A DNA stretch of 42,815 nt from Deltaproteobacteria bacterium (GCA_026416535.1 JAOAFA010000037.1:1-42815), one strand, 5' to 3'. Shown: positions 1 to 42,815, counted from the first letter of the stretch. Numbers and translations are program-made. The notes: generated by a model from the sequence alone, not told the origin.

Positions 1-694
1 CATCCACATCATCCCCATCCCCCCTCAACTCCACTTCCCCAGAATATCCCATACCCAACAACTTATCCACTGGATTCACTATATACTTGCTTCCAACCTT
101 TATCCCCCTTATCACAAACCTACCATCCCCTCCCGTCACCCCACTATATACACCCCCCATCTCCACCTTGTTCGCACAGCGATCCTTCTCATCCAATGGC
201 ACAGCCGGCGCTCCTCCCACCGCCCCTTTGCTCAAAACATACACATTGATATATCCCACCCCCTCCTTCTTCCCATCCCTCCTCGTCTTCTTTACCATCC
301 CCCTTATACTACCCTTCTTCATAAATACACTAATGTCTCCTAAATCTACTACCTTACCTATCCCTACTTCCACATTCCCTATCTCTACCTCCCTGTATCC
401 CACATCGTTCGGTATCACCCTCACTGTATATCTACCTTGAGGTATATCACTCAGTGTAAAATTCCCACTCTTGTCCGCTATCGTTGTATAACTCGTATCC
501 TTAACGGATATATCTACCTTCACCCTCCCTATGTCAGAGATATTCTCCAATACTACCTTCCCCTTTATGCCGCCCTTCCTCTGTAACTCCTTAGGTGCAT
601 CAGGGTCAAACGGATTTACTGGCTCTATCTCGGTAGAACAAGCAAAAACAAAAAACCCCATCAAAATTAGAAATATAATTTTTTTATACACCAT
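1..694 (-). CDS. Lipoprotein with carboxypeptidase-regulatory-like repeats, 3' part off the left edge
   Basis: An open frame of 231 codons runs from an ATG at 694 to the window edge without a stop, so the C-terminus is missing. A GGAGG box lies 5 nt before the start. The first 19 residues are a lipoprotein signal peptide (basic YKK, hydrophobic core, lipobox VFAC, Cys19). After a short Pro/Asp linker come beta-strand segments of the carboxypeptidase-regulatory-like (CnaB/Ig-like) type: GGIKGKVVLEN near residue 41, the typical GNFTLSDIPQGRYTVRV pattern near residues 76-90, then a second unit beginning GSIRGMVKK. These domains are common in surface lipoproteins of deltaproteobacteria and do not reveal a substrate. 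Transcription probably starts from the promoter at 769-796. Third codon positions favour G on this strand, giving a C-rich plus strand unlike the neighbouring AT-rich genes. Confidence 0.8.
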   Translation of the reverse strand, partial: MVYKKIIFLILMGFFVFACSTEIEPVNPFDPDAPKELQRKGGIKGKVVLENISDIGRVKVDISVKDTSYTTIADKSGNFTLSDIPQGRYTVRVIPNDVGYREVEIGNVEVGIGKVVDLGDISVFMKKGSIRGMVKKTRRDGKKEGVGYINVYVLSKGAVGGAPAVPLDEKDRCANKVEMGGVYSGVTGGDGRFVIRGIKVGSKYIVNPVDKLLGMGYSGEVELRGDGDDVD

Positions 695-768
695 CAATAC
701 CTCCTATATAATACATTCTTTTACCTTTCGCATAGTAGAACATTACTTTTAGCCACCTTATCGCTACA

Positions 769-796
769 ATTATCATTCACCTTGCCGACTAGTCAA
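769..796 (-). promoter_or_regulatory. Sigma70-type promoter of the left-edge lipoprotein
   Basis: Read on the minus strand, TTGACT (791-796) is followed after 16 nt by GATAAT (769-774). This matches the -35/-10 consensus in 10 of 12 positions. The predicted start site near 762 leaves a leader of about 68 nt before the ATG at 694. Confidence 0.55.
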
Positions 797-811
797 GTGA
801 TTATTGTCACA
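796..811 (-). promoter_or_regulatory. CRP/FNR-family-like operator at about -41.5
   Basis: On the minus strand this reads TGTGA-CAATAA-TCACT, which matches the CRP consensus TGTGA-N6-TCACA in 9 of 10 defined positions. Its centre (803.5) is about 41.5 nt upstream of the predicted start near 762 and its edge meets the -35 box. That is the usual geometry of a class II activator site. Binding itself is inferred. Confidence 0.45.
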
Positions 812-1033
812 ATCATAAACTTACTGAATCTTTTGTATTCTTCAAGGCACATATATTGAGGTTTTTTGCGATATGTCTAGGCATAAGTAAAATAAGGCAT
901 CTATAAGATATCTGTATTAATGTTGATATATACCCAACATTACCTTTCCGAGAGGAAATAAACAGAAACCAATGGGTAAATTAATTAATCCTTATGTGAA
1001 AAATATATATATTCACTCCCCCATTTATACAAA

Positions 1034-1056
1034 ATGGAAATGTTACAATTTTCCAT
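1034..1056 (-). terminator. Possible terminator hairpin downstream of ligase debris
   Basis: ATGGAAA and TTTCCAT form a 7-bp inverted repeat with a 9-nt loop. On the minus strand the stem is followed by TTTTG. The stem is AT-rich and the T run short, so this is weak. It sits where a terminator for the minus-strand frame ending at 1112 would be expected. Confidence 0.3.
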
Positions 1057-1111
1057 CACGTTGAAATGTTACATTTTCTAAATATATCGGACATCAATCA
1101 CCTACCACAAA

Positions 1112-1273
1112 TCATAGGCCCATGGCTTGTGGTTCTTCGTAAACAATCAATTTCTCAATCGTATATCCATTTACAAATATCAACTCAAAGCCACCTCTCA
1201 TCCAAAAGAATATATCAGAGATGATTGTCCAATGCAGAAGACAGATCAATAACCAGTCTCTCTGATTTATCAT
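1112..1273 (-). CDS. Possible 53-aa protein overlapping the ligase remnant
   Basis: A frame of 53 codons starts at the ATG at 1273 and stops at 1112. Its start overlaps the stop of the ligase remnant in an ATGA arrangement, the usual sign of translational coupling. Residues about 7-24 (WLLICLLHWTIISDIFFW) are hydrophobic, followed by a mixed tail ending YEEPQAMGL. No family was recognised and there is no clear Shine-Dalgarno box. It may be a small membrane protein, the decayed end of a longer gene, or chance. Confidence 0.25.
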   Translation of the reverse strand: MINQRDWLLICLLHWTIISDIFFWMRGGFELIFVNGYTIEKLIVYEEPQAMGL

Positions 1274-1460
1274 AGTTTTAGTCCCCACGTATCTTTAATC
1301 ACCTGCTTTACAATTTTTCCTTGAGGATTCTTAGGTAGAGTATCTTATGACCTTCCATGGCTTTTATCCCTCTCTCCCTATGATTTGCTACAGCCAAATA
1401 GGCTATTTGTATATCTTACAAGTATACCAGCTTCCTTTGTATGTAAATCTTACCATTTGT
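1270..1460 (-). pseudogene. Remnant of an AMP-forming acyl-CoA synthetase/ligase
   Basis: The last 25 codons on the minus strand (1344 to 1270) read DTLPKNPQGKIVKQ... and end GLKL-stop. This is the A10 motif (PKNxxGKI, with the catalytic Lys) and C-terminus shared by long-chain acyl-CoA synthetases and related ligases. Just upstream, in another frame, lie NGKIYI and AYLAVANHRERGIKA, which resemble the family's C-terminal subdomain but are interrupted by a stop and lack the intervening residues. The rest of the roughly 500-residue enzyme is absent. I read this as a gene decayed by deletions and frameshifts. The A10 segment is clear; the upstream assignment is weaker. Confidence 0.5.
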
Positions 1461-1552
1461 AATTGACATATAAAAATTAACAAATATAAAAATCATATGA
1501 GATTGTGCAAAATCCATGTCTTTCAATTTTCATCATATAAAAAGGAGAAGAG

Positions 1553-2032
1553 ATGAAAAAGGCATATTACGCAGGTGGGTGTTTCTGGGGTGTTGAATAC
1601 CTCTTCGAGAAGAAAAAAGGTGTAATAGATGTAGTATCAGGATACATGGGAGGACACAAAAAGAATCCCAGTTATGAAGAGGTATGTTCTAATACAACAG
1701 GTCACAGAGAGGTTGTTGAAGTAACATACGACCCTGCGGAAGTTAGCTATGAAGAATTAACTAAATATTTTTTTGAGATTCATGATCCCACTCAGAAGAA
1801 TGGGCAAGGCCCCGACATAGGTGAACAATACAAATCAGCCATATTTTACAACAATGAAACCGAAAAGTTAATAGCTCAAAAGCTAATCGATTTACTTAAA
1901 GCTAAAGGTTATGGTGTGGTAACAGATCTACTTCCCGCTTCAGAGTTTTATAGAGCAGAAGAATATCACCAAGACTATTATAAGAAACACAACAAAAAGC
2001 CATACTGCCACTTTTATAAAAAGAGATTTTAA
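1553..2032 (+). CDS. msrA: Peptide-methionine (S)-S-oxide reductase MsrA
   Basis: This enzyme reduces methionine-S-sulfoxide in oxidised proteins and free methionine, using thioredoxin. The 159 residues match the usual length of a compact MsrA. The active-site motif GCFWG is at residues 9-13 with catalytic Cys10. Other family hallmarks follow: YMGGHKKNPSYEEVC, GHREVVEVTYDP, the PTQKNGQGPDIGEQYKS block, and YHQDYY near the C-terminus. The late Cys in PYCHFY could serve as resolving cysteine. There is no signal peptide, so it is cytoplasmic. The start is supported by an AAGGAG box 6 nt upstream. It stands alone on this strand and converges with gcvPA. Family assignment is very secure. Confidence 0.96.
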   Translation: MKKAYYAGGCFWGVEYLFEKKKGVIDVVSGYMGGHKKNPSYEEVCSNTTGHREVVEVTYDPAEVSYEELTKYFFEIHDPTQKNGQGPDIGEQYKSAIFYNNETEKLIAQKLIDLLKAKGYGVVTDLLPASEFYRAEEYHQDYYKKHNKKPYCHFYKKRF

Positions 2033-2081
2033 TATTTATTCAATAATGTTCCACCAAGATATTTTAGGTTACTCTACAAGA

Positions 2082-2107
2082 TTTAACTCATCAATTGATG
2101 AGTTAAA
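2082..2107. repeat. Perfect 26-bp palindrome between convergent msrA and gcvPA
   Basis: The sequence is self-complementary over all 26 bases around the centre CAATTG. It lies 50 bases past the msrA stop and 61 bases past the gcvPA stop. It has no loop and no T run on either strand, so it is not a typical intrinsic terminator. It may still help end both converging transcripts, or bind a dimeric protein. Confidence 0.5.
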
Positions 2108-2167
2108 ATATGAAGGTTGACTCTTACCAAGACAATTTATTAAAAGACTAAAAGAAAAAGCAACAAG

Positions 2168-3493
2168 TCAGGTTACTGCACTTACTAGCATTTCTATCTG
2201 CTCTTCAGTATTCTGCTCAGTAACTGTTATAAGTATAGAATCTTCAAGCTCAGAATAGAACTTTTTAAGCATTATCCCGGGAATTACTTTTTTACTAAGT
2301 GCATTATTATAGAATCCTTCTACATCATCTAACTCTACAACAAACTCATTAAATGTATCACTACTAAACCTAACTTTAATTCCCTTCTCTTTCAATCTAT
2401 TTTTTAAAAACTCTGCCTTTAGGTGATTTTCAACTGAAAGTCTCTTTAGTCCTTCAACACCGTTATATGCCATATAAATCGCATTTGCCAGTGCATTTAA
2501 GCCAGAATTAGTACATATATTTGATGTTGCCTTCTCTCTTCTAATATGTTGTTCTCTTGTAGATAACGTAAGGACAAAAACTCTCTCTCCATTTCCATCT
2601 GTTGTCTCACCAACCAATCTACCTGGCATATTTCTAACTAACTCCTTTTTAGCAGCAAACCAGCCGACTGTTGGACCACCTACACACATAGGGACACCAA
2701 ATGATTGACCCTCTGCAACAGCAATATCAACCCCTAGTGAGCCTGGTGATTTAATAAGAAGTAAGGATAAAGGCTCTGTCGTCACAGATATTAAGGGAAC
2801 TCTCATCTCTTTAGCCTTTGAGGAAAAGCAATCTAAGTCTTCAATCACTCCAAAGAAATTTGGATACTGAACCACGACACAATAGGAACCCTCAACTAAT
2901 TTCTCATCAAATATCGTCTTCCCACTCAAGTTATCAAAGGGTAGCTCTACAATCTCATCGCCCAAGTGTTTTAAATAAGTTTTTATTACGGACCTATATT
3001 CGGGATGCACAGCCGAGCTCAAGGCAAACTTTTTAGGAGATTTGGAAAGTCGTCTCGCCATCAGGACAGCTTCTGCGGCCGCGGTAGACCCATCATACAT
3101 GGATGCATTAGCAACATCCAAACCCAATATAGATGCCACCATTGTCTGAAATTCATATATAGCCTGAAGAGTTCCCTGGCTTATCTCTGGTTGATATGGT
3201 GTATAGGCTGTATAAAATTCCTGCCGCAAAAGAAGGTTATCAATTACCTTGGGAATATAATGATTGTAAATACCGCCACCTAAAAATATAGTAAAATCCT
3301 TTGCTATATTAGAATCTGAGATTGACTTAAGGAGGTTATCAAGTTCCCTCTCACTTAGACCAGAAGGTATATTTAAGAGATTCTTTAGTTTAAATTTTTC
3401 AGGTATTGAATCAAAAAGGGCATCTATACTTGATATCCCTAATACAGCTAACATCTCTCTTATCTCTTTATCCGAATGAGGCAGATACTTCAT
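2168..3493 (-). CDS. gcvPA: Glycine dehydrogenase (decarboxylating) subunit 1
   Basis: This is the N-terminal half of the glycine cleavage P-protein in organisms with a split P1/P2 enzyme. P-protein decarboxylates glycine with PLP and passes the aminomethyl group to the lipoyl arm of GcvH. The 441 residues match the split-subunit length. Family hallmarks include the N-terminal YLPHSDKEIREML, FLGGGIYNHYIP, YTPYQPEISQGTLQAI, NASMYDGSTAAAEA and LSTREQHIRREKATSN. The PLP lysine belongs to subunit 2, which is not in this window. I place the start at the ATG at 3493, which overlaps the gcvH stop (TGATG) and has a GAGGAGG box at good spacing; a GTG one codon upstream is the alternative. It is coupled to gcvH. 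Confidence 0.95.
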   Translation of the reverse strand: MKYLPHSDKEIREMLAVLGISSIDALFDSIPEKFKLKNLLNIPSGLSERELDNLLKSISDSNIAKDFTIFLGGGIYNHYIPKVIDNLLLRQEFYTAYTPYQPEISQGTLQAIYEFQTMVASILGLDVANASMYDGSTAAAEAVLMARRLSKSPKKFALSSAVHPEYRSVIKTYLKHLGDEIVELPFDNLSGKTIFDEKLVEGSYCVVVQYPNFFGVIEDLDCFSSKAKEMRVPLISVTTEPLSLLLIKSPGSLGVDIAVAEGQSFGVPMCVGGPTVGWFAAKKELVRNMPGRLVGETTDGNGERVFVLTLSTREQHIRREKATSNICTNSGLNALANAIYMAYNGVEGLKRLSVENHLKAEFLKNRLKEKGIKVRFSSDTFNEFVVELDDVEGFYNNALSKKVIPGIMLKKFYSELEDSILITVTEQNTEEQIEMLVSAVT

Positions 3494-3882
3494 CACTTAG
3501 ATTCCTCCTCTACCAATCTTGCGTATTCATCATGTCTGAGAAGCATATCAATTTCGGATGGATTAGAAACTTCTATCTTTGCCATCCATGCTGTTCCATA
3601 AGGATCCTTATTGATAACATCTGGTGTATTAATTAATTCTGTATTTACTTCTACTATTCTTCCAGACAATGGCGAAAATATATCGGATGCAGCTTTGACT
3701 GACTCAATAGTGCCTATTTTCTCTCCTTTATTTACTACAGTACCGACTTCGCTAACCTCTAAGAAGACAATATCTCCAAGAAGTTTTTGTGCATAGTCAG
3801 TAATACCAATTGATGCAATATTCCCCTCAATCCTCGCCCATTCATGCTCTTTGGTGTAATAAAGGTCCTTCGGTATATTCAT
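3493..3882 (-). CDS. gcvH: Glycine cleavage system H protein
   Basis: GcvH carries the lipoyl arm that shuttles the aminomethyl group between P-, T- and L-proteins in glycine cleavage, or in reverse for glycine synthesis. The 129 residues are the standard length. The N-terminal YYTKEHEWARIEG and the lipoyl site GTIESVKAASDIFSP are classic, with the modified lysine at residue 63. The C-terminal part PYGTAWMAKIEVSNPSEID also fits. An AAAGGAGTAACAG leader gives a strong ribosome site. It overlaps gcvPA by a TGATG junction. The T-protein gene usually next to it is absent; upstream lies a VanZ-like gene. Confidence 0.96.
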   Translation of the reverse strand: MNIPKDLYYTKEHEWARIEGNIASIGITDYAQKLLGDIVFLEVSEVGTVVNKGEKIGTIESVKAASDIFSPLSGRIVEVNTELINTPDVINKDPYGTAWMAKIEVSNPSEIDMLLRHDEYARLVEEESK

Positions 3883-3935
3883 CTGTTACTCCTTTCCAAG
3901 AGACAGATTCTTCATAACCAATTATAGGTATATGG

Positions 3936-4481
3936 TCAAGTATTTTTAAAAGCTCCTAAAAACTCCAAGCCCTTAAATCTGTATTCCAACAAAATAAATA
4001 TGGATATACCAATAAGTGACCCATGCGCATTCATTATCATATCATTATAATCTACATAAGCAGAAGGATTACCAACATACAAGACAAAGTACTGATACAT
4101 CTCATCTATAACTCCTAATACTGTCGAAGAAAAAAATGAGTACCACAAGTTATTACTTATTTTAAGGATTATAAAGGATATAATAGCATACTGAATATAA
4201 TGGATTACTTCCACATTGGACACAAAAAGAACTAAATATTGACCAATTACAGGCAGTATAATTATACTCAGGAGAGATAGTACCTTATAAATTTTCCTTA
4301 CTGATAACCAAATAAAACATATCACAAATAGTAAAAATGGGATTGCCAAGGCCCAAACAAAGAATCTGTTTGTAACCTCAAACGAATATTTTCGATAGAA
4401 GATGTCTACAAATTCGTTTACTCTCTTATGATATACTACAGATAAAATATAAAAAATTCCGAGTGCAAATTTAATAAACAT
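3936..4481 (-). CDS. VanZ-family membrane protein
   Basis: The 181-residue protein has about five hydrophobic segments (around 2-17, 42-61, 67-88, 92-107 and 157-172). The C-terminal half carries the VanZ-like pattern: HYIQYAIIS, then LGVIDEMYQYFV with the conserved Asp/Glu/Gln, then DYNDMIMNAHGSLIGI with the conserved D, N and G. VanZ was named for a teicoplanin-resistance protein of Gram-positives, but most relatives have no known role, so resistance should not be inferred. The gene lies 53 bp upstream of gcvH on the same strand and may share its transcript. The ribosome site is poor (AAAGG very close to the ATG). Confidence 0.75.
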   Translation of the reverse strand: MFIKFALGIFYILSVVYHKRVNEFVDIFYRKYSFEVTNRFFVWALAIPFLLFVICFIWLSVRKIYKVLSLLSIIILPVIGQYLVLFVSNVEVIHYIQYAIISFIILKISNNLWYSFFSSTVLGVIDEMYQYFVLYVGNPSAYVDYNDMIMNAHGSLIGISIFILLEYRFKGLEFLGAFKNT

Positions 4482-4485
4482 ACCT

Positions 4486-4512
4486 TTGACTAAAAACGTA
4501 TTTATGTATAAT
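4486..4512 (+). promoter_or_regulatory. Possible promoter for the small ORF at 4526
   Basis: TTGACT (4486-4491) and a perfect TATAAT (4507-4512) are separated by 15 nt, which is shorter than ideal. The start would fall near 4519, only a few bases before the ATG at 4526. Confidence 0.35.
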
Positions 4513-4525
4513 ATTTCATTTCATT

Positions 4526-4714
4526 ATGAAGTTCAATGATTTTGTTAAATTATTCACAACTTTACCTGCTTGTCTTATCTGCTGTTACAATAAATTTTTT
4601 ATAAAGGCTGAAAGCGGCAAATACTATCATAAATTAGATTTATTAGAATTCGCCTTTCTTATTCTAATTGAGGCACTTTTGTTGTATCTATTAATCAAAT
4701 CCATTAAAAAGTGA
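4526..4714 (+). CDS. Possible 62-aa small membrane protein
   Basis: The 62-codon frame fills most of the gap between the divergent VanZ-like gene and the FG-GAP lipoprotein. It has a Cys-rich stretch (PACLICCYNKFF) near residues 14-25 and one clear hydrophobic segment at about 40-58 (LLEFAFLILIEALLLYLLI), ending with basic residues. No family was recognised. There is no Shine-Dalgarno box, but a promoter-like pair sits just upstream, so the message would have almost no leader. The Leu/Ile-rich C-terminal helix with a basic end looks like a real membrane segment; coding status remains uncertain. Confidence 0.35.
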   Translation: MKFNDFVKLFTTLPACLICCYNKFFIKAESGKYYHKLDLLEFAFLILIEALLLYLLIKSIKK

Positions 4715-4734
4715 GTTTGTAAACAAACGCAAAA

Positions 4735-4763
4735 TTGACTAAAAGACCCAAAACTATTAAAAT
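4735..4763 (+). promoter_or_regulatory. Promoter of the FG-GAP lipoprotein
   Basis: TTGACT (4735-4740) and TAAAAT (4758-4763) are spaced by exactly 17 nt. The start would lie near 4770, giving a leader of about 20 nt that contains the GGAAGGAGG ribosome site of the gene at 4791. Confidence 0.6.
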
Positions 4764-4790
4764 AGTAAGGCTCGGAAGGAGGTCAATACT

Positions 4791-6878
4791 ATGGATTTCT
4801 TAAGAATACTTTTGCTCATATATTCTCTTTACCTTTTATCATGCTCAGAAAATTCATCTAAGAATCAAGCCGATATAAATGTTCTAACAGACATCGAGAT
4901 ATCTGACACATTAAATGATACAATACTAGACACCCAGTTTGACATTGTATACGACATAAAGGATGTTGAAATTGACATTTCTGACATACAGGCCGATATT
5001 GAGGAATCCAGTGACATAGAATTTATATGCAAGCAAGGACCAAAAGATGTGAATTCGGGATATGACATATGGACACTCCCACATTTCTCTGAAAAATCGA
5101 ATGAAATGAATCTTAAAGATAAAGTGATTGGTATTAGGCTTGCATCTGTTGACTTGAATAATGATTACTACCCAGATCTGATAGTTCACAGAGTAAACTC
5201 AAATACAAGAGACGACTTCTCAAAAACACCTCCTTTTTATCAAAAAAGAATACTGCTCAACAGAATAAAGTCAAATCAGGGATTCATTGATTTTACATTA
5301 GAGTCAAAATTTGGACAAATTAGAGGAGATGAATCTAATCTTTCAAGGGCATCTAATTTTGCAATCGCTGCAGATATTGACAATGACGGAGATGTGGATC
5401 TCTTTTCAGGTGTATACACAAATCTCGCATCAGATGCTAATCCCAAAGACCCTGGAGATAGGTCTGAGATACTATTAAATGATGGGATGGGACACTTCAC
5501 ACTCGGACCTACAAATAACATCTTCAGAGAAGGTGCCACTGTTACATCTGCCACATTTACAGACTTTGATAGAGATGGAAACATAGATCTGTTCGTGGGG
5601 GCATTTTACAAGATATGGGGATTTTTAGAATCATTTCCAGATAGACTCTTCAAAGGCGATGGAGTTGGACACTTTACTGATGTAACAGAACAGATGGGAC
5701 TGCTAACCCCAGATGACTCAGGCTTCGAAGAAGGATATTCAAGTGCACCGACTTATGGAGTGACTTCTTGTGATATCAACAATGATGGAACACCTGAACT
5801 GATGACTAGTGTTTACGGAAGACAGTGGAACAAATTCTGGCTATTTGACGGAACAATGTATAAAGAAATAGGTAGAGAAATAAACTATGCTGGGGATTCA
5901 AACATAGATTACTCAGATAATGAATTCTATAAGTGTTATTGTAAACAACATCCAGAGGATCCCGTATATTGTCCCCCAACGGTTGGTCAACCGAGAATCC
6001 AATGTGGTAACTACTGGGCATTTGGTGTAGACGACCAACCTTTTAGATTAAATGGAAACACTTTTTCAACAATCTGTGAAGACATCGATAATGATGGTCT
6101 AATGGACATCATCCATACAGAGATTAGACACTGGCACATTGGTCAATCATCAGATCCGACACAACTGTTGAAAAATAAAACAACAGATAACAAATACGGT
6201 TTTACCTTCGATAGAATAAACAATAAGGTTAGCGGACTTGAGAGAAAGTGGAATGTCGTGGATTGGAATGAAGGAGACATATCCGGTGCTGTATTTGATT
6301 TTAACAACGATGGACTGCCTGATATTTTCCTGGCAAGCTCTGATTATCCCGGTAATAGAGCTTTTTTATTTATGCAGCAACCTGATCACACCTTTAGAGA
6401 AATTGCAACAGAGGTTAGAATCGCACATAAACAATCACAAGAAGTAACTGTTGCAGACTTTGACAGAGACGGGGATATCGATGTAATAGTTGGCTCAAGC
6501 ACCGCAAGGAACACAGATTGGAAGGACAATTATGTCTACTACTATGAAAATAACGCCTCTATGTTTAGTAATGCCATAGAGATAAAGCTAGTTGGCAAAA
6601 AAGGTAAATCAAATTTATCTGCTATAGGTGCAAAAGTAAAAATAAAAGCAAAAGAGCTTACACAATACAAGCAGGTCCAGGGCGGATACGGTCACTTCGG
6701 TCTTCAAAATGATCTTATACTACACTTTGGGCTAAAAGATAATTGTATAGTAGATGAGATAGAAGTTATATGGCCAGACAAAGAATTAACAAAGCAAAAT
6801 TTTAAGAATATATTTGCAAACTATCTTGTTGAAATTAGACAAGGAGAAGATATAAAATATATAATGCCACTAAAGTAA
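4791..6878 (+). CDS. FG-GAP/VCBS propeller lipoprotein with ASPIC/UnbV domain
   Basis: This is a predicted 695-residue surface or periplasmic lipoprotein. The signal peptide ends with lipobox LLSC (Cys18). Residues about 30-82 are a linker rich in Asp and Ile (repeated SDI/TDI/VDI steps). From about residue 110 to 570 run FG-GAP/VCBS repeats with calcium-binding-like loops: DIDNDGDVDLF, DFDRDGNIDLF, DINNDGTPELM, DIDNDGLMDII, DFNNDGLPDIF, DFDRDGDIDVI. These fold as an integrin-alpha-like propeller. The last 100 residues are an ASPIC/UnbV domain (IGAKVKIKA, QVQGGYGHFGLQND, HFGLKDN, IEVIWPD). Such CRTAC1-like proteins are thought to bind carbohydrate or protein partners; the ligand here is unknown. 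The start has a strong GGAAGGAGG box and its own promoter. Confidence 0.88.
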   Translation: MDFLRILLLIYSLYLLSCSENSSKNQADINVLTDIEISDTLNDTILDTQFDIVYDIKDVEIDISDIQADIEESSDIEFICKQGPKDVNSGYDIWTLPHFSEKSNEMNLKDKVIGIRLASVDLNNDYYPDLIVHRVNSNTRDDFSKTPPFYQKRILLNRIKSNQGFIDFTLESKFGQIRGDESNLSRASNFAIAADIDNDGDVDLFSGVYTNLASDANPKDPGDRSEILLNDGMGHFTLGPTNNIFREGATVTSATFTDFDRDGNIDLFVGAFYKIWGFLESFPDRLFKGDGVGHFTDVTEQMGLLTPDDSGFEEGYSSAPTYGVTSCDINNDGTPELMTSVYGRQWNKFWLFDGTMYKEIGREINYAGDSNIDYSDNEFYKCYCKQHPEDPVYCPPTVGQPRIQCGNYWAFGVDDQPFRLNGNTFSTICEDIDNDGLMDIIHTEIRHWHIGQSSDPTQLLKNKTTDNKYGFTFDRINNKVSGLERKWNVVDWNEGDISGAVFDFNNDGLPDIFLASSDYPGNRAFLFMQQPDHTFREIATEVRIAHKQSQEVTVADFDRDGDIDVIVGSSTARNTDWKDNYVYYYENNASMFSNAIEIKLVGKKGKSNLSAIGAKVKIKAKELTQYKQVQGGYGHFGLQNDLILHFGLKDNCIVDEIEVIWPDKELTKQNFKNIFANYLVEIRQGEDIKYIMPLK

Positions 6879-6903
6879 ACACTTTTAATTAAAATACATA
6901 GAA

Positions 6904-7848
6904 TTATAAAAGCACGTAATTTAAAGAATCCCTTGGAATATAACATTTAATGTTATTTGAGTCAGGATCGTGAGGATAAAAGAAAAAACCCGACGACCGT
7001 GGGGAATAACCTGTGTGACTGCCCCACTGACATTCTCCATCTTTAAATTCTAAAAACATATTTGAGGGGTCAGCCTCTTTTATAAACCCCTGTCTATCAA
7101 CCCTTGATGGATCACCTATAAGATTTTTAACCCAAAAGATAGCCTTCAAATCATTCATAGTAAAACTCTCAAACTGGTTTGTCAAAGCATTTCTTATAGT
7201 AAATTTTTCTATCCCAATATTAATATCATTTATAATTCTCTTAATAATCCTCCCACTAAAATACCTGATCACTATTCTTTCAAAATCTGTATTTAAACGC
7301 ATCCCAAATCTTGTAGCCAAACTAGAATAAACCCACGCAGCCGTTTTCAAATAGGACCTCACTAAGCCAAAATTTATATTGTCATTAAGCCTTACTGGTG
7401 TCTTAATATCTGGGAATACTTCTCTATCATTAAGTTGGGTTCCAAAGCGAGATTTAAGATCAGTCAACCATATCTCTGTGGAAGAAACCACATTAATAAC
7501 AGCATGTCTTTCAGAGACAGTGGGATGATCTATCTGAATATCACAATCGCTTTTAGATCCTATATAAATTTGAAGAGGGGTAACAAGCTTAAGATTAACA
7601 AATTTATGTTCTACAATATCCACAGGTGTTTTAAACACCACCTGCATAATCTTATTAAACTGATCTATATTGATGTCACCAAATGAGGTTTTAGGAGGGA
7701 GACAATAACAATACATCAATCCATCAAATACGGAGCAAAATTTATCCTTTGGGAATTCAATAAAATACGGGATTAGCTCATCCACAGAAAAAGTCGTCAC
7801 TTCTCTCTTCCCCCTATAATCATCAAATCCCCTCCTATATAGTTTCAC
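6904..7848 (-). CDS. FHA-domain protein with unknown flanks
   Basis: The protein has 314 residues. A forkhead-associated domain, which binds phosphothreonine peptides, spans about residues 86-175. It shows IYIGSKSDCDIQIDHPTVSERHAVI, with the conserved Gly97, Ser112 and His115, then LTDLKSRFGTQLNDREV, matching the GT-xN step. The first 85 residues and the last 140 match nothing I recognise. No membrane segment is visible, so it is probably cytoplasmic. Its start overlaps the stop of the upstream one-helix protein by ATGA, so the two are translated together. It is the last gene of the compact minus-strand run from 11079. No Ser/Thr kinase is visible nearby. The domain call is secure; the role is unknown. 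Confidence 0.8.
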   Translation of the reverse strand: MKLYRRGFDDYRGKREVTTFSVDELIPYFIEFPKDKFCSVFDGLMYCYCLPPKTSFGDINIDQFNKIMQVVFKTPVDIVEHKFVNLKLVTPLQIYIGSKSDCDIQIDHPTVSERHAVINVVSSTEIWLTDLKSRFGTQLNDREVFPDIKTPVRLNDNINFGLVRSYLKTAAWVYSSLATRFGMRLNTDFERIVIRYFSGRIIKRIINDINIGIEKFTIRNALTNQFESFTMNDLKAIFWVKNLIGDPSRVDRQGFIKEADPSNMFLEFKDGECQWGSHTGYSPRSSGFFFYPHDPDSNNIKCYIPRDSLNYVLL

Positions 7849-8207
7849 TCTTTCGGTTTATCTGATAAAAACCCGAATTTGCCATAATTAGGAGAGTTAG
7901 GGGTGGGTTCTAGACCATCATTCCGAAAATAATACTGATCTTTAACACCACACGATACTGTCTCAATTATCCTCTCCTTCTTATCCGTAAATGTAATAGC
8001 TGTAACCCTATGATCTCTGCAACTGGGATATGTATAAGTCAAAATCTGTACTGTTCTTCTCTCTATTCTAGAATGAAGCGGGTCCCTCGTCCCTAAAAAT
8101 ATGGCTATGCCTATAGATATACACAAGGCAACGATCATGAATATCCATAAAGTAATATTCATTTGAATAAATCCAGGTCTCGTCCCTCTCTTTTCAAAAA
8201 CAGGCAT
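7845..8207 (-). CDS. Single-pass membrane protein coupled to the FHA gene
   Basis: The 120-residue protein has one transmembrane helix at about residues 18-40 (LWIFMIVALCISIGIAIFL) after a basic N-terminus. The remaining 80 residues hold two cysteines (PSCRDH and VSCGVKD) that could pair if the tail is outside. No family was recognised. An AGGAGGAGAG box 3 nt before the ATG makes the start certain. It overlaps the FHA gene by ATGA and follows the adenosine-specific kinase gene by 11 bp. The overlap suggests that it works with the FHA protein, perhaps as its membrane partner, but that is inference. Confidence 0.7.
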   Translation of the reverse strand: MPVFEKRGTRPGFIQMNITLWIFMIVALCISIGIAIFLGTRDPLHSRIERRTVQILTYTYPSCRDHRVTAITFTDKKERIIETVSCGVKDQYYFRNDGLEPTPNSPNYGKFGFLSDKPKE

Positions 8208-8218
8208 ATCTCTCCTCC

Positions 8219-8701
8219 TTATAATTTATAACCTATCCTCCTTAGAAACTCCTTTCTCTTCATAACATCTTCATCACCCTCTACACCATTCGGTGGTGAC
8301 CCATCTATGACTCCTATTATCCCCCTCCCTTTCTCAGTTTCCACGACAATAACCTGTAGTGGATTCGCCGTAGCACAAAAGATATTTGCAACTTCCTGAC
8401 ATTGTTTAACAGAATTTAGAATATTTATTGGATAAGCATCCCTCATTACAATAACAAATATATGTCCACAAGCAATATTCATTGCATTTTCAACTGCGAC
8501 ACTAACGAGTACCTCATCATTACCCTCTCTTCTAATCAAACAAGGTCCTGATGCCTCAGAGAACGCTATACCAAATTTTGCATTCGGTAAATGCGTCTTA
8601 AATATCTCATATAAATCCTCAACAGTCTTTATAAAGTGCGATTGCCCTATGATTACATTCGCATTCTCTGGAATTTTTACATCTACTACCTTGAGTTCCA
8701 T
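8219..8701 (-). CDS. Adenosine-specific kinase family protein
   Basis: This belongs to the small adenosine-specific kinase family (Pfam Adenosine_kin), best known from thermophilic archaea and bacteria. The name comes from a structural-genomics assignment and the biological reaction is poorly established. The match runs over the full length: MELKVVDVKIPENANVIIGQ at the N-terminus, QSHFIKTVEDLYE, KFGIAFSEASGPCLIRREGND, CGHIFVIVMRDAYPINILN, IFCATANPLQVIVVETEKGR and KEFLRRIGYKL at the end. I prefer the ATG at 8701, which matches the family N-terminus and has AGGTGGGAG just upstream; a GTG three codons earlier is the alternative. It follows thiolase by about 15 bp in the same transcript. Confidence 0.88.
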   Translation of the reverse strand: MELKVVDVKIPENANVIIGQSHFIKTVEDLYEIFKTHLPNAKFGIAFSEASGPCLIRREGNDEVLVSVAVENAMNIACGHIFVIVMRDAYPINILNSVKQCQEVANIFCATANPLQVIVVETEKGRGIIGVIDGSPPNGVEGDEDVMKRKEFLRRIGYKL

Positions 8702-8716
8702 ATCTCCCACCTAAGC

Positions 8717-9901
8717 CTAAACTTTTTCAAATATTATCGCTGAAGCCTCACCACCACCTATACAGGCCGTAGCAAGACCGTACTTAAAGTTTTTATCATG
8801 CATAATATGCAAAAGCGTTGTAATTATCCTTGAGCCACTGGCACCAATCGGATGACCTATAGATACAGCCCCACCTCTAATGTTGACCTTTTCGGATGAT
8901 AGACCAAACGCCTTCATTGCAAGTATTGTTACTACAGCAAACGCCTCATTGATTTCCCAATAATTTACATCCTCTACCTTCATATTAGCCTTTTTCAAAA
9001 CCTTTTCTATTGAATATACAGGGGCAATGGTAAACCAATCAGGAGAAGTAGCAGCAGATGCCTGAGCCACAATTCTTGCCATAGGTTTTAGACCATACTT
9101 CTTTACAGCATCTTCCCCCGCAATCACAAGAGCCGCCGCCCCATCATTTATAGTAGATGCATTTCCGGCTGTCACTGTCCCATCTTTATTAAAGGCCGGT
9201 TTTAAAGTTCTTAACTTATCCAATTTATCATTTTTAGGCTCTTCATCTTCTTTTACAATAACTTCTCCCTTTTTGGATTCAACTTTAACTGGAACAACTT
9301 CTTTGTCAAACTCACCATTTTTCCATGCCGTAGATGACCTCCTATATGATTCTAATGCAAAATCATCCTGTTCCTCCCTTGACACATTTTTCTCTTTAGC
9401 CGCCTTATCAGCAAACGAACCCATGTGCTGTTGAAAATAGACATCCCACAATCCATCTTTTATCATTAGATCCTCTATTACATCATTACCCATTCTAATC
9501 CCCGCCCTAGCCTTTGGGATCGCAAAAGGTGCATTGCTCATTGACTCCATACCACCTGCCACCACGATATCTGCATCTTCACACATTATTGCCTGTGCAG
9601 CAAGCATAACTGACTTCAAGCCAGAGCCACAAACTTTATTCACAGTTATTGCACAAACTTCATCAGGAAGACCTGCAAATCTAGTAGCCTGTCTCGCAGG
9701 AGCCTGACCTTCTCCACCCATTAAAACATTACCCATAATTACCTCATCTACCATTTTCTTTTCTATACCTGCCCTCTTCACTGCCTCCTCTATGGCAATT
9801 GCCCCAAGTTTGGTCGCTGGAACAGACGAAAGAGAACCCATAAAATTACCCACAGGAGTTCGTACAGCACTTATAACAAAAACATCTTTAAATTTTCCCA
9901 T
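8717..9901 (-). CDS. Acetyl-CoA acetyltransferase (thiolase)
   Basis: This thiolase condenses two acetyl-CoA to acetoacetyl-CoA, or runs in reverse to cleave it. The 394 residues are the normal length for the AtoB/PhaA group. The nucleophile is Cys91 in VNKVCGSGLKS; His350 in GHPIGASGSR and Cys380 in ATACIGGGEAS complete the active site. FAGLPDEVCAITVNK and WEINEAFAVV are further hallmarks. The start has an AGGAGG box. Biosynthetic and degradative roles cannot be told apart from sequence. No hydroxybutyryl-CoA dehydrogenase or PHA synthase is in the window, so a link to polymer synthesis with the phasin-like gene at 10600 is only a suggestion. Confidence 0.93.
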   Translation of the reverse strand: MGKFKDVFVISAVRTPVGNFMGSLSSVPATKLGAIAIEEAVKRAGIEKKMVDEVIMGNVLMGGEGQAPARQATRFAGLPDEVCAITVNKVCGSGLKSVMLAAQAIMCEDADIVVAGGMESMSNAPFAIPKARAGIRMGNDVIEDLMIKDGLWDVYFQQHMGSFADKAAKEKNVSREEQDDFALESYRRSSTAWKNGEFDKEVVPVKVESKKGEVIVKEDEEPKNDKLDKLRTLKPAFNKDGTVTAGNASTINDGAAALVIAGEDAVKKYGLKPMARIVAQASAATSPDWFTIAPVYSIEKVLKKANMKVEDVNYWEINEAFAVVTILAMKAFGLSSEKVNIRGGAVSIGHPIGASGSRIITTLLHIMHDKNFKYGLATACIGGGEASAIIFEKV

Positions 9902-9914
9902 AAATCCTCCTAAT

Positions 9915-10499
9915 TCACTTTTTTGCCAAGAACCTATTATGAGCCAAGACCTTCATATCATTTTTAAAAACTACCTCAATTTTGTAATCTTCCAATACCC
10001 TTTTGACCACCCCTATCCCAAAAACAGGATGATCTATAAGATCATTCTCAAAAAATTTTTCTTTTAAGTTATATTTACGGGCTGTTTGAGGATCTCTTCC
10101 AAGCATCAACTCTTCCCAAATCCTATAATAATTCTGCTGAGTTAGGTGTTCCTTGCTCTGCCCAAGATCTGAAGTTCTTTCCTCCTCCATCCTCTTCTTT
10201 AAAGCCTGAATCCTGTGATAATTATGTTCAGACTTGCAGACTTCACATCTAACCCTTCTGATCTTCTGACCAATAAAACCAGTAATTACATTATCAGTCT
10301 CTCTCTTACATCTCGGGCAAAACAATAAGAGTGTCTTCTTCTCTTGATTTTTTATAGACTTTTTAACCTTTTCTTCCTTAGTTTCTATTTTTATAGGCTT
10401 TTCTTTTTTTAAACTTTTTCCTCTGCCCTTCTGAGAAGACTTTGAGGAGGATTTTTCTTTCTGATTCTTTTTTGCTAATTTTTTACTCTTGATTGCCAT
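9915..10499 (-). CDS. Lys-rich zinc-ribbon protein with SH3/Tudor-like C-terminus
   Basis: The 194-residue protein has three parts. Residues 1-57 are a Lys/Ser-rich basic tail. Residues about 58-95 contain two Cys pairs, CPRC and CEVC, about 25 residues apart, typical of a zinc ribbon. The last 45 residues (HPVFGIGVVKRVLEDYKIEVVF...) follow the HxxFGxGxV...VxF pattern of the small SH3/Tudor-like fold seen at the C-terminus of UvrD/PcrA and in CarD-like RNA-polymerase binders. A nucleic-acid or RNA-polymerase role is therefore plausible but unproven. The start has a GAGGGAAAA box and lies only 19 nt past the 3' end of tRNA-Ala, so the two are likely cotranscribed. Confidence 0.7.
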   Translation of the reverse strand: MAIKSKKLAKKNQKEKSSSKSSQKGRGKSLKKEKPIKIETKEEKVKKSIKNQEKKTLLLFCPRCKRETDNVITGFIGQKIRRVRCEVCKSEHNYHRIQALKKRMEEERTSDLGQSKEHLTQQNYYRIWEELMLGRDPQTARKYNLKEKFFENDLIDHPVFGIGVVKRVLEDYKIEVVFKNDMKVLAHNRFLAKK

Positions 10500-10518
10500 T
10501 TTTCCCTCATATTAAAAA

Positions 10519-10594
<76 letters not shown>

Positions 10595-10599
10595 ACATC

Positions 10600-11079
10600 T
10601 CATCTTTTCTTCTTTACAGAAGACTTTTTTACCAACTTCTTTAATGCAACAGGCCTTTTCCCCACACTCGATTTTCTGTTAACTACCCGCTTATCACTAA
10701 AAGTCTTCTTAACCCCAGGTCCCTTATCAACACCCTTAGATGTAGAACTCTTCTTGTTCTTCACATCGGACTTCTCATCTTTAGCTATCTCCAGAGAGGT
10801 TCTCTTCTTCTCTTCCTCAAGATGCGATATTCTCTCTATTATCTCCTTGGCAACCTTAAAGGTAGTCTGCATTATAGCCGGGGCAAATATTCTTCCCTGA
10901 TCAATCATCTGAAAAACTTGCTCTCCTAACATCCTAAACACTCTATCCTTCTCAAATAAAAGCTCCTGAAGATCAGTAATCATATGATAATGTTTTGATG
11001 CTATCTTCAGACCTGCCTCGACACCATTTTTGATAACCTCTGACAACATCTCAATATTACTGCTTTTCTCTTTCTCCAT
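10600..11079 (-). CDS. Helical protein with histone-H1-like basic tail, phasin-like layout
   Basis: The 159 residues divide into an alpha-helical N-terminal part (about 1-95; MLSEVIKNGVEAGLKIA, LLFEKDRVFRMLGEQVFQMIDQ, ISHLEEEKKR) and a Lys/Ser-rich, low-complexity C-terminus (about 100-159) that resembles histone H1 or AlgP-type tails. That layout is shared by some phasin-like polymer-granule proteins and nucleoid proteins. No family motif allows a firm call. It is the first gene of a minus-strand run that later includes thiolase. The start has AGGAGGGGAG just upstream and a good promoter at 11101-11129. Low complexity in the tail limits inference. Confidence 0.6.
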   Translation of the reverse strand: MEKEKSSNIEMLSEVIKNGVEAGLKIASKHYHMITDLQELLFEKDRVFRMLGEQVFQMIDQGRIFAPAIMQTTFKVAKEIIERISHLEEEKKRTSLEIAKDEKSDVKNKKSSTSKGVDKGPGVKKTFSDKRVVNRKSSVGKRPVALKKLVKKSSVKKKR

Positions 11080-11100
11080 CTCCCCTCCTAAACTTGGATT

Positions 11101-11129
11101 GTGATAGCAAAAAGCAATTAAAAAGTCAA
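11101..11129 (-). promoter_or_regulatory. Promoter of the 11079-6904 gene run
   Basis: On the minus strand TTGACT (11124-11129) is followed after 17 nt by TATCAC (11101-11106). It lies 22 bp before the ATG at 11079 and is the only good promoter pair seen for this compact run. Confidence 0.45.
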
Positions 11130-11134
11130 ATATT

Positions 11135-11162
11135 TTGTTTGATAAATTTTTACGAATATAAT
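11135..11162 (+). promoter_or_regulatory. Promoter of the SGNH hydrolase gene
   Basis: TTGTTT (11135-11140) and a perfect TATAAT (11157-11162) are 16 nt apart. The predicted start near 11169 is only about 10 nt before the ATG at 11179 and no Shine-Dalgarno box is visible, so the message would have a very short leader. Confidence 0.45.
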
Positions 11163-11178
11163 AAATGTAATATGATCC

Positions 11179-12252
11179 ATGAGGAAAATAACTAACGTCC
11201 TAATCTTGTTAGTATCTGTTATCATAAGCTTCTTAGTCGGTGAACTACTCATTAGGATTTTTTTAAACATTAAATTTCAATTTAAAGAAGAACTGCCCGG
11301 CATGAGGATTAATCCCTTCCCAGGACTTCCTTATGATATGGAGGAGTGCAAAGATTGCATAATCAGAATCAATTCACTTGGATTGAGGGGCAAAGAAATA
11401 AATCTAACAAAACCTATAGATACAATAAGAATCTTAATGCTAGGTGATAGTGCTACATTTGGAATAAAGATTCAAAATGACGAAGAGACTATACCAGGAA
11501 GACTCGAAAAAAGACTAAATGAAGAGCTTACTATTAAAAACATAAGATTTGAGGTAATAAATGGTGGAATTCCGGGATACGATATACAAGAAATATATTT
11601 CCACTATAAATACAAACTCAAAAACCTTAACAGCGACATAATAATCTACAATTTCTTCCCAAACGATTTTCTTAATTCAAAATTTAGTGTTAAAAAAATA
11701 GGTAATAGATCAGTTCTAGTAAGATATGTCAATGCAGAGCTCCCAGGTCTTCAAATGCTATCACTTTTACCTGAGAAAATAAATATCCTATTAAATGAGT
11801 ATTCCCTGCTCTACAGATATACTTTATTCTACCTCTCTCTATTAATCTCACCCAAAGAGACAGAGATATCAAATCTTATAGAAAAATTTCAAACCACCAA
11901 TGTACATTACTTCGAATCTCTAATCAACGAAGGGAAGAATAATAGTAAAATATTTATTCTAAGCAGTGAGATCTACTCGTTCTGTGCAAATTGTCGAGAA
12001 CCTCTTGATAATAATACCTGCCCAATCGACAAAGGCTGCCAACACGTCTTTAATTTGATTAAATCTATTGAAAAATATGCACTAAAAAAAGATATCCCAT
12101 TTATTTACCTTTCAGAGGCTGTCACAAATATGGATTTGAACGATGTCGTTATTGACAATTTTGCTCACTACAGCGGAAGGGCTAATATAAAGATGGCAGA
12201 CAGACTTTATGACTTTTTAAAACCAATTATATTGCAAAAATTCAGTAACTAA
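11179..12252 (+). CDS. Membrane-anchored SGNH/GDSL hydrolase
   Basis: The 357-residue protein has an N-terminal hydrophobic anchor (about 5-28) and a periplasmic SGNH hydrolase domain. Block I is ILMLGDSATFG with nucleophile Ser91. The block II Gly lies in NGGIPGYD, the block III Asn in NFFPND, and block V is DNFAHYSGRAN with the Asp/His pair. SGNH enzymes are esterases, lipases or acyltransferases; anchored ones with this layout often act on cell-surface polysaccharide. There is also a Cys cluster (FCANCREP, NTCP, KGCQ) near residues 275-295 that may form disulfides. The gene stands alone between divergent and convergent neighbours. Substrate is unknown. Confidence 0.82.
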   Translation: MRKITNVLILLVSVIISFLVGELLIRIFLNIKFQFKEELPGMRINPFPGLPYDMEECKDCIIRINSLGLRGKEINLTKPIDTIRILMLGDSATFGIKIQNDEETIPGRLEKRLNEELTIKNIRFEVINGGIPGYDIQEIYFHYKYKLKNLNSDIIIYNFFPNDFLNSKFSVKKIGNRSVLVRYVNAELPGLQMLSLLPEKINILLNEYSLLYRYTLFYLSLLISPKETEISNLIEKFQTTNVHYFESLINEGKNNSKIFILSSEIYSFCANCREPLDNNTCPIDKGCQHVFNLIKSIEKYALKKDIPFIYLSEAVTNMDLNDVVIDNFAHYSGRANIKMADRLYDFLKPIILQKFSN

Positions 12253-12273
12253 AAAATACGAGGCCACGGATCA

Positions 12274-12301
12274 TAGAGAGATAGTCCTTATCATCTCTCT
12301 A
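12274..12301. terminator. Hairpin between converging genes
   Basis: TAGAGAGAT and ATCTCTCTA form a perfect 9-bp stem with a 10-nt loop, between the SGNH gene (plus) and the Lrp-like gene (minus). No long T run follows on either strand, so it may act as a weak two-way terminator or protect the 3' ends. Confidence 0.45.
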
Positions 12302-12535
12302 CTAAAACTCTGTTGTAACCAACGTCTCTGTTGCCTCAACACCCTTTACTCCCCTGATTTCCGTGACGATCTTTCTTGTCATCTCGCTAATTGACTTCGC
12401 CTCTACTCTAACTACTACATCCCAATGACCAAACACCAAATCAACCTCCACTACCCCCTTCAACATCCTAAGGGAATTAAGTGCCTCCCTTTCAAGACCT
12501 GGAACAAGTCTTAATAACACATAACCTTTAACCAT
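12302..12535 (-). CDS. Stand-alone Lrp/AsnC effector-binding (RAM) domain protein
   Basis: The 77 residues form only the alpha/beta effector-binding and oligomerisation domain of the Lrp/AsnC family, without the DNA-binding helix-turn-helix. The pattern is typical: YVLLRLVPGLEREALNSL, then GVVEVDLVFGHWDVVVRVEA, then IRGVKGVEATETLV. Such single-domain proteins bind amino acids as decamers and can modify full-length Lrp regulators, but partners are rarely known. An aggattaaa leader precedes the ATG, and a TTGACA at 12585-12590 could be its -35 box. It sits near glnA, which fits an amino-acid-sensing role, though the genes are not cotranscribed. Confidence 0.85.
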   Translation of the reverse strand: MVKGYVLLRLVPGLEREALNSLRMLKGVVEVDLVFGHWDVVVRVEAKSISEMTRKIVTEIRGVKGVEATETLVTTEF

Positions 12536-12630
12536 AATTTAATCCTCCAAAAGAGCAATAGTAAATGACAAAAATATCGCACTATGTCAATAAGGAAATT
12601 AAGATAATTTTTAATTAAGTAATTTCATGG

Positions 12631-12636
12631 TATACT
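12631..12636 (+). promoter_or_regulatory. -10 element before the IgGFc-binding-type gene
   Basis: TATACT sits 27 nt before the ATG at 12663; the -35 region is poor. If used, it places the transcript start downstream of the alternative ATG at 12627, which supports the start at 12663. Confidence 0.3.
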
Positions 12637-12662
12637 TATTTACTAACAATGCGGGAGGGAAA

Positions 12663-14567
12663 ATGTTAAACACAATCTATAAGACAATGTTTTTTTTACC
12701 GAGGGTAATTGCGATCATCATCATTTGTTGGTTCTTCTCATGTTCATTATCTGACGAAGATGATAAAAGCGAAAATAGATCTACGAGAAAAGATGCTTCA
12801 ATTACCGATATTGGAAGTGACAGTTCAACATCGTTAGTATGCACACCCGGGGAGAGGGTCGGGTGTCCAACGTATTTCGATTACAAAATATGCAATGAAT
12901 CTGGGACAGGCTTTCAAATAAAATCTTGTGAAACGGGCCAAATATGCCAAAATGGAATTTGCATAAACGTGATATGCTACCCGGGCTCATTTAAGTGTCT
13001 TGATAATAAAACATTACAGAAATGCTCATATGATGGTAGCATGTGGGAGAACTATCAAACCTGTGACAATAATAAAGGAGAAGTATGTGTCAATAATAGA
13101 TGTGTCAATGCCTGTGCTGAGGCAATGAATACAAAGTCATATATCGGTTGTGAATACTGGGCTGTACATCTCAGAAATGCGCCACAAGAACTTATGGGAA
13201 GTAATACAATTCAAGCGAGTGACACAGCCATATGGGGAATAGCTGTTAGTAACACAAATACAAGTTTGTACGCCCATGTAACCGTTTCAGAGGCGGCTAC
13301 CGGCAAAGTCCTCGCATCTAATACAATTGAGCCTCGAAAATTGCAGGTATTTACATTTGACCCCAAGAAAGATAATCAAAAATACAATCTTAAAGGGACC
13401 GAACTTGCAAACAATAAGTTACTCAAAATAACCTCTGATGTCCCTGTCGTTGTATACCAATTCAATCCTATGAATAACACTGTAAAAGTGTATTCAAACG
13501 ATGCCTCACTTCTACTACCAACACATATTCTCACAGGGAACTACATCGTAGCATCACGACAAGAAATCGGGTATCAACATCTTAACAACGGATATTTAAC
13601 CATAATAGCAACCTCACCTGGCACAACAACCGTAGATATTACCCCTTCTGCTAATACCGCTCCAGGACCAGGTGTCCCAGCCTTAACAAAGGGGGTAAAA
13701 CACACATTTACCCTGAGTCAATACCAAATACTAAATATTGAAACCGCCTCTCAAGGAAATGATCTTACAGGCACTATAATCAAGGCAAACAATCCTATCG
13801 CTGTTTTTGGTGGGCATGTGTGTGAGAACATCCCAGACTCAAACGGATACTGTGATCACTTAGAAGAACAGATGTTCCCTGTAGAAACCTGGGGAGATAA
13901 ATTTACGGCTGTTCATTTTGCACAAAGAGATTATCTAACATACAAAAACAACCAATGTATAGAACCAAAAAAGGGGGAATGGAATCCAAATTCAATATAT
14001 AGAATAATAGCAGGCAAGTCAAATGTTCAAATAAGGACAATACCACCACAGCCAGGCTTTCCAATAACACTAAACTTAGGAGAGTTTTATGAATTTCAAT
14101 CAAATCAGGACTTCGTTATTGAGGCAAATGGTCCAATCATGGCAGTTCAATATATGGCAGGTTCTACATATCAGAATCCCCTATTTGGTAATTATGACCC
14201 TTGTAGCCATATAGGAGATCCTGCCATGGTTCTCCTAGTTCCTCAAGAGCAGTATAGAAGGGATTACATATTCCTTGTTCCAGAAGATTATGCGACCAAC
14301 TGGGTAAATATTGCTGCTCCTATTAACACTACAATAACCCTCTCACTACAAGGTACACAAAACAAAACAGTAATTCAACCAAGTCAACTCATTCAAATTC
14401 CAGGAACACAATACGGTGTCTATAGATTTAAGGCTCTCTCAGGGATATATGAACTAAATTCAAACAACCCTGTATCAATCATTGTATATGGATATCATCA
14501 GGACGTCTCATTTGCATATCCAGGAGGCCTTGATTTAAAAATCATATACGACAATCCGCAACTCTGA
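12663..14567 (+). CDS. Lipoprotein of the IgGFc-binding-protein type
   Basis: I choose the ATG at 12663, preceded by GGGAGGGAAA, over one at 12627. This gives 634 residues that begin with a lipoprotein signal peptide (lipobox FFSC). After an acidic linker come two Cys-rich segments (CTPGERVGC to CQNGICINVIC, then CYPGSFKCLDNKTLQKC to CVNNRC), as in many myxobacterial exported proteins. From about residue 170 onward the sequence follows the IgGFc-binding N-terminal domain: PVVVYQFNPMNN, SNDASLLLPTHILTGNYIV, NPIAVFGGHVCENIP, CDHLEEQMFPVETWGDKF, GPIMAVQYMAGSTYQ, and a late VSIIVYGYHQDVSFAYPGG. The name comes from a distant mucin-like human protein; the bacterial role is unknown, perhaps surface adhesion. 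Confidence 0.82.
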   Translation: MLNTIYKTMFFLPRVIAIIIICWFFSCSLSDEDDKSENRSTRKDASITDIGSDSSTSLVCTPGERVGCPTYFDYKICNESGTGFQIKSCETGQICQNGICINVICYPGSFKCLDNKTLQKCSYDGSMWENYQTCDNNKGEVCVNNRCVNACAEAMNTKSYIGCEYWAVHLRNAPQELMGSNTIQASDTAIWGIAVSNTNTSLYAHVTVSEAATGKVLASNTIEPRKLQVFTFDPKKDNQKYNLKGTELANNKLLKITSDVPVVVYQFNPMNNTVKVYSNDASLLLPTHILTGNYIVASRQEIGYQHLNNGYLTIIATSPGTTTVDITPSANTAPGPGVPALTKGVKHTFTLSQYQILNIETASQGNDLTGTIIKANNPIAVFGGHVCENIPDSNGYCDHLEEQMFPVETWGDKFTAVHFAQRDYLTYKNNQCIEPKKGEWNPNSIYRIIAGKSNVQIRTIPPQPGFPITLNLGEFYEFQSNQDFVIEANGPIMAVQYMAGSTYQNPLFGNYDPCSHIGDPAMVLLVPQEQYRRDYIFLVPEDYATNWVNIAAPINTTITLSLQGTQNKTVIQPSQLIQIPGTQYGVYRFKALSGIYELNSNNPVSIIVYGYHQDVSFAYPGGLDLKIIYDNPQL

Positions 14568-14669
14568 TCTCTTCCAAAACTTTTTTATAAAATTAAAAAT
14601 AACAAAATTCCCTTGCAATTATGACTAATATTATGGTTTAGTTATACCTAATTTTGGAGGATTATATCT

Positions 14670-16091
14670 ATGGCCTTTAGGTTAGAGCGGATAAAGAAAA
14701 TCATCAAACAAAACGACATTCTCTCAATCGATTTGAAATTTATTGATATGAACGGGGAGTTTAGAAAGGTAACTATTTCTAAAGATGAGTTCAACGAGGA
14801 GTTGGTAAGATATGGTATTGGATTCGATGGCTCATCTGTTACCGGTTTTAGAAAGGTCAAAGCAGGTGATCTCGTGTTAATTCCAGACCTAAACACACTT
14901 CATTTTGATCCTATATCAGATTTCAAAATACTCTCCTTCATATGTTCCATTAATGAAGCAGATACAAGAAAGCAGTTTGAAGATGACCCAAGATACATAT
15001 GCAAAAAAGCAAACATGTACCTCAAATCAACCGGTGTAGCTGATGAGGCATATTTTGCACCTGAATATGAATTTTATATATTTAACAGGGTCTCATACGA
15101 TATATCGAATAACTATTCTTATTTTTTTGTCAATAGTGAAGAAGGTTACTGGAATACAAGTTTCGGAGGAGATACTTATATACCCATACCACATCAGAAA
15201 GGCTACCACAAGGCGCTTCCATCAGACAGATATTTTCATATTAGAGATAAAATCATCAAAACAATGAATAGAATGGGGATAAAATTTAAATATCATCATC
15301 ACGAAGTTGGTGCCCCATCACAACATGAGATAGAAGTCCCACCAACACCTCTTATTAAGGCTGCTGATAACACTGTATGGATTAAGTACATCGTAAAAAA
15401 CATATGTAGACAAGAAGGCATGCTTGCTACCTTTATGCCGAAGCCATTAGCTAATGATTCCGGAACAGGCATGCACATACACATCCTATTAAAAAAGAAG
15501 GGAAGAAATATATTCTTTGGCAACGAGTATGCCTCATTGAATAAAACGGCTTTGTACTTCATTGGTGGCATTTTGCATCATGGCCGAGCACTTACGGCGT
15601 TTACAAATCCCTCAGTAAACTCGTATAAACGTCTTGTTCCGGGTTTTGAGGCACCTACAACCCTTGTATTCTCATTAGGAAACAGGTCTGCGGCAATAAG
15701 AATCCCCAAATATGCTACTACTGAAAAATCAGCCAGATTTGAATTTAGAACCCCTGATGCCACAGCCAATCCATATCTTGCCTTTGCAGCGATTCTCATG
15801 GCTGGAATTGATGGGATAAAAAATAAAATAGATCCAATAAAAAATGGCTACGGACCATTTGACAAAAACCTATATGAACTTACCGATTCAGAGTTAAAAA
15901 AGATAAAATCTATTCCACATAACTTTGAGGAGGCATTAGCCTCTCTTCAGACAGATTATGAATTCCTATTACAAAGCGGTGTATTTACAAAAAACTTCAT
16001 AGATGCATGGATTAATACAAAATTTAAGGAGTCAAAACAATTCAAATATTCTATAGACCCTCTCGAATACAAGATATATTTTGATTGTTAA
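14670..16091 (+). CDS. glnA: Glutamine synthetase, type I
   Basis: This enzyme makes glutamine from glutamate, ammonia and ATP. The 473 residues match type I. Visible motifs are GFDGSS (51-56), the metal-binding APEYEF (Glu132, Glu134), HHHEVGAPSQHEIE (209-222), GTGMHIH (266-271), the NPSVNSYKRLVPG glutamate-flap region (313-325), RFEFRTPDATANPYLAF (356-372), and NLY (400-402), where Tyr402 corresponds to the adenylylation site of enterobacterial enzymes. Regulation by adenylylation is therefore possible. A TTTTGGAGGATT leader gives a good ribosome site. No glnB or glnK lies beside it. The stretch behind it (16092-16577) is decayed. Confidence 0.95.
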   Translation: MAFRLERIKKIIKQNDILSIDLKFIDMNGEFRKVTISKDEFNEELVRYGIGFDGSSVTGFRKVKAGDLVLIPDLNTLHFDPISDFKILSFICSINEADTRKQFEDDPRYICKKANMYLKSTGVADEAYFAPEYEFYIFNRVSYDISNNYSYFFVNSEEGYWNTSFGGDTYIPIPHQKGYHKALPSDRYFHIRDKIIKTMNRMGIKFKYHHHEVGAPSQHEIEVPPTPLIKAADNTVWIKYIVKNICRQEGMLATFMPKPLANDSGTGMHIHILLKKKGRNIFFGNEYASLNKTALYFIGGILHHGRALTAFTNPSVNSYKRLVPGFEAPTTLVFSLGNRSAAIRIPKYATTEKSARFEFRTPDATANPYLAFAAILMAGIDGIKNKIDPIKNGYGPFDKNLYELTDSELKKIKSIPHNFEEALASLQTDYEFLLQSGVFTKNFIDAWINTKFKESKQFKYSIDPLEYKIYFDC

Positions 16092-16111
16092 CTATTGTTT
16101 GGGAGTTTAAT

Positions 16112-16571
16112 ATGAATAGATCCAAAATACCAATTCTACTTTCACTTGTTATAATAGCAATGAGTGAACTTATACATATACATTAACGTTTTCTAAAAAA
16201 TTTGGGCACGGTAAAGGATTAAAAGAAGTTTTTAGCAAAACAGCTAACAAAGAGACAAACCATGCTAATCAATTTAAATTTGCAATGTCCCTAAGCTATA
16301 AGGCTAATACAGAAGTTGGTACCCATATCCAAGAAATCAAAAAGGATTGAACAAATATTAAATTTCACAAAATGACATCAGGCTGTGTAACACAAAATAT
16401 GTGCTAAAACTCATTATAGAATTTGAAAATGAATTTGCAGAATATCACTCACATAAGATTACCAAATTTTCTGGTGAAAAAAGGCTTAAAAAACCCTTCT
16501 TATACTATGATGAAATCAGATAAAAAGAACCCGTAGAAGAACTGGAGCAGGCACTTAGCAAACCAACTTAG
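16112..16571 (+). pseudogene. Decayed gene debris, possibly rubrerythrin-like
   Basis: The 486 bp behind glnA hold four short frame segments but no intact gene. 16112-16186 is a 24-codon hydrophobic peptide with a GGGAG ribosome site. 16189-16350, in another frame, reads KKFGHGKGLKEVFSKTANKE and then TNHANQFKF, resembling the ExxH helix of rubrerythrin/ferritin-like proteins. 16407-16523 and 16524-16571 share one frame interrupted by a TAA and read like soluble Glu/Lys-rich protein ending EELEQALSKPT. Frameshifts and stops between protein-like stretches suggest a decaying gene or genes. The rubrerythrin link rests on one helix and is tentative. Confidence 0.3.
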
Positions 16572-16577
16572 GATCAA

Positions 16578-19500
16578 TCAATTCAACATCATACAGCCAC
16601 AGCCCGACCCTTCTTTTTCAACTAAATCCTTATCTTCCATTGCCTTTTCATCTTTTATCAACCTATCTCGCACTTCTAATATGTCCTTTGAAGATATATC
16701 TAAGGTTCCAGCATCAGCAGCATCTAAAACATCCTCATACAGTATATCTGATGTCGCATCTTTAAATGCATAACACTTGCCCATATAACAATAGGTCTCA
16801 TCAGGACAAACTATATTCTTGCAATAATCGACACATTTTCCATTGACACAAACCATACCATCTTTGCAAACAACACCTATACAAGGGTCACTTGGAATAC
16901 AATATCCATTGATACAATCATATCCTTTCTGACATTCTCCACTTATGCAAGGATTGGCACAATATCCATTAATACATTGCTGGTCAACCTTACACTCTAT
17001 CTTCTTACCATCACAATTTAGATCACCTGTGGAACAATCTTCGACTGCGCCAGGATGAACATCTCTCTTATAATCGTCGCAATCATCCCCGCCACATCTA
17101 AAATCTAAGTAACCATCTTTATCTCTATCGGGACACCCACATACTCTTTTATCCCCCTCCTCAATCACTACTTCATATTCATTACAAACAATGAGCTCCT
17201 TTTCTACCTTACTTAAATGCCCTCCTACATCAGTAGCTAATACTTTTACCGTATATCTCCCTCCAGCAAGCCTCTTACCTCCAAACATTGCATCATATCT
17301 GATATTCTTAGTGAGATTCTGAACAGAAATAAAAATAGGAGTAGTATCATATAACACACTTCCATTTTTATCTAAAATCTGCAATTGGTACTGGGTTATA
17401 TATGTCTTATCATAAATGGAAAGTAAGATATCTGTAAAATCATATAATCCATCTCCATCTGGTGTTATTGGATTATTAGACAATTCAATTTTTATATCCG
17501 GAGGTGTAATATCAACTATTTTAACACCATCGCTGATAGACTCAGGTCCTGTAATCTTTATCCCTTTCTCAATCCTATATGGCCTTACAAGGAAATAGTA
17601 CATAAAGTCAAACACCAATCTAAGGTCTTTGGTAATTGTATCATTTTTTTGCCCGTTATCAGTCCAATAACTTATGTAGGTCCCATTTTGGGAGATAATA
17701 GCATACTCATACCCAGTGGCACCATCAACCTTCTCCCAGTTCGCTCCTAATGTATTTGTAAACTCCTGACAATCAACATCTTCATCCTTTTCGGAAGGGC
17801 ATTTCTCCTTCCCACTGTTAAATGTAGCTAAAAAACTACCATCGTTTTCGTATACATAAGATGCTGCTCTAAGTTCGGCTTTATCAATTGCATATATAAA
17901 ACCATCTCCTGTACTTATAAGGATCTCTACTTTATTATCACCATCGAGATCACCGGCAATAATATTACCTATTGGATATCTAAAATTCATCGTAAATGCA
18001 AGACTCATATTAATTGCATCTATTGCATAAAGATATCCATCTTTAGAGCCTACAACAAATACCGCCTTATCAGTCCCATCTATGTCTCTTATAGCTATAG
18101 ATGGCGTTAAATCGCTCAATATGCAATTATCCTTAAATGCACCCTCTTCACTATTATAAATCTTGCCACATCCTAGAACCAAGTCTGCCAACAACGTCCC
18201 ATCCAACACGTTGTACAGATAGACATGTGCAGAATCTACGGCAGTTTGGAGAAACACGAGGTTACCACCTCTTACTTCTGTCATAGAACCATATTTACCA
18301 GTATATTCCTTTTTAACTGAAGATTCCCACAGTTTTTGCAACCTTAGATCATAAGCAGATGGTGATGAATAATTGGCGCCAGTATGCCCACCATGATTTA
18401 TCAGCAAGCCCCCAAAAAATGATACTATTCCAGCATACACATTTGCATTTGTATTTTGAAATAATAAAGACCCATTTGTTGCATTTAAAACTCTTAATTG
18501 CCTATATGGATTGATCACATAATCCTCCAAACCATCTCCATTACAGTCAACAATAGTCCTAAATCCTTGTCCATCACCCTGATACCTAAGCCCATACTCA
18601 CTAGGCCAAAGCTTTTGTGCTGATTGAGAGACACCATCCCATACTAAGATACCGTATTTCGCAAGATCATTGTAAGGGTCTGTATAAACATAATAGATAT
18701 CAGGAATACTATCCCCATTTGCATTACCGAATATCATATCCCTATAAAAACCATCTGTCTCACTTCTCGGAGCAATTACAGCACTATATATCTTTTGAAG
18801 ACTATGATTGAACACATTTACTACAAGATTGTTCCCTTCAAACTCACCAAAGATCATAACAAACTTCCCATCTCTATTCATATCTCCAATAGTAGGAAGA
18901 CCACTGTTTCTACTCCAAATAATCCTTGGTGGATTTACTAGGTCAGTAGTAAGACCATCTAATACGGAGATCACCCCAGTTGATCTAGTAGTAAATATCT
19001 CTGGTCTACCATCCACCTCTAAATCCGAGATAAGCATATCAGCAATATAACCTCCGCTCTTCAAATCAGGAACACCATCGTAATCTAAATCATTAACAGG
19101 GTTGAATTGACTATCAAATACAAATACGGTCCCATTGTTAAAGTGTCCTACACAGTACTTATCTTTACCATAATCTACCGGCCTATAAAAGTTATAAGAT
19201 GTATTTATAAGCCCCTCAATTATTCCTAACCTTTTGGCTTCATTACCAGTTACATCATACGCCTCTAAATTATTCCCACGTTTCATAACAATATCCCCTA
19301 CATTATCATTTGCATAATCAAATACAAATAATTTATCCGCAAAATTCAATGATGCCCCTAAGTAAATATCATAATAAGTTGCATGTGAAACGCCTGCTGG
19401 TAATATTGATTTTACTCTCAATTCATAACTGTTGTTTGCCTTTTCAAGCTCATAAAACGCATACCTGCCCATACTATTATCATAAAAAAATAATTGACGT

Positions 19501-20693
19501 TTATTATTTCTATACAAATCAGTACTCCCCACAAATCGGTAGTCATTTAACTCCAATTTGCTCTTAAAACAATTCGTAAACCTATCCCATTTAGCTACGG
19601 TTGTACAAATAAAGGATGCATCTAAAATAAATGACTTCCACCTCCCCACATTAGAATCATATATAGAAGTTATAAACTCAAAATCACCATTACCATCAAA
19701 ATCATCTAAGGGGTCAGGCATAAGCGCAATGGAGTCCCTTTGAAAAGATGATTCTGATGGAGAGATTTGCCATATTGGAGTGAGAAAACCATTCATAACT
19801 TTAAAGGCTATGATCCTCTTACTACCACGAGCATAATTTGAATTTACATAGAGGAATATCTCTTCAGCACCATCATTGTCTACATCCCTCGAAATTATAT
19901 TAGCCGAACCCCATGGAAATGCCCCAAGTGAAGGTGAGACGTACTTAAGTCTTCCGTCCTCAGCTGAATAAACATATAAATACTGATCACCCGGAGCAAT
20001 AACCTCATACAACTTATCCCCATCTATATCTGTAATTAAATTGTTTACTCCACAATAATAATCTCTCGTTTGATGTTCAAGGGTGAAAAGCCTTTGGACA
20101 TCTTTAAAACCTTCTTTGAAAGAATATGCTAGTCCTATCCCATACACCGCCCTCGGCTCCCTTGTTGAAGAACCACAGGCCGAATCCGCTACATATATAT
20201 CTTCATATCCATCTTTATTAATGTCTTTTATAATAACTGCCCCAACCCAGTTAAAATCTATCTCAGGATTTATCCATTTTATAGAACCATCATCGGTAGA
20301 GAGAGCCAATATTCTTCCCTGAGAGTTAACTACGATTATCTCTCTCTTACCATCTCTGTCCAAATCTACGATATCAACCAACCTACTAGCCGCTATATAT
20401 GGTGTATCCCAAACTAGGATATCATTAGCCAATTTTGCCAACACCTTACCACCTGAGATAAGCACATATTCAAGAACCCCGTCATTGTTGATATCATTAA
20501 CTAAAAGTTGCCGCGCTGATAATGAACCTCCCACATAATACTTCCATTTCACAGATGGTATATCTATTTCAGCACTACCTGAGACCATTGCCCTACGATG
20601 AACATCTGATCTGAACATATTCCAGTAAATACTATTATATCCAAGCAAAAACATCGAAAACAATCCTACAAATATGATCCAAACTTTTTTCAT
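16578..20693 (-). CDS. Giant exported FG-GAP propeller protein with MopE and EGF-like Cys region, ending GCGC
   Basis: The 1371-residue protein starts with a Sec signal peptide (MKKVWIIFVGLFSMFLLG). Residues about 30-985 are FG-GAP/VCBS and PQQ-like repeats (DINNDGVLEYV, DLDRDGKREII, DINKDGYEDIY, DLDGDNKVEIL), forming one or more propellers. Next come an FN3-like segment (about 1000-1090) and a FlgD/CHU-type Ig domain (NPITPDGDGLYDFTDI to GGRYTVKVLATD). Then follow a MopE-type calcium motif (DRDKDGYLDF, CGGDDCDD) and an EGF-like Cys-rich region (QKGYDCINGYC, CKDGMVCVNGKC). The tail is acidic and Asp-rich and ends GSGCGCMMLN. The end resembles the Cys motif of MYXO-CTERM sorting signals but without the helix and basic cluster. 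Start supported by a GAGGTGATGCT leader; it follows the 20713 gene by 19 bp. Confidence 0.85.
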   Translation of the reverse strand: MKKVWIIFVGLFSMFLLGYNSIYWNMFRSDVHRRAMVSGSAEIDIPSVKWKYYVGGSLSARQLLVNDINNDGVLEYVLISGGKVLAKLANDILVWDTPYIAASRLVDIVDLDRDGKREIIVVNSQGRILALSTDDGSIKWINPEIDFNWVGAVIIKDINKDGYEDIYVADSACGSSTREPRAVYGIGLAYSFKEGFKDVQRLFTLEHQTRDYYCGVNNLITDIDGDKLYEVIAPGDQYLYVYSAEDGRLKYVSPSLGAFPWGSANIISRDVDNDGAEEIFLYVNSNYARGSKRIIAFKVMNGFLTPIWQISPSESSFQRDSIALMPDPLDDFDGNGDFEFITSIYDSNVGRWKSFILDASFICTTVAKWDRFTNCFKSKLELNDYRFVGSTDLYRNNKRQLFFYDNSMGRYAFYELEKANNSYELRVKSILPAGVSHATYYDIYLGASLNFADKLFVFDYANDNVGDIVMKRGNNLEAYDVTGNEAKRLGIIEGLINTSYNFYRPVDYGKDKYCVGHFNNGTVFVFDSQFNPVNDLDYDGVPDLKSGGYIADMLISDLEVDGRPEIFTTRSTGVISVLDGLTTDLVNPPRIIWSRNSGLPTIGDMNRDGKFVMIFGEFEGNNLVVNVFNHSLQKIYSAVIAPRSETDGFYRDMIFGNANGDSIPDIYYVYTDPYNDLAKYGILVWDGVSQSAQKLWPSEYGLRYQGDGQGFRTIVDCNGDGLEDYVINPYRQLRVLNATNGSLLFQNTNANVYAGIVSFFGGLLINHGGHTGANYSSPSAYDLRLQKLWESSVKKEYTGKYGSMTEVRGGNLVFLQTAVDSAHVYLYNVLDGTLLADLVLGCGKIYNSEEGAFKDNCILSDLTPSIAIRDIDGTDKAVFVVGSKDGYLYAIDAINMSLAFTMNFRYPIGNIIAGDLDGDNKVEILISTGDGFIYAIDKAELRAASYVYENDGSFLATFNSGKEKCPSEKDEDVDCQEFTNTLGANWEKVDGATGYEYAIISQNGTYISYWTDNGQKNDTITKDLRLVFDFMYYFLVRPYRIEKGIKITGPESISDGVKIVDITPPDIKIELSNNPITPDGDGLYDFTDILLSIYDKTYITQYQLQILDKNGSVLYDTTPIFISVQNLTKNIRYDAMFGGKRLAGGRYTVKVLATDVGGHLSKVEKELIVCNEYEVVIEEGDKRVCGCPDRDKDGYLDFRCGGDDCDDYKRDVHPGAVEDCSTGDLNCDGKKIECKVDQQCINGYCANPCISGECQKGYDCINGYCIPSDPCIGVVCKDGMVCVNGKCVDYCKNIVCPDETYCYMGKCYAFKDATSDILYEDVLDAADAGTLDISSKDILEVRDRLIKDEKAMEDKDLVEKEGSGCGCMMLN

Positions 20694-20712
20694 AGCATCA
20701 CCTCACCATCAA

Positions 20713-23466
20713 TCAATAAATCCCTAAGACACGGTTATTGCCTGAATCTACCACTATAATAGCTAAATCTTTTGTAACATACACATCAGAAGGAAAACAG
20801 AGGCCGGTAGATGCTCTGTCTCCATAAGCATTTGAACACGCATTGTCCCCAATTATCGTAGTAACATTACCACCCCTATCGACTTCTCGTATTACATGAT
20901 TCCCCCTATCTGCAACATATAGAGTCACACTCTCGTCAAAATTTACAAACAACGATATCCCAGAGGGTTGGTTATACAAAGCCTCATCCTTGTTCCCATC
21001 TTTGAAACCTCCCTTCACATTTGTTACATCACCGGAATACCTCACAACTGAACCATCTGAATTGATTTTTCTAATCAAATTATTACCAGTATCAGCAACA
21101 TAACACTCCTTTTTTATTTTATTGCAAACAATCCCTTCCGGAGAATTAAATGTTGCAACATTGGGTGCACCATCAACCTTTCCAACCACACCACATTTAC
21201 CAGCATAGGTAGATACTACACCATTTTCAATAATCTTAATACAATGATTACCGCTATCAACAAATACGATTCTATTGTCATCAAGAATAGAAATACCATC
21301 AGGCTTATTTAGACGAGCCGTATCTCTATCCCCATTAATATTACCAGAGGTTCCACATTTACCTGCTACTACCTCTGTAATATAAAGCCTCATATTTGGG
21401 TCACGAAGAACTATTTTCTTTATACAATGATTATACTTATCAGAAAATAAAACATCATTGCCAAGCATTACCATCTTAGAAGGCAAATATAGATTAGATT
21501 CAAGTGAGCCAGCCACCCCATCACCAGCTATATTATATGCCTTATACTCAGAAATTAGCAAAATTCTATTAGAGTATGTATTAGATACATACAAATCATT
21601 AGACTTTTCATCATAGACTAACCCTGCTGGGTAAGCAAGAGGAGTAGCATAACTATCCTCAGGACTCTGAGACCTTCCCTTACCTGCTATAAAAGTAAAG
21701 GAACCATTAGAAAGATTAATCCTCCTTATCATTTGACTTTTCGCCTCTGTAACATATGCAGATGAGTTTTTCCCAAGTGCAATACCTATAGGAGATTTTA
21801 GTCCAGAAATAAGAGTTTGAAGATTTAAGGTAGGAGACACTTGTCTAATACTACCATTATAATCTACAACAAATAAATACCCATATTCATCAACTGCTAG
21901 CGAAACTACATCGGCCCCTGCCAATTGAACATAATTAGATACTCCACTTGATTTTGATATAACCCTAATTAAACTGTTACCCCTATCAGCCACAAATAAA
22001 TCCCCGGAGTTAGACAAGGCTAATCCTGATGGCATCTTAAAACGGGCCGCCTTTAGGTCAGGTGAATTAACATTACCAGATGTACCACAAAGACCCGCAT
22101 ATGTTTCTACAACATATTTCTGCCTAAAAGTATCATATTGAAGCCTTCTGATACAATGATTATACGTATCGGAGATAAAAATCGTTCCATTCGAATCAAC
22201 AGCAATTCCCATAGGATAATAAAATGAGGCGTTTTCTCCATCTCCATCATCAGCCCCTATGCTGCCGTTGCCCGCGACAAGATAAATCGAATGTGTTTGA
22301 AGATCAATCGCTTTAATTTTATTATTAAGGGTATCTAGAATTAAAAGCCTATCCCTACTACTATCAATAGTCATAAATGATAACCCTGAAAAACGAGAGG
22401 ATTCTTTATTTTGTATAACATCCCCTCTATATCCATCACCAGAAAAAATCTCAGAGGTATAAACCCTGCTTACATCATCGTATTGCAGAGCAAAAATTAT
22501 ATTTGCTATATGATCACTTACAAACAGCCTCCCAGATTTTTCATCATATGCGACCCCAAAGGGCATAACAAAGTATGTCTCTGTCAAACCCTTACCAACA
22601 GCATAAGGGGCCTTCATATTACCTGCTAAAATAACAGAGCAGTTAGGTGCAAATTCATCTGTAAATCCATCACAATTATTATCCTTCTTATCACAGATTT
22701 CAACCTCCGGAACCTTTTCTTTAGCATCACATATAACATCTTTCCCATCTAAACTACATACGTATTTACCAACCGAACGGCATTCACCAACGCCAACTAC
22801 ACACTCTTTTCCTAACTTGTCAAAATCCTCATCGGTGAGCCCATCACAATTATTGTCTTTTCCATCACAAGTCTCTTTCTGAGGCTCTTTGGGTATAGCA
22901 TTGCAAACAACGCCCTTCCCATCAGGGGCACAAATATATGAACCTTCAGACTTGCATTCTCCTTTACCCATATAACAGGGTGATCCAAGGTCAGCAAATC
23001 CTTCATCAGTATTACCATCGCAGTTATTATCTCTCCCATCGCATATTTCTTCACTCGGAAGTATTAAGGGTGCGTTACAAATCACTCCTTCGCCCTTTTC
23101 ATCGCAAGTATACACTCCAGAACTCTCACATTGACCCTTACCTATAACACAAACCTTACCAATATCTTCAAAAGGCTCATCGGTCTTCCCATTACAATCA
23201 TTGTCCTTACCATCACATCTCTCTTTTGTCGGCTTTAGGGGCTCAGCATCACATTTGACCTCTAACGTCTTCTTATCACAAACATATTTACCAATCTTCC
23301 TACATTCTCCAACACCAACTTCGCAATCCTTTCCTATTCTATCATCATCGCAATCAGACTTACTAATGGTATCGGCATGCCCTGTGTCTTCAGAACTCTT
23401 TTCACTCGAACAACTAAAAGAGAAAAAAATCAAAAGGGCAAACATAAAGACATATAATTTACTCAT
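20713..23466 (-). CDS. Lipoprotein with four MopE-type Cys repeats and an NHL propeller
   Basis: The 917-residue protein has a lipoprotein signal (FFSFSC, Cys19). Residues about 38-275 hold four units of about 51 residues. Each has a C-x-V/M-GxGxC start, a YxC step and a CDGKDNNCDGxTDE-type end (third-unit spelling CDGKDNNCDGLTDEDF; the fourth has CDKKDNNCDGFTDE). This is the putative metal-binding motif first known from MopE. The rest is NHL-repeat propeller: GVAYDEKSGRLFVSD, GIAVDSNGTIFISDTYNHCIRR, GLALSNSGDLFVADRGNSLIR, VFVDSGNHCIK, YVADTGNNLIRKI and YVADRGNHVIREV. A cell-surface binding or scaffold role is likely. TAAGGAGGTGATTA gives a very strong ribosome site. It is the first gene of a two-gene operon with 16578-20693. 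Confidence 0.87.
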   Translation of the reverse strand: MSKLYVFMFALLIFFSFSCSSEKSSEDTGHADTISKSDCDDDRIGKDCEVGVGECRKIGKYVCDKKTLEVKCDAEPLKPTKERCDGKDNDCNGKTDEPFEDIGKVCVIGKGQCESSGVYTCDEKGEGVICNAPLILPSEEICDGRDNNCDGNTDEGFADLGSPCYMGKGECKSEGSYICAPDGKGVVCNAIPKEPQKETCDGKDNNCDGLTDEDFDKLGKECVVGVGECRSVGKYVCSLDGKDVICDAKEKVPEVEICDKKDNNCDGFTDEFAPNCSVILAGNMKAPYAVGKGLTETYFVMPFGVAYDEKSGRLFVSDHIANIIFALQYDDVSRVYTSEIFSGDGYRGDVIQNKESSRFSGLSFMTIDSSRDRLLILDTLNNKIKAIDLQTHSIYLVAGNGSIGADDGDGENASFYYPMGIAVDSNGTIFISDTYNHCIRRLQYDTFRQKYVVETYAGLCGTSGNVNSPDLKAARFKMPSGLALSNSGDLFVADRGNSLIRVISKSSGVSNYVQLAGADVVSLAVDEYGYLFVVDYNGSIRQVSPTLNLQTLISGLKSPIGIALGKNSSAYVTEAKSQMIRRINLSNGSFTFIAGKGRSQSPEDSYATPLAYPAGLVYDEKSNDLYVSNTYSNRILLISEYKAYNIAGDGVAGSLESNLYLPSKMVMLGNDVLFSDKYNHCIKKIVLRDPNMRLYITEVVAGKCGTSGNINGDRDTARLNKPDGISILDDNRIVFVDSGNHCIKIIENGVVSTYAGKCGVVGKVDGAPNVATFNSPEGIVCNKIKKECYVADTGNNLIRKINSDGSVVRYSGDVTNVKGGFKDGNKDEALYNQPSGISLFVNFDESVTLYVADRGNHVIREVDRGGNVTTIIGDNACSNAYGDRASTGLCFPSDVYVTKDLAIIVVDSGNNRVLGIY

Positions 23467-23565
23467 TAATCACCTCCTTAGAGATATTATAATAAACTAT
23501 ATTACCAAAAATTATAAAGACTTTAAACACCAAAAATTTAAAAAACCTCAAACCTAAATATCCGC

Positions 23566-23593
23566 TGAAAAGTCATATATGGTATACTTTTCA
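23566..23593. promoter_or_regulatory. Inverted repeat upstream of the giant-protein operon
   Basis: TGAAAAGT and ACTTTTCA form perfect 8-nt arms around a 12-nt AT-rich spacer. The centre lies about 113 bp before the ATG at 23466. The form suits an operator for a dimeric regulator; no known consensus was matched. Confidence 0.35.
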
Positions 23594-23780
23594 ACTGTAT
23601 TCTTTTATCACTTATCATCAGACCAGACAAAAGCATTTTTTCCTATATCATACCTACACTAACTATATTTTGCTTTCTCTATAGGCCCTAATGTAATGAG
23701 ACATCTGCCTCTTTTTTACTTCCATACTCCCAAAACAAAATATTTTCTACCCTAGATGATAAGGTAAACTCGAGAAGCAT

Positions 23781-23808
23781 TTGACATGCCGAATTTATGT
23801 GATATTAT
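23781..23808 (+). promoter_or_regulatory. Strong sigma70-type promoter of the duplicated-domain gene
   Basis: A perfect TTGACA (23781-23786) is followed after 16 nt by TATTAT (23803-23808), five of six matches to the -10 consensus. The start near 23815 leaves a leader of about 26 nt with the AAGGAGGATTAG ribosome site. Confidence 0.7.
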
Positions 23809-23840
23809 TATTAACTACACAATCCTAAGGAGGATTAGAG

Positions 23841-24401
23841 ATGCCTGAAGAGAGGAAGCTCAGTTATGAAGAATTTGTGAAGAGGTCAATAGAGACCTTG
23901 AGATCACCTAAGTATAGGGGTATTCATTCAGTATTTTCTGGTTTTAATCAGGCTTTTAAAGAATATTATGGGGAAGATCCGATAAAAGTCACTAAGCAGC
24001 TTGCTGACGAAGGCAAGATTGCTATTAGACCCGCTAAAGGGGGGGTTATGATTTATCTTCCAGAGGACGTATCCCCCTCCATAAACACAGACCAGATATT
24101 TGAAAAGATGGGTATAAATAAGAACGAAGATAAAAAATTGAGTTACGAGGAGTTTACGAGATTGGCGGTTGAGAAACTGAGACCACCAAAGTACAAGGGT
24201 ATTCATTCTGTTTATTCTGGATTTAATCAGGCTTTTAAAGAATATTTTAATGAAGATCCTGTAAAGGTTACAAAACAACTGACCGAAGAAGGGAAGATCA
24301 CTGTAAGACCTGCTAAGGGTGGGGTTATGATTTATCTTCCAGAAGAGGTAGCTCCTACTACAAGCGCAATGTCAATTCTTAAAAAGATGGGACTCAAATG
24401 A
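23841..24401 (+). CDS. Protein of two tandem copies of one small domain (possibly winged-helix-like)
   Basis: The 186 residues consist of two near-identical domains of about 80-90 residues (from residue 6 and from residue 99). Each unit reads KLSYEEF, an L-R-x-P-K-Y step, GIHSVxSGFNQAFKEY, EDPxKVTKQLxxEGKI, RPAKGGVMIYLPE, and ends with KMG. Predicted helices followed by a basic turn and a short beta strand (GKIxxRPAKGGVMIYL) look like a winged-helix layout, but this is inference; I know no function for such proteins. No signal peptide or membrane segment is present. It has its own strong promoter and an AAGGAGGATTAG ribosome site, so it is probably well expressed. It converges with the radical SAM gene, leaving only 7 bp. 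Confidence 0.7.
   Translation: MPEERKLSYEEFVKRSIETLRSPKYRGIHSVFSGFNQAFKEYYGEDPIKVTKQLADEGKIAIRPAKGGVMIYLPEDVSPSINTDQIFEKMGINKNEDKKLSYEEFTRLAVEKLRPPKYKGIHSVYSGFNQAFKEYFNEDPVKVTKQLTEEGKITVRPAKGGVMIYLPEEVAPTTSAMSILKKMGLK
23856..24398 (+). repeat. Internal duplication, two units about 279 nt apart
   Basis: The DNA of the first unit (from 23856) recurs from 24135 with high identity. The most similar stretch is the one coding for AKGGVMIYLPE (GGGGTTATGATTTATCTTCC in both copies). The differences are mostly silent or conservative. Confidence 0.8.
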
Positions 24402-24408
24402 TCAATCT

Positions 24409-25761
24409 TTAAGATTTGATTCTTGATAAATATTCTCTATTAAAACTTAGCCACCGATTTACAATATATCTACCCATAATTCTGTGTTTTATGCGGTCAA
24501 TCTTTGGAAATATCCTACTTGGAAGATTAAAGAAAAAATCGAATCCAGTCATTAATATATCATCAATGAGCTCAAGATATGAGTAAAATGATTTATACGA
24601 GTCTATAATCCCTCTTTGAAGCTCCTCTGGAGTCATGTTCTTGGGTTTGAATACAACATGTTGGCCATCATAATATTGCCAGTCTTCATGGAGGAGTCTC
24701 CTTTCTCTCCTAAATTCATCAAATACTGGTGTGCCGGGTAGGGGAGTTAGAGCCAAGTATTGAACTGTATCAATTCCTTCATCTTTACAGAATCCCACTG
24801 TTGAGTCGAAGATTTCCGGTGTGTCTTCATCGGTGCCAAATATAAACATGCCATGAACTTTTATATCGAATTTGTGAAAAACATTGATTGCTCTTTTAAT
24901 ATCATCAATGTCTTGCCTCTTTTGAAAACCTTTAAGTGATCTTTCGTTGATAGATTCAATCCCTATATATACTCTATGGAATCCTGCTTCCGACATCTTT
25001 TTGACAATGTGTGGATGTTTAGCGATGTCGGTCCTCACTTGCGCGCTAAATTCAAATTTTTTATTAAGAGCTATAATCCCATCAAGGATGCGATCTGTCC
25101 TTTTAATGTCCGCTGCAAAGTTATCATCGTATACAAAGATGTCACTGTTTGGTATATTTTTTAGTAGGTTTAGAACGTATGCATCAGAGTGTACTCTATA
25201 TCTTCTGCCAAACATACGAGTAACAGTGCAAAACGAACAATTAAACGGACAACCTCTCGAAAACATCACAGGTTGAATAAATTTTTTGTTGAATCCCTTA
25301 ACAAGGGAGAAATCTGGAAATGGAATTGAATCCATATCCTCAATCCTGTTACACTGAATTATCCCCTTTTCTTTTCTTCCTTCGATGATGTCTAAGATCC
25401 TCTCTTCACCTTCAAAAGTTGCTACATAATCTGCGTGTTGAATACTTTCTTCAGGCATAAAAGAGGCATGAATTCCTCCTATAATGATTGTCTTCTCAGG
25501 GTAGCTTTCTTTAAACATGTCTGCAATTTCATATCCTCGTTGGGCAGTGCTTGTTATAATAGAAATACATAATATGTCACAATTTAAATCTTTAATAGTT
25601 AGATCCCTTCCCAAAATATTCTCGTTAATAACTTCCGTAACATAGCCATTTTTATTGAGTATTGTTGCAAGATATACGGGTCCTAGTAGAGGCAGCATCA
25701 TGTACTTAGCAAATACATTTGATCTTGCCCCACGTGGTTCTACAAAGATAATCTTTTTCAT
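24409..25761 (-). CDS. B12-binding-domain radical SAM enzyme
   Basis: The 450-residue protein has an N-terminal cobalamin-binding Rossmann domain (about 1-130; ISIITSTAQRGYEIAD, TIIIGGIHASFMPEE, YVATFEGEE) and a central radical SAM domain. The 4Fe-4S cluster motif is CPFNCSFC (Cys171, Cys175, Cys178). Later hallmarks are FVYDDNFAAD, GFHRVYIGIESINE and LTPLPGTPVF, as in the BchE/HpnP-like class B family with a C-terminal extension. Members do methylations and ring-forming reactions on tetrapyrroles, lipids or natural products; the substrate here cannot be read off. It is the last gene of a tight run from PilZ (27371) through rhomboid and the LiaF-like protein, 6 bp from the previous stop. Confidence 0.88.
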   Translation of the reverse strand: MKKIIFVEPRGARSNVFAKYMMLPLLGPVYLATILNKNGYVTEVINENILGRDLTIKDLNCDILCISIITSTAQRGYEIADMFKESYPEKTIIIGGIHASFMPEESIQHADYVATFEGEERILDIIEGRKEKGIIQCNRIEDMDSIPFPDFSLVKGFNKKFIQPVMFSRGCPFNCSFCTVTRMFGRRYRVHSDAYVLNLLKNIPNSDIFVYDDNFAADIKRTDRILDGIIALNKKFEFSAQVRTDIAKHPHIVKKMSEAGFHRVYIGIESINERSLKGFQKRQDIDDIKRAINVFHKFDIKVHGMFIFGTDEDTPEIFDSTVGFCKDEGIDTVQYLALTPLPGTPVFDEFRRERRLLHEDWQYYDGQHVVFKPKNMTPEELQRGIIDSYKSFYSYLELIDDILMTGFDFFFNLPSRIFPKIDRIKHRIMGRYIVNRWLSFNREYLSRIKS

Positions 25762-25767
25762 AAATTT

Positions 25768-26259
25768 TTATTCCTTTCTTCCCAATTTCTTGGGATAATG
25801 ATTAATGATAAGGATTAGTATACCTAAAAGAGCCATTGTGAGTGGCCAAAAAGAATAAGATATTGAGAATACAAAGGCAAAGGCTATCCCGAGAAGTGAG
25901 GATCCAATCCCAGATATTCTTACAACGATGGACTTGTTTAAATAAGAGCCTATGATTAGAGAAAGTCCTAAAAATATCACAAATACAGGCCATAAAGTCG
26001 CAAGTTCTGACCATGATATTATGTTTAGGTAAAAAAAGAAGATGGAGCAAAGCAGGATAAATACACCTATCCCGCCCATTATTGGAGATCTATGCTCAGA
26101 TTTAAGAGCGATAACAAAAGAACCAAGTCCGAAGATGAAAGGAAAGATAGGCCAGATTTTATATAACCCCTTTGTAATCCCAAATGTCTCAAGAAGTAAT
26201 AACGGGGTGCATGCAATTAATACGATTGCAAGGATGTCAAACTGTTTTAGTTTTATCAA
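25768..26259 (-). CDS. LiaF/LiaI-like multi-pass membrane protein
   Basis: The 163-residue protein has about six hydrophobic segments arranged in pairs, with the repeated LWPxxxxxxGL pattern (KIWPIFPFIFGLGSF, TLWPVFVIFLGLSLIIG, SFWPLTMALLGILIL). This is the mark of the LiaF/LiaI-like transmembrane region (DUF5668 type). Such proteins sit in the inner membrane; in Gram-positives they belong to envelope-stress modules, and in proteobacteria the role is unknown. The ATG overlaps the rhomboid stop by ATGA, and the radical SAM gene follows by 6 bp, so they are one transcription unit. Confidence 0.68.
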   Translation of the reverse strand: MIKLKQFDILAIVLIACTPLLLLETFGITKGLYKIWPIFPFIFGLGSFVIALKSEHRSPIMGGIGVFILLCSIFFFYLNIISWSELATLWPVFVIFLGLSLIIGSYLNKSIVVRISGIGSSLLGIAFAFVFSISYSFWPLTMALLGILILIINHYPKKLGRKE

Positions 26260-26972
26260 TTGATATACCTGTCTTTCTCTATAACTCTAAATCTTTTTCT
26301 CCTGTATCTACTGGAGATCTCATTTAAAGTGGATATTAAAATAGATGGTAGATAGAGCCTTTTGATTATTATGATTCCACAAAGGAGTCCGCCTATATGA
26401 GCTGGGAAAGAATACGGTGATCCAGCCAGTGCATACAATACGGAGATGATGAGTATTATTAGTAACATATGTTTTGCCTTGATGGGGATTACAAAGTAAA
26501 AGAGTATCCGACTCTCAGCATAAAGAACGCAAAATGCCCCTATTAAACCAAACAATGCCCCTGATTGACCAATTGTGGGTATGTTATACGCAGAGGTAAA
26601 AATTAGACCACTTGCTAAGATGAACAACCCCCCTACGATGCCACAAATAATGTAAAATTTTAGAAATATCTTTGTCCCCCATTTCTCTTCAAGAGGTGAA
26701 CCAAACATCCAGAGACCAAGCATATTAAAGATCAAGTGAGTAGGATCTGTGGGAGAATGTAGCAACATATACGTGAATATTTGGTGAATGTAAAGATTTT
26801 GAAAGACTAAGGATGGAGTAAGCCCAAACAAAATTATTAATAAGCTGGATAAATCTAAGTATTTAGATATGAGTTGGAGCATATAAACTGCGGTAGTTAG
26901 AAAAATTGTATATTTTACGCCTTTAGTTAGTCTACCGCCTATTATTTGAAAATTAGGATTATAATTGTACAT
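26256..26972 (-). CDS. Rhomboid-family intramembrane serine protease
   Basis: This 238-residue protein cleaves transmembrane helices within the membrane. It has six hydrophobic segments. The family marks are HLIFNMLGLW (80-89) in TM2, GQSGALFG with nucleophile Ser137, and AHIGGLLCG with catalytic His192 in the last helices. The WGT in loop 1 (EEKWGTKIFLKFY) also fits bacterial rhomboids. The substrate is unknown. The gene starts right after the PilZ stop (the TAA abuts the ATG) and overlaps the next gene by 4 nt, implying shared translation. Confidence 0.92.
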   Translation of the reverse strand: MYNYNPNFQIIGGRLTKGVKYTIFLTTAVYMLQLISKYLDLSSLLIILFGLTPSLVFQNLYIHQIFTYMLLHSPTDPTHLIFNMLGLWMFGSPLEEKWGTKIFLKFYIICGIVGGLFILASGLIFTSAYNIPTIGQSGALFGLIGAFCVLYAESRILFYFVIPIKAKHMLLIILIISVLYALAGSPYSFPAHIGGLLCGIIIIKRLYLPSILISTLNEISSRYRRKRFRVIEKDRYIN

Positions 26973-27371
26973 TTATGGAGGTGTTTCTGGAAGTACGTTC
27001 CCTTTTTTAAGGTTATTGTTGACGATCTCCTCAATAAGTTGCATTGATTCTTCATCCATGTTAATGAATTCAATCCCCATTCCGGGTACCTTATCAGGGT
27101 TGTTGACATCTACTTTATTCACCCAGACCACTCTTCCTAATCCCTCTATTAATTTGCTTCCATCAGCAAGAGTAAACTGAAAGTAAATAAGTATTCCTTT
27201 TTCTCTTGGCTCAGTGGTTTTTATAAACATCCCGCCAAGTGAAATATTCAGTGCATATTCAGATATAAATTCTTCGAGGGAATTGAATTTATACTGGACA
27301 AGGAGTGATAGAGGAACTCTTGGATATCGCCTTCTATTAGTTGTTGTAGATGGTGTCTTGGTATCCGCCAT
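26973..27371 (-). CDS. PilZ-domain protein, myxobacterial type
   Basis: The 132 residues are nearly all PilZ domain, which in many proteins binds cyclic-di-GMP. The RxxxR step is in NRRRYPR (Arg14-Arg18) and the second motif in NISLGGMFI, where canonical D/NxSxxG is met. The layout YALNISLGGMFIKTTEP, GLGRVVWVNK and GMGIEF matches the paralogous family described from Myxococcus xanthus (TIGR02266), not all of which bind the nucleotide. There is no output domain, so it probably acts by protein contact. No Shine-Dalgarno box is visible before the ATG. A FNR-type palindrome lies 23 bp upstream. The rhomboid gene follows directly. Confidence 0.87.
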   Translation of the reverse strand: MADTKTPSTTTNRRRYPRVPLSLLVQYKFNSLEEFISEYALNISLGGMFIKTTEPREKGILIYFQFTLADGSKLIEGLGRVVWVNKVDVNNPDKVPGMGIEFINMDEESMQLIEEIVNNNLKKGNVLPETPP

Positions 27372-27393
27372 ATAATTTTAATTAACAAACAAT

Positions 27394-27407
27394 TTGATTA
27401 AAATCAA
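27394..27407. promoter_or_regulatory. Exact FNR-type palindrome upstream of the PilZ gene
   Basis: TTGAT-TAAA-ATCAA matches the FNR consensus TTGAT-N4-ATCAA in all ten defined positions. It lies in the 69-bp gap between ino1 and the PilZ gene, 23 bp before the PilZ ATG. That is too close for a -41.5 activator site with this start codon, but fits a repressor. AT-rich DNA makes chance matches possible. Confidence 0.3.
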
Positions 27408-27440
27408 GAAATTTACACCTGAGTAATTTGAAAATCTCCT

Positions 27441-28784
27441 TTAATCTCTCTCGTATTCAGCTTTGTAATAGTCCCAACCAAGGTGAGTAATTAGGTCCTC
27501 CCCTATCATATATCTTAGGGTATTTTTTAGTTTCATCTGCTGAATAAAGAGGTCATGCTCTGGATAAAGTCCCTTTTTTACCTGCGGAGATTTAAAGTAA
27601 AACGAAAGCCATTCCTGAATCCCCGCCATCCTTGCTCTTTGTGCTAGGTCAACAAATAGTACAAGGTCCAACACAATTGGTGCTGCCAAGATCGAATCTC
27701 TACACAAAAAATTTATTTTTATTTGCATTGGATATCCAAGCCAACCAAAGATATCTATATTATCCCATCCCTCTTTGTTATCCCCCCTAGGAGGATAGTA
27801 TTCTATCCTGACTTTATGTGTAAAATCACCATATAACTCCGGATAAAGATCGGGTTGTAAAATAGTATTGAGCACTGATAATTTTGAGACCTCTTTGCTT
27901 TTAAATGAACTAGGGTCATCAAGCACTTCACCATCTCTGTTACCTAAGATGTTAGTAGAAAACCAGCCATCAAGACCAAGTAATCTTGCCTTAAGACCTG
28001 GAGCAAGGATTGTCTTCATAAGGGTCTGACCTGTTTTAAAATCCTTTCCAGCTATTGGTAGATGTCTTTCCGTGGCGAGTTCTTCAATCGCCTTTATATC
28101 ACAAGCCATGTTGGGAGAGCCATTTATAAATGGAACCCCTGCCATAAGGGATGCGTATGCATATATCTGGGATGGTGCGATATCTTTGGAATTGTTTTTC
28201 AGTCCGTATTCAAAATTCTTGATATTGGAATGCACTTTCGTAGGTTTTCTATATGCCTCCGTGGAGGCACACCAAATTGTGACTGCTCTACTTACCTTAT
28301 TCTTCTTCTTAAAATCCTCAATATCCTTAATAAGCATTTGGGCCAATTCATATTTCGTCTTTGCAACTTTTTTGTTAGGCCCATCGAGCTTTTTTACATA
28401 GCTTCGATCAAATACCGCCTTCATGGGCTTGATCTCTTCAAGTTCCTTTTTGACAGGCTCTATATCCTGATAGGATAACACACCCGCCTTTTTAGCTACT
28501 TCATAGGCATTGTCTTCAAATATATCCCATGCCCCAAATACTAAATCATTTAAATCAGCGAGTGGAACTACATCTTTGATTAGGGGAAACCTCTTTTGAT
28601 CTCTCCTGCCTAGTCTAATTGTCCCCATCTGAGTGAGAGAACCTATTGGTTTACCTAATCCCTTTCTAATGAGGAATATTCCAGCTATGAAAGTAGTCGC
28701 AACTGCTCCTAGCCCAGGTATCAATACACCTAGTTTACCTTCGGGCATCTCAATGTTTATCTTCTTTTTTTCCACTCCTTCCAT
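27441..28784 (-). CDS. ino1: Inositol-3-phosphate synthase
   Basis: This NAD-dependent enzyme turns glucose-6-phosphate into 1L-myo-inositol 3-phosphate, the first step to inositol, inositol phospholipids or the compatible solute di-myo-inositol phosphate. The 447 residues are of the family's bacterial length. Hallmarks are the N-terminal LIPGLGAVATTFIAG dinucleotide-binding loop, PFINGSPN, GKDFKTGQT, NILGNRDGEVL, KVRIEYYPPRGD and KINFLCRDSILAAPIV. A GAAAGGAGCGAC leader gives a good ribosome site, and a promoter lies at 28818-28846. The gene may be cotranscribed with PilZ 69 bp downstream. No phosphatase or phospholipid synthase gene is nearby to tell which product is made. Confidence 0.95.
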   Translation of the reverse strand: MEGVEKKKINIEMPEGKLGVLIPGLGAVATTFIAGIFLIRKGLGKPIGSLTQMGTIRLGRRDQKRFPLIKDVVPLADLNDLVFGAWDIFEDNAYEVAKKAGVLSYQDIEPVKKELEEIKPMKAVFDRSYVKKLDGPNKKVAKTKYELAQMLIKDIEDFKKKNKVSRAVTIWCASTEAYRKPTKVHSNIKNFEYGLKNNSKDIAPSQIYAYASLMAGVPFINGSPNMACDIKAIEELATERHLPIAGKDFKTGQTLMKTILAPGLKARLLGLDGWFSTNILGNRDGEVLDDPSSFKSKEVSKLSVLNTILQPDLYPELYGDFTHKVRIEYYPPRGDNKEGWDNIDIFGWLGYPMQIKINFLCRDSILAAPIVLDLVLFVDLAQRARMAGIQEWLSFYFKSPQVKKGLYPEHDLFIQQMKLKNTLRYMIGEDLITHLGWDYYKAEYERD

Positions 28785-28817
28785 CTTGTCGCTCCTTTCA
28801 AACTTAATTGAGGTTTA

Positions 28818-28846
28818 TTGATAAATCTATTATTATAATATGTCAA
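28818..28846 (-). promoter_or_regulatory. Promoter of ino1
   Basis: On the minus strand a perfect TTGACA (28841-28846) is followed after 17 nt by TATCAA (28818-28823). The start would be near 28811, about 27 nt before the ATG at 28784. Confidence 0.5.
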
Positions 28847-28873
28847 TTTATTTTATGAGATCGAAATATGTAT

Positions 28874-28907
28874 AAAAAATAAGATATGTTTGAGAGCTCT
28901 TATCTTA
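28874..28907 (-). terminator. Intrinsic terminator on the minus strand, upstream of ino1
   Basis: On the minus strand TAAGATA and TATCTTA form a 7-bp stem around a 14-nt loop, followed directly by six Ts (28874-28879). It lies 18 bp behind the stop of the gene fragment at 28926 and just before the ino1 promoter, so it would separate ino1 from an upstream minus-strand gene that is now lost. Confidence 0.5.
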
Positions 28908-28925
28908 AAAATGCCTAAGCGTTCT

Positions 28926-29027
28926 TCAATTTGAATCTTTATATTGAGGATTGTCGTCAATCCACTGAGCATAATCTCTTCAAACCATGTTTTGGGATAT
29001 CCAAAAAGGCTTAATATTTTTTATTAT
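28926..29027 (-). pseudogene. C-terminal fragment of a lost minus-strand gene
   Basis: The minus strand reads KPFWISQNMV, an in-frame TGA, then RDYAQWIDDNPQYKDSN and a stop at 28926. The second part looks like a genuine soluble C-terminus, and a terminator follows. No start or upstream body exists because the plus-strand gene at 29094 begins within 70 bp. No family was recognised. Chance is not excluded. Confidence 0.3.
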
Positions 29028-29058
29028 AAAATTCATACTTGAAAATTTTCACTTTTAG

Positions 29059-29064
29059 TATAAT
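29059..29064 (+). promoter_or_regulatory. -10 element of the 29094-33462 gene run
   Basis: A perfect TATAAT lies 29 nt before the ATG at 29094. TTGAAA 14 nt upstream is too close and TACTTG at 17 nt is a poor -35, so the promoter may need an activator. Confidence 0.4.
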
Positions 29065-29093
29065 ATCCTTTAGGGAATTAATCTTTTGAGGAT

Positions 29094-29855
29094 ATGAGAA
29101 TTTTTGAAAAGATAAGATCGCTATTTAACAGAAAGAATACGGAACTATCTACCAGGGATGATAAGCCTGAAAATAAAAAGATCCATAAAAAAAAGGAAGA
29201 TTTGAATATTGGCGGAGATAGACCATTGGGGAAGGCATTTTCTGTTACAGAGGCGACTCTGTGCAGGACATGTTATGGACTCGGGAAAATAAGAGAGGAT
29301 GGCAATAAAAGGTACCTTCTATTCCCTGAAAAACTTGATGCTAGATATATACCCTTTGTAGAGAATGATTGTATAGAGGCCGTTTATACGATTGATCCAG
29401 ATAATTTTATTAAAGATGACAATGGTAGATTCCTCTATGAGATTATAGATTCTGCTCAGTTCTTTATGTTATCTAAAGAGCAAAAAGAAGAGATCTCCTC
29501 TGACCTAAAAAGAAAAGGGATTAGTTACAGATTCCCCGAGGAGATTGATAATTATAGTATTGTCATGAATATACTCAGGAATTCTACGTTGCTCATGAGA
29601 AATCAGGATTCTGGCTGGTTTGACAAAGAGAAGTTTTTGTCAGAAATTTTAGAGATTAAAGGCAGTAACACATATAAAGAATTACACCTTATTAGATTAA
29701 AAAATGGCAGTAGATATATCCTCATGATTAATCAAATTGTGGCAAATGTTGTTGAATATGGACCAAGCTTTATGAACCTTTATGAGCCTGGGGCAGTTAA
29801 GATAAGCTATCTCGATGGATATGCCTTTATAGTTCCATTTGGAAGGCCTAAGTAA
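29094..29855 (+). CDS. Unrecognised 253-aa protein with one CxxC
   Basis: I do not recognise this family. The N-terminal 45 residues are basic and charged (KIRSLFNRKNTEL, KKIHKKKEDL), without signal peptide or membrane segment. Residues 57-60 are CRTC, followed by YGLGKIREDG, as in one half of a zinc knuckle or a redox CxxC. The rest is a mixed alpha/beta domain (residues about 75-250) with motifs such as YTIDPDNFIKDDNG, GISYRFPEEID and LIRLKNGSRYILMINQI. It is the first gene of a plus-strand run and has TTTTGAGGAT just upstream of the ATG. The next gene follows by 21 bp, so a shared role with the TPR/cyclic-nucleotide-domain protein is likely. Confidence 0.7.
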   Translation: MRIFEKIRSLFNRKNTELSTRDDKPENKKIHKKKEDLNIGGDRPLGKAFSVTEATLCRTCYGLGKIREDGNKRYLLFPEKLDARYIPFVENDCIEAVYTIDPDNFIKDDNGRFLYEIIDSAQFFMLSKEQKEEISSDLKRKGISYRFPEEIDNYSIVMNILRNSTLLMRNQDSGWFDKEKFLSEILEIKGSNTYKELHLIRLKNGSRYILMINQIVANVVEYGPSFMNLYEPGAVKISYLDGYAFIVPFGRPK

Positions 29856-29876
29856 ACGAAAGGAGATACATCACAT

Positions 29877-31172
29877 ATGTTTAGAGAAATAGAATTTGAG
29901 TTTGATGAGTCACAAGGTTCGTTCGTTCCAACCTCGAAGGTTATAAACTATATCAAAAATTATATAATATCTGGCAACATAGAGGAGGCAGTAAGTGCAT
30001 ATCAGTCTTGTAAGGAAGATATTGGGGAAATGATATTTAATGAATTTAAGACTTCGAGCAAAGTTACTCTTAGAGCTGTTGGAGAGATGTTTAAGCAAGC
30101 CCGAGATTATAATATGGCTATCAAGTGTTTTACAGTTACTCAAAATTTCGAAGAGGTCGCCAAACTTTATGAAAAGAATTATGAGTTCGAAAAGGCAGCC
30201 CAAATGTATGAAAAGCTTAACCTTCTGGAAAATGCAGCAAATAATTATGAGAAGGCTAAACAATATGAAAAGGCGATTGAATTATACCGGAAGATAGGCA
30301 ATACTGAGAAAGTTCTTTTATGTGAGAAGACTATTGGAAAGTTTACCGATGCAACAGAATGGGCGATCGATAATAGTATGAGCTCAGATGTAATTGAGAT
30401 TTTAAGAAAGGTGCCACCGGCTGATGAGAAGTTCTCTGAAGCCAGAATCAAGCTTGCAAATATACTTATTCAAAAAGGCAACTCGGCCATGGCCCTTAAA
30501 TTTCTAATAGAGGGTTGCAAATTAAGTGGAATCAGCCAGAAGAGCCTCGAGATGTTTTACAAGGCAGGGGTATTGGCAACAGAGTTAAATTACAAAGAAC
30601 ATGCCATAAAACTGTTTCGGATAATTCAGAGTGTCTCACCTGATTATAGAGATGTTCAAGATAGATTAGCTTTTATAGAAGGGGGAGTTAAATTACCAGA
30701 ACTTTCTCAATTCGTAGACGAAGAATGTGGATACACATCTGTGATGAGGGATGCAGATAAAATCCATAAGATCCCTCTTTTTGATATGTTGAGTATGAAT
30801 GAGTTGAAAATGGTCTATTCAATGTGTTCAGAAAAGACCTATAAGCCAACAGATATTCTCATTAAAAGCGGGGTTATTCCAGAGGGCCTATTTATTATTC
30901 GCGAAGGGATTGTGGATGTCATGGTTGGTAATAGTATAGTGGCATCATTAAAAGATGGGGATTATATTGGTGAAATGAGCATGATTCTCAATGAACCACC
31001 TACGGCAAGTTGCATTGCCCATTCTATCGTAAAGGTCTACGTTATAAATAGGAATAAATTTATGGACATGCTTGAATCAGATGTTCAATTTTCCTCTAAG
31101 ATATTTAAAATGTTTGCCCTTGAATTGTCAAAAAGGCTTTCAAAAACCAATAAAATGCTTAACGATAAATAA
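29877..31172 (+). CDS. TPR protein with C-terminal cyclic-nucleotide-binding domain
   Basis: The 431-residue protein joins two modules. Residues about 20-280 are helical TPR-like repeats (MAIKCFTVTQNFEEVAKLYE, YEFEKAAQMYEKLNLLENAA, NNYEKAKQYEKAIELYRKIG). Residues about 295-425 form a CRP-type cyclic-nucleotide-binding fold: LFDMLSMNELKMV, the LIKSGVIPEGLFIIREGIVDV strand pair, GDYIGEMSMILNEPPTASCI at the phosphate-binding cassette, and VYVINRNKFMDML. The cassette has Gly-Glu but lacks the usual Arg after it (RxA is TAS here), so nucleotide binding may be altered. There is no DNA-binding helix-turn-helix, so it is not a classic CRP. AAAGGAGATAC gives a good ribosome site. It is cytoplasmic and in a tight run with its neighbours. 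Confidence 0.85.
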   Translation: MFREIEFEFDESQGSFVPTSKVINYIKNYIISGNIEEAVSAYQSCKEDIGEMIFNEFKTSSKVTLRAVGEMFKQARDYNMAIKCFTVTQNFEEVAKLYEKNYEFEKAAQMYEKLNLLENAANNYEKAKQYEKAIELYRKIGNTEKVLLCEKTIGKFTDATEWAIDNSMSSDVIEILRKVPPADEKFSEARIKLANILIQKGNSAMALKFLIEGCKLSGISQKSLEMFYKAGVLATELNYKEHAIKLFRIIQSVSPDYRDVQDRLAFIEGGVKLPELSQFVDEECGYTSVMRDADKIHKIPLFDMLSMNELKMVYSMCSEKTYKPTDILIKSGVIPEGLFIIREGIVDVMVGNSIVASLKDGDYIGEMSMILNEPPTASCIAHSIVKVYVINRNKFMDMLESDVQFSSKIFKMFALELSKRLSKTNKMLNDK

Positions 31173-31181
31173 GGGTAAGAT

Positions 31182-32501
31182 ATGCTAACAACAGATGTTT
31201 TAATAATTGGTGCAGGTCCATCCGGTTTAAGCACATCATATTTTTTGCAAATACCCAAGATAGTTATTATAGAAAAGGAGGATCGGGCCGGGGGGCTAAT
31301 GAAAACAGACTACTATGAAGATTCCTATTTTGATAAGACAGGTCATTTGTTGCATTTAAGGACAGATGAGCTTAGAAGGATAATAGAGAATGAGCTAAAT
31401 GTTCCTCTAAGAAGAATTAAAAGGAATTCAAAGATATTTTCTCGTGATACATTTATAGAATATCCCTTCCAAGTAAATTTATATGGTTTGCCCAAAGAAG
31501 TAGTAGCTACTTGCTTAAAAAATTTTATACATGCCAAAATAAAAAAAAGAAAGAAGAGGTACAAAAGCTTCAAGGACTTCATATATGGAGAATTCGGTGA
31601 AGGCATCGCTAATGAGTTCCTAATCCCCTATAATACCAAAATATGGACACTTAATCCAGATGACATGTCTGCAGGATTCTGTGAGAAATATATACCTGTA
31701 CCAGATATAGATGATGTTATTGATGGAGCGTTGGGAATCATAAAGACTGATGTTGGTTACAATGCCTCATTCTATTATCCAGAGCGAGGAGGTATTGAAT
31801 CAATAATAAGAGGCTTTTTAAGGAGGATCCATTCAGAAATCATATATAAGAGCTACCCAGTAAAGATAAATCTCAAAAAGCGATTGGTATTCTTATCAAA
31901 TAATACTGTTTACAATTACAAATACCTCGTATCTACAATTCCTCTTAATGATTTTATTAGTCTTATTGAGGATGCTCCGGTCGAGATCCAAAATGCAGGA
32001 AGTAGATTATCTAATACAGAGATCTGCTATTTTAATGTGATCACAAAGAGAATCTTAGATAATGTACCACATTGGATTTACCTACCCGAAAGAGATATAC
32101 CATTTTATCGTGTAGGTTCTTACTCTGCCTTTAATAGACTACTTACGAGAGATGAGTATGAGACATTTTATATCGAATTCTCATATAGAAAAGGGGGCTT
32201 TTGTGATTCTGGGAACCTTGAACGGAGAATTCCTCATCTTTTCAAACGACTTGGCTTTATAAAAGATGATTCAGATATAATAAGTATTAGGCCATTTTTC
32301 ATTAAGTGTGCTTATGTAATCTTCGATAAGCATTATCAAAAGTCCACCTCGCTGATTTTCGATTATCTCTCCAAGAACAGGGTTTATAGCATTGGTAGGT
32401 ATGGAAAATGGGAATACTCTTCTATGCAGGACGCTATACTTTACGGCAAAGAGACAGCATTAGATATAAAGAAAAGAATTAAAATTGAAAAAAACAAATA
32501 A
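31182..32501 (+). CDS. FAD-dependent amine-oxidase/UDP-galactopyranose-mutase-like enzyme
   Basis: The 439-residue protein has an N-terminal FAD-binding Rossmann motif, DVLIIGAGPSGLSTSYFLQ (5-23), then IIEKEDRAGGLMKTD and a GHLLHLR motif. SFKDFIYGEFGEGIANEFLIPYNTKIWTLNPDDMSAG (about 130-165) is the pattern of protoporphyrinogen-oxidase-like and UDP-galactopyranose-mutase-like proteins found in surface-sugar gene clusters. The end has the usual second FAD motif (VYSIGRYGKWEYSSMQDAILYGKETA). The substrate is unknown; candidates are a nucleotide sugar or a peptide/metabolite made by its operon partners. It starts 9 bp after the TPR gene stop, and its end overlaps the radical SAM gene by 17 bp. 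Confidence 0.82.
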   Translation: MLTTDVLIIGAGPSGLSTSYFLQIPKIVIIEKEDRAGGLMKTDYYEDSYFDKTGHLLHLRTDELRRIIENELNVPLRRIKRNSKIFSRDTFIEYPFQVNLYGLPKEVVATCLKNFIHAKIKKRKKRYKSFKDFIYGEFGEGIANEFLIPYNTKIWTLNPDDMSAGFCEKYIPVPDIDDVIDGALGIIKTDVGYNASFYYPERGGIESIIRGFLRRIHSEIIYKSYPVKINLKKRLVFLSNNTVYNYKYLVSTIPLNDFISLIEDAPVEIQNAGSRLSNTEICYFNVITKRILDNVPHWIYLPERDIPFYRVGSYSAFNRLLTRDEYETFYIEFSYRKGGFCDSGNLERRIPHLFKRLGFIKDDSDIISIRPFFIKCAYVIFDKHYQKSTSLIFDYLSKNRVYSIGRYGKWEYSSMQDAILYGKETALDIKKRIKIEKNK

Positions 32502-33462
32502 GATAATCTGGGCAATATATCTCAATCACAGGTGCAATCTTAATTGTGAGTACTGTTACCTTAAGTCTTTAAATGAAAGTAAGAGGGTTAACTTAGGTAC
32601 TCTCAAAAAGATTATTGATAGAATAACTGTTTTGAGTGCTTGTCAGAGGAGGCTCCCCGAGATTGGATTTTTCGGCAAGGAACCTTTACTTAATTTTGAG
32701 CTAATCAAGTTAGCTGTTAAGTATATCAAATCTAAAAATTATAAGTGTAGTCTTTCTATTAATACAAATGGAATACTACTTGACAAACATAAACTTGAAT
32801 TTCTTATTGAGAATAATTTTAGGATTGTCCTATCATCTGACTTTATTATATCGCGAAAGGATAACATTGCTATTTTTAGAGACTATAATAAAGATAGATT
32901 TCATATCAGGACAACTATAAGTTCATTAAATTTATTCATGCTTCCGAAGATAATAGAGGCGTTTTATAAAGAAGGGTACAAAAAATTGAGTATATCCTTT
33001 GACTTCCTTGATAGGGGTTTAGAGAGTATTAGTGTAGAAGAGATCGCTGACAAGTTTACTGAGTCTTTATTAGTTTATCTCAATATCATTAAATACGATG
33101 ACGGATTTTCAGTGCCACTTCTTGAGAGAATTATACAAGCGGGTAGTATATATAGTAAAAAAGTAGAGTTTAATAGGAAACCATTTTGCCATCTCGGGGA
33201 AAAGATATTATCTGTAGATATAGATGGGGGTCTGTATCCCTGCTGGAGGTTTGTAGTAGATGAGAAGTACAAGATCGGAAACCTTTTAGAGAACATTATT
33301 CATAGGAAAAGATATACAATCAATTTAAACTATGACTATATTAAAATAAAGAACTTTGACTTTGTGTGTTATTGGGCATATCTAAAGGGTGGATTAGCTC
33401 TTAAAAATAATCTTAAGATACTGCAAGCTATGGAAATAACTTTTAGAAGAATAGGCAAATAA
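32485..33462 (+). CDS. Radical SAM enzyme with short SPASM-like C-terminus
   Basis: The 325-residue protein has the 4Fe-4S motif CNLNCEYC (Cys17, Cys21, Cys24), as in radical SAM/SPASM peptide- and sulfatase-modifying enzymes. EIGFFGKEPLLNFELIK follows, where family members have GGEP; here the second Gly is Lys. The C-terminal part has RKPFCHLGEKILSVDIDGG, LYPCWRF and FVCYWAYLKGG, so only a few of the SPASM cysteines are present (a twitch-like short version). The likely start is TTG at 32485, overlapping the FAD enzyme gene; it has a poor ribosome site, and the exact start is not certain. No precursor peptide gene was recognised, though a 22-aa frame abuts its stop. Confidence 0.83.
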   Translation: MKKTNKIIWAIYLNHRCNLNCEYCYLKSLNESKRVNLGTLKKIIDRITVLSACQRRLPEIGFFGKEPLLNFELIKLAVKYIKSKNYKCSLSINTNGILLDKHKLEFLIENNFRIVLSSDFIISRKDNIAIFRDYNKDRFHIRTTISSLNLFMLPKIIEAFYKEGYKKLSISFDFLDRGLESISVEEIADKFTESLLVYLNIIKYDDGFSVPLLERIIQAGSIYSKKVEFNRKPFCHLGEKILSVDIDGGLYPCWRFVVDEKYKIGNLLENIIHRKRYTINLNYDYIKIKNFDFVCYWAYLKGGLALKNNLKILQAMEITFRRIGK

Positions 33463-33531
33463 ATGAATCGATCTTTAAAAATACAAAAGCTCTTAAGAAA
33501 ATACTTTATTATAAGGCAAATTTTGATATAA
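33463..33531 (+). CDS. Possible 22-aa basic peptide abutting the radical SAM gene
   Basis: An ATG directly follows the TAA of the radical SAM gene and opens a 22-codon frame (MNRSLKIQKLLRKYFIIRQI, then LI-stop). It is basic and amphipathic, with no Cys. Its position invites the idea of a modified peptide, but there is no ribosome site of its own other than readthrough coupling, no leader-core layout, and a 22-codon frame by chance is common. Confidence 0.15.
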   Translation: MNRSLKIQKLLRKYFIIRQILI

Positions 33532-33573
33532 AAAGTGGATTAGTACCCTATAGTATTTAGGAGAATGTATACT

Positions 33574-35277
33574 ATGATCAGAAGAATGTTTTTAGCAATA
33601 TCAATAATGGTAGGGCTGTGTGTTATATCGTGCTCTGATTGTGAAAGAAAGAAGTTAGATATCAAAAGTATAATTCCTCAGGATACCCAAAATGTGGTTT
33701 TAATCCCTAATGTTAATTCGCTCATAAACGGCGTTGTTCAGTTTTTGAAACAATATGAGAACGGGTTGGCATTTGAGACTCTCAAAAAGGAGATAGATCT
33801 GGTTTCCCAAAAACTAGGTGTTAACTTAATGGATAGAAAGAGTATTATCGAGGCTGGATTTAACCCTGATGGGTCTATTGCCATAATCTCTACGTCAGTT
33901 ATGTTGGAGGGAAAACAGCAAAATGTGAATTTGGTCTTGATGCCATATTCCGATCGTTCCAAGGCAGAAAATACACTAAATAGGCTTGCAAGAGACAGAG
34001 AGAAGACCGAGATATTTAAGACTAAGTCATATATGAATGCAAAAATTATAACTGCAATAAGGCAGGGTCCAAAGGGCGAAAAGCCAGTTTTAATGTATGC
34101 CTTCTATAAAGGATTTGTGATATATGGATTGCCCGAAAAGGCTGAAGCTGCAATAAGAAAGATAATCGATACCAGAGAAATCAATTCTTTGGCTAAGAAC
34201 GAGGTGTTTAATGGCTTAAAGGATAGAATCAGAAGTGGACAGATATACTTCTTTATAAATAGTGGCAAAAATATAGAACCCGCTGGCCTAAACTTAAGTA
34301 GAGAAATGAAAAGGATGGTATCATCCATAAGAGATAATTTTCATGGAATGCTTCTCTCACTTGATATTTCTCAAAATGGAGTTAGTCTTGATAGTTTTAC
34401 AGGTCTTTCACAGAACTCTTTAGGTAATTTAAACAGATACTTAAGTAAGTCATCAACTGATGAGATTGAAAGGCTTATGTATATTGTCCCAGAGGATCCA
34501 TTTTTTCTTCTCAAGGTCAGTATGAATTTTACTGAGATTTATAATTTTCTGAAGTCAGAGAATCCCTATCAAATGATGATTATTAATAAAAGGATATTTG
34601 GTCCTATGATGAAATATATGGAGGTTGACGTGGAAAAGGATATTCTACCACTTATCAAAGGTTCTTTAATATACGCAGTCTCTCCATCTGAGCAGTATGA
34701 CATTAACAAAGTAATTGAAAGTGGGTTTAGAGGGGAGGCTTTTAATAAACTCTTTAATGTCTTTTATTCTATGAATCTTAATGATGAAAAGCTATCTAAT
34801 GAGCTTTTAGAGAGATTTTCGAAGAGCATGATAGAGAAGGGACAACGGGTGGAAAGGATTAACCTGAGAGGCCTTTCAATAACTTCGTCAAGATTTGGCG
34901 CAGCTCATAATTCCTATTGGTTTGTAGATAAGAACAATTTTTACGCATTTTATACCGAGAACAAGCCCGAGAATGTGGTGAGGAAACCCGAGGAGAAAAG
35001 CAGGAGACCCACATATAAAATACCACAAGATGTATTAAAAACTATTATGGATAATCCTTCTTCCCAAGTAATATATATATCATTTTCCCCTATTCGCAAG
35101 ATGATTGAAAAGATAGATGAGAAAAGTTTTGAATCGATATCCTCCACTGGAATCTATAAATTTTCATTTATGTTGATCAAGGAATTCCTCGGGAAACTTG
35201 ATAATTTGGCTATCTACTCCATACCTCAAAATGATGGGGTAGCTTTTAGTATCTTTGTGAATATGAAAGGCAAATAA
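33574..35277 (+). CDS. Lipoprotein of unknown function upstream of Lol genes
   Basis: I place the start at the second ATG (33574), 10 nt after TTTAGGAG; the ATG at 33565 is too close to that box. The product has 567 residues with a lipoprotein signal (VISC). The body is a large soluble domain of alpha/beta repeats (SIIPQDTQNVVLIPNVNSL near the start, FMLIKEFLGKLDNLAIYSIPQ and VAFSIFVNMKGK near the end). Its repeated halves and DxxGxS-type steps recall the DUF3352-type lipoproteins, but I am not confident of the family. It is 5 bp upstream of the LolD-like gene and could be a client or accessory of lipoprotein sorting. Confidence 0.75.
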   Translation: MIRRMFLAISIMVGLCVISCSDCERKKLDIKSIIPQDTQNVVLIPNVNSLINGVVQFLKQYENGLAFETLKKEIDLVSQKLGVNLMDRKSIIEAGFNPDGSIAIISTSVMLEGKQQNVNLVLMPYSDRSKAENTLNRLARDREKTEIFKTKSYMNAKIITAIRQGPKGEKPVLMYAFYKGFVIYGLPEKAEAAIRKIIDTREINSLAKNEVFNGLKDRIRSGQIYFFINSGKNIEPAGLNLSREMKRMVSSIRDNFHGMLLSLDISQNGVSLDSFTGLSQNSLGNLNRYLSKSSTDEIERLMYIVPEDPFFLLKVSMNFTEIYNFLKSENPYQMMIINKRIFGPMMKYMEVDVEKDILPLIKGSLIYAVSPSEQYDINKVIESGFRGEAFNKLFNVFYSMNLNDEKLSNELLERFSKSMIEKGQRVERINLRGLSITSSRFGAAHNSYWFVDKNNFYAFYTENKPENVVRKPEEKSRRPTYKIPQDVLKTIMDNPSSQVIYISFSPIRKMIEKIDEKSFESISSTGIYKFSFMLIKEFLGKLDNLAIYSIPQNDGVAFSIFVNMKGK

Positions 35278-35282
35278 AAATT

Positions 35283-35957
35283 ATGCCATTAATAGAGCTC
35301 ATAGAGGTAGGTAAATCTTACCTTATTGATGGTGTAAAAAAGTTGATAATAGATGGAGTCAATCTCAGTATTGCTCGCGGGAGCATAGTAGCTATCATCG
35401 GTCCCTCTGGTTCAGGCAAGTCAACCCTCTTGAATATAATAGGTGGACTTGATAGCACCTTTGATGGAGAGGCAGTAGTTGAGAATGTGAAGTTAAAGGA
35501 TCTTTCTGACGTTGAATTAAGTAGGTTTAGAAATGAAAAGATAGGTTTTATATTTCAACATTTTAATCTATTGGATCACCTAAACTGTAGAGAAAATGTC
35601 ATTTTACCTTCTTATTTCTCAAGGCTTAATCCAAAAGAGATTGAAAAAAGGGTCAACTATCTTTTTGATAAAGTTCAACTAACACACAAGATGAGACAGT
35701 ATCCTCCCACACTTTCCGGCGGTGAGAAGCAGAGAGTAGCTATTGCCAGAGCATTATTCATGAATCCATCTGTTCTTCTCTGTGACGAACCAACAGGTGA
35801 TCTAGACGATGTTACTGCATCAACCATATTGGATCTTTTCCTCTCCATAAGAAAGGATATGAATGTGACATTTGTAATTGTAACTCACGAGGAAAGGATA
35901 ACAAAAATAGCAGATGAGATATACATGATTAAGGAACGTAGACTTGTAAGGATTTAA
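35283..35957 (+). CDS. lolD: Lipoprotein-releasing ABC transporter ATP-binding protein (LolD-like)
   Basis: The 224-residue ATPase has Walker A GPSGSGKST (40-48), Q-loop Gln92, signature LSGGEKQ (144-150), Walker B VLLCDEPTGDLD with Glu169, and His202. EPTGDLD and the short length are typical of the LolD/MacB/FtsE group, which powers removal of lipoproteins from the inner membrane or related work. Alone, the sequence fits LolD, MacB and similar ATPases; the LolA gene three places downstream makes LolD the best call. It is 5 bp after the lipoprotein gene. The permease follows with a GTG start 1 bp after the TAA. Confidence 0.85.
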   Translation: MPLIELIEVGKSYLIDGVKKLIIDGVNLSIARGSIVAIIGPSGSGKSTLLNIIGGLDSTFDGEAVVENVKLKDLSDVELSRFRNEKIGFIFQHFNLLDHLNCRENVILPSYFSRLNPKEIEKRVNYLFDKVQLTHKMRQYPPTLSGGEKQRVAIARALFMNPSVLLCDEPTGDLDDVTASTILDLFLSIRKDMNVTFVIVTHEERITKIADEIYMIKERRLVRI

Positions 35958-35958
35958 G

Positions 35959-37233
35959 GTGAAAGGAATTTCAGCACTAGCCATAAAAAATCTTGTGAGG
36001 AATAAAGGAGCATTATTTCTTTCTTCAGTAGGAATAATTTTTGGGATTGCCTCCTTCGTCTTTTTTGTTTCTCTTGGTAATGGCATTAAATCGGTAGTAT
36101 TCGGAAAGATTCTCGCTCAATTACCGGTAAATATCATCGAGGTTACACCTAAGAGTTCAACTATAGGTATATTTTCTTTTGGTGGTATTTCAGCATCCCA
36201 CATTGAGGATTCAACAGTGGATACCATTTCATCGATAAAAGGTGTAAAGGCTGTATATAAAGAGGTGGTACTCGATATACCTATTCAAGCAAAGGGTGAG
36301 TTTTATTCTAGGAGAATAGTGACCGATCTTGCAGCGACTGGTATAGATCCAGAGATAGTTAGAGATGATATTAAAAAAGGCTATTCTTTTGAATACCAAG
36401 AGGATGGTCCCATACCGGTTATAGTCTCTAAACATCTGCTGGAGCTTTATAATTCAAACATTGCTCAGGCAATGAAATTACCAAGATTAACTCAGGATGC
36501 AATAATCGGATTTAAATTCAAGCTTATTGTCGGTAGAAGCTTCCTATCTGGGGTAAAAGATTCATCTAAGATCAGGGAATATGAATGCCAATTGGTTGGC
36601 TTTTCGGACAAGGCCATTCTTTTAGGAATTACAATCCCTATTGAATATGTAAGGAGATTTAAAAATGATATCGAAGGAATAGATGAGATTAAGAGATACA
36701 AGAAGGTATATGTGATTGCAGAAAATTCTCAAATAGTCCCCAAGATAACAGCTGAGATATCTTCAATGGGACTCGAGATTGATAAGACAAGGAAGACAAT
36801 AGGTGGTGTTATAAGTATAGCAACTCTAATTCTCGGAATGCTTTCCATATTAATAGTAGCATTATCAGCAATAAATATCTCTAATACATTTGCCCTTCTT
36901 GTTTTTGAGAGGAGACGGGAGATAGGAGTTTTGAGAGCACTGGGAGGCACCAAAGGGGATATCAGATACATGATCTTCCTTGAGGCGTCAATTGCGGGGA
37001 TCATCAATGGTCTTATTGGAATTTTATTGGGATTTTTATTTATAAAACTGACTGACTTTTTTGCTCGCAATAATATACCTGATTTTCCATATAAACCCGA
37101 TACATTTTTTGAACCTAATATTCTTATATTCTTGGTAGCTATTACATTTTCCGTGTTTTTCTGTACATTAGGAGCATTGTTACCTTCAATCAAGGCATCA
37201 AAAATTGATCCAGCAAGGGCATTGACGATGTGA
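35959..37233 (+). CDS. Lipoprotein-releasing ABC permease (LolC/LolE/MacB type)
   Basis: The 424-residue permease has an N-terminal transmembrane helix (about 17-40), a large periplasmic MacB-PCD-like domain (about 45-275), then three helices near 280-305, 325-355 and 385-410. FERRREIGVLRALGGTKGDIRYMIFLEASIAGI is the classic FtsX/LolC cytoplasmic coupling segment. The start is GTG at 35959, preceded by GTAAGGATTT. The single permease gene suggests a homodimer, as described for LolF-type systems outside gammaproteobacteria, unless another permease lies elsewhere. It extracts lipoproteins from the inner membrane and passes them to LolA. Confidence 0.84.
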   Translation: MKGISALAIKNLVRNKGALFLSSVGIIFGIASFVFFVSLGNGIKSVVFGKILAQLPVNIIEVTPKSSTIGIFSFGGISASHIEDSTVDTISSIKGVKAVYKEVVLDIPIQAKGEFYSRRIVTDLAATGIDPEIVRDDIKKGYSFEYQEDGPIPVIVSKHLLELYNSNIAQAMKLPRLTQDAIIGFKFKLIVGRSFLSGVKDSSKIREYECQLVGFSDKAILLGITIPIEYVRRFKNDIEGIDEIKRYKKVYVIAENSQIVPKITAEISSMGLEIDKTRKTIGGVISIATLILGMLSILIVALSAINISNTFALLVFERRREIGVLRALGGTKGDIRYMIFLEASIAGIINGLIGILLGFLFIKLTDFFARNNIPDFPYKPDTFFEPNILIFLVAITFSVFFCTLGALLPSIKASKIDPARALTM

Positions 37234-37243
37234 GGAGTAACAT

Positions 37244-37954
37244 ATGAACTTTTTGTTAGTATTGATTTTATTAATATCAATAAGTTATTATGGTGCCACT
37301 TGTCATACAGGGTCAAATATGAGTGAGGTGCATCAAAAAATGATTAATGAAACCCTCGGAAACAGACGTTATTTTTTAAAATCTTCTTTTTATTATGGAG
37401 ACTTTTACGGGAATTCAGATGTGTGCCTTCTCTCACCGCGAAGATTCAGTGATACGATATACCTTGAAGATATTGACGGGAAACCTATTGTTTCAGGAAA
37501 GGAGAAAGGCATAGTCCCTTTTAACACAGAGGTTAAAGTTGAAAAGATTGAGTTCCCTCTTGCTACCAGGCCATTATTGACTCCGCGCTTTTATCCCTGG
37601 GTTTATGTAACAGTAGATAGACCTTTAGGATATAAGGCATGTATTGTTGTAATAAAACCTGATGTGGCTAAACCAGAAGACTTTAAAAAACTTTTTGATG
37701 AAATATTTTCTGAAAATAGTTTTGAAAGCTATTTAAAGAGTGTGAGTTCAGATGTAAGAGACGCAATTTATGAAAAGAAGTTCAAAGAAGATCTCAGCGA
37801 AGAAGAGATCCGCATCATATTTGGTAAACCCGATTCGGTGACTTTTTATAGAGAAGGCGATATTAATATAAAGGCATTGAACTATCCTTCATTTAAGATA
37901 ATTCTTAAGAATGGAAAGTCATATAAACTAGAAGAGGTAGGGAACAAGAGATGA
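37244..37954 (+). CDS. Exported protein of unknown function between Lol genes
   Basis: The 236-residue protein has a hydrophobic signal segment (residues 2-17) and a Cys at residue 20 in GATC. A lipoprotein is possible, but the lipobox is not canonical (Thr before Cys). The body shows no motif I recognise (PFNTEVKVEKIEFPLATRPL, YPWVYVTVDRPLGYKACIVV and an end resembling SmpA-like or BamE-like turns, IRIIFGKPDSVTFYREG). It lies 10 bp after the permease and overlaps LolA by ATGA, with a GAGGAGTAAC ribosome site. This position suggests a link to lipoprotein transport, possibly a LolB-like acceptor, but nothing in the sequence proves it. Confidence 0.72.
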   Translation: MNFLLVLILLISISYYGATCHTGSNMSEVHQKMINETLGNRRYFLKSSFYYGDFYGNSDVCLLSPRRFSDTIYLEDIDGKPIVSGKEKGIVPFNTEVKVEKIEFPLATRPLLTPRFYPWVYVTVDRPLGYKACIVVIKPDVAKPEDFKKLFDEIFSENSFESYLKSVSSDVRDAIYEKKFKEDLSEEEIRIIFGKPDSVTFYREGDINIKALNYPSFKIILKNGKSYKLEEVGNKR

Positions 37955-38586
37955 GCTGGGTTATTGTTTTATTGAATATGCTCGTATGTCTAAATACGAG
38001 CCAAGATGTCATTTCCTTGCTTCAAGACAGGTATGATAAAATTAAGGACTTTAAGACTGAGTTTATCCAATCATATTACAGCACTAATGGAACGTTGCTG
38101 CTTGAGTCAACAGGAGTTCTATACTATAAGAAAAAGGGCATGTTTAGATGGGATTATAAGACTCCCAAACAAAAACAGTTTATTGTTAAGGATAATACCC
38201 TATGGATTTTTCTTAAAGACGACGGGATTGTATATATTGATGATAATTTCAAGACATCACAAATGAAACTAATACTCCTTTTTCTTTACGGAGAAGGGAG
38301 TCTTGAGAGAGAGTTTAATGTTGAGAAAATTACCGAAGATACGGAATTTTATAGAATTCTACTTATCCCCAAGGAAGAGGCCGCCAATTTGACTCGTCTT
38401 ACCATCCATTTGAGGAGAAAAACCTATAATGTAGAAAAGATGGAAATTACAGATAGATTAGGTAATAAGAATGTATTCCATTTTAAAAATTTAAATTTCG
38501 ATGTTGGATTGGGAGAGGCTCTCTTCAATTTTAAAATTCCAGAAGGTGTTGAGGTATATCCATTACCCAAGGACATGTTTAAATAG
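37951..38586 (+). CDS. lolA: Outer-membrane lipoprotein carrier protein LolA
   Basis: LolA is the periplasmic chaperone that carries lipoproteins from the Lol ABC transporter to the outer membrane. The 211 residues include a short signal peptide (MSWVIVLLNMLVCLNTS). Family features follow: VISLLQDRYDKIKDFKTEFIQ, SYYSTNGTLLLESTGVLYYKKKGMFRWDY, the KQKQFIVKDNTLWIFLKDDG strand, and the late LTIHLRRKTYNVEKMEITDRLGN. The start overlaps the previous gene by ATGA, with GAGGTAGGG upstream. RimO follows immediately. Confidence 0.9.
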   Translation: MSWVIVLLNMLVCLNTSQDVISLLQDRYDKIKDFKTEFIQSYYSTNGTLLLESTGVLYYKKKGMFRWDYKTPKQKQFIVKDNTLWIFLKDDGIVYIDDNFKTSQMKLILLFLYGEGSLEREFNVEKITEDTEFYRILLIPKEEAANLTRLTIHLRRKTYNVEKMEITDRLGNKNVFHFKNLNFDVGLGEALFNFKIPEGVEVYPLPKDMFK

Positions 38587-39927
38587 ATGAAGGTACATAA
38601 TAAACTAAGATTCTTCCTTTATACCCTTGGTTGTCCTAAAAATGAGGTTGATAGTGAGATTATCTCAAAAAAGTTGCTCAGAGGCGGATTTGAGAGAGTT
38701 GTATCTCCCCAGAAGGCAAATATAATACTTGTAAATTCATGTGGGTTTATTAAAGCCTCTAAAGAAGAGACACTTGATGCTATCTTTCATTTTCATAGAA
38801 ATAGAGGTGATAAGCAAAAGATAGTAATGATTGGATGTCTCGCCCAGAGATATAAAGGTGAGATTGAAAAGATTCTGCCTGAGGTAGATGGATTTATTGG
38901 CGCTGATGCATATGACAATATTGATAAGATTGTTAGAGATATCTGTTTTGATCTAACAAAAGGTAGGTACTGGGGAAACGTTAAATCTGCTAGTATGATA
39001 TATAGCTCTTCTGAACGACTATATGGAAATAAATTACATAGTCATACCTATGTCAAGATTGCTGATGGATGCTCCAATAGATGTTCATTCTGTGCAATTC
39101 CTCACATAAAAGGTCCCTATAAAAGTAGGATGATCGACGATGTATTAAAGGAGATTGATAAGTTAATTAATTCAGGTTACCATGAAATAGGATTGGTCTC
39201 TCAGGATTTGACAGCCTACGGTTATGACATCGGATACAAAGATGCTTTATTCACCCTTTTGAAAGAGATTGAGGGCATAAGAAAGAGATTTTGGGTTAGA
39301 TTATATTATCTATACCCAAGAAGAATTAAAAAGGAGATACTTGAGTTAATTGCTGAGAGTAATAAGATAGTTCACTATATTGATATTCCATTCCAGCATA
39401 TAAGTGATAACATCCTTTTAAAAATGAAAAGGGGACACAATTCCAGTTTTATAAAAGGTCTTATTAAAGTAATAAGAGATGTTATCCCTGATGTTGTTAT
39501 TAGATCTGCCTTTATTACTGGTTTTCCGGGAGAAACAGTCAAAGATTTTAATGAACTTCAGAGATTTCTTTTGGAGTATAGATTGGATAATGTAGGATTC
39601 TTCGAGTACTCTGACGAGGATGGAACCCGTGCATATCAATTAAATAACAAATTGAATCAAAGAACAATTAGAAATAGATACCAAAAACTTTATGAACTTC
39701 AAGAAGAAATTTCTTTTGAGTTAAATAAAAATAGAGTTGGCAAAGTATATGATGTGGTCATCGATAATGAAGAAGGCAGATTCTATGTAGGTAGATATTA
39801 TGGTCAGGCTCCTGATATTGACGGTGTAGTTTATATAAAGAAAGGTAAGAAAAGATTATCAGGATTCGTCAAGGTTAAAATTGAGAGCGCAGATAGCTAT
39901 GATCTATATGGAAGAGAGATCTGTTAA
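38587..39927 (+). CDS. rimO: Ribosomal protein S12 methylthiotransferase RimO
   Basis: RimO adds a methylthio group to an Asp of ribosomal protein S12, with two 4Fe-4S clusters. The 446 residues hold the N-terminal UPF0004 domain (LGCPKNEVDSE with Cys16; Cys52 in NSCGF; Cys84 in GCLAQRY), the radical SAM motif CSNRCSFC (Cys162, Cys166, Cys169), the LVSQDLTAYG step, and a C-terminal TRAM domain (about 380-440). The NSCGF and SQDLTAYG forms tell it from MiaB. Its ATG follows the lolA stop directly, so it is likely cotranscribed with the Lol genes, an unusual partner. Confidence 0.93.
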   Translation: MKVHNKLRFFLYTLGCPKNEVDSEIISKKLLRGGFERVVSPQKANIILVNSCGFIKASKEETLDAIFHFHRNRGDKQKIVMIGCLAQRYKGEIEKILPEVDGFIGADAYDNIDKIVRDICFDLTKGRYWGNVKSASMIYSSSERLYGNKLHSHTYVKIADGCSNRCSFCAIPHIKGPYKSRMIDDVLKEIDKLINSGYHEIGLVSQDLTAYGYDIGYKDALFTLLKEIEGIRKRFWVRLYYLYPRRIKKEILELIAESNKIVHYIDIPFQHISDNILLKMKRGHNSSFIKGLIKVIRDVIPDVVIRSAFITGFPGETVKDFNELQRFLLEYRLDNVGFFEYSDEDGTRAYQLNNKLNQRTIRNRYQKLYELQEEISFELNKNRVGKVYDVVIDNEEGRFYVGRYYGQAPDIDGVVYIKKGKKRLSGFVKVKIESADSYDLYGREIC

Positions 39928-39985
39928 TCAGTTTACTTCATAATTTTTATTGAAAAAAGCTAAAACAATGTGATACTAAAGATTC

Positions 39986-41512
39986 ATGACATTCCCGACG
40001 ACTTACACCACAGCGTTTTTTATATCTCTCTTGATATCACTTCTCCTCATACCTATTGTCAGAAATCTATCAATAAGGTACAACCTGTTGGATGATCCCT
40101 CGAGGTCTACTAGGACAATTCATCAAAGGATGATCCCAAGAACCGGGGGTATAGGGATTTTGATAGCTTTTATTATGCCGCTAGTAGGTCTTTTCTTTGT
40201 TGAAAGTGGTGTCGGAGGGGTATTTTCGTCTAATTATAGGATGGCGATCTCGCTTCTTGTAGGTGGTGTTGTAGTTGGATTGATAGGGCTTATAGATGAT
40301 TTATATGGTATTAGGGCCTCAAAGAAATTTTTGTTACAATCGCTTGTTGCAATATTTAGCTACATTATGGGATTTAAGATTCAAAGTGTATCGCTACCTT
40401 TTATAGGTGTTGTAGAGATGGGCGTATTTGCCCCTGTTGTCACAATTCTTTGGATTGTTGGGATTATAAACGCAATGAATCTAGTAGATGGAATCGATGG
40501 TTTAGCGGCCGGTCTTGCATTTTTTGTATGTGTAACTAATTTCGTGTTCGGATATGCATCTAATAACGTGATAATATGTCTCGTCTCTGCTGCTCTTGGT
40601 GGTGCATTACTCGGCTTCTTGTATTATAATTTTAATCCTGCTTCAATATTTATGGGGGATACTGGTTCAATGTTTATAGGATATATTTTGGCTACTTCGT
40701 CCCTGTGGGCATCGATGAAAAAAGGAACTACTGTTGCACTCCTTATCCCTATTATAAGTCTTGGATTGCCTATTATGGATACATTTGTGGCTATGTTTAG
40801 GAGGTTTATATTAAAACGTCCTATCTTTTCACCAGACCGAGGGCATATCCACCATAGATTGCTTCAAAAGGGTTATTCCCAAAGAAAGACTGTGGTTATA
40901 CTCTATACAATCAGTATAGTATTTGCACTTGGGGCAATATTCTCCTATTTTGGTAATTCCTTACAGGTTGGGATAGCACTTCTCGTGTTGTTGATCATAA
41001 CAATAGGTGTTGTGAGATTTATAGGAGGTTTTGCATATATTAAATATGCATTGTCCTACTCACAACCATTACATTCACATCATGCTGAATTATTTAGATT
41101 TTACCTTCCAGAATTTTTAAAAAAATTCGAAGATATATCTAATATAAGTGAATTTGAAAAGGTAATGAGTGAATTTATAATTAAAACTGAGGTATTTTCC
41201 TGTGAGATTTTTAAAAAAGTAGGTGAGGTAGAAAAATCCATTTTTTCAGTTAAAAATCCCAACTTTGATGAATCTCAAAGGCGTCCCACAATAGTGGCGA
41301 GATTCCCTATACTAAAATATGACAAGCCATATTCTGTTGAAGAACTCGGCGTAGATGTCCAGGAAGAAATGCTTGTTTCAGCAGATATGTATATTAGATT
41401 TATGTGGTTTTCTGAAAGGACTCGAGTATCGCAGGAAAGCGCAATCCTGCTTCAGGTACTGTCTGATCAAATCTCCAATTTAATATACAAAAAAGGCTGG
41501 TTTATAAATTAA
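39986..41512 (+). CDS. MraY/WecA-family polyprenyl-phosphate sugar-phosphate transferase with extra C-terminal domain
   Basis: The 508-residue protein has about ten transmembrane helices in its first 365 residues. Family motifs are RNLSIRYNLLDDPSRSTR, RTGGIGI, IDDLYGIRASKKFLLQ, NAMNLVDGIDGLAAG, FMGDTGSMFIGY and DRGHIHHRLLQKG, which place it in the WecA/WbpL branch rather than MraY proper. It transfers a sugar-phosphate (for example GlcNAc-1-P) to undecaprenyl phosphate, starting surface-polysaccharide synthesis. Residues about 370-508 are a soluble C-terminal extension with helix/strand pattern resembling a GAF-type sensor domain. WecA proteins are usually 320-370 residues, so the extension is notable. 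The start ATG has no clear ribosome box. Confidence 0.87.
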   Translation: MTFPTTYTTAFFISLLISLLLIPIVRNLSIRYNLLDDPSRSTRTIHQRMIPRTGGIGILIAFIMPLVGLFFVESGVGGVFSSNYRMAISLLVGGVVVGLIGLIDDLYGIRASKKFLLQSLVAIFSYIMGFKIQSVSLPFIGVVEMGVFAPVVTILWIVGIINAMNLVDGIDGLAAGLAFFVCVTNFVFGYASNNVIICLVSAALGGALLGFLYYNFNPASIFMGDTGSMFIGYILATSSLWASMKKGTTVALLIPIISLGLPIMDTFVAMFRRFILKRPIFSPDRGHIHHRLLQKGYSQRKTVVILYTISIVFALGAIFSYFGNSLQVGIALLVLLIITIGVVRFIGGFAYIKYALSYSQPLHSHHAELFRFYLPEFLKKFEDISNISEFEKVMSEFIIKTEVFSCEIFKKVGEVEKSIFSVKNPNFDESQRRPTIVARFPILKYDKPYSVEELGVDVQEEMLVSADMYIRFMWFSERTRVSQESAILLQVLSDQISNLIYKKGWFIN

Positions 41513-41564
41513 GTGTGTGTTACAAGAACCATCGATAGAGGATAGAGGACTGGCCCCCCTCATA

Positions 41565-41594
41565 TGGATAAAGAGTATTCAGTTATTTTATCCA
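41565..41594. repeat. Inverted repeat upstream of the S20 gene
   Basis: TGGATAAA and TTTATCCA are perfect 8-nt arms around a 14-nt AT-rich loop. It lies 53 bp behind the transferase stop and 116 bp before the S20 TTG. It may be a terminator of the upstream gene or part of the S20 leader. No T run follows it. Confidence 0.35.
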
Positions 41595-41709
41595 CCAACA
41601 ATATGAAATGCCTCAATAAGCAAATATCTTATTCTCTTCTCTATTTAATTGACTGAATCAAAATATTATGTTAAGCGCATATGCCTATTTTTTAAGGAGG
41701 TAGGAAAAA

Positions 41710-42000
41710 TTGCCAGCAAGAAAACCACCTAAGAGGAAACCATCAGTACTAAAGAGACAGAGGCAAAATCTGAAGAGGAGAGAACAAAATAGAAGATTTC
41801 TTTCTGAACTAAAGACGTATTCCAAGAAGTTGAGAGAGATTGTAGCCAAGGGAGATAAGGAGAAGGCAGTAGATTTTTTAAGACTTGTTCAGAAAAAGTA
41901 TGATAAGGCGGCCCAAAATGGTTATATAAAGGTAAAAAATGCCTCAAGACATGTCTCAAGGCTTAGTAATTTAGTTAATAATCTTCTAAAACAGAAATAG
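41710..42000 (+). CDS. rpsT: Ribosomal protein S20 (TTG start)
   Basis: S20 is a primary 16S rRNA binder of the small ribosomal subunit. The 96 residues show the expected Lys/Arg-rich helical layout (SVLKRQRQNLKRREQNRRFL near residues 12-31, then SRHVSRLSNLVNNLLKQ at the end). The start is TTG, preceded by the strong TTTAAGGAGGTAGG box at good distance; no in-frame ATG exists near it. TTG starts are also known for rpsT in Escherichia coli, where the weak start is part of autogenous control. The leader of about 190 nt carries an inverted repeat at 41565-41594. Confidence 0.88.
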   Translation: MPARKPPKRKPSVLKRQRQNLKRREQNRRFLSELKTYSKKLREIVAKGDKEKAVDFLRLVQKKYDKAAQNGYIKVKNASRHVSRLSNLVNNLLKQK

Positions 42001-42078
42001 GTGTAGATGGGCCTCCAATATGAGAATTAAATCTTTGCATTAGCCACATGCAAGATGTTAATATATAAGGAGGTCTTT

Positions 42079-42815
42079 ATGTCAAGGAAAAGAGTTGTAA
42101 TTATGGGAGCTGCAGGAAGGGATTTTCACAATTTCAATGTTTATTTTAGAGACAATCCCACCTATGAAGTTGTTGCATTTACTGCCACACAAATACCGAA
42201 TATAGAGGGTAGAAAATATCCCCCAGAATTAGCGGGTTCATTATATCCAGAAGGTATTCCTATACTTTCAGAAGCTGACCTCCTCAAAGTTGTTAAGGAT
42301 AAGAAAGTAGACGAGGTGGTCTTTGCTTACTCAGATGTATCCCACAATTACGTAATGGATAAGGCCTGCGCTGTAATTGCCGCCGGCGCTGATTTTAAAT
42401 TCATTGGGGCAGACAAATCAATGATAAAGAGTAGCAAACCTGTGATTTCGATATGCGCAGTGAGAACAGGATGTGGAAAATCTCAGACTACTCGTAAGGT
42501 GGCAATGATATTAAAGGAGTTAGGGCTAAAGGTCACCGTGGTTAGACACCCCATGCCCTATGGTGACCTCAATAGGCAAAGGGTTCAGAGATTCGCCACT
42601 CTTGAGGATCTGGACAAGTACGAATGTACCATAGAAGAGCGCGAAGAATATGAACCCCATATAAACGCTGGAATAATAGTTTACGCGGGAGTCGATTATA
42701 AAGATATCTTAGTGGAGGCAGAAAAGGAATCAGATATATTAATATGGGATGGAGGTAATAATGACCTCCCATTTTATGTACCAGATCTTGAAATAGTTGT
42801 TGTTGACCCTCATAG
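42079..42815 (+). CDS. Cyclic 2,3-diphosphoglycerate synthetase-type GTPase/ATPase, 3' end cut off
   Basis: The frame begins at the ATG at 42079 (with TATAAGGAGGTCTTT before it) and is open to the window edge, giving 245 codons of a family of about 450. The N-terminal Rossmann-like part (RVVIMGAAGRDFHNFNVYFR, then GRKYPPELAGSLYPEGIPI) and the P-loop SICAVRTGCGKSQTTRK match the cyclic-2,3-diphosphoglycerate synthetase family, as do RHPMPYGDLNRQRVQRFA, VDYKDILVEAEKESDILIWDGGNNDLPFY and the final VVVDPH. In methanogens the enzyme makes cDPG, a thermoprotective solute; many bacterial members have no proven reaction. The start and reading frame are secure. Confidence 0.85.
   Translation, partial: MSRKRVVIMGAAGRDFHNFNVYFRDNPTYEVVAFTATQIPNIEGRKYPPELAGSLYPEGIPILSEADLLKVVKDKKVDEVVFAYSDVSHNYVMDKACAVIAAGADFKFIGADKSMIKSSKPVISICAVRTGCGKSQTTRKVAMILKELGLKVTVVRHPMPYGDLNRQRVQRFATLEDLDKYECTIEEREEYEPHINAGIIVYAGVDYKDILVEAEKESDILIWDGGNNDLPFYVPDLEIVVVDPH

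Follow-up and report, generated by a model that had tools for sequence, protein, structure and literature searches.

The contacts that the UDP-galactopyranose mutase (UGM) of Aspergillus fumigatus (AfUGM) makes with UDP-Galp and FAD have been tabulated (Table 3 of PMC3624792), and its R182K variant has ∼10% of activity left (PMC3893270), with R327 being the more critical arginine. In proteins with a cyclic-nucleotide-binding (CNBD) fold, binding is mediated by a conserved Glu and a conserved Arg in the phosphate-binding cassette (PMC12422582). Twitch radical SAM enzymes, which carry one auxiliary cluster (PMC9012708), are invoked below as an analogy for the remaining auxiliary cysteines of a radical SAM protein. 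A literature search, with most subscription journals outside its reach, found no relevant paper that combines these families or describes the gene set analysed here, in agreement with the original prediction, which knew of no named system with this set; the sole paper with both UGM and radical SAM concerns Lactococcus strain genomics, and the combination with a deacetylase was met only in Acinetobacter outer-core loci.

The window, i.e. the whole stretch of 42,815 nucleotides analysed, is contig C88 of a 134-contig, 2.96 Mb draft genome, and the sole congener compared is G001 (DYEF01000065.1, deposited as 'Bdellovibrio sp. isolate Tomsk_43_40'; loci L103/L123). The four tightly spaced, same-strand genes that had been predicted are confirmed as ORFs, with 21 bp and 9 bp between the first three and an overlap of 17 bp where the radical SAM gene begins; they are probably transcribed as one unit. 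The features of the locus are as follows.

29026–29067, + strand: conserved promoter-like element before gene 1, 79% identical to the congener over 42 bp
29094–29855, + strand: gene 1, encoding a lineage-restricted protein of 253 aa from no known family (no Pfam match)
29877–31172, + strand: TPR protein of 431 aa with a C-terminal CNBD fold (CNBD at ∼30834–31082; Pfam TPR and cNMP_binding)
31182–32501, + strand: UDP-galactopyranose-mutase-like flavoenzyme of 439 aa (PDB matches all UGM)
32485–33462, + strand: radical SAM protein of 325 aa with an eroded SPASM domain (Pfam Radical_SAM, 6.6e-15) and a TTG start inside the flavoenzyme gene
33493–33532, + strand: conserved non-coding element before the DUF3352 gene, 82.5% identical to the congener over 40 bp

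The congener has the four genes in identical order, and its last gene likewise begins at a TTG and overlaps the flavoenzyme gene. Synteny between the two species extends, however, to every one of the 17 genes compared from 23841 to 41512, so the shared order of the four is weak evidence for joint function. The paired short conserved non-coding elements that flank the block, before gene 1 and before the DUF3352 gene, are better evidence for a unit than gene order, and the second of these suggests the start of the next operon. The first has a -35/-10-like layout, with the hexamers TTGAAA at 29039 and TATAAT at 29059 at a spacing of 14, or of 16 with TAATAT as the second hexamer, whereas the rest of the gap before gene 1 is poorly conserved; it is also listed in a promoter scan whose total count does not exceed chance expectation. 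Neither a terminator-like site at the locus nor an Rfam match to an RNA element was found. Elsewhere in the window, a myo-inositol-1-phosphate synthase gene (27441–28784) is divergent from the operon and has its own conserved upstream stretch, and a B12-binding radical SAM protein is encoded nearby on the opposite strand (24409–25761), as part of a block that also contains rhomboid and PilZ genes. Large surface-type proteins are encoded at 12627–14567, 16578–20693, 20713–23466 and 4791–6878, with IgGFc_binding, FG-GAP repeat, NHL repeat (with a MopE-type metal-binding motif) and ASPIC/UnbV domains.

The third protein had been described as a FAD amine-oxidase-like enzyme, a label that is upheld by a modest match to Pfam Amino_oxidase (E = 3.9e-7) but gives way to a more specific one, as all 14 of its 14 PDB matches are UDP-galactopyranose mutases (best E = 3.5e-32). 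The PRK07208 models of NCBIfam match below their cut-off, the best NCBIfam models are named 'hypothetical protein', and a literature search on PRK07208 returned no paper. The active site was mapped by sequence alignment to AfUGM with residue numbers counted by hand; Y419 of AfUGM falls in an unaligned stretch and is outside this mapping. Twelve UDP-sugar/FAD contacts are identical in the flavoenzyme: the UDP/diphosphate contacts Y104, F106, Q107, F158, N163, W167, Y317, R327 and Y453 of AfUGM correspond to Y94, F96, Q97, F146, N151, W155, Y300, R310 and Y412, respectively, to which H55, N194 and R406 are added. The more critical arginine is accordingly kept, as R310, and several of the mapped residues are invariant or nearly so across the phylum flavoenzyme family (alignment A7, in which row L114 is the wrong gene). 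In contrast to these, R182 of AfUGM aligns with Y170, next to K169 (a column with Arg in most phylum relatives), and N457 is replaced by Q416. On this alignment the flavoenzyme belongs to the UDP-galactopyranose mutase superfamily and retains most of the UDP site; since the equivalents of R182 and N457 are changed, we name it UGM-like rather than UGM, and its substrate may not be UDP-Galp.

Outside the genus, each of the four families has other neighbours. At the 28 best loci in the phylum (35–41% identity to the window flavoenzyme), a glycosyltransferase of a single GT2 subfamily, resembling undecaprenyl-phosphate sugar transferases, lies immediately downstream in 26, and a NodB-homology deacetylase (Pfam Polysacc_deac_1) follows the GT2 gene in 24. 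Of the two GT2 exceptions, L025 is at a contig edge, and in L021 the next two genes after that for the flavoenzyme encode a weakly Kdo-kinase-like protein and an Alg9-like mannosyltransferase. These counts are from tblastn, the simple gene caller being unreliable in GC-rich relatives, and many of the 28 genomes come from one family, with the GT2 adjacency spanning five families (f2, f4, f6, f9, f26) and that of the deacetylase three (f4, f6, f9). On other contigs of the window genome are relatives of the GT2 (58% identical) and of the deacetylase (37% identical), likely the counterparts of the phylum block genes. The conserved neighbourhood points to an envelope-sugar pathway, and the flavoenzyme most likely belongs to one whose genes no longer lie together in this genus; as neither partner is beside it in the window, its role in the pathway may have changed. 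The glycosyltransferase neighbour that the original prediction proposed to look for is found across the phylum, and among the genomes tested only the window genome and the congener have the four genes together. The flavoenzyme, ArnC-like GT2 and NodB-type deacetylase block (L015–L042), for which no published name was located, is perhaps of wider interest than the set in the window. In the window genome and the congener, the counterpart of the GT2 gene (L142 9040–10961, L143 8545–10471) lies, by eye, between FolE2-like (GTP cyclohydrolase) and PilZ-like genes.

The operon layout, the UGM relationship with its conserved site residues, the GT2/deacetylase neighbourhood, the loss of SPASM cysteines and the missing cassette Arg (the last two are described below) are all read from sequence, and they are best accommodated by a tentative reading to which we give a probability of roughly 0.42: the locus would be a genus-specific four-gene operon around a UGM-like envelope-sugar flavoenzyme, in which the phylum block has been rearranged so that the radical SAM gene now overlaps the flavoenzyme gene. 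From here we infer substrate, product, joint action and scaffold role. By homology to UGM, the flavoenzyme would bind a UDP-hexose, its reduced FAD would act as the nucleophile on the sugar–UDP bond, and the sugar ring would be rearranged to supply an envelope glycan or a sugar linked to polyprenyl phosphate. The phylum block, in which the flavoenzyme is joined by a GT2 of polyprenyl-phosphate type and a NodB-type deacetylase, would have been broken up in the genus, with the latter two now on other contigs and the place behind the flavoenzyme gene taken by a fast-diverging radical SAM gene that overlaps it. This radical SAM enzyme would most likely act on the same sugar or its acceptor by means of its RS cluster and, at the most, a single auxiliary cluster, and the TPR/CNBD protein and the gene 1 product may serve as scaffold or regulator without classical cAMP/cGMP binding. 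It counts against the sugar-operon reading that nothing in the sequence of the TPR protein or of gene 1 connects them to sugars.

Almost as likely is that the four genes are co-transcribed but separate in function, the flavoenzyme still serving its earlier envelope-sugar pathway together with the GT2 and deacetylase encoded elsewhere, the other proteins having unrelated tasks, and the grouping having arisen by chance and slow rearrangement. This would account for the synteny of all 17 genes around the locus and for the absence of the set outside the genus, where a radical SAM gene adjoins the flavoenzyme gene at 0 of 28 loci, a credible relative of any of the other three genes lies within 1.5 kb at 0 of 28 TPR/CNBD loci (one radical SAM match there has E = 0.009), and the gene 1 relatives stand apart. 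It accounts less well for the overlap of the flavoenzyme and radical SAM genes with a TTG start in both species, and for the conserved promoter-like element that would serve all four.

The original prediction of a radical SAM enzyme with a short SPASM region holds for the core of the fourth protein and fails for much of the SPASM domain. The CxxxCxxC motif of the radical SAM cluster is present (C17, C21 and C24) and conserved in the congener, the core is intact, and the GFFGKEPL and YPCWRF stretches are also kept there. In place of the usual GGEP motif the protein has FGKEPLLN at 32671–32694 (residues 63–70), and the order-level relative L145 has FGREPL, which may mark a subfamily. The Pfam SPASM score is 20.0 against a cut-off of 21.5; the CX12GX4C half is kept, whereas all four cysteines of CX2CX5CX3C are replaced, so that the seven-Cys SPASM motif, which specifies two auxiliary clusters, is absent. 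The conserved cysteines of the protein are 17, 21, 24, 235, 253 and 295, of which C295 is the sole one near the lost half. The three C-terminal cysteines C235, C253 and C295 leave room for no more than one auxiliary cluster, for which the twitch enzymes offer a possible analogy. Among solved structures the nearest is 5wgg (CteB, 1e-23; recorded as 'Radical SAM domain protein'), and the nearest family model is PapB, at a score of 123.7 against a cut-off of 340. Matches of defence-system searches were rejected as indicators of a viperin/anti-phage role, the PADLOC viperin match (1.9e-13) being core radical SAM similarity and the Pycsar/TIR matches being CNBD similarity.

The radical SAM gene is the fastest evolving of the 17 compared (51% identity to the congener), and within the phylum no relative outside the genus is better than E = 1e-19; L145, at 26% identity, still has a cysteine-rich SPASM end, and its neighbours are, by eye, DNA-repair genes. 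This rate, the loss of the four motif cysteines and the cysteine-rich end kept in L145 would fit a protein that is decaying, or is now a non-catalytic partner of the flavoenzyme. As dS is saturated, constraint was judged from dN and codon-position counts: changes at position 3 (0.63) exceed those at positions 1 (0.33) and 2 (0.25), indicating purifying selection, and the frame is open in both species with the RS-cluster cysteines, both conserved stretches and the three C-terminal cysteines retained; we regard decay or conversion to a non-catalytic partner as improbable. If the sugar-operon reading is true, this genus-specific neighbour would be an instance of a SPASM enzyme that has lost its auxiliary-cluster motif yet stays under selection. 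A more specific version, which we consider unlikely, has the flavoenzyme and the radical SAM protein working one after the other on a single UDP- or lipid-linked sugar, the latter with no more than one auxiliary cluster and both organised by the Arg-less CNBD protein as scaffold, to give an undescribed radical-modified envelope sugar.

The second protein was predicted to be a cyclic-nucleotide-binding TPR protein conferring second-messenger control on the pathway. The TPR and the cNMP_binding fold are present (PF00027, 2.3e-16). The phosphate-binding cassette, GEMSMILNEPPTASC, which contains PPTAS, retains the Glu, but at the usual Arg position has Thr in the window and Ser in the congener. 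The missing Arg was placed by comparison with relatives, some of which keep PRLAS, and with the E. coli CRP and PKA cassettes. Classical cyclic-nucleotide binding is, from the cassette, unlikely, and because the Arg is absent the second-messenger control loses its support; a cNMP_binding label on Arg-less CNBD proteins should be taken with caution as a sign of such control. A block of TPR/CNBD relative, two CoA-transferase subunits and a WD40 protein recurs in the phylum (L117 7552–11947, L121 8730–12982, L115 2549–6817).

These results bear on the proposal that the locus encodes a pathway under second-messenger control, with a modified peptide or cofactor as the product of its radical SAM and FAD enzymes. 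Four guanylate/adenylate-cyclase-type domains are encoded in the window genome, so cyclic nucleotides may be made, and peptide maturases are the closest matches to the radical SAM core, as seen with both the PapB model and the CteB structure. Set against this are the Arg-less CNBD, the loss of CX2CX5CX3C, and a flavoenzyme that is UGM-like and adjoins GT2 genes elsewhere; in the two gaps between the genes, no small ORF with conserved protein-level similarity was found, a search of the gaps only that leaves room for a distant precursor. We regard this proposal as very improbable, and of the modified peptide, sugar or cofactor originally suggested, it is the sugar, through the UGM-like enzyme beside GT2, that is favoured.

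The gene 1 product had been called a CxxC protein, a description that does not survive comparison: CRTC in the window is CRTS in the congener, and in two distant relatives Cys is absent from both positions. The motif therefore lacks conservation across the alignment, and a conserved redox or metal function for it is not supported. Its members number four including that of the window, at 70% identity in the congener and ∼25–30% in G002 and G017, with no further relatives in the 195 phylum genomes searched or in a non-exhaustive, pattern-based scan of ∼85,000 species genomes. In the stretches read around them, the distant relatives are not adjacent to the other three families. The AF2 model has a mean pLDDT of 77 overall and is good for residues 52–253, and it gave no significant match to PDB folds. 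A CoA-transferase subunit beside the TPR-protein relatives was considered as a gene 1 homologue and rejected, as it is PF01144 and alike only in length and position.

Two redox/radical enzymes, the flavoenzyme and the radical SAM protein, are thus confirmed for the set. The broad four-family pathway that had been envisaged is not sustained, since among the genomes tested, all of one phylum, the four genes occur together only in the window genome and the congener, where the surroundings are syntenic too. These results go halfway to the refutation that the original prediction named for itself: the set is absent outside the genus and the families have other neighbours there, but the congener keeps the order, amid wider synteny. 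If the sugar-operon reading is true, a common uncharacterised group of flavoenzymes is placed in a UDP-sugar/polyprenyl-phosphate context conserved across the phylum, with a GT2 and a deacetylase.

In comparison with known systems, the radical SAM protein shares the radical SAM core and CX12GX4C with the SPASM peptide maturases PapB and CteB/SCIFF maturase, but lacks CX2CX5CX3C, is shorter, falls far below the PapB cut-off and has no precursor peptide found. The best seven TPR-CNBD proteins of the phylum are ∼28–32% identical to that of the window over nearly the full length and, where read, in several cases also have an Arg-less, PTSA-type cassette; where examined, they adjoin CoA-transferase subunits and a WD40 protein rather than the window's enzymes. 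The phylum block has a flavoenzyme of the same family as that of the window, with the GT2 and deacetylase genes directly downstream, whereas in the window the radical SAM gene occupies this place and the other two are on other contigs. The eukaryotic-type UGMs, represented by A. fumigatus UgmA (3uka/3ute) and 4dsg, are of the same superfamily as the flavoenzyme and have in common with it the YPFQ, PYNxKxW, WxYxPE...PFYR and GRxGxWxY stretches and the Gly-His loop; the flavoenzyme differs in the equivalents of R182 and N457, in an N-terminal loop that reads TGH instead of GGH, and in being ∼70 residues shorter. The components are of known superfamilies, and the four-gene set is confined to one genus.
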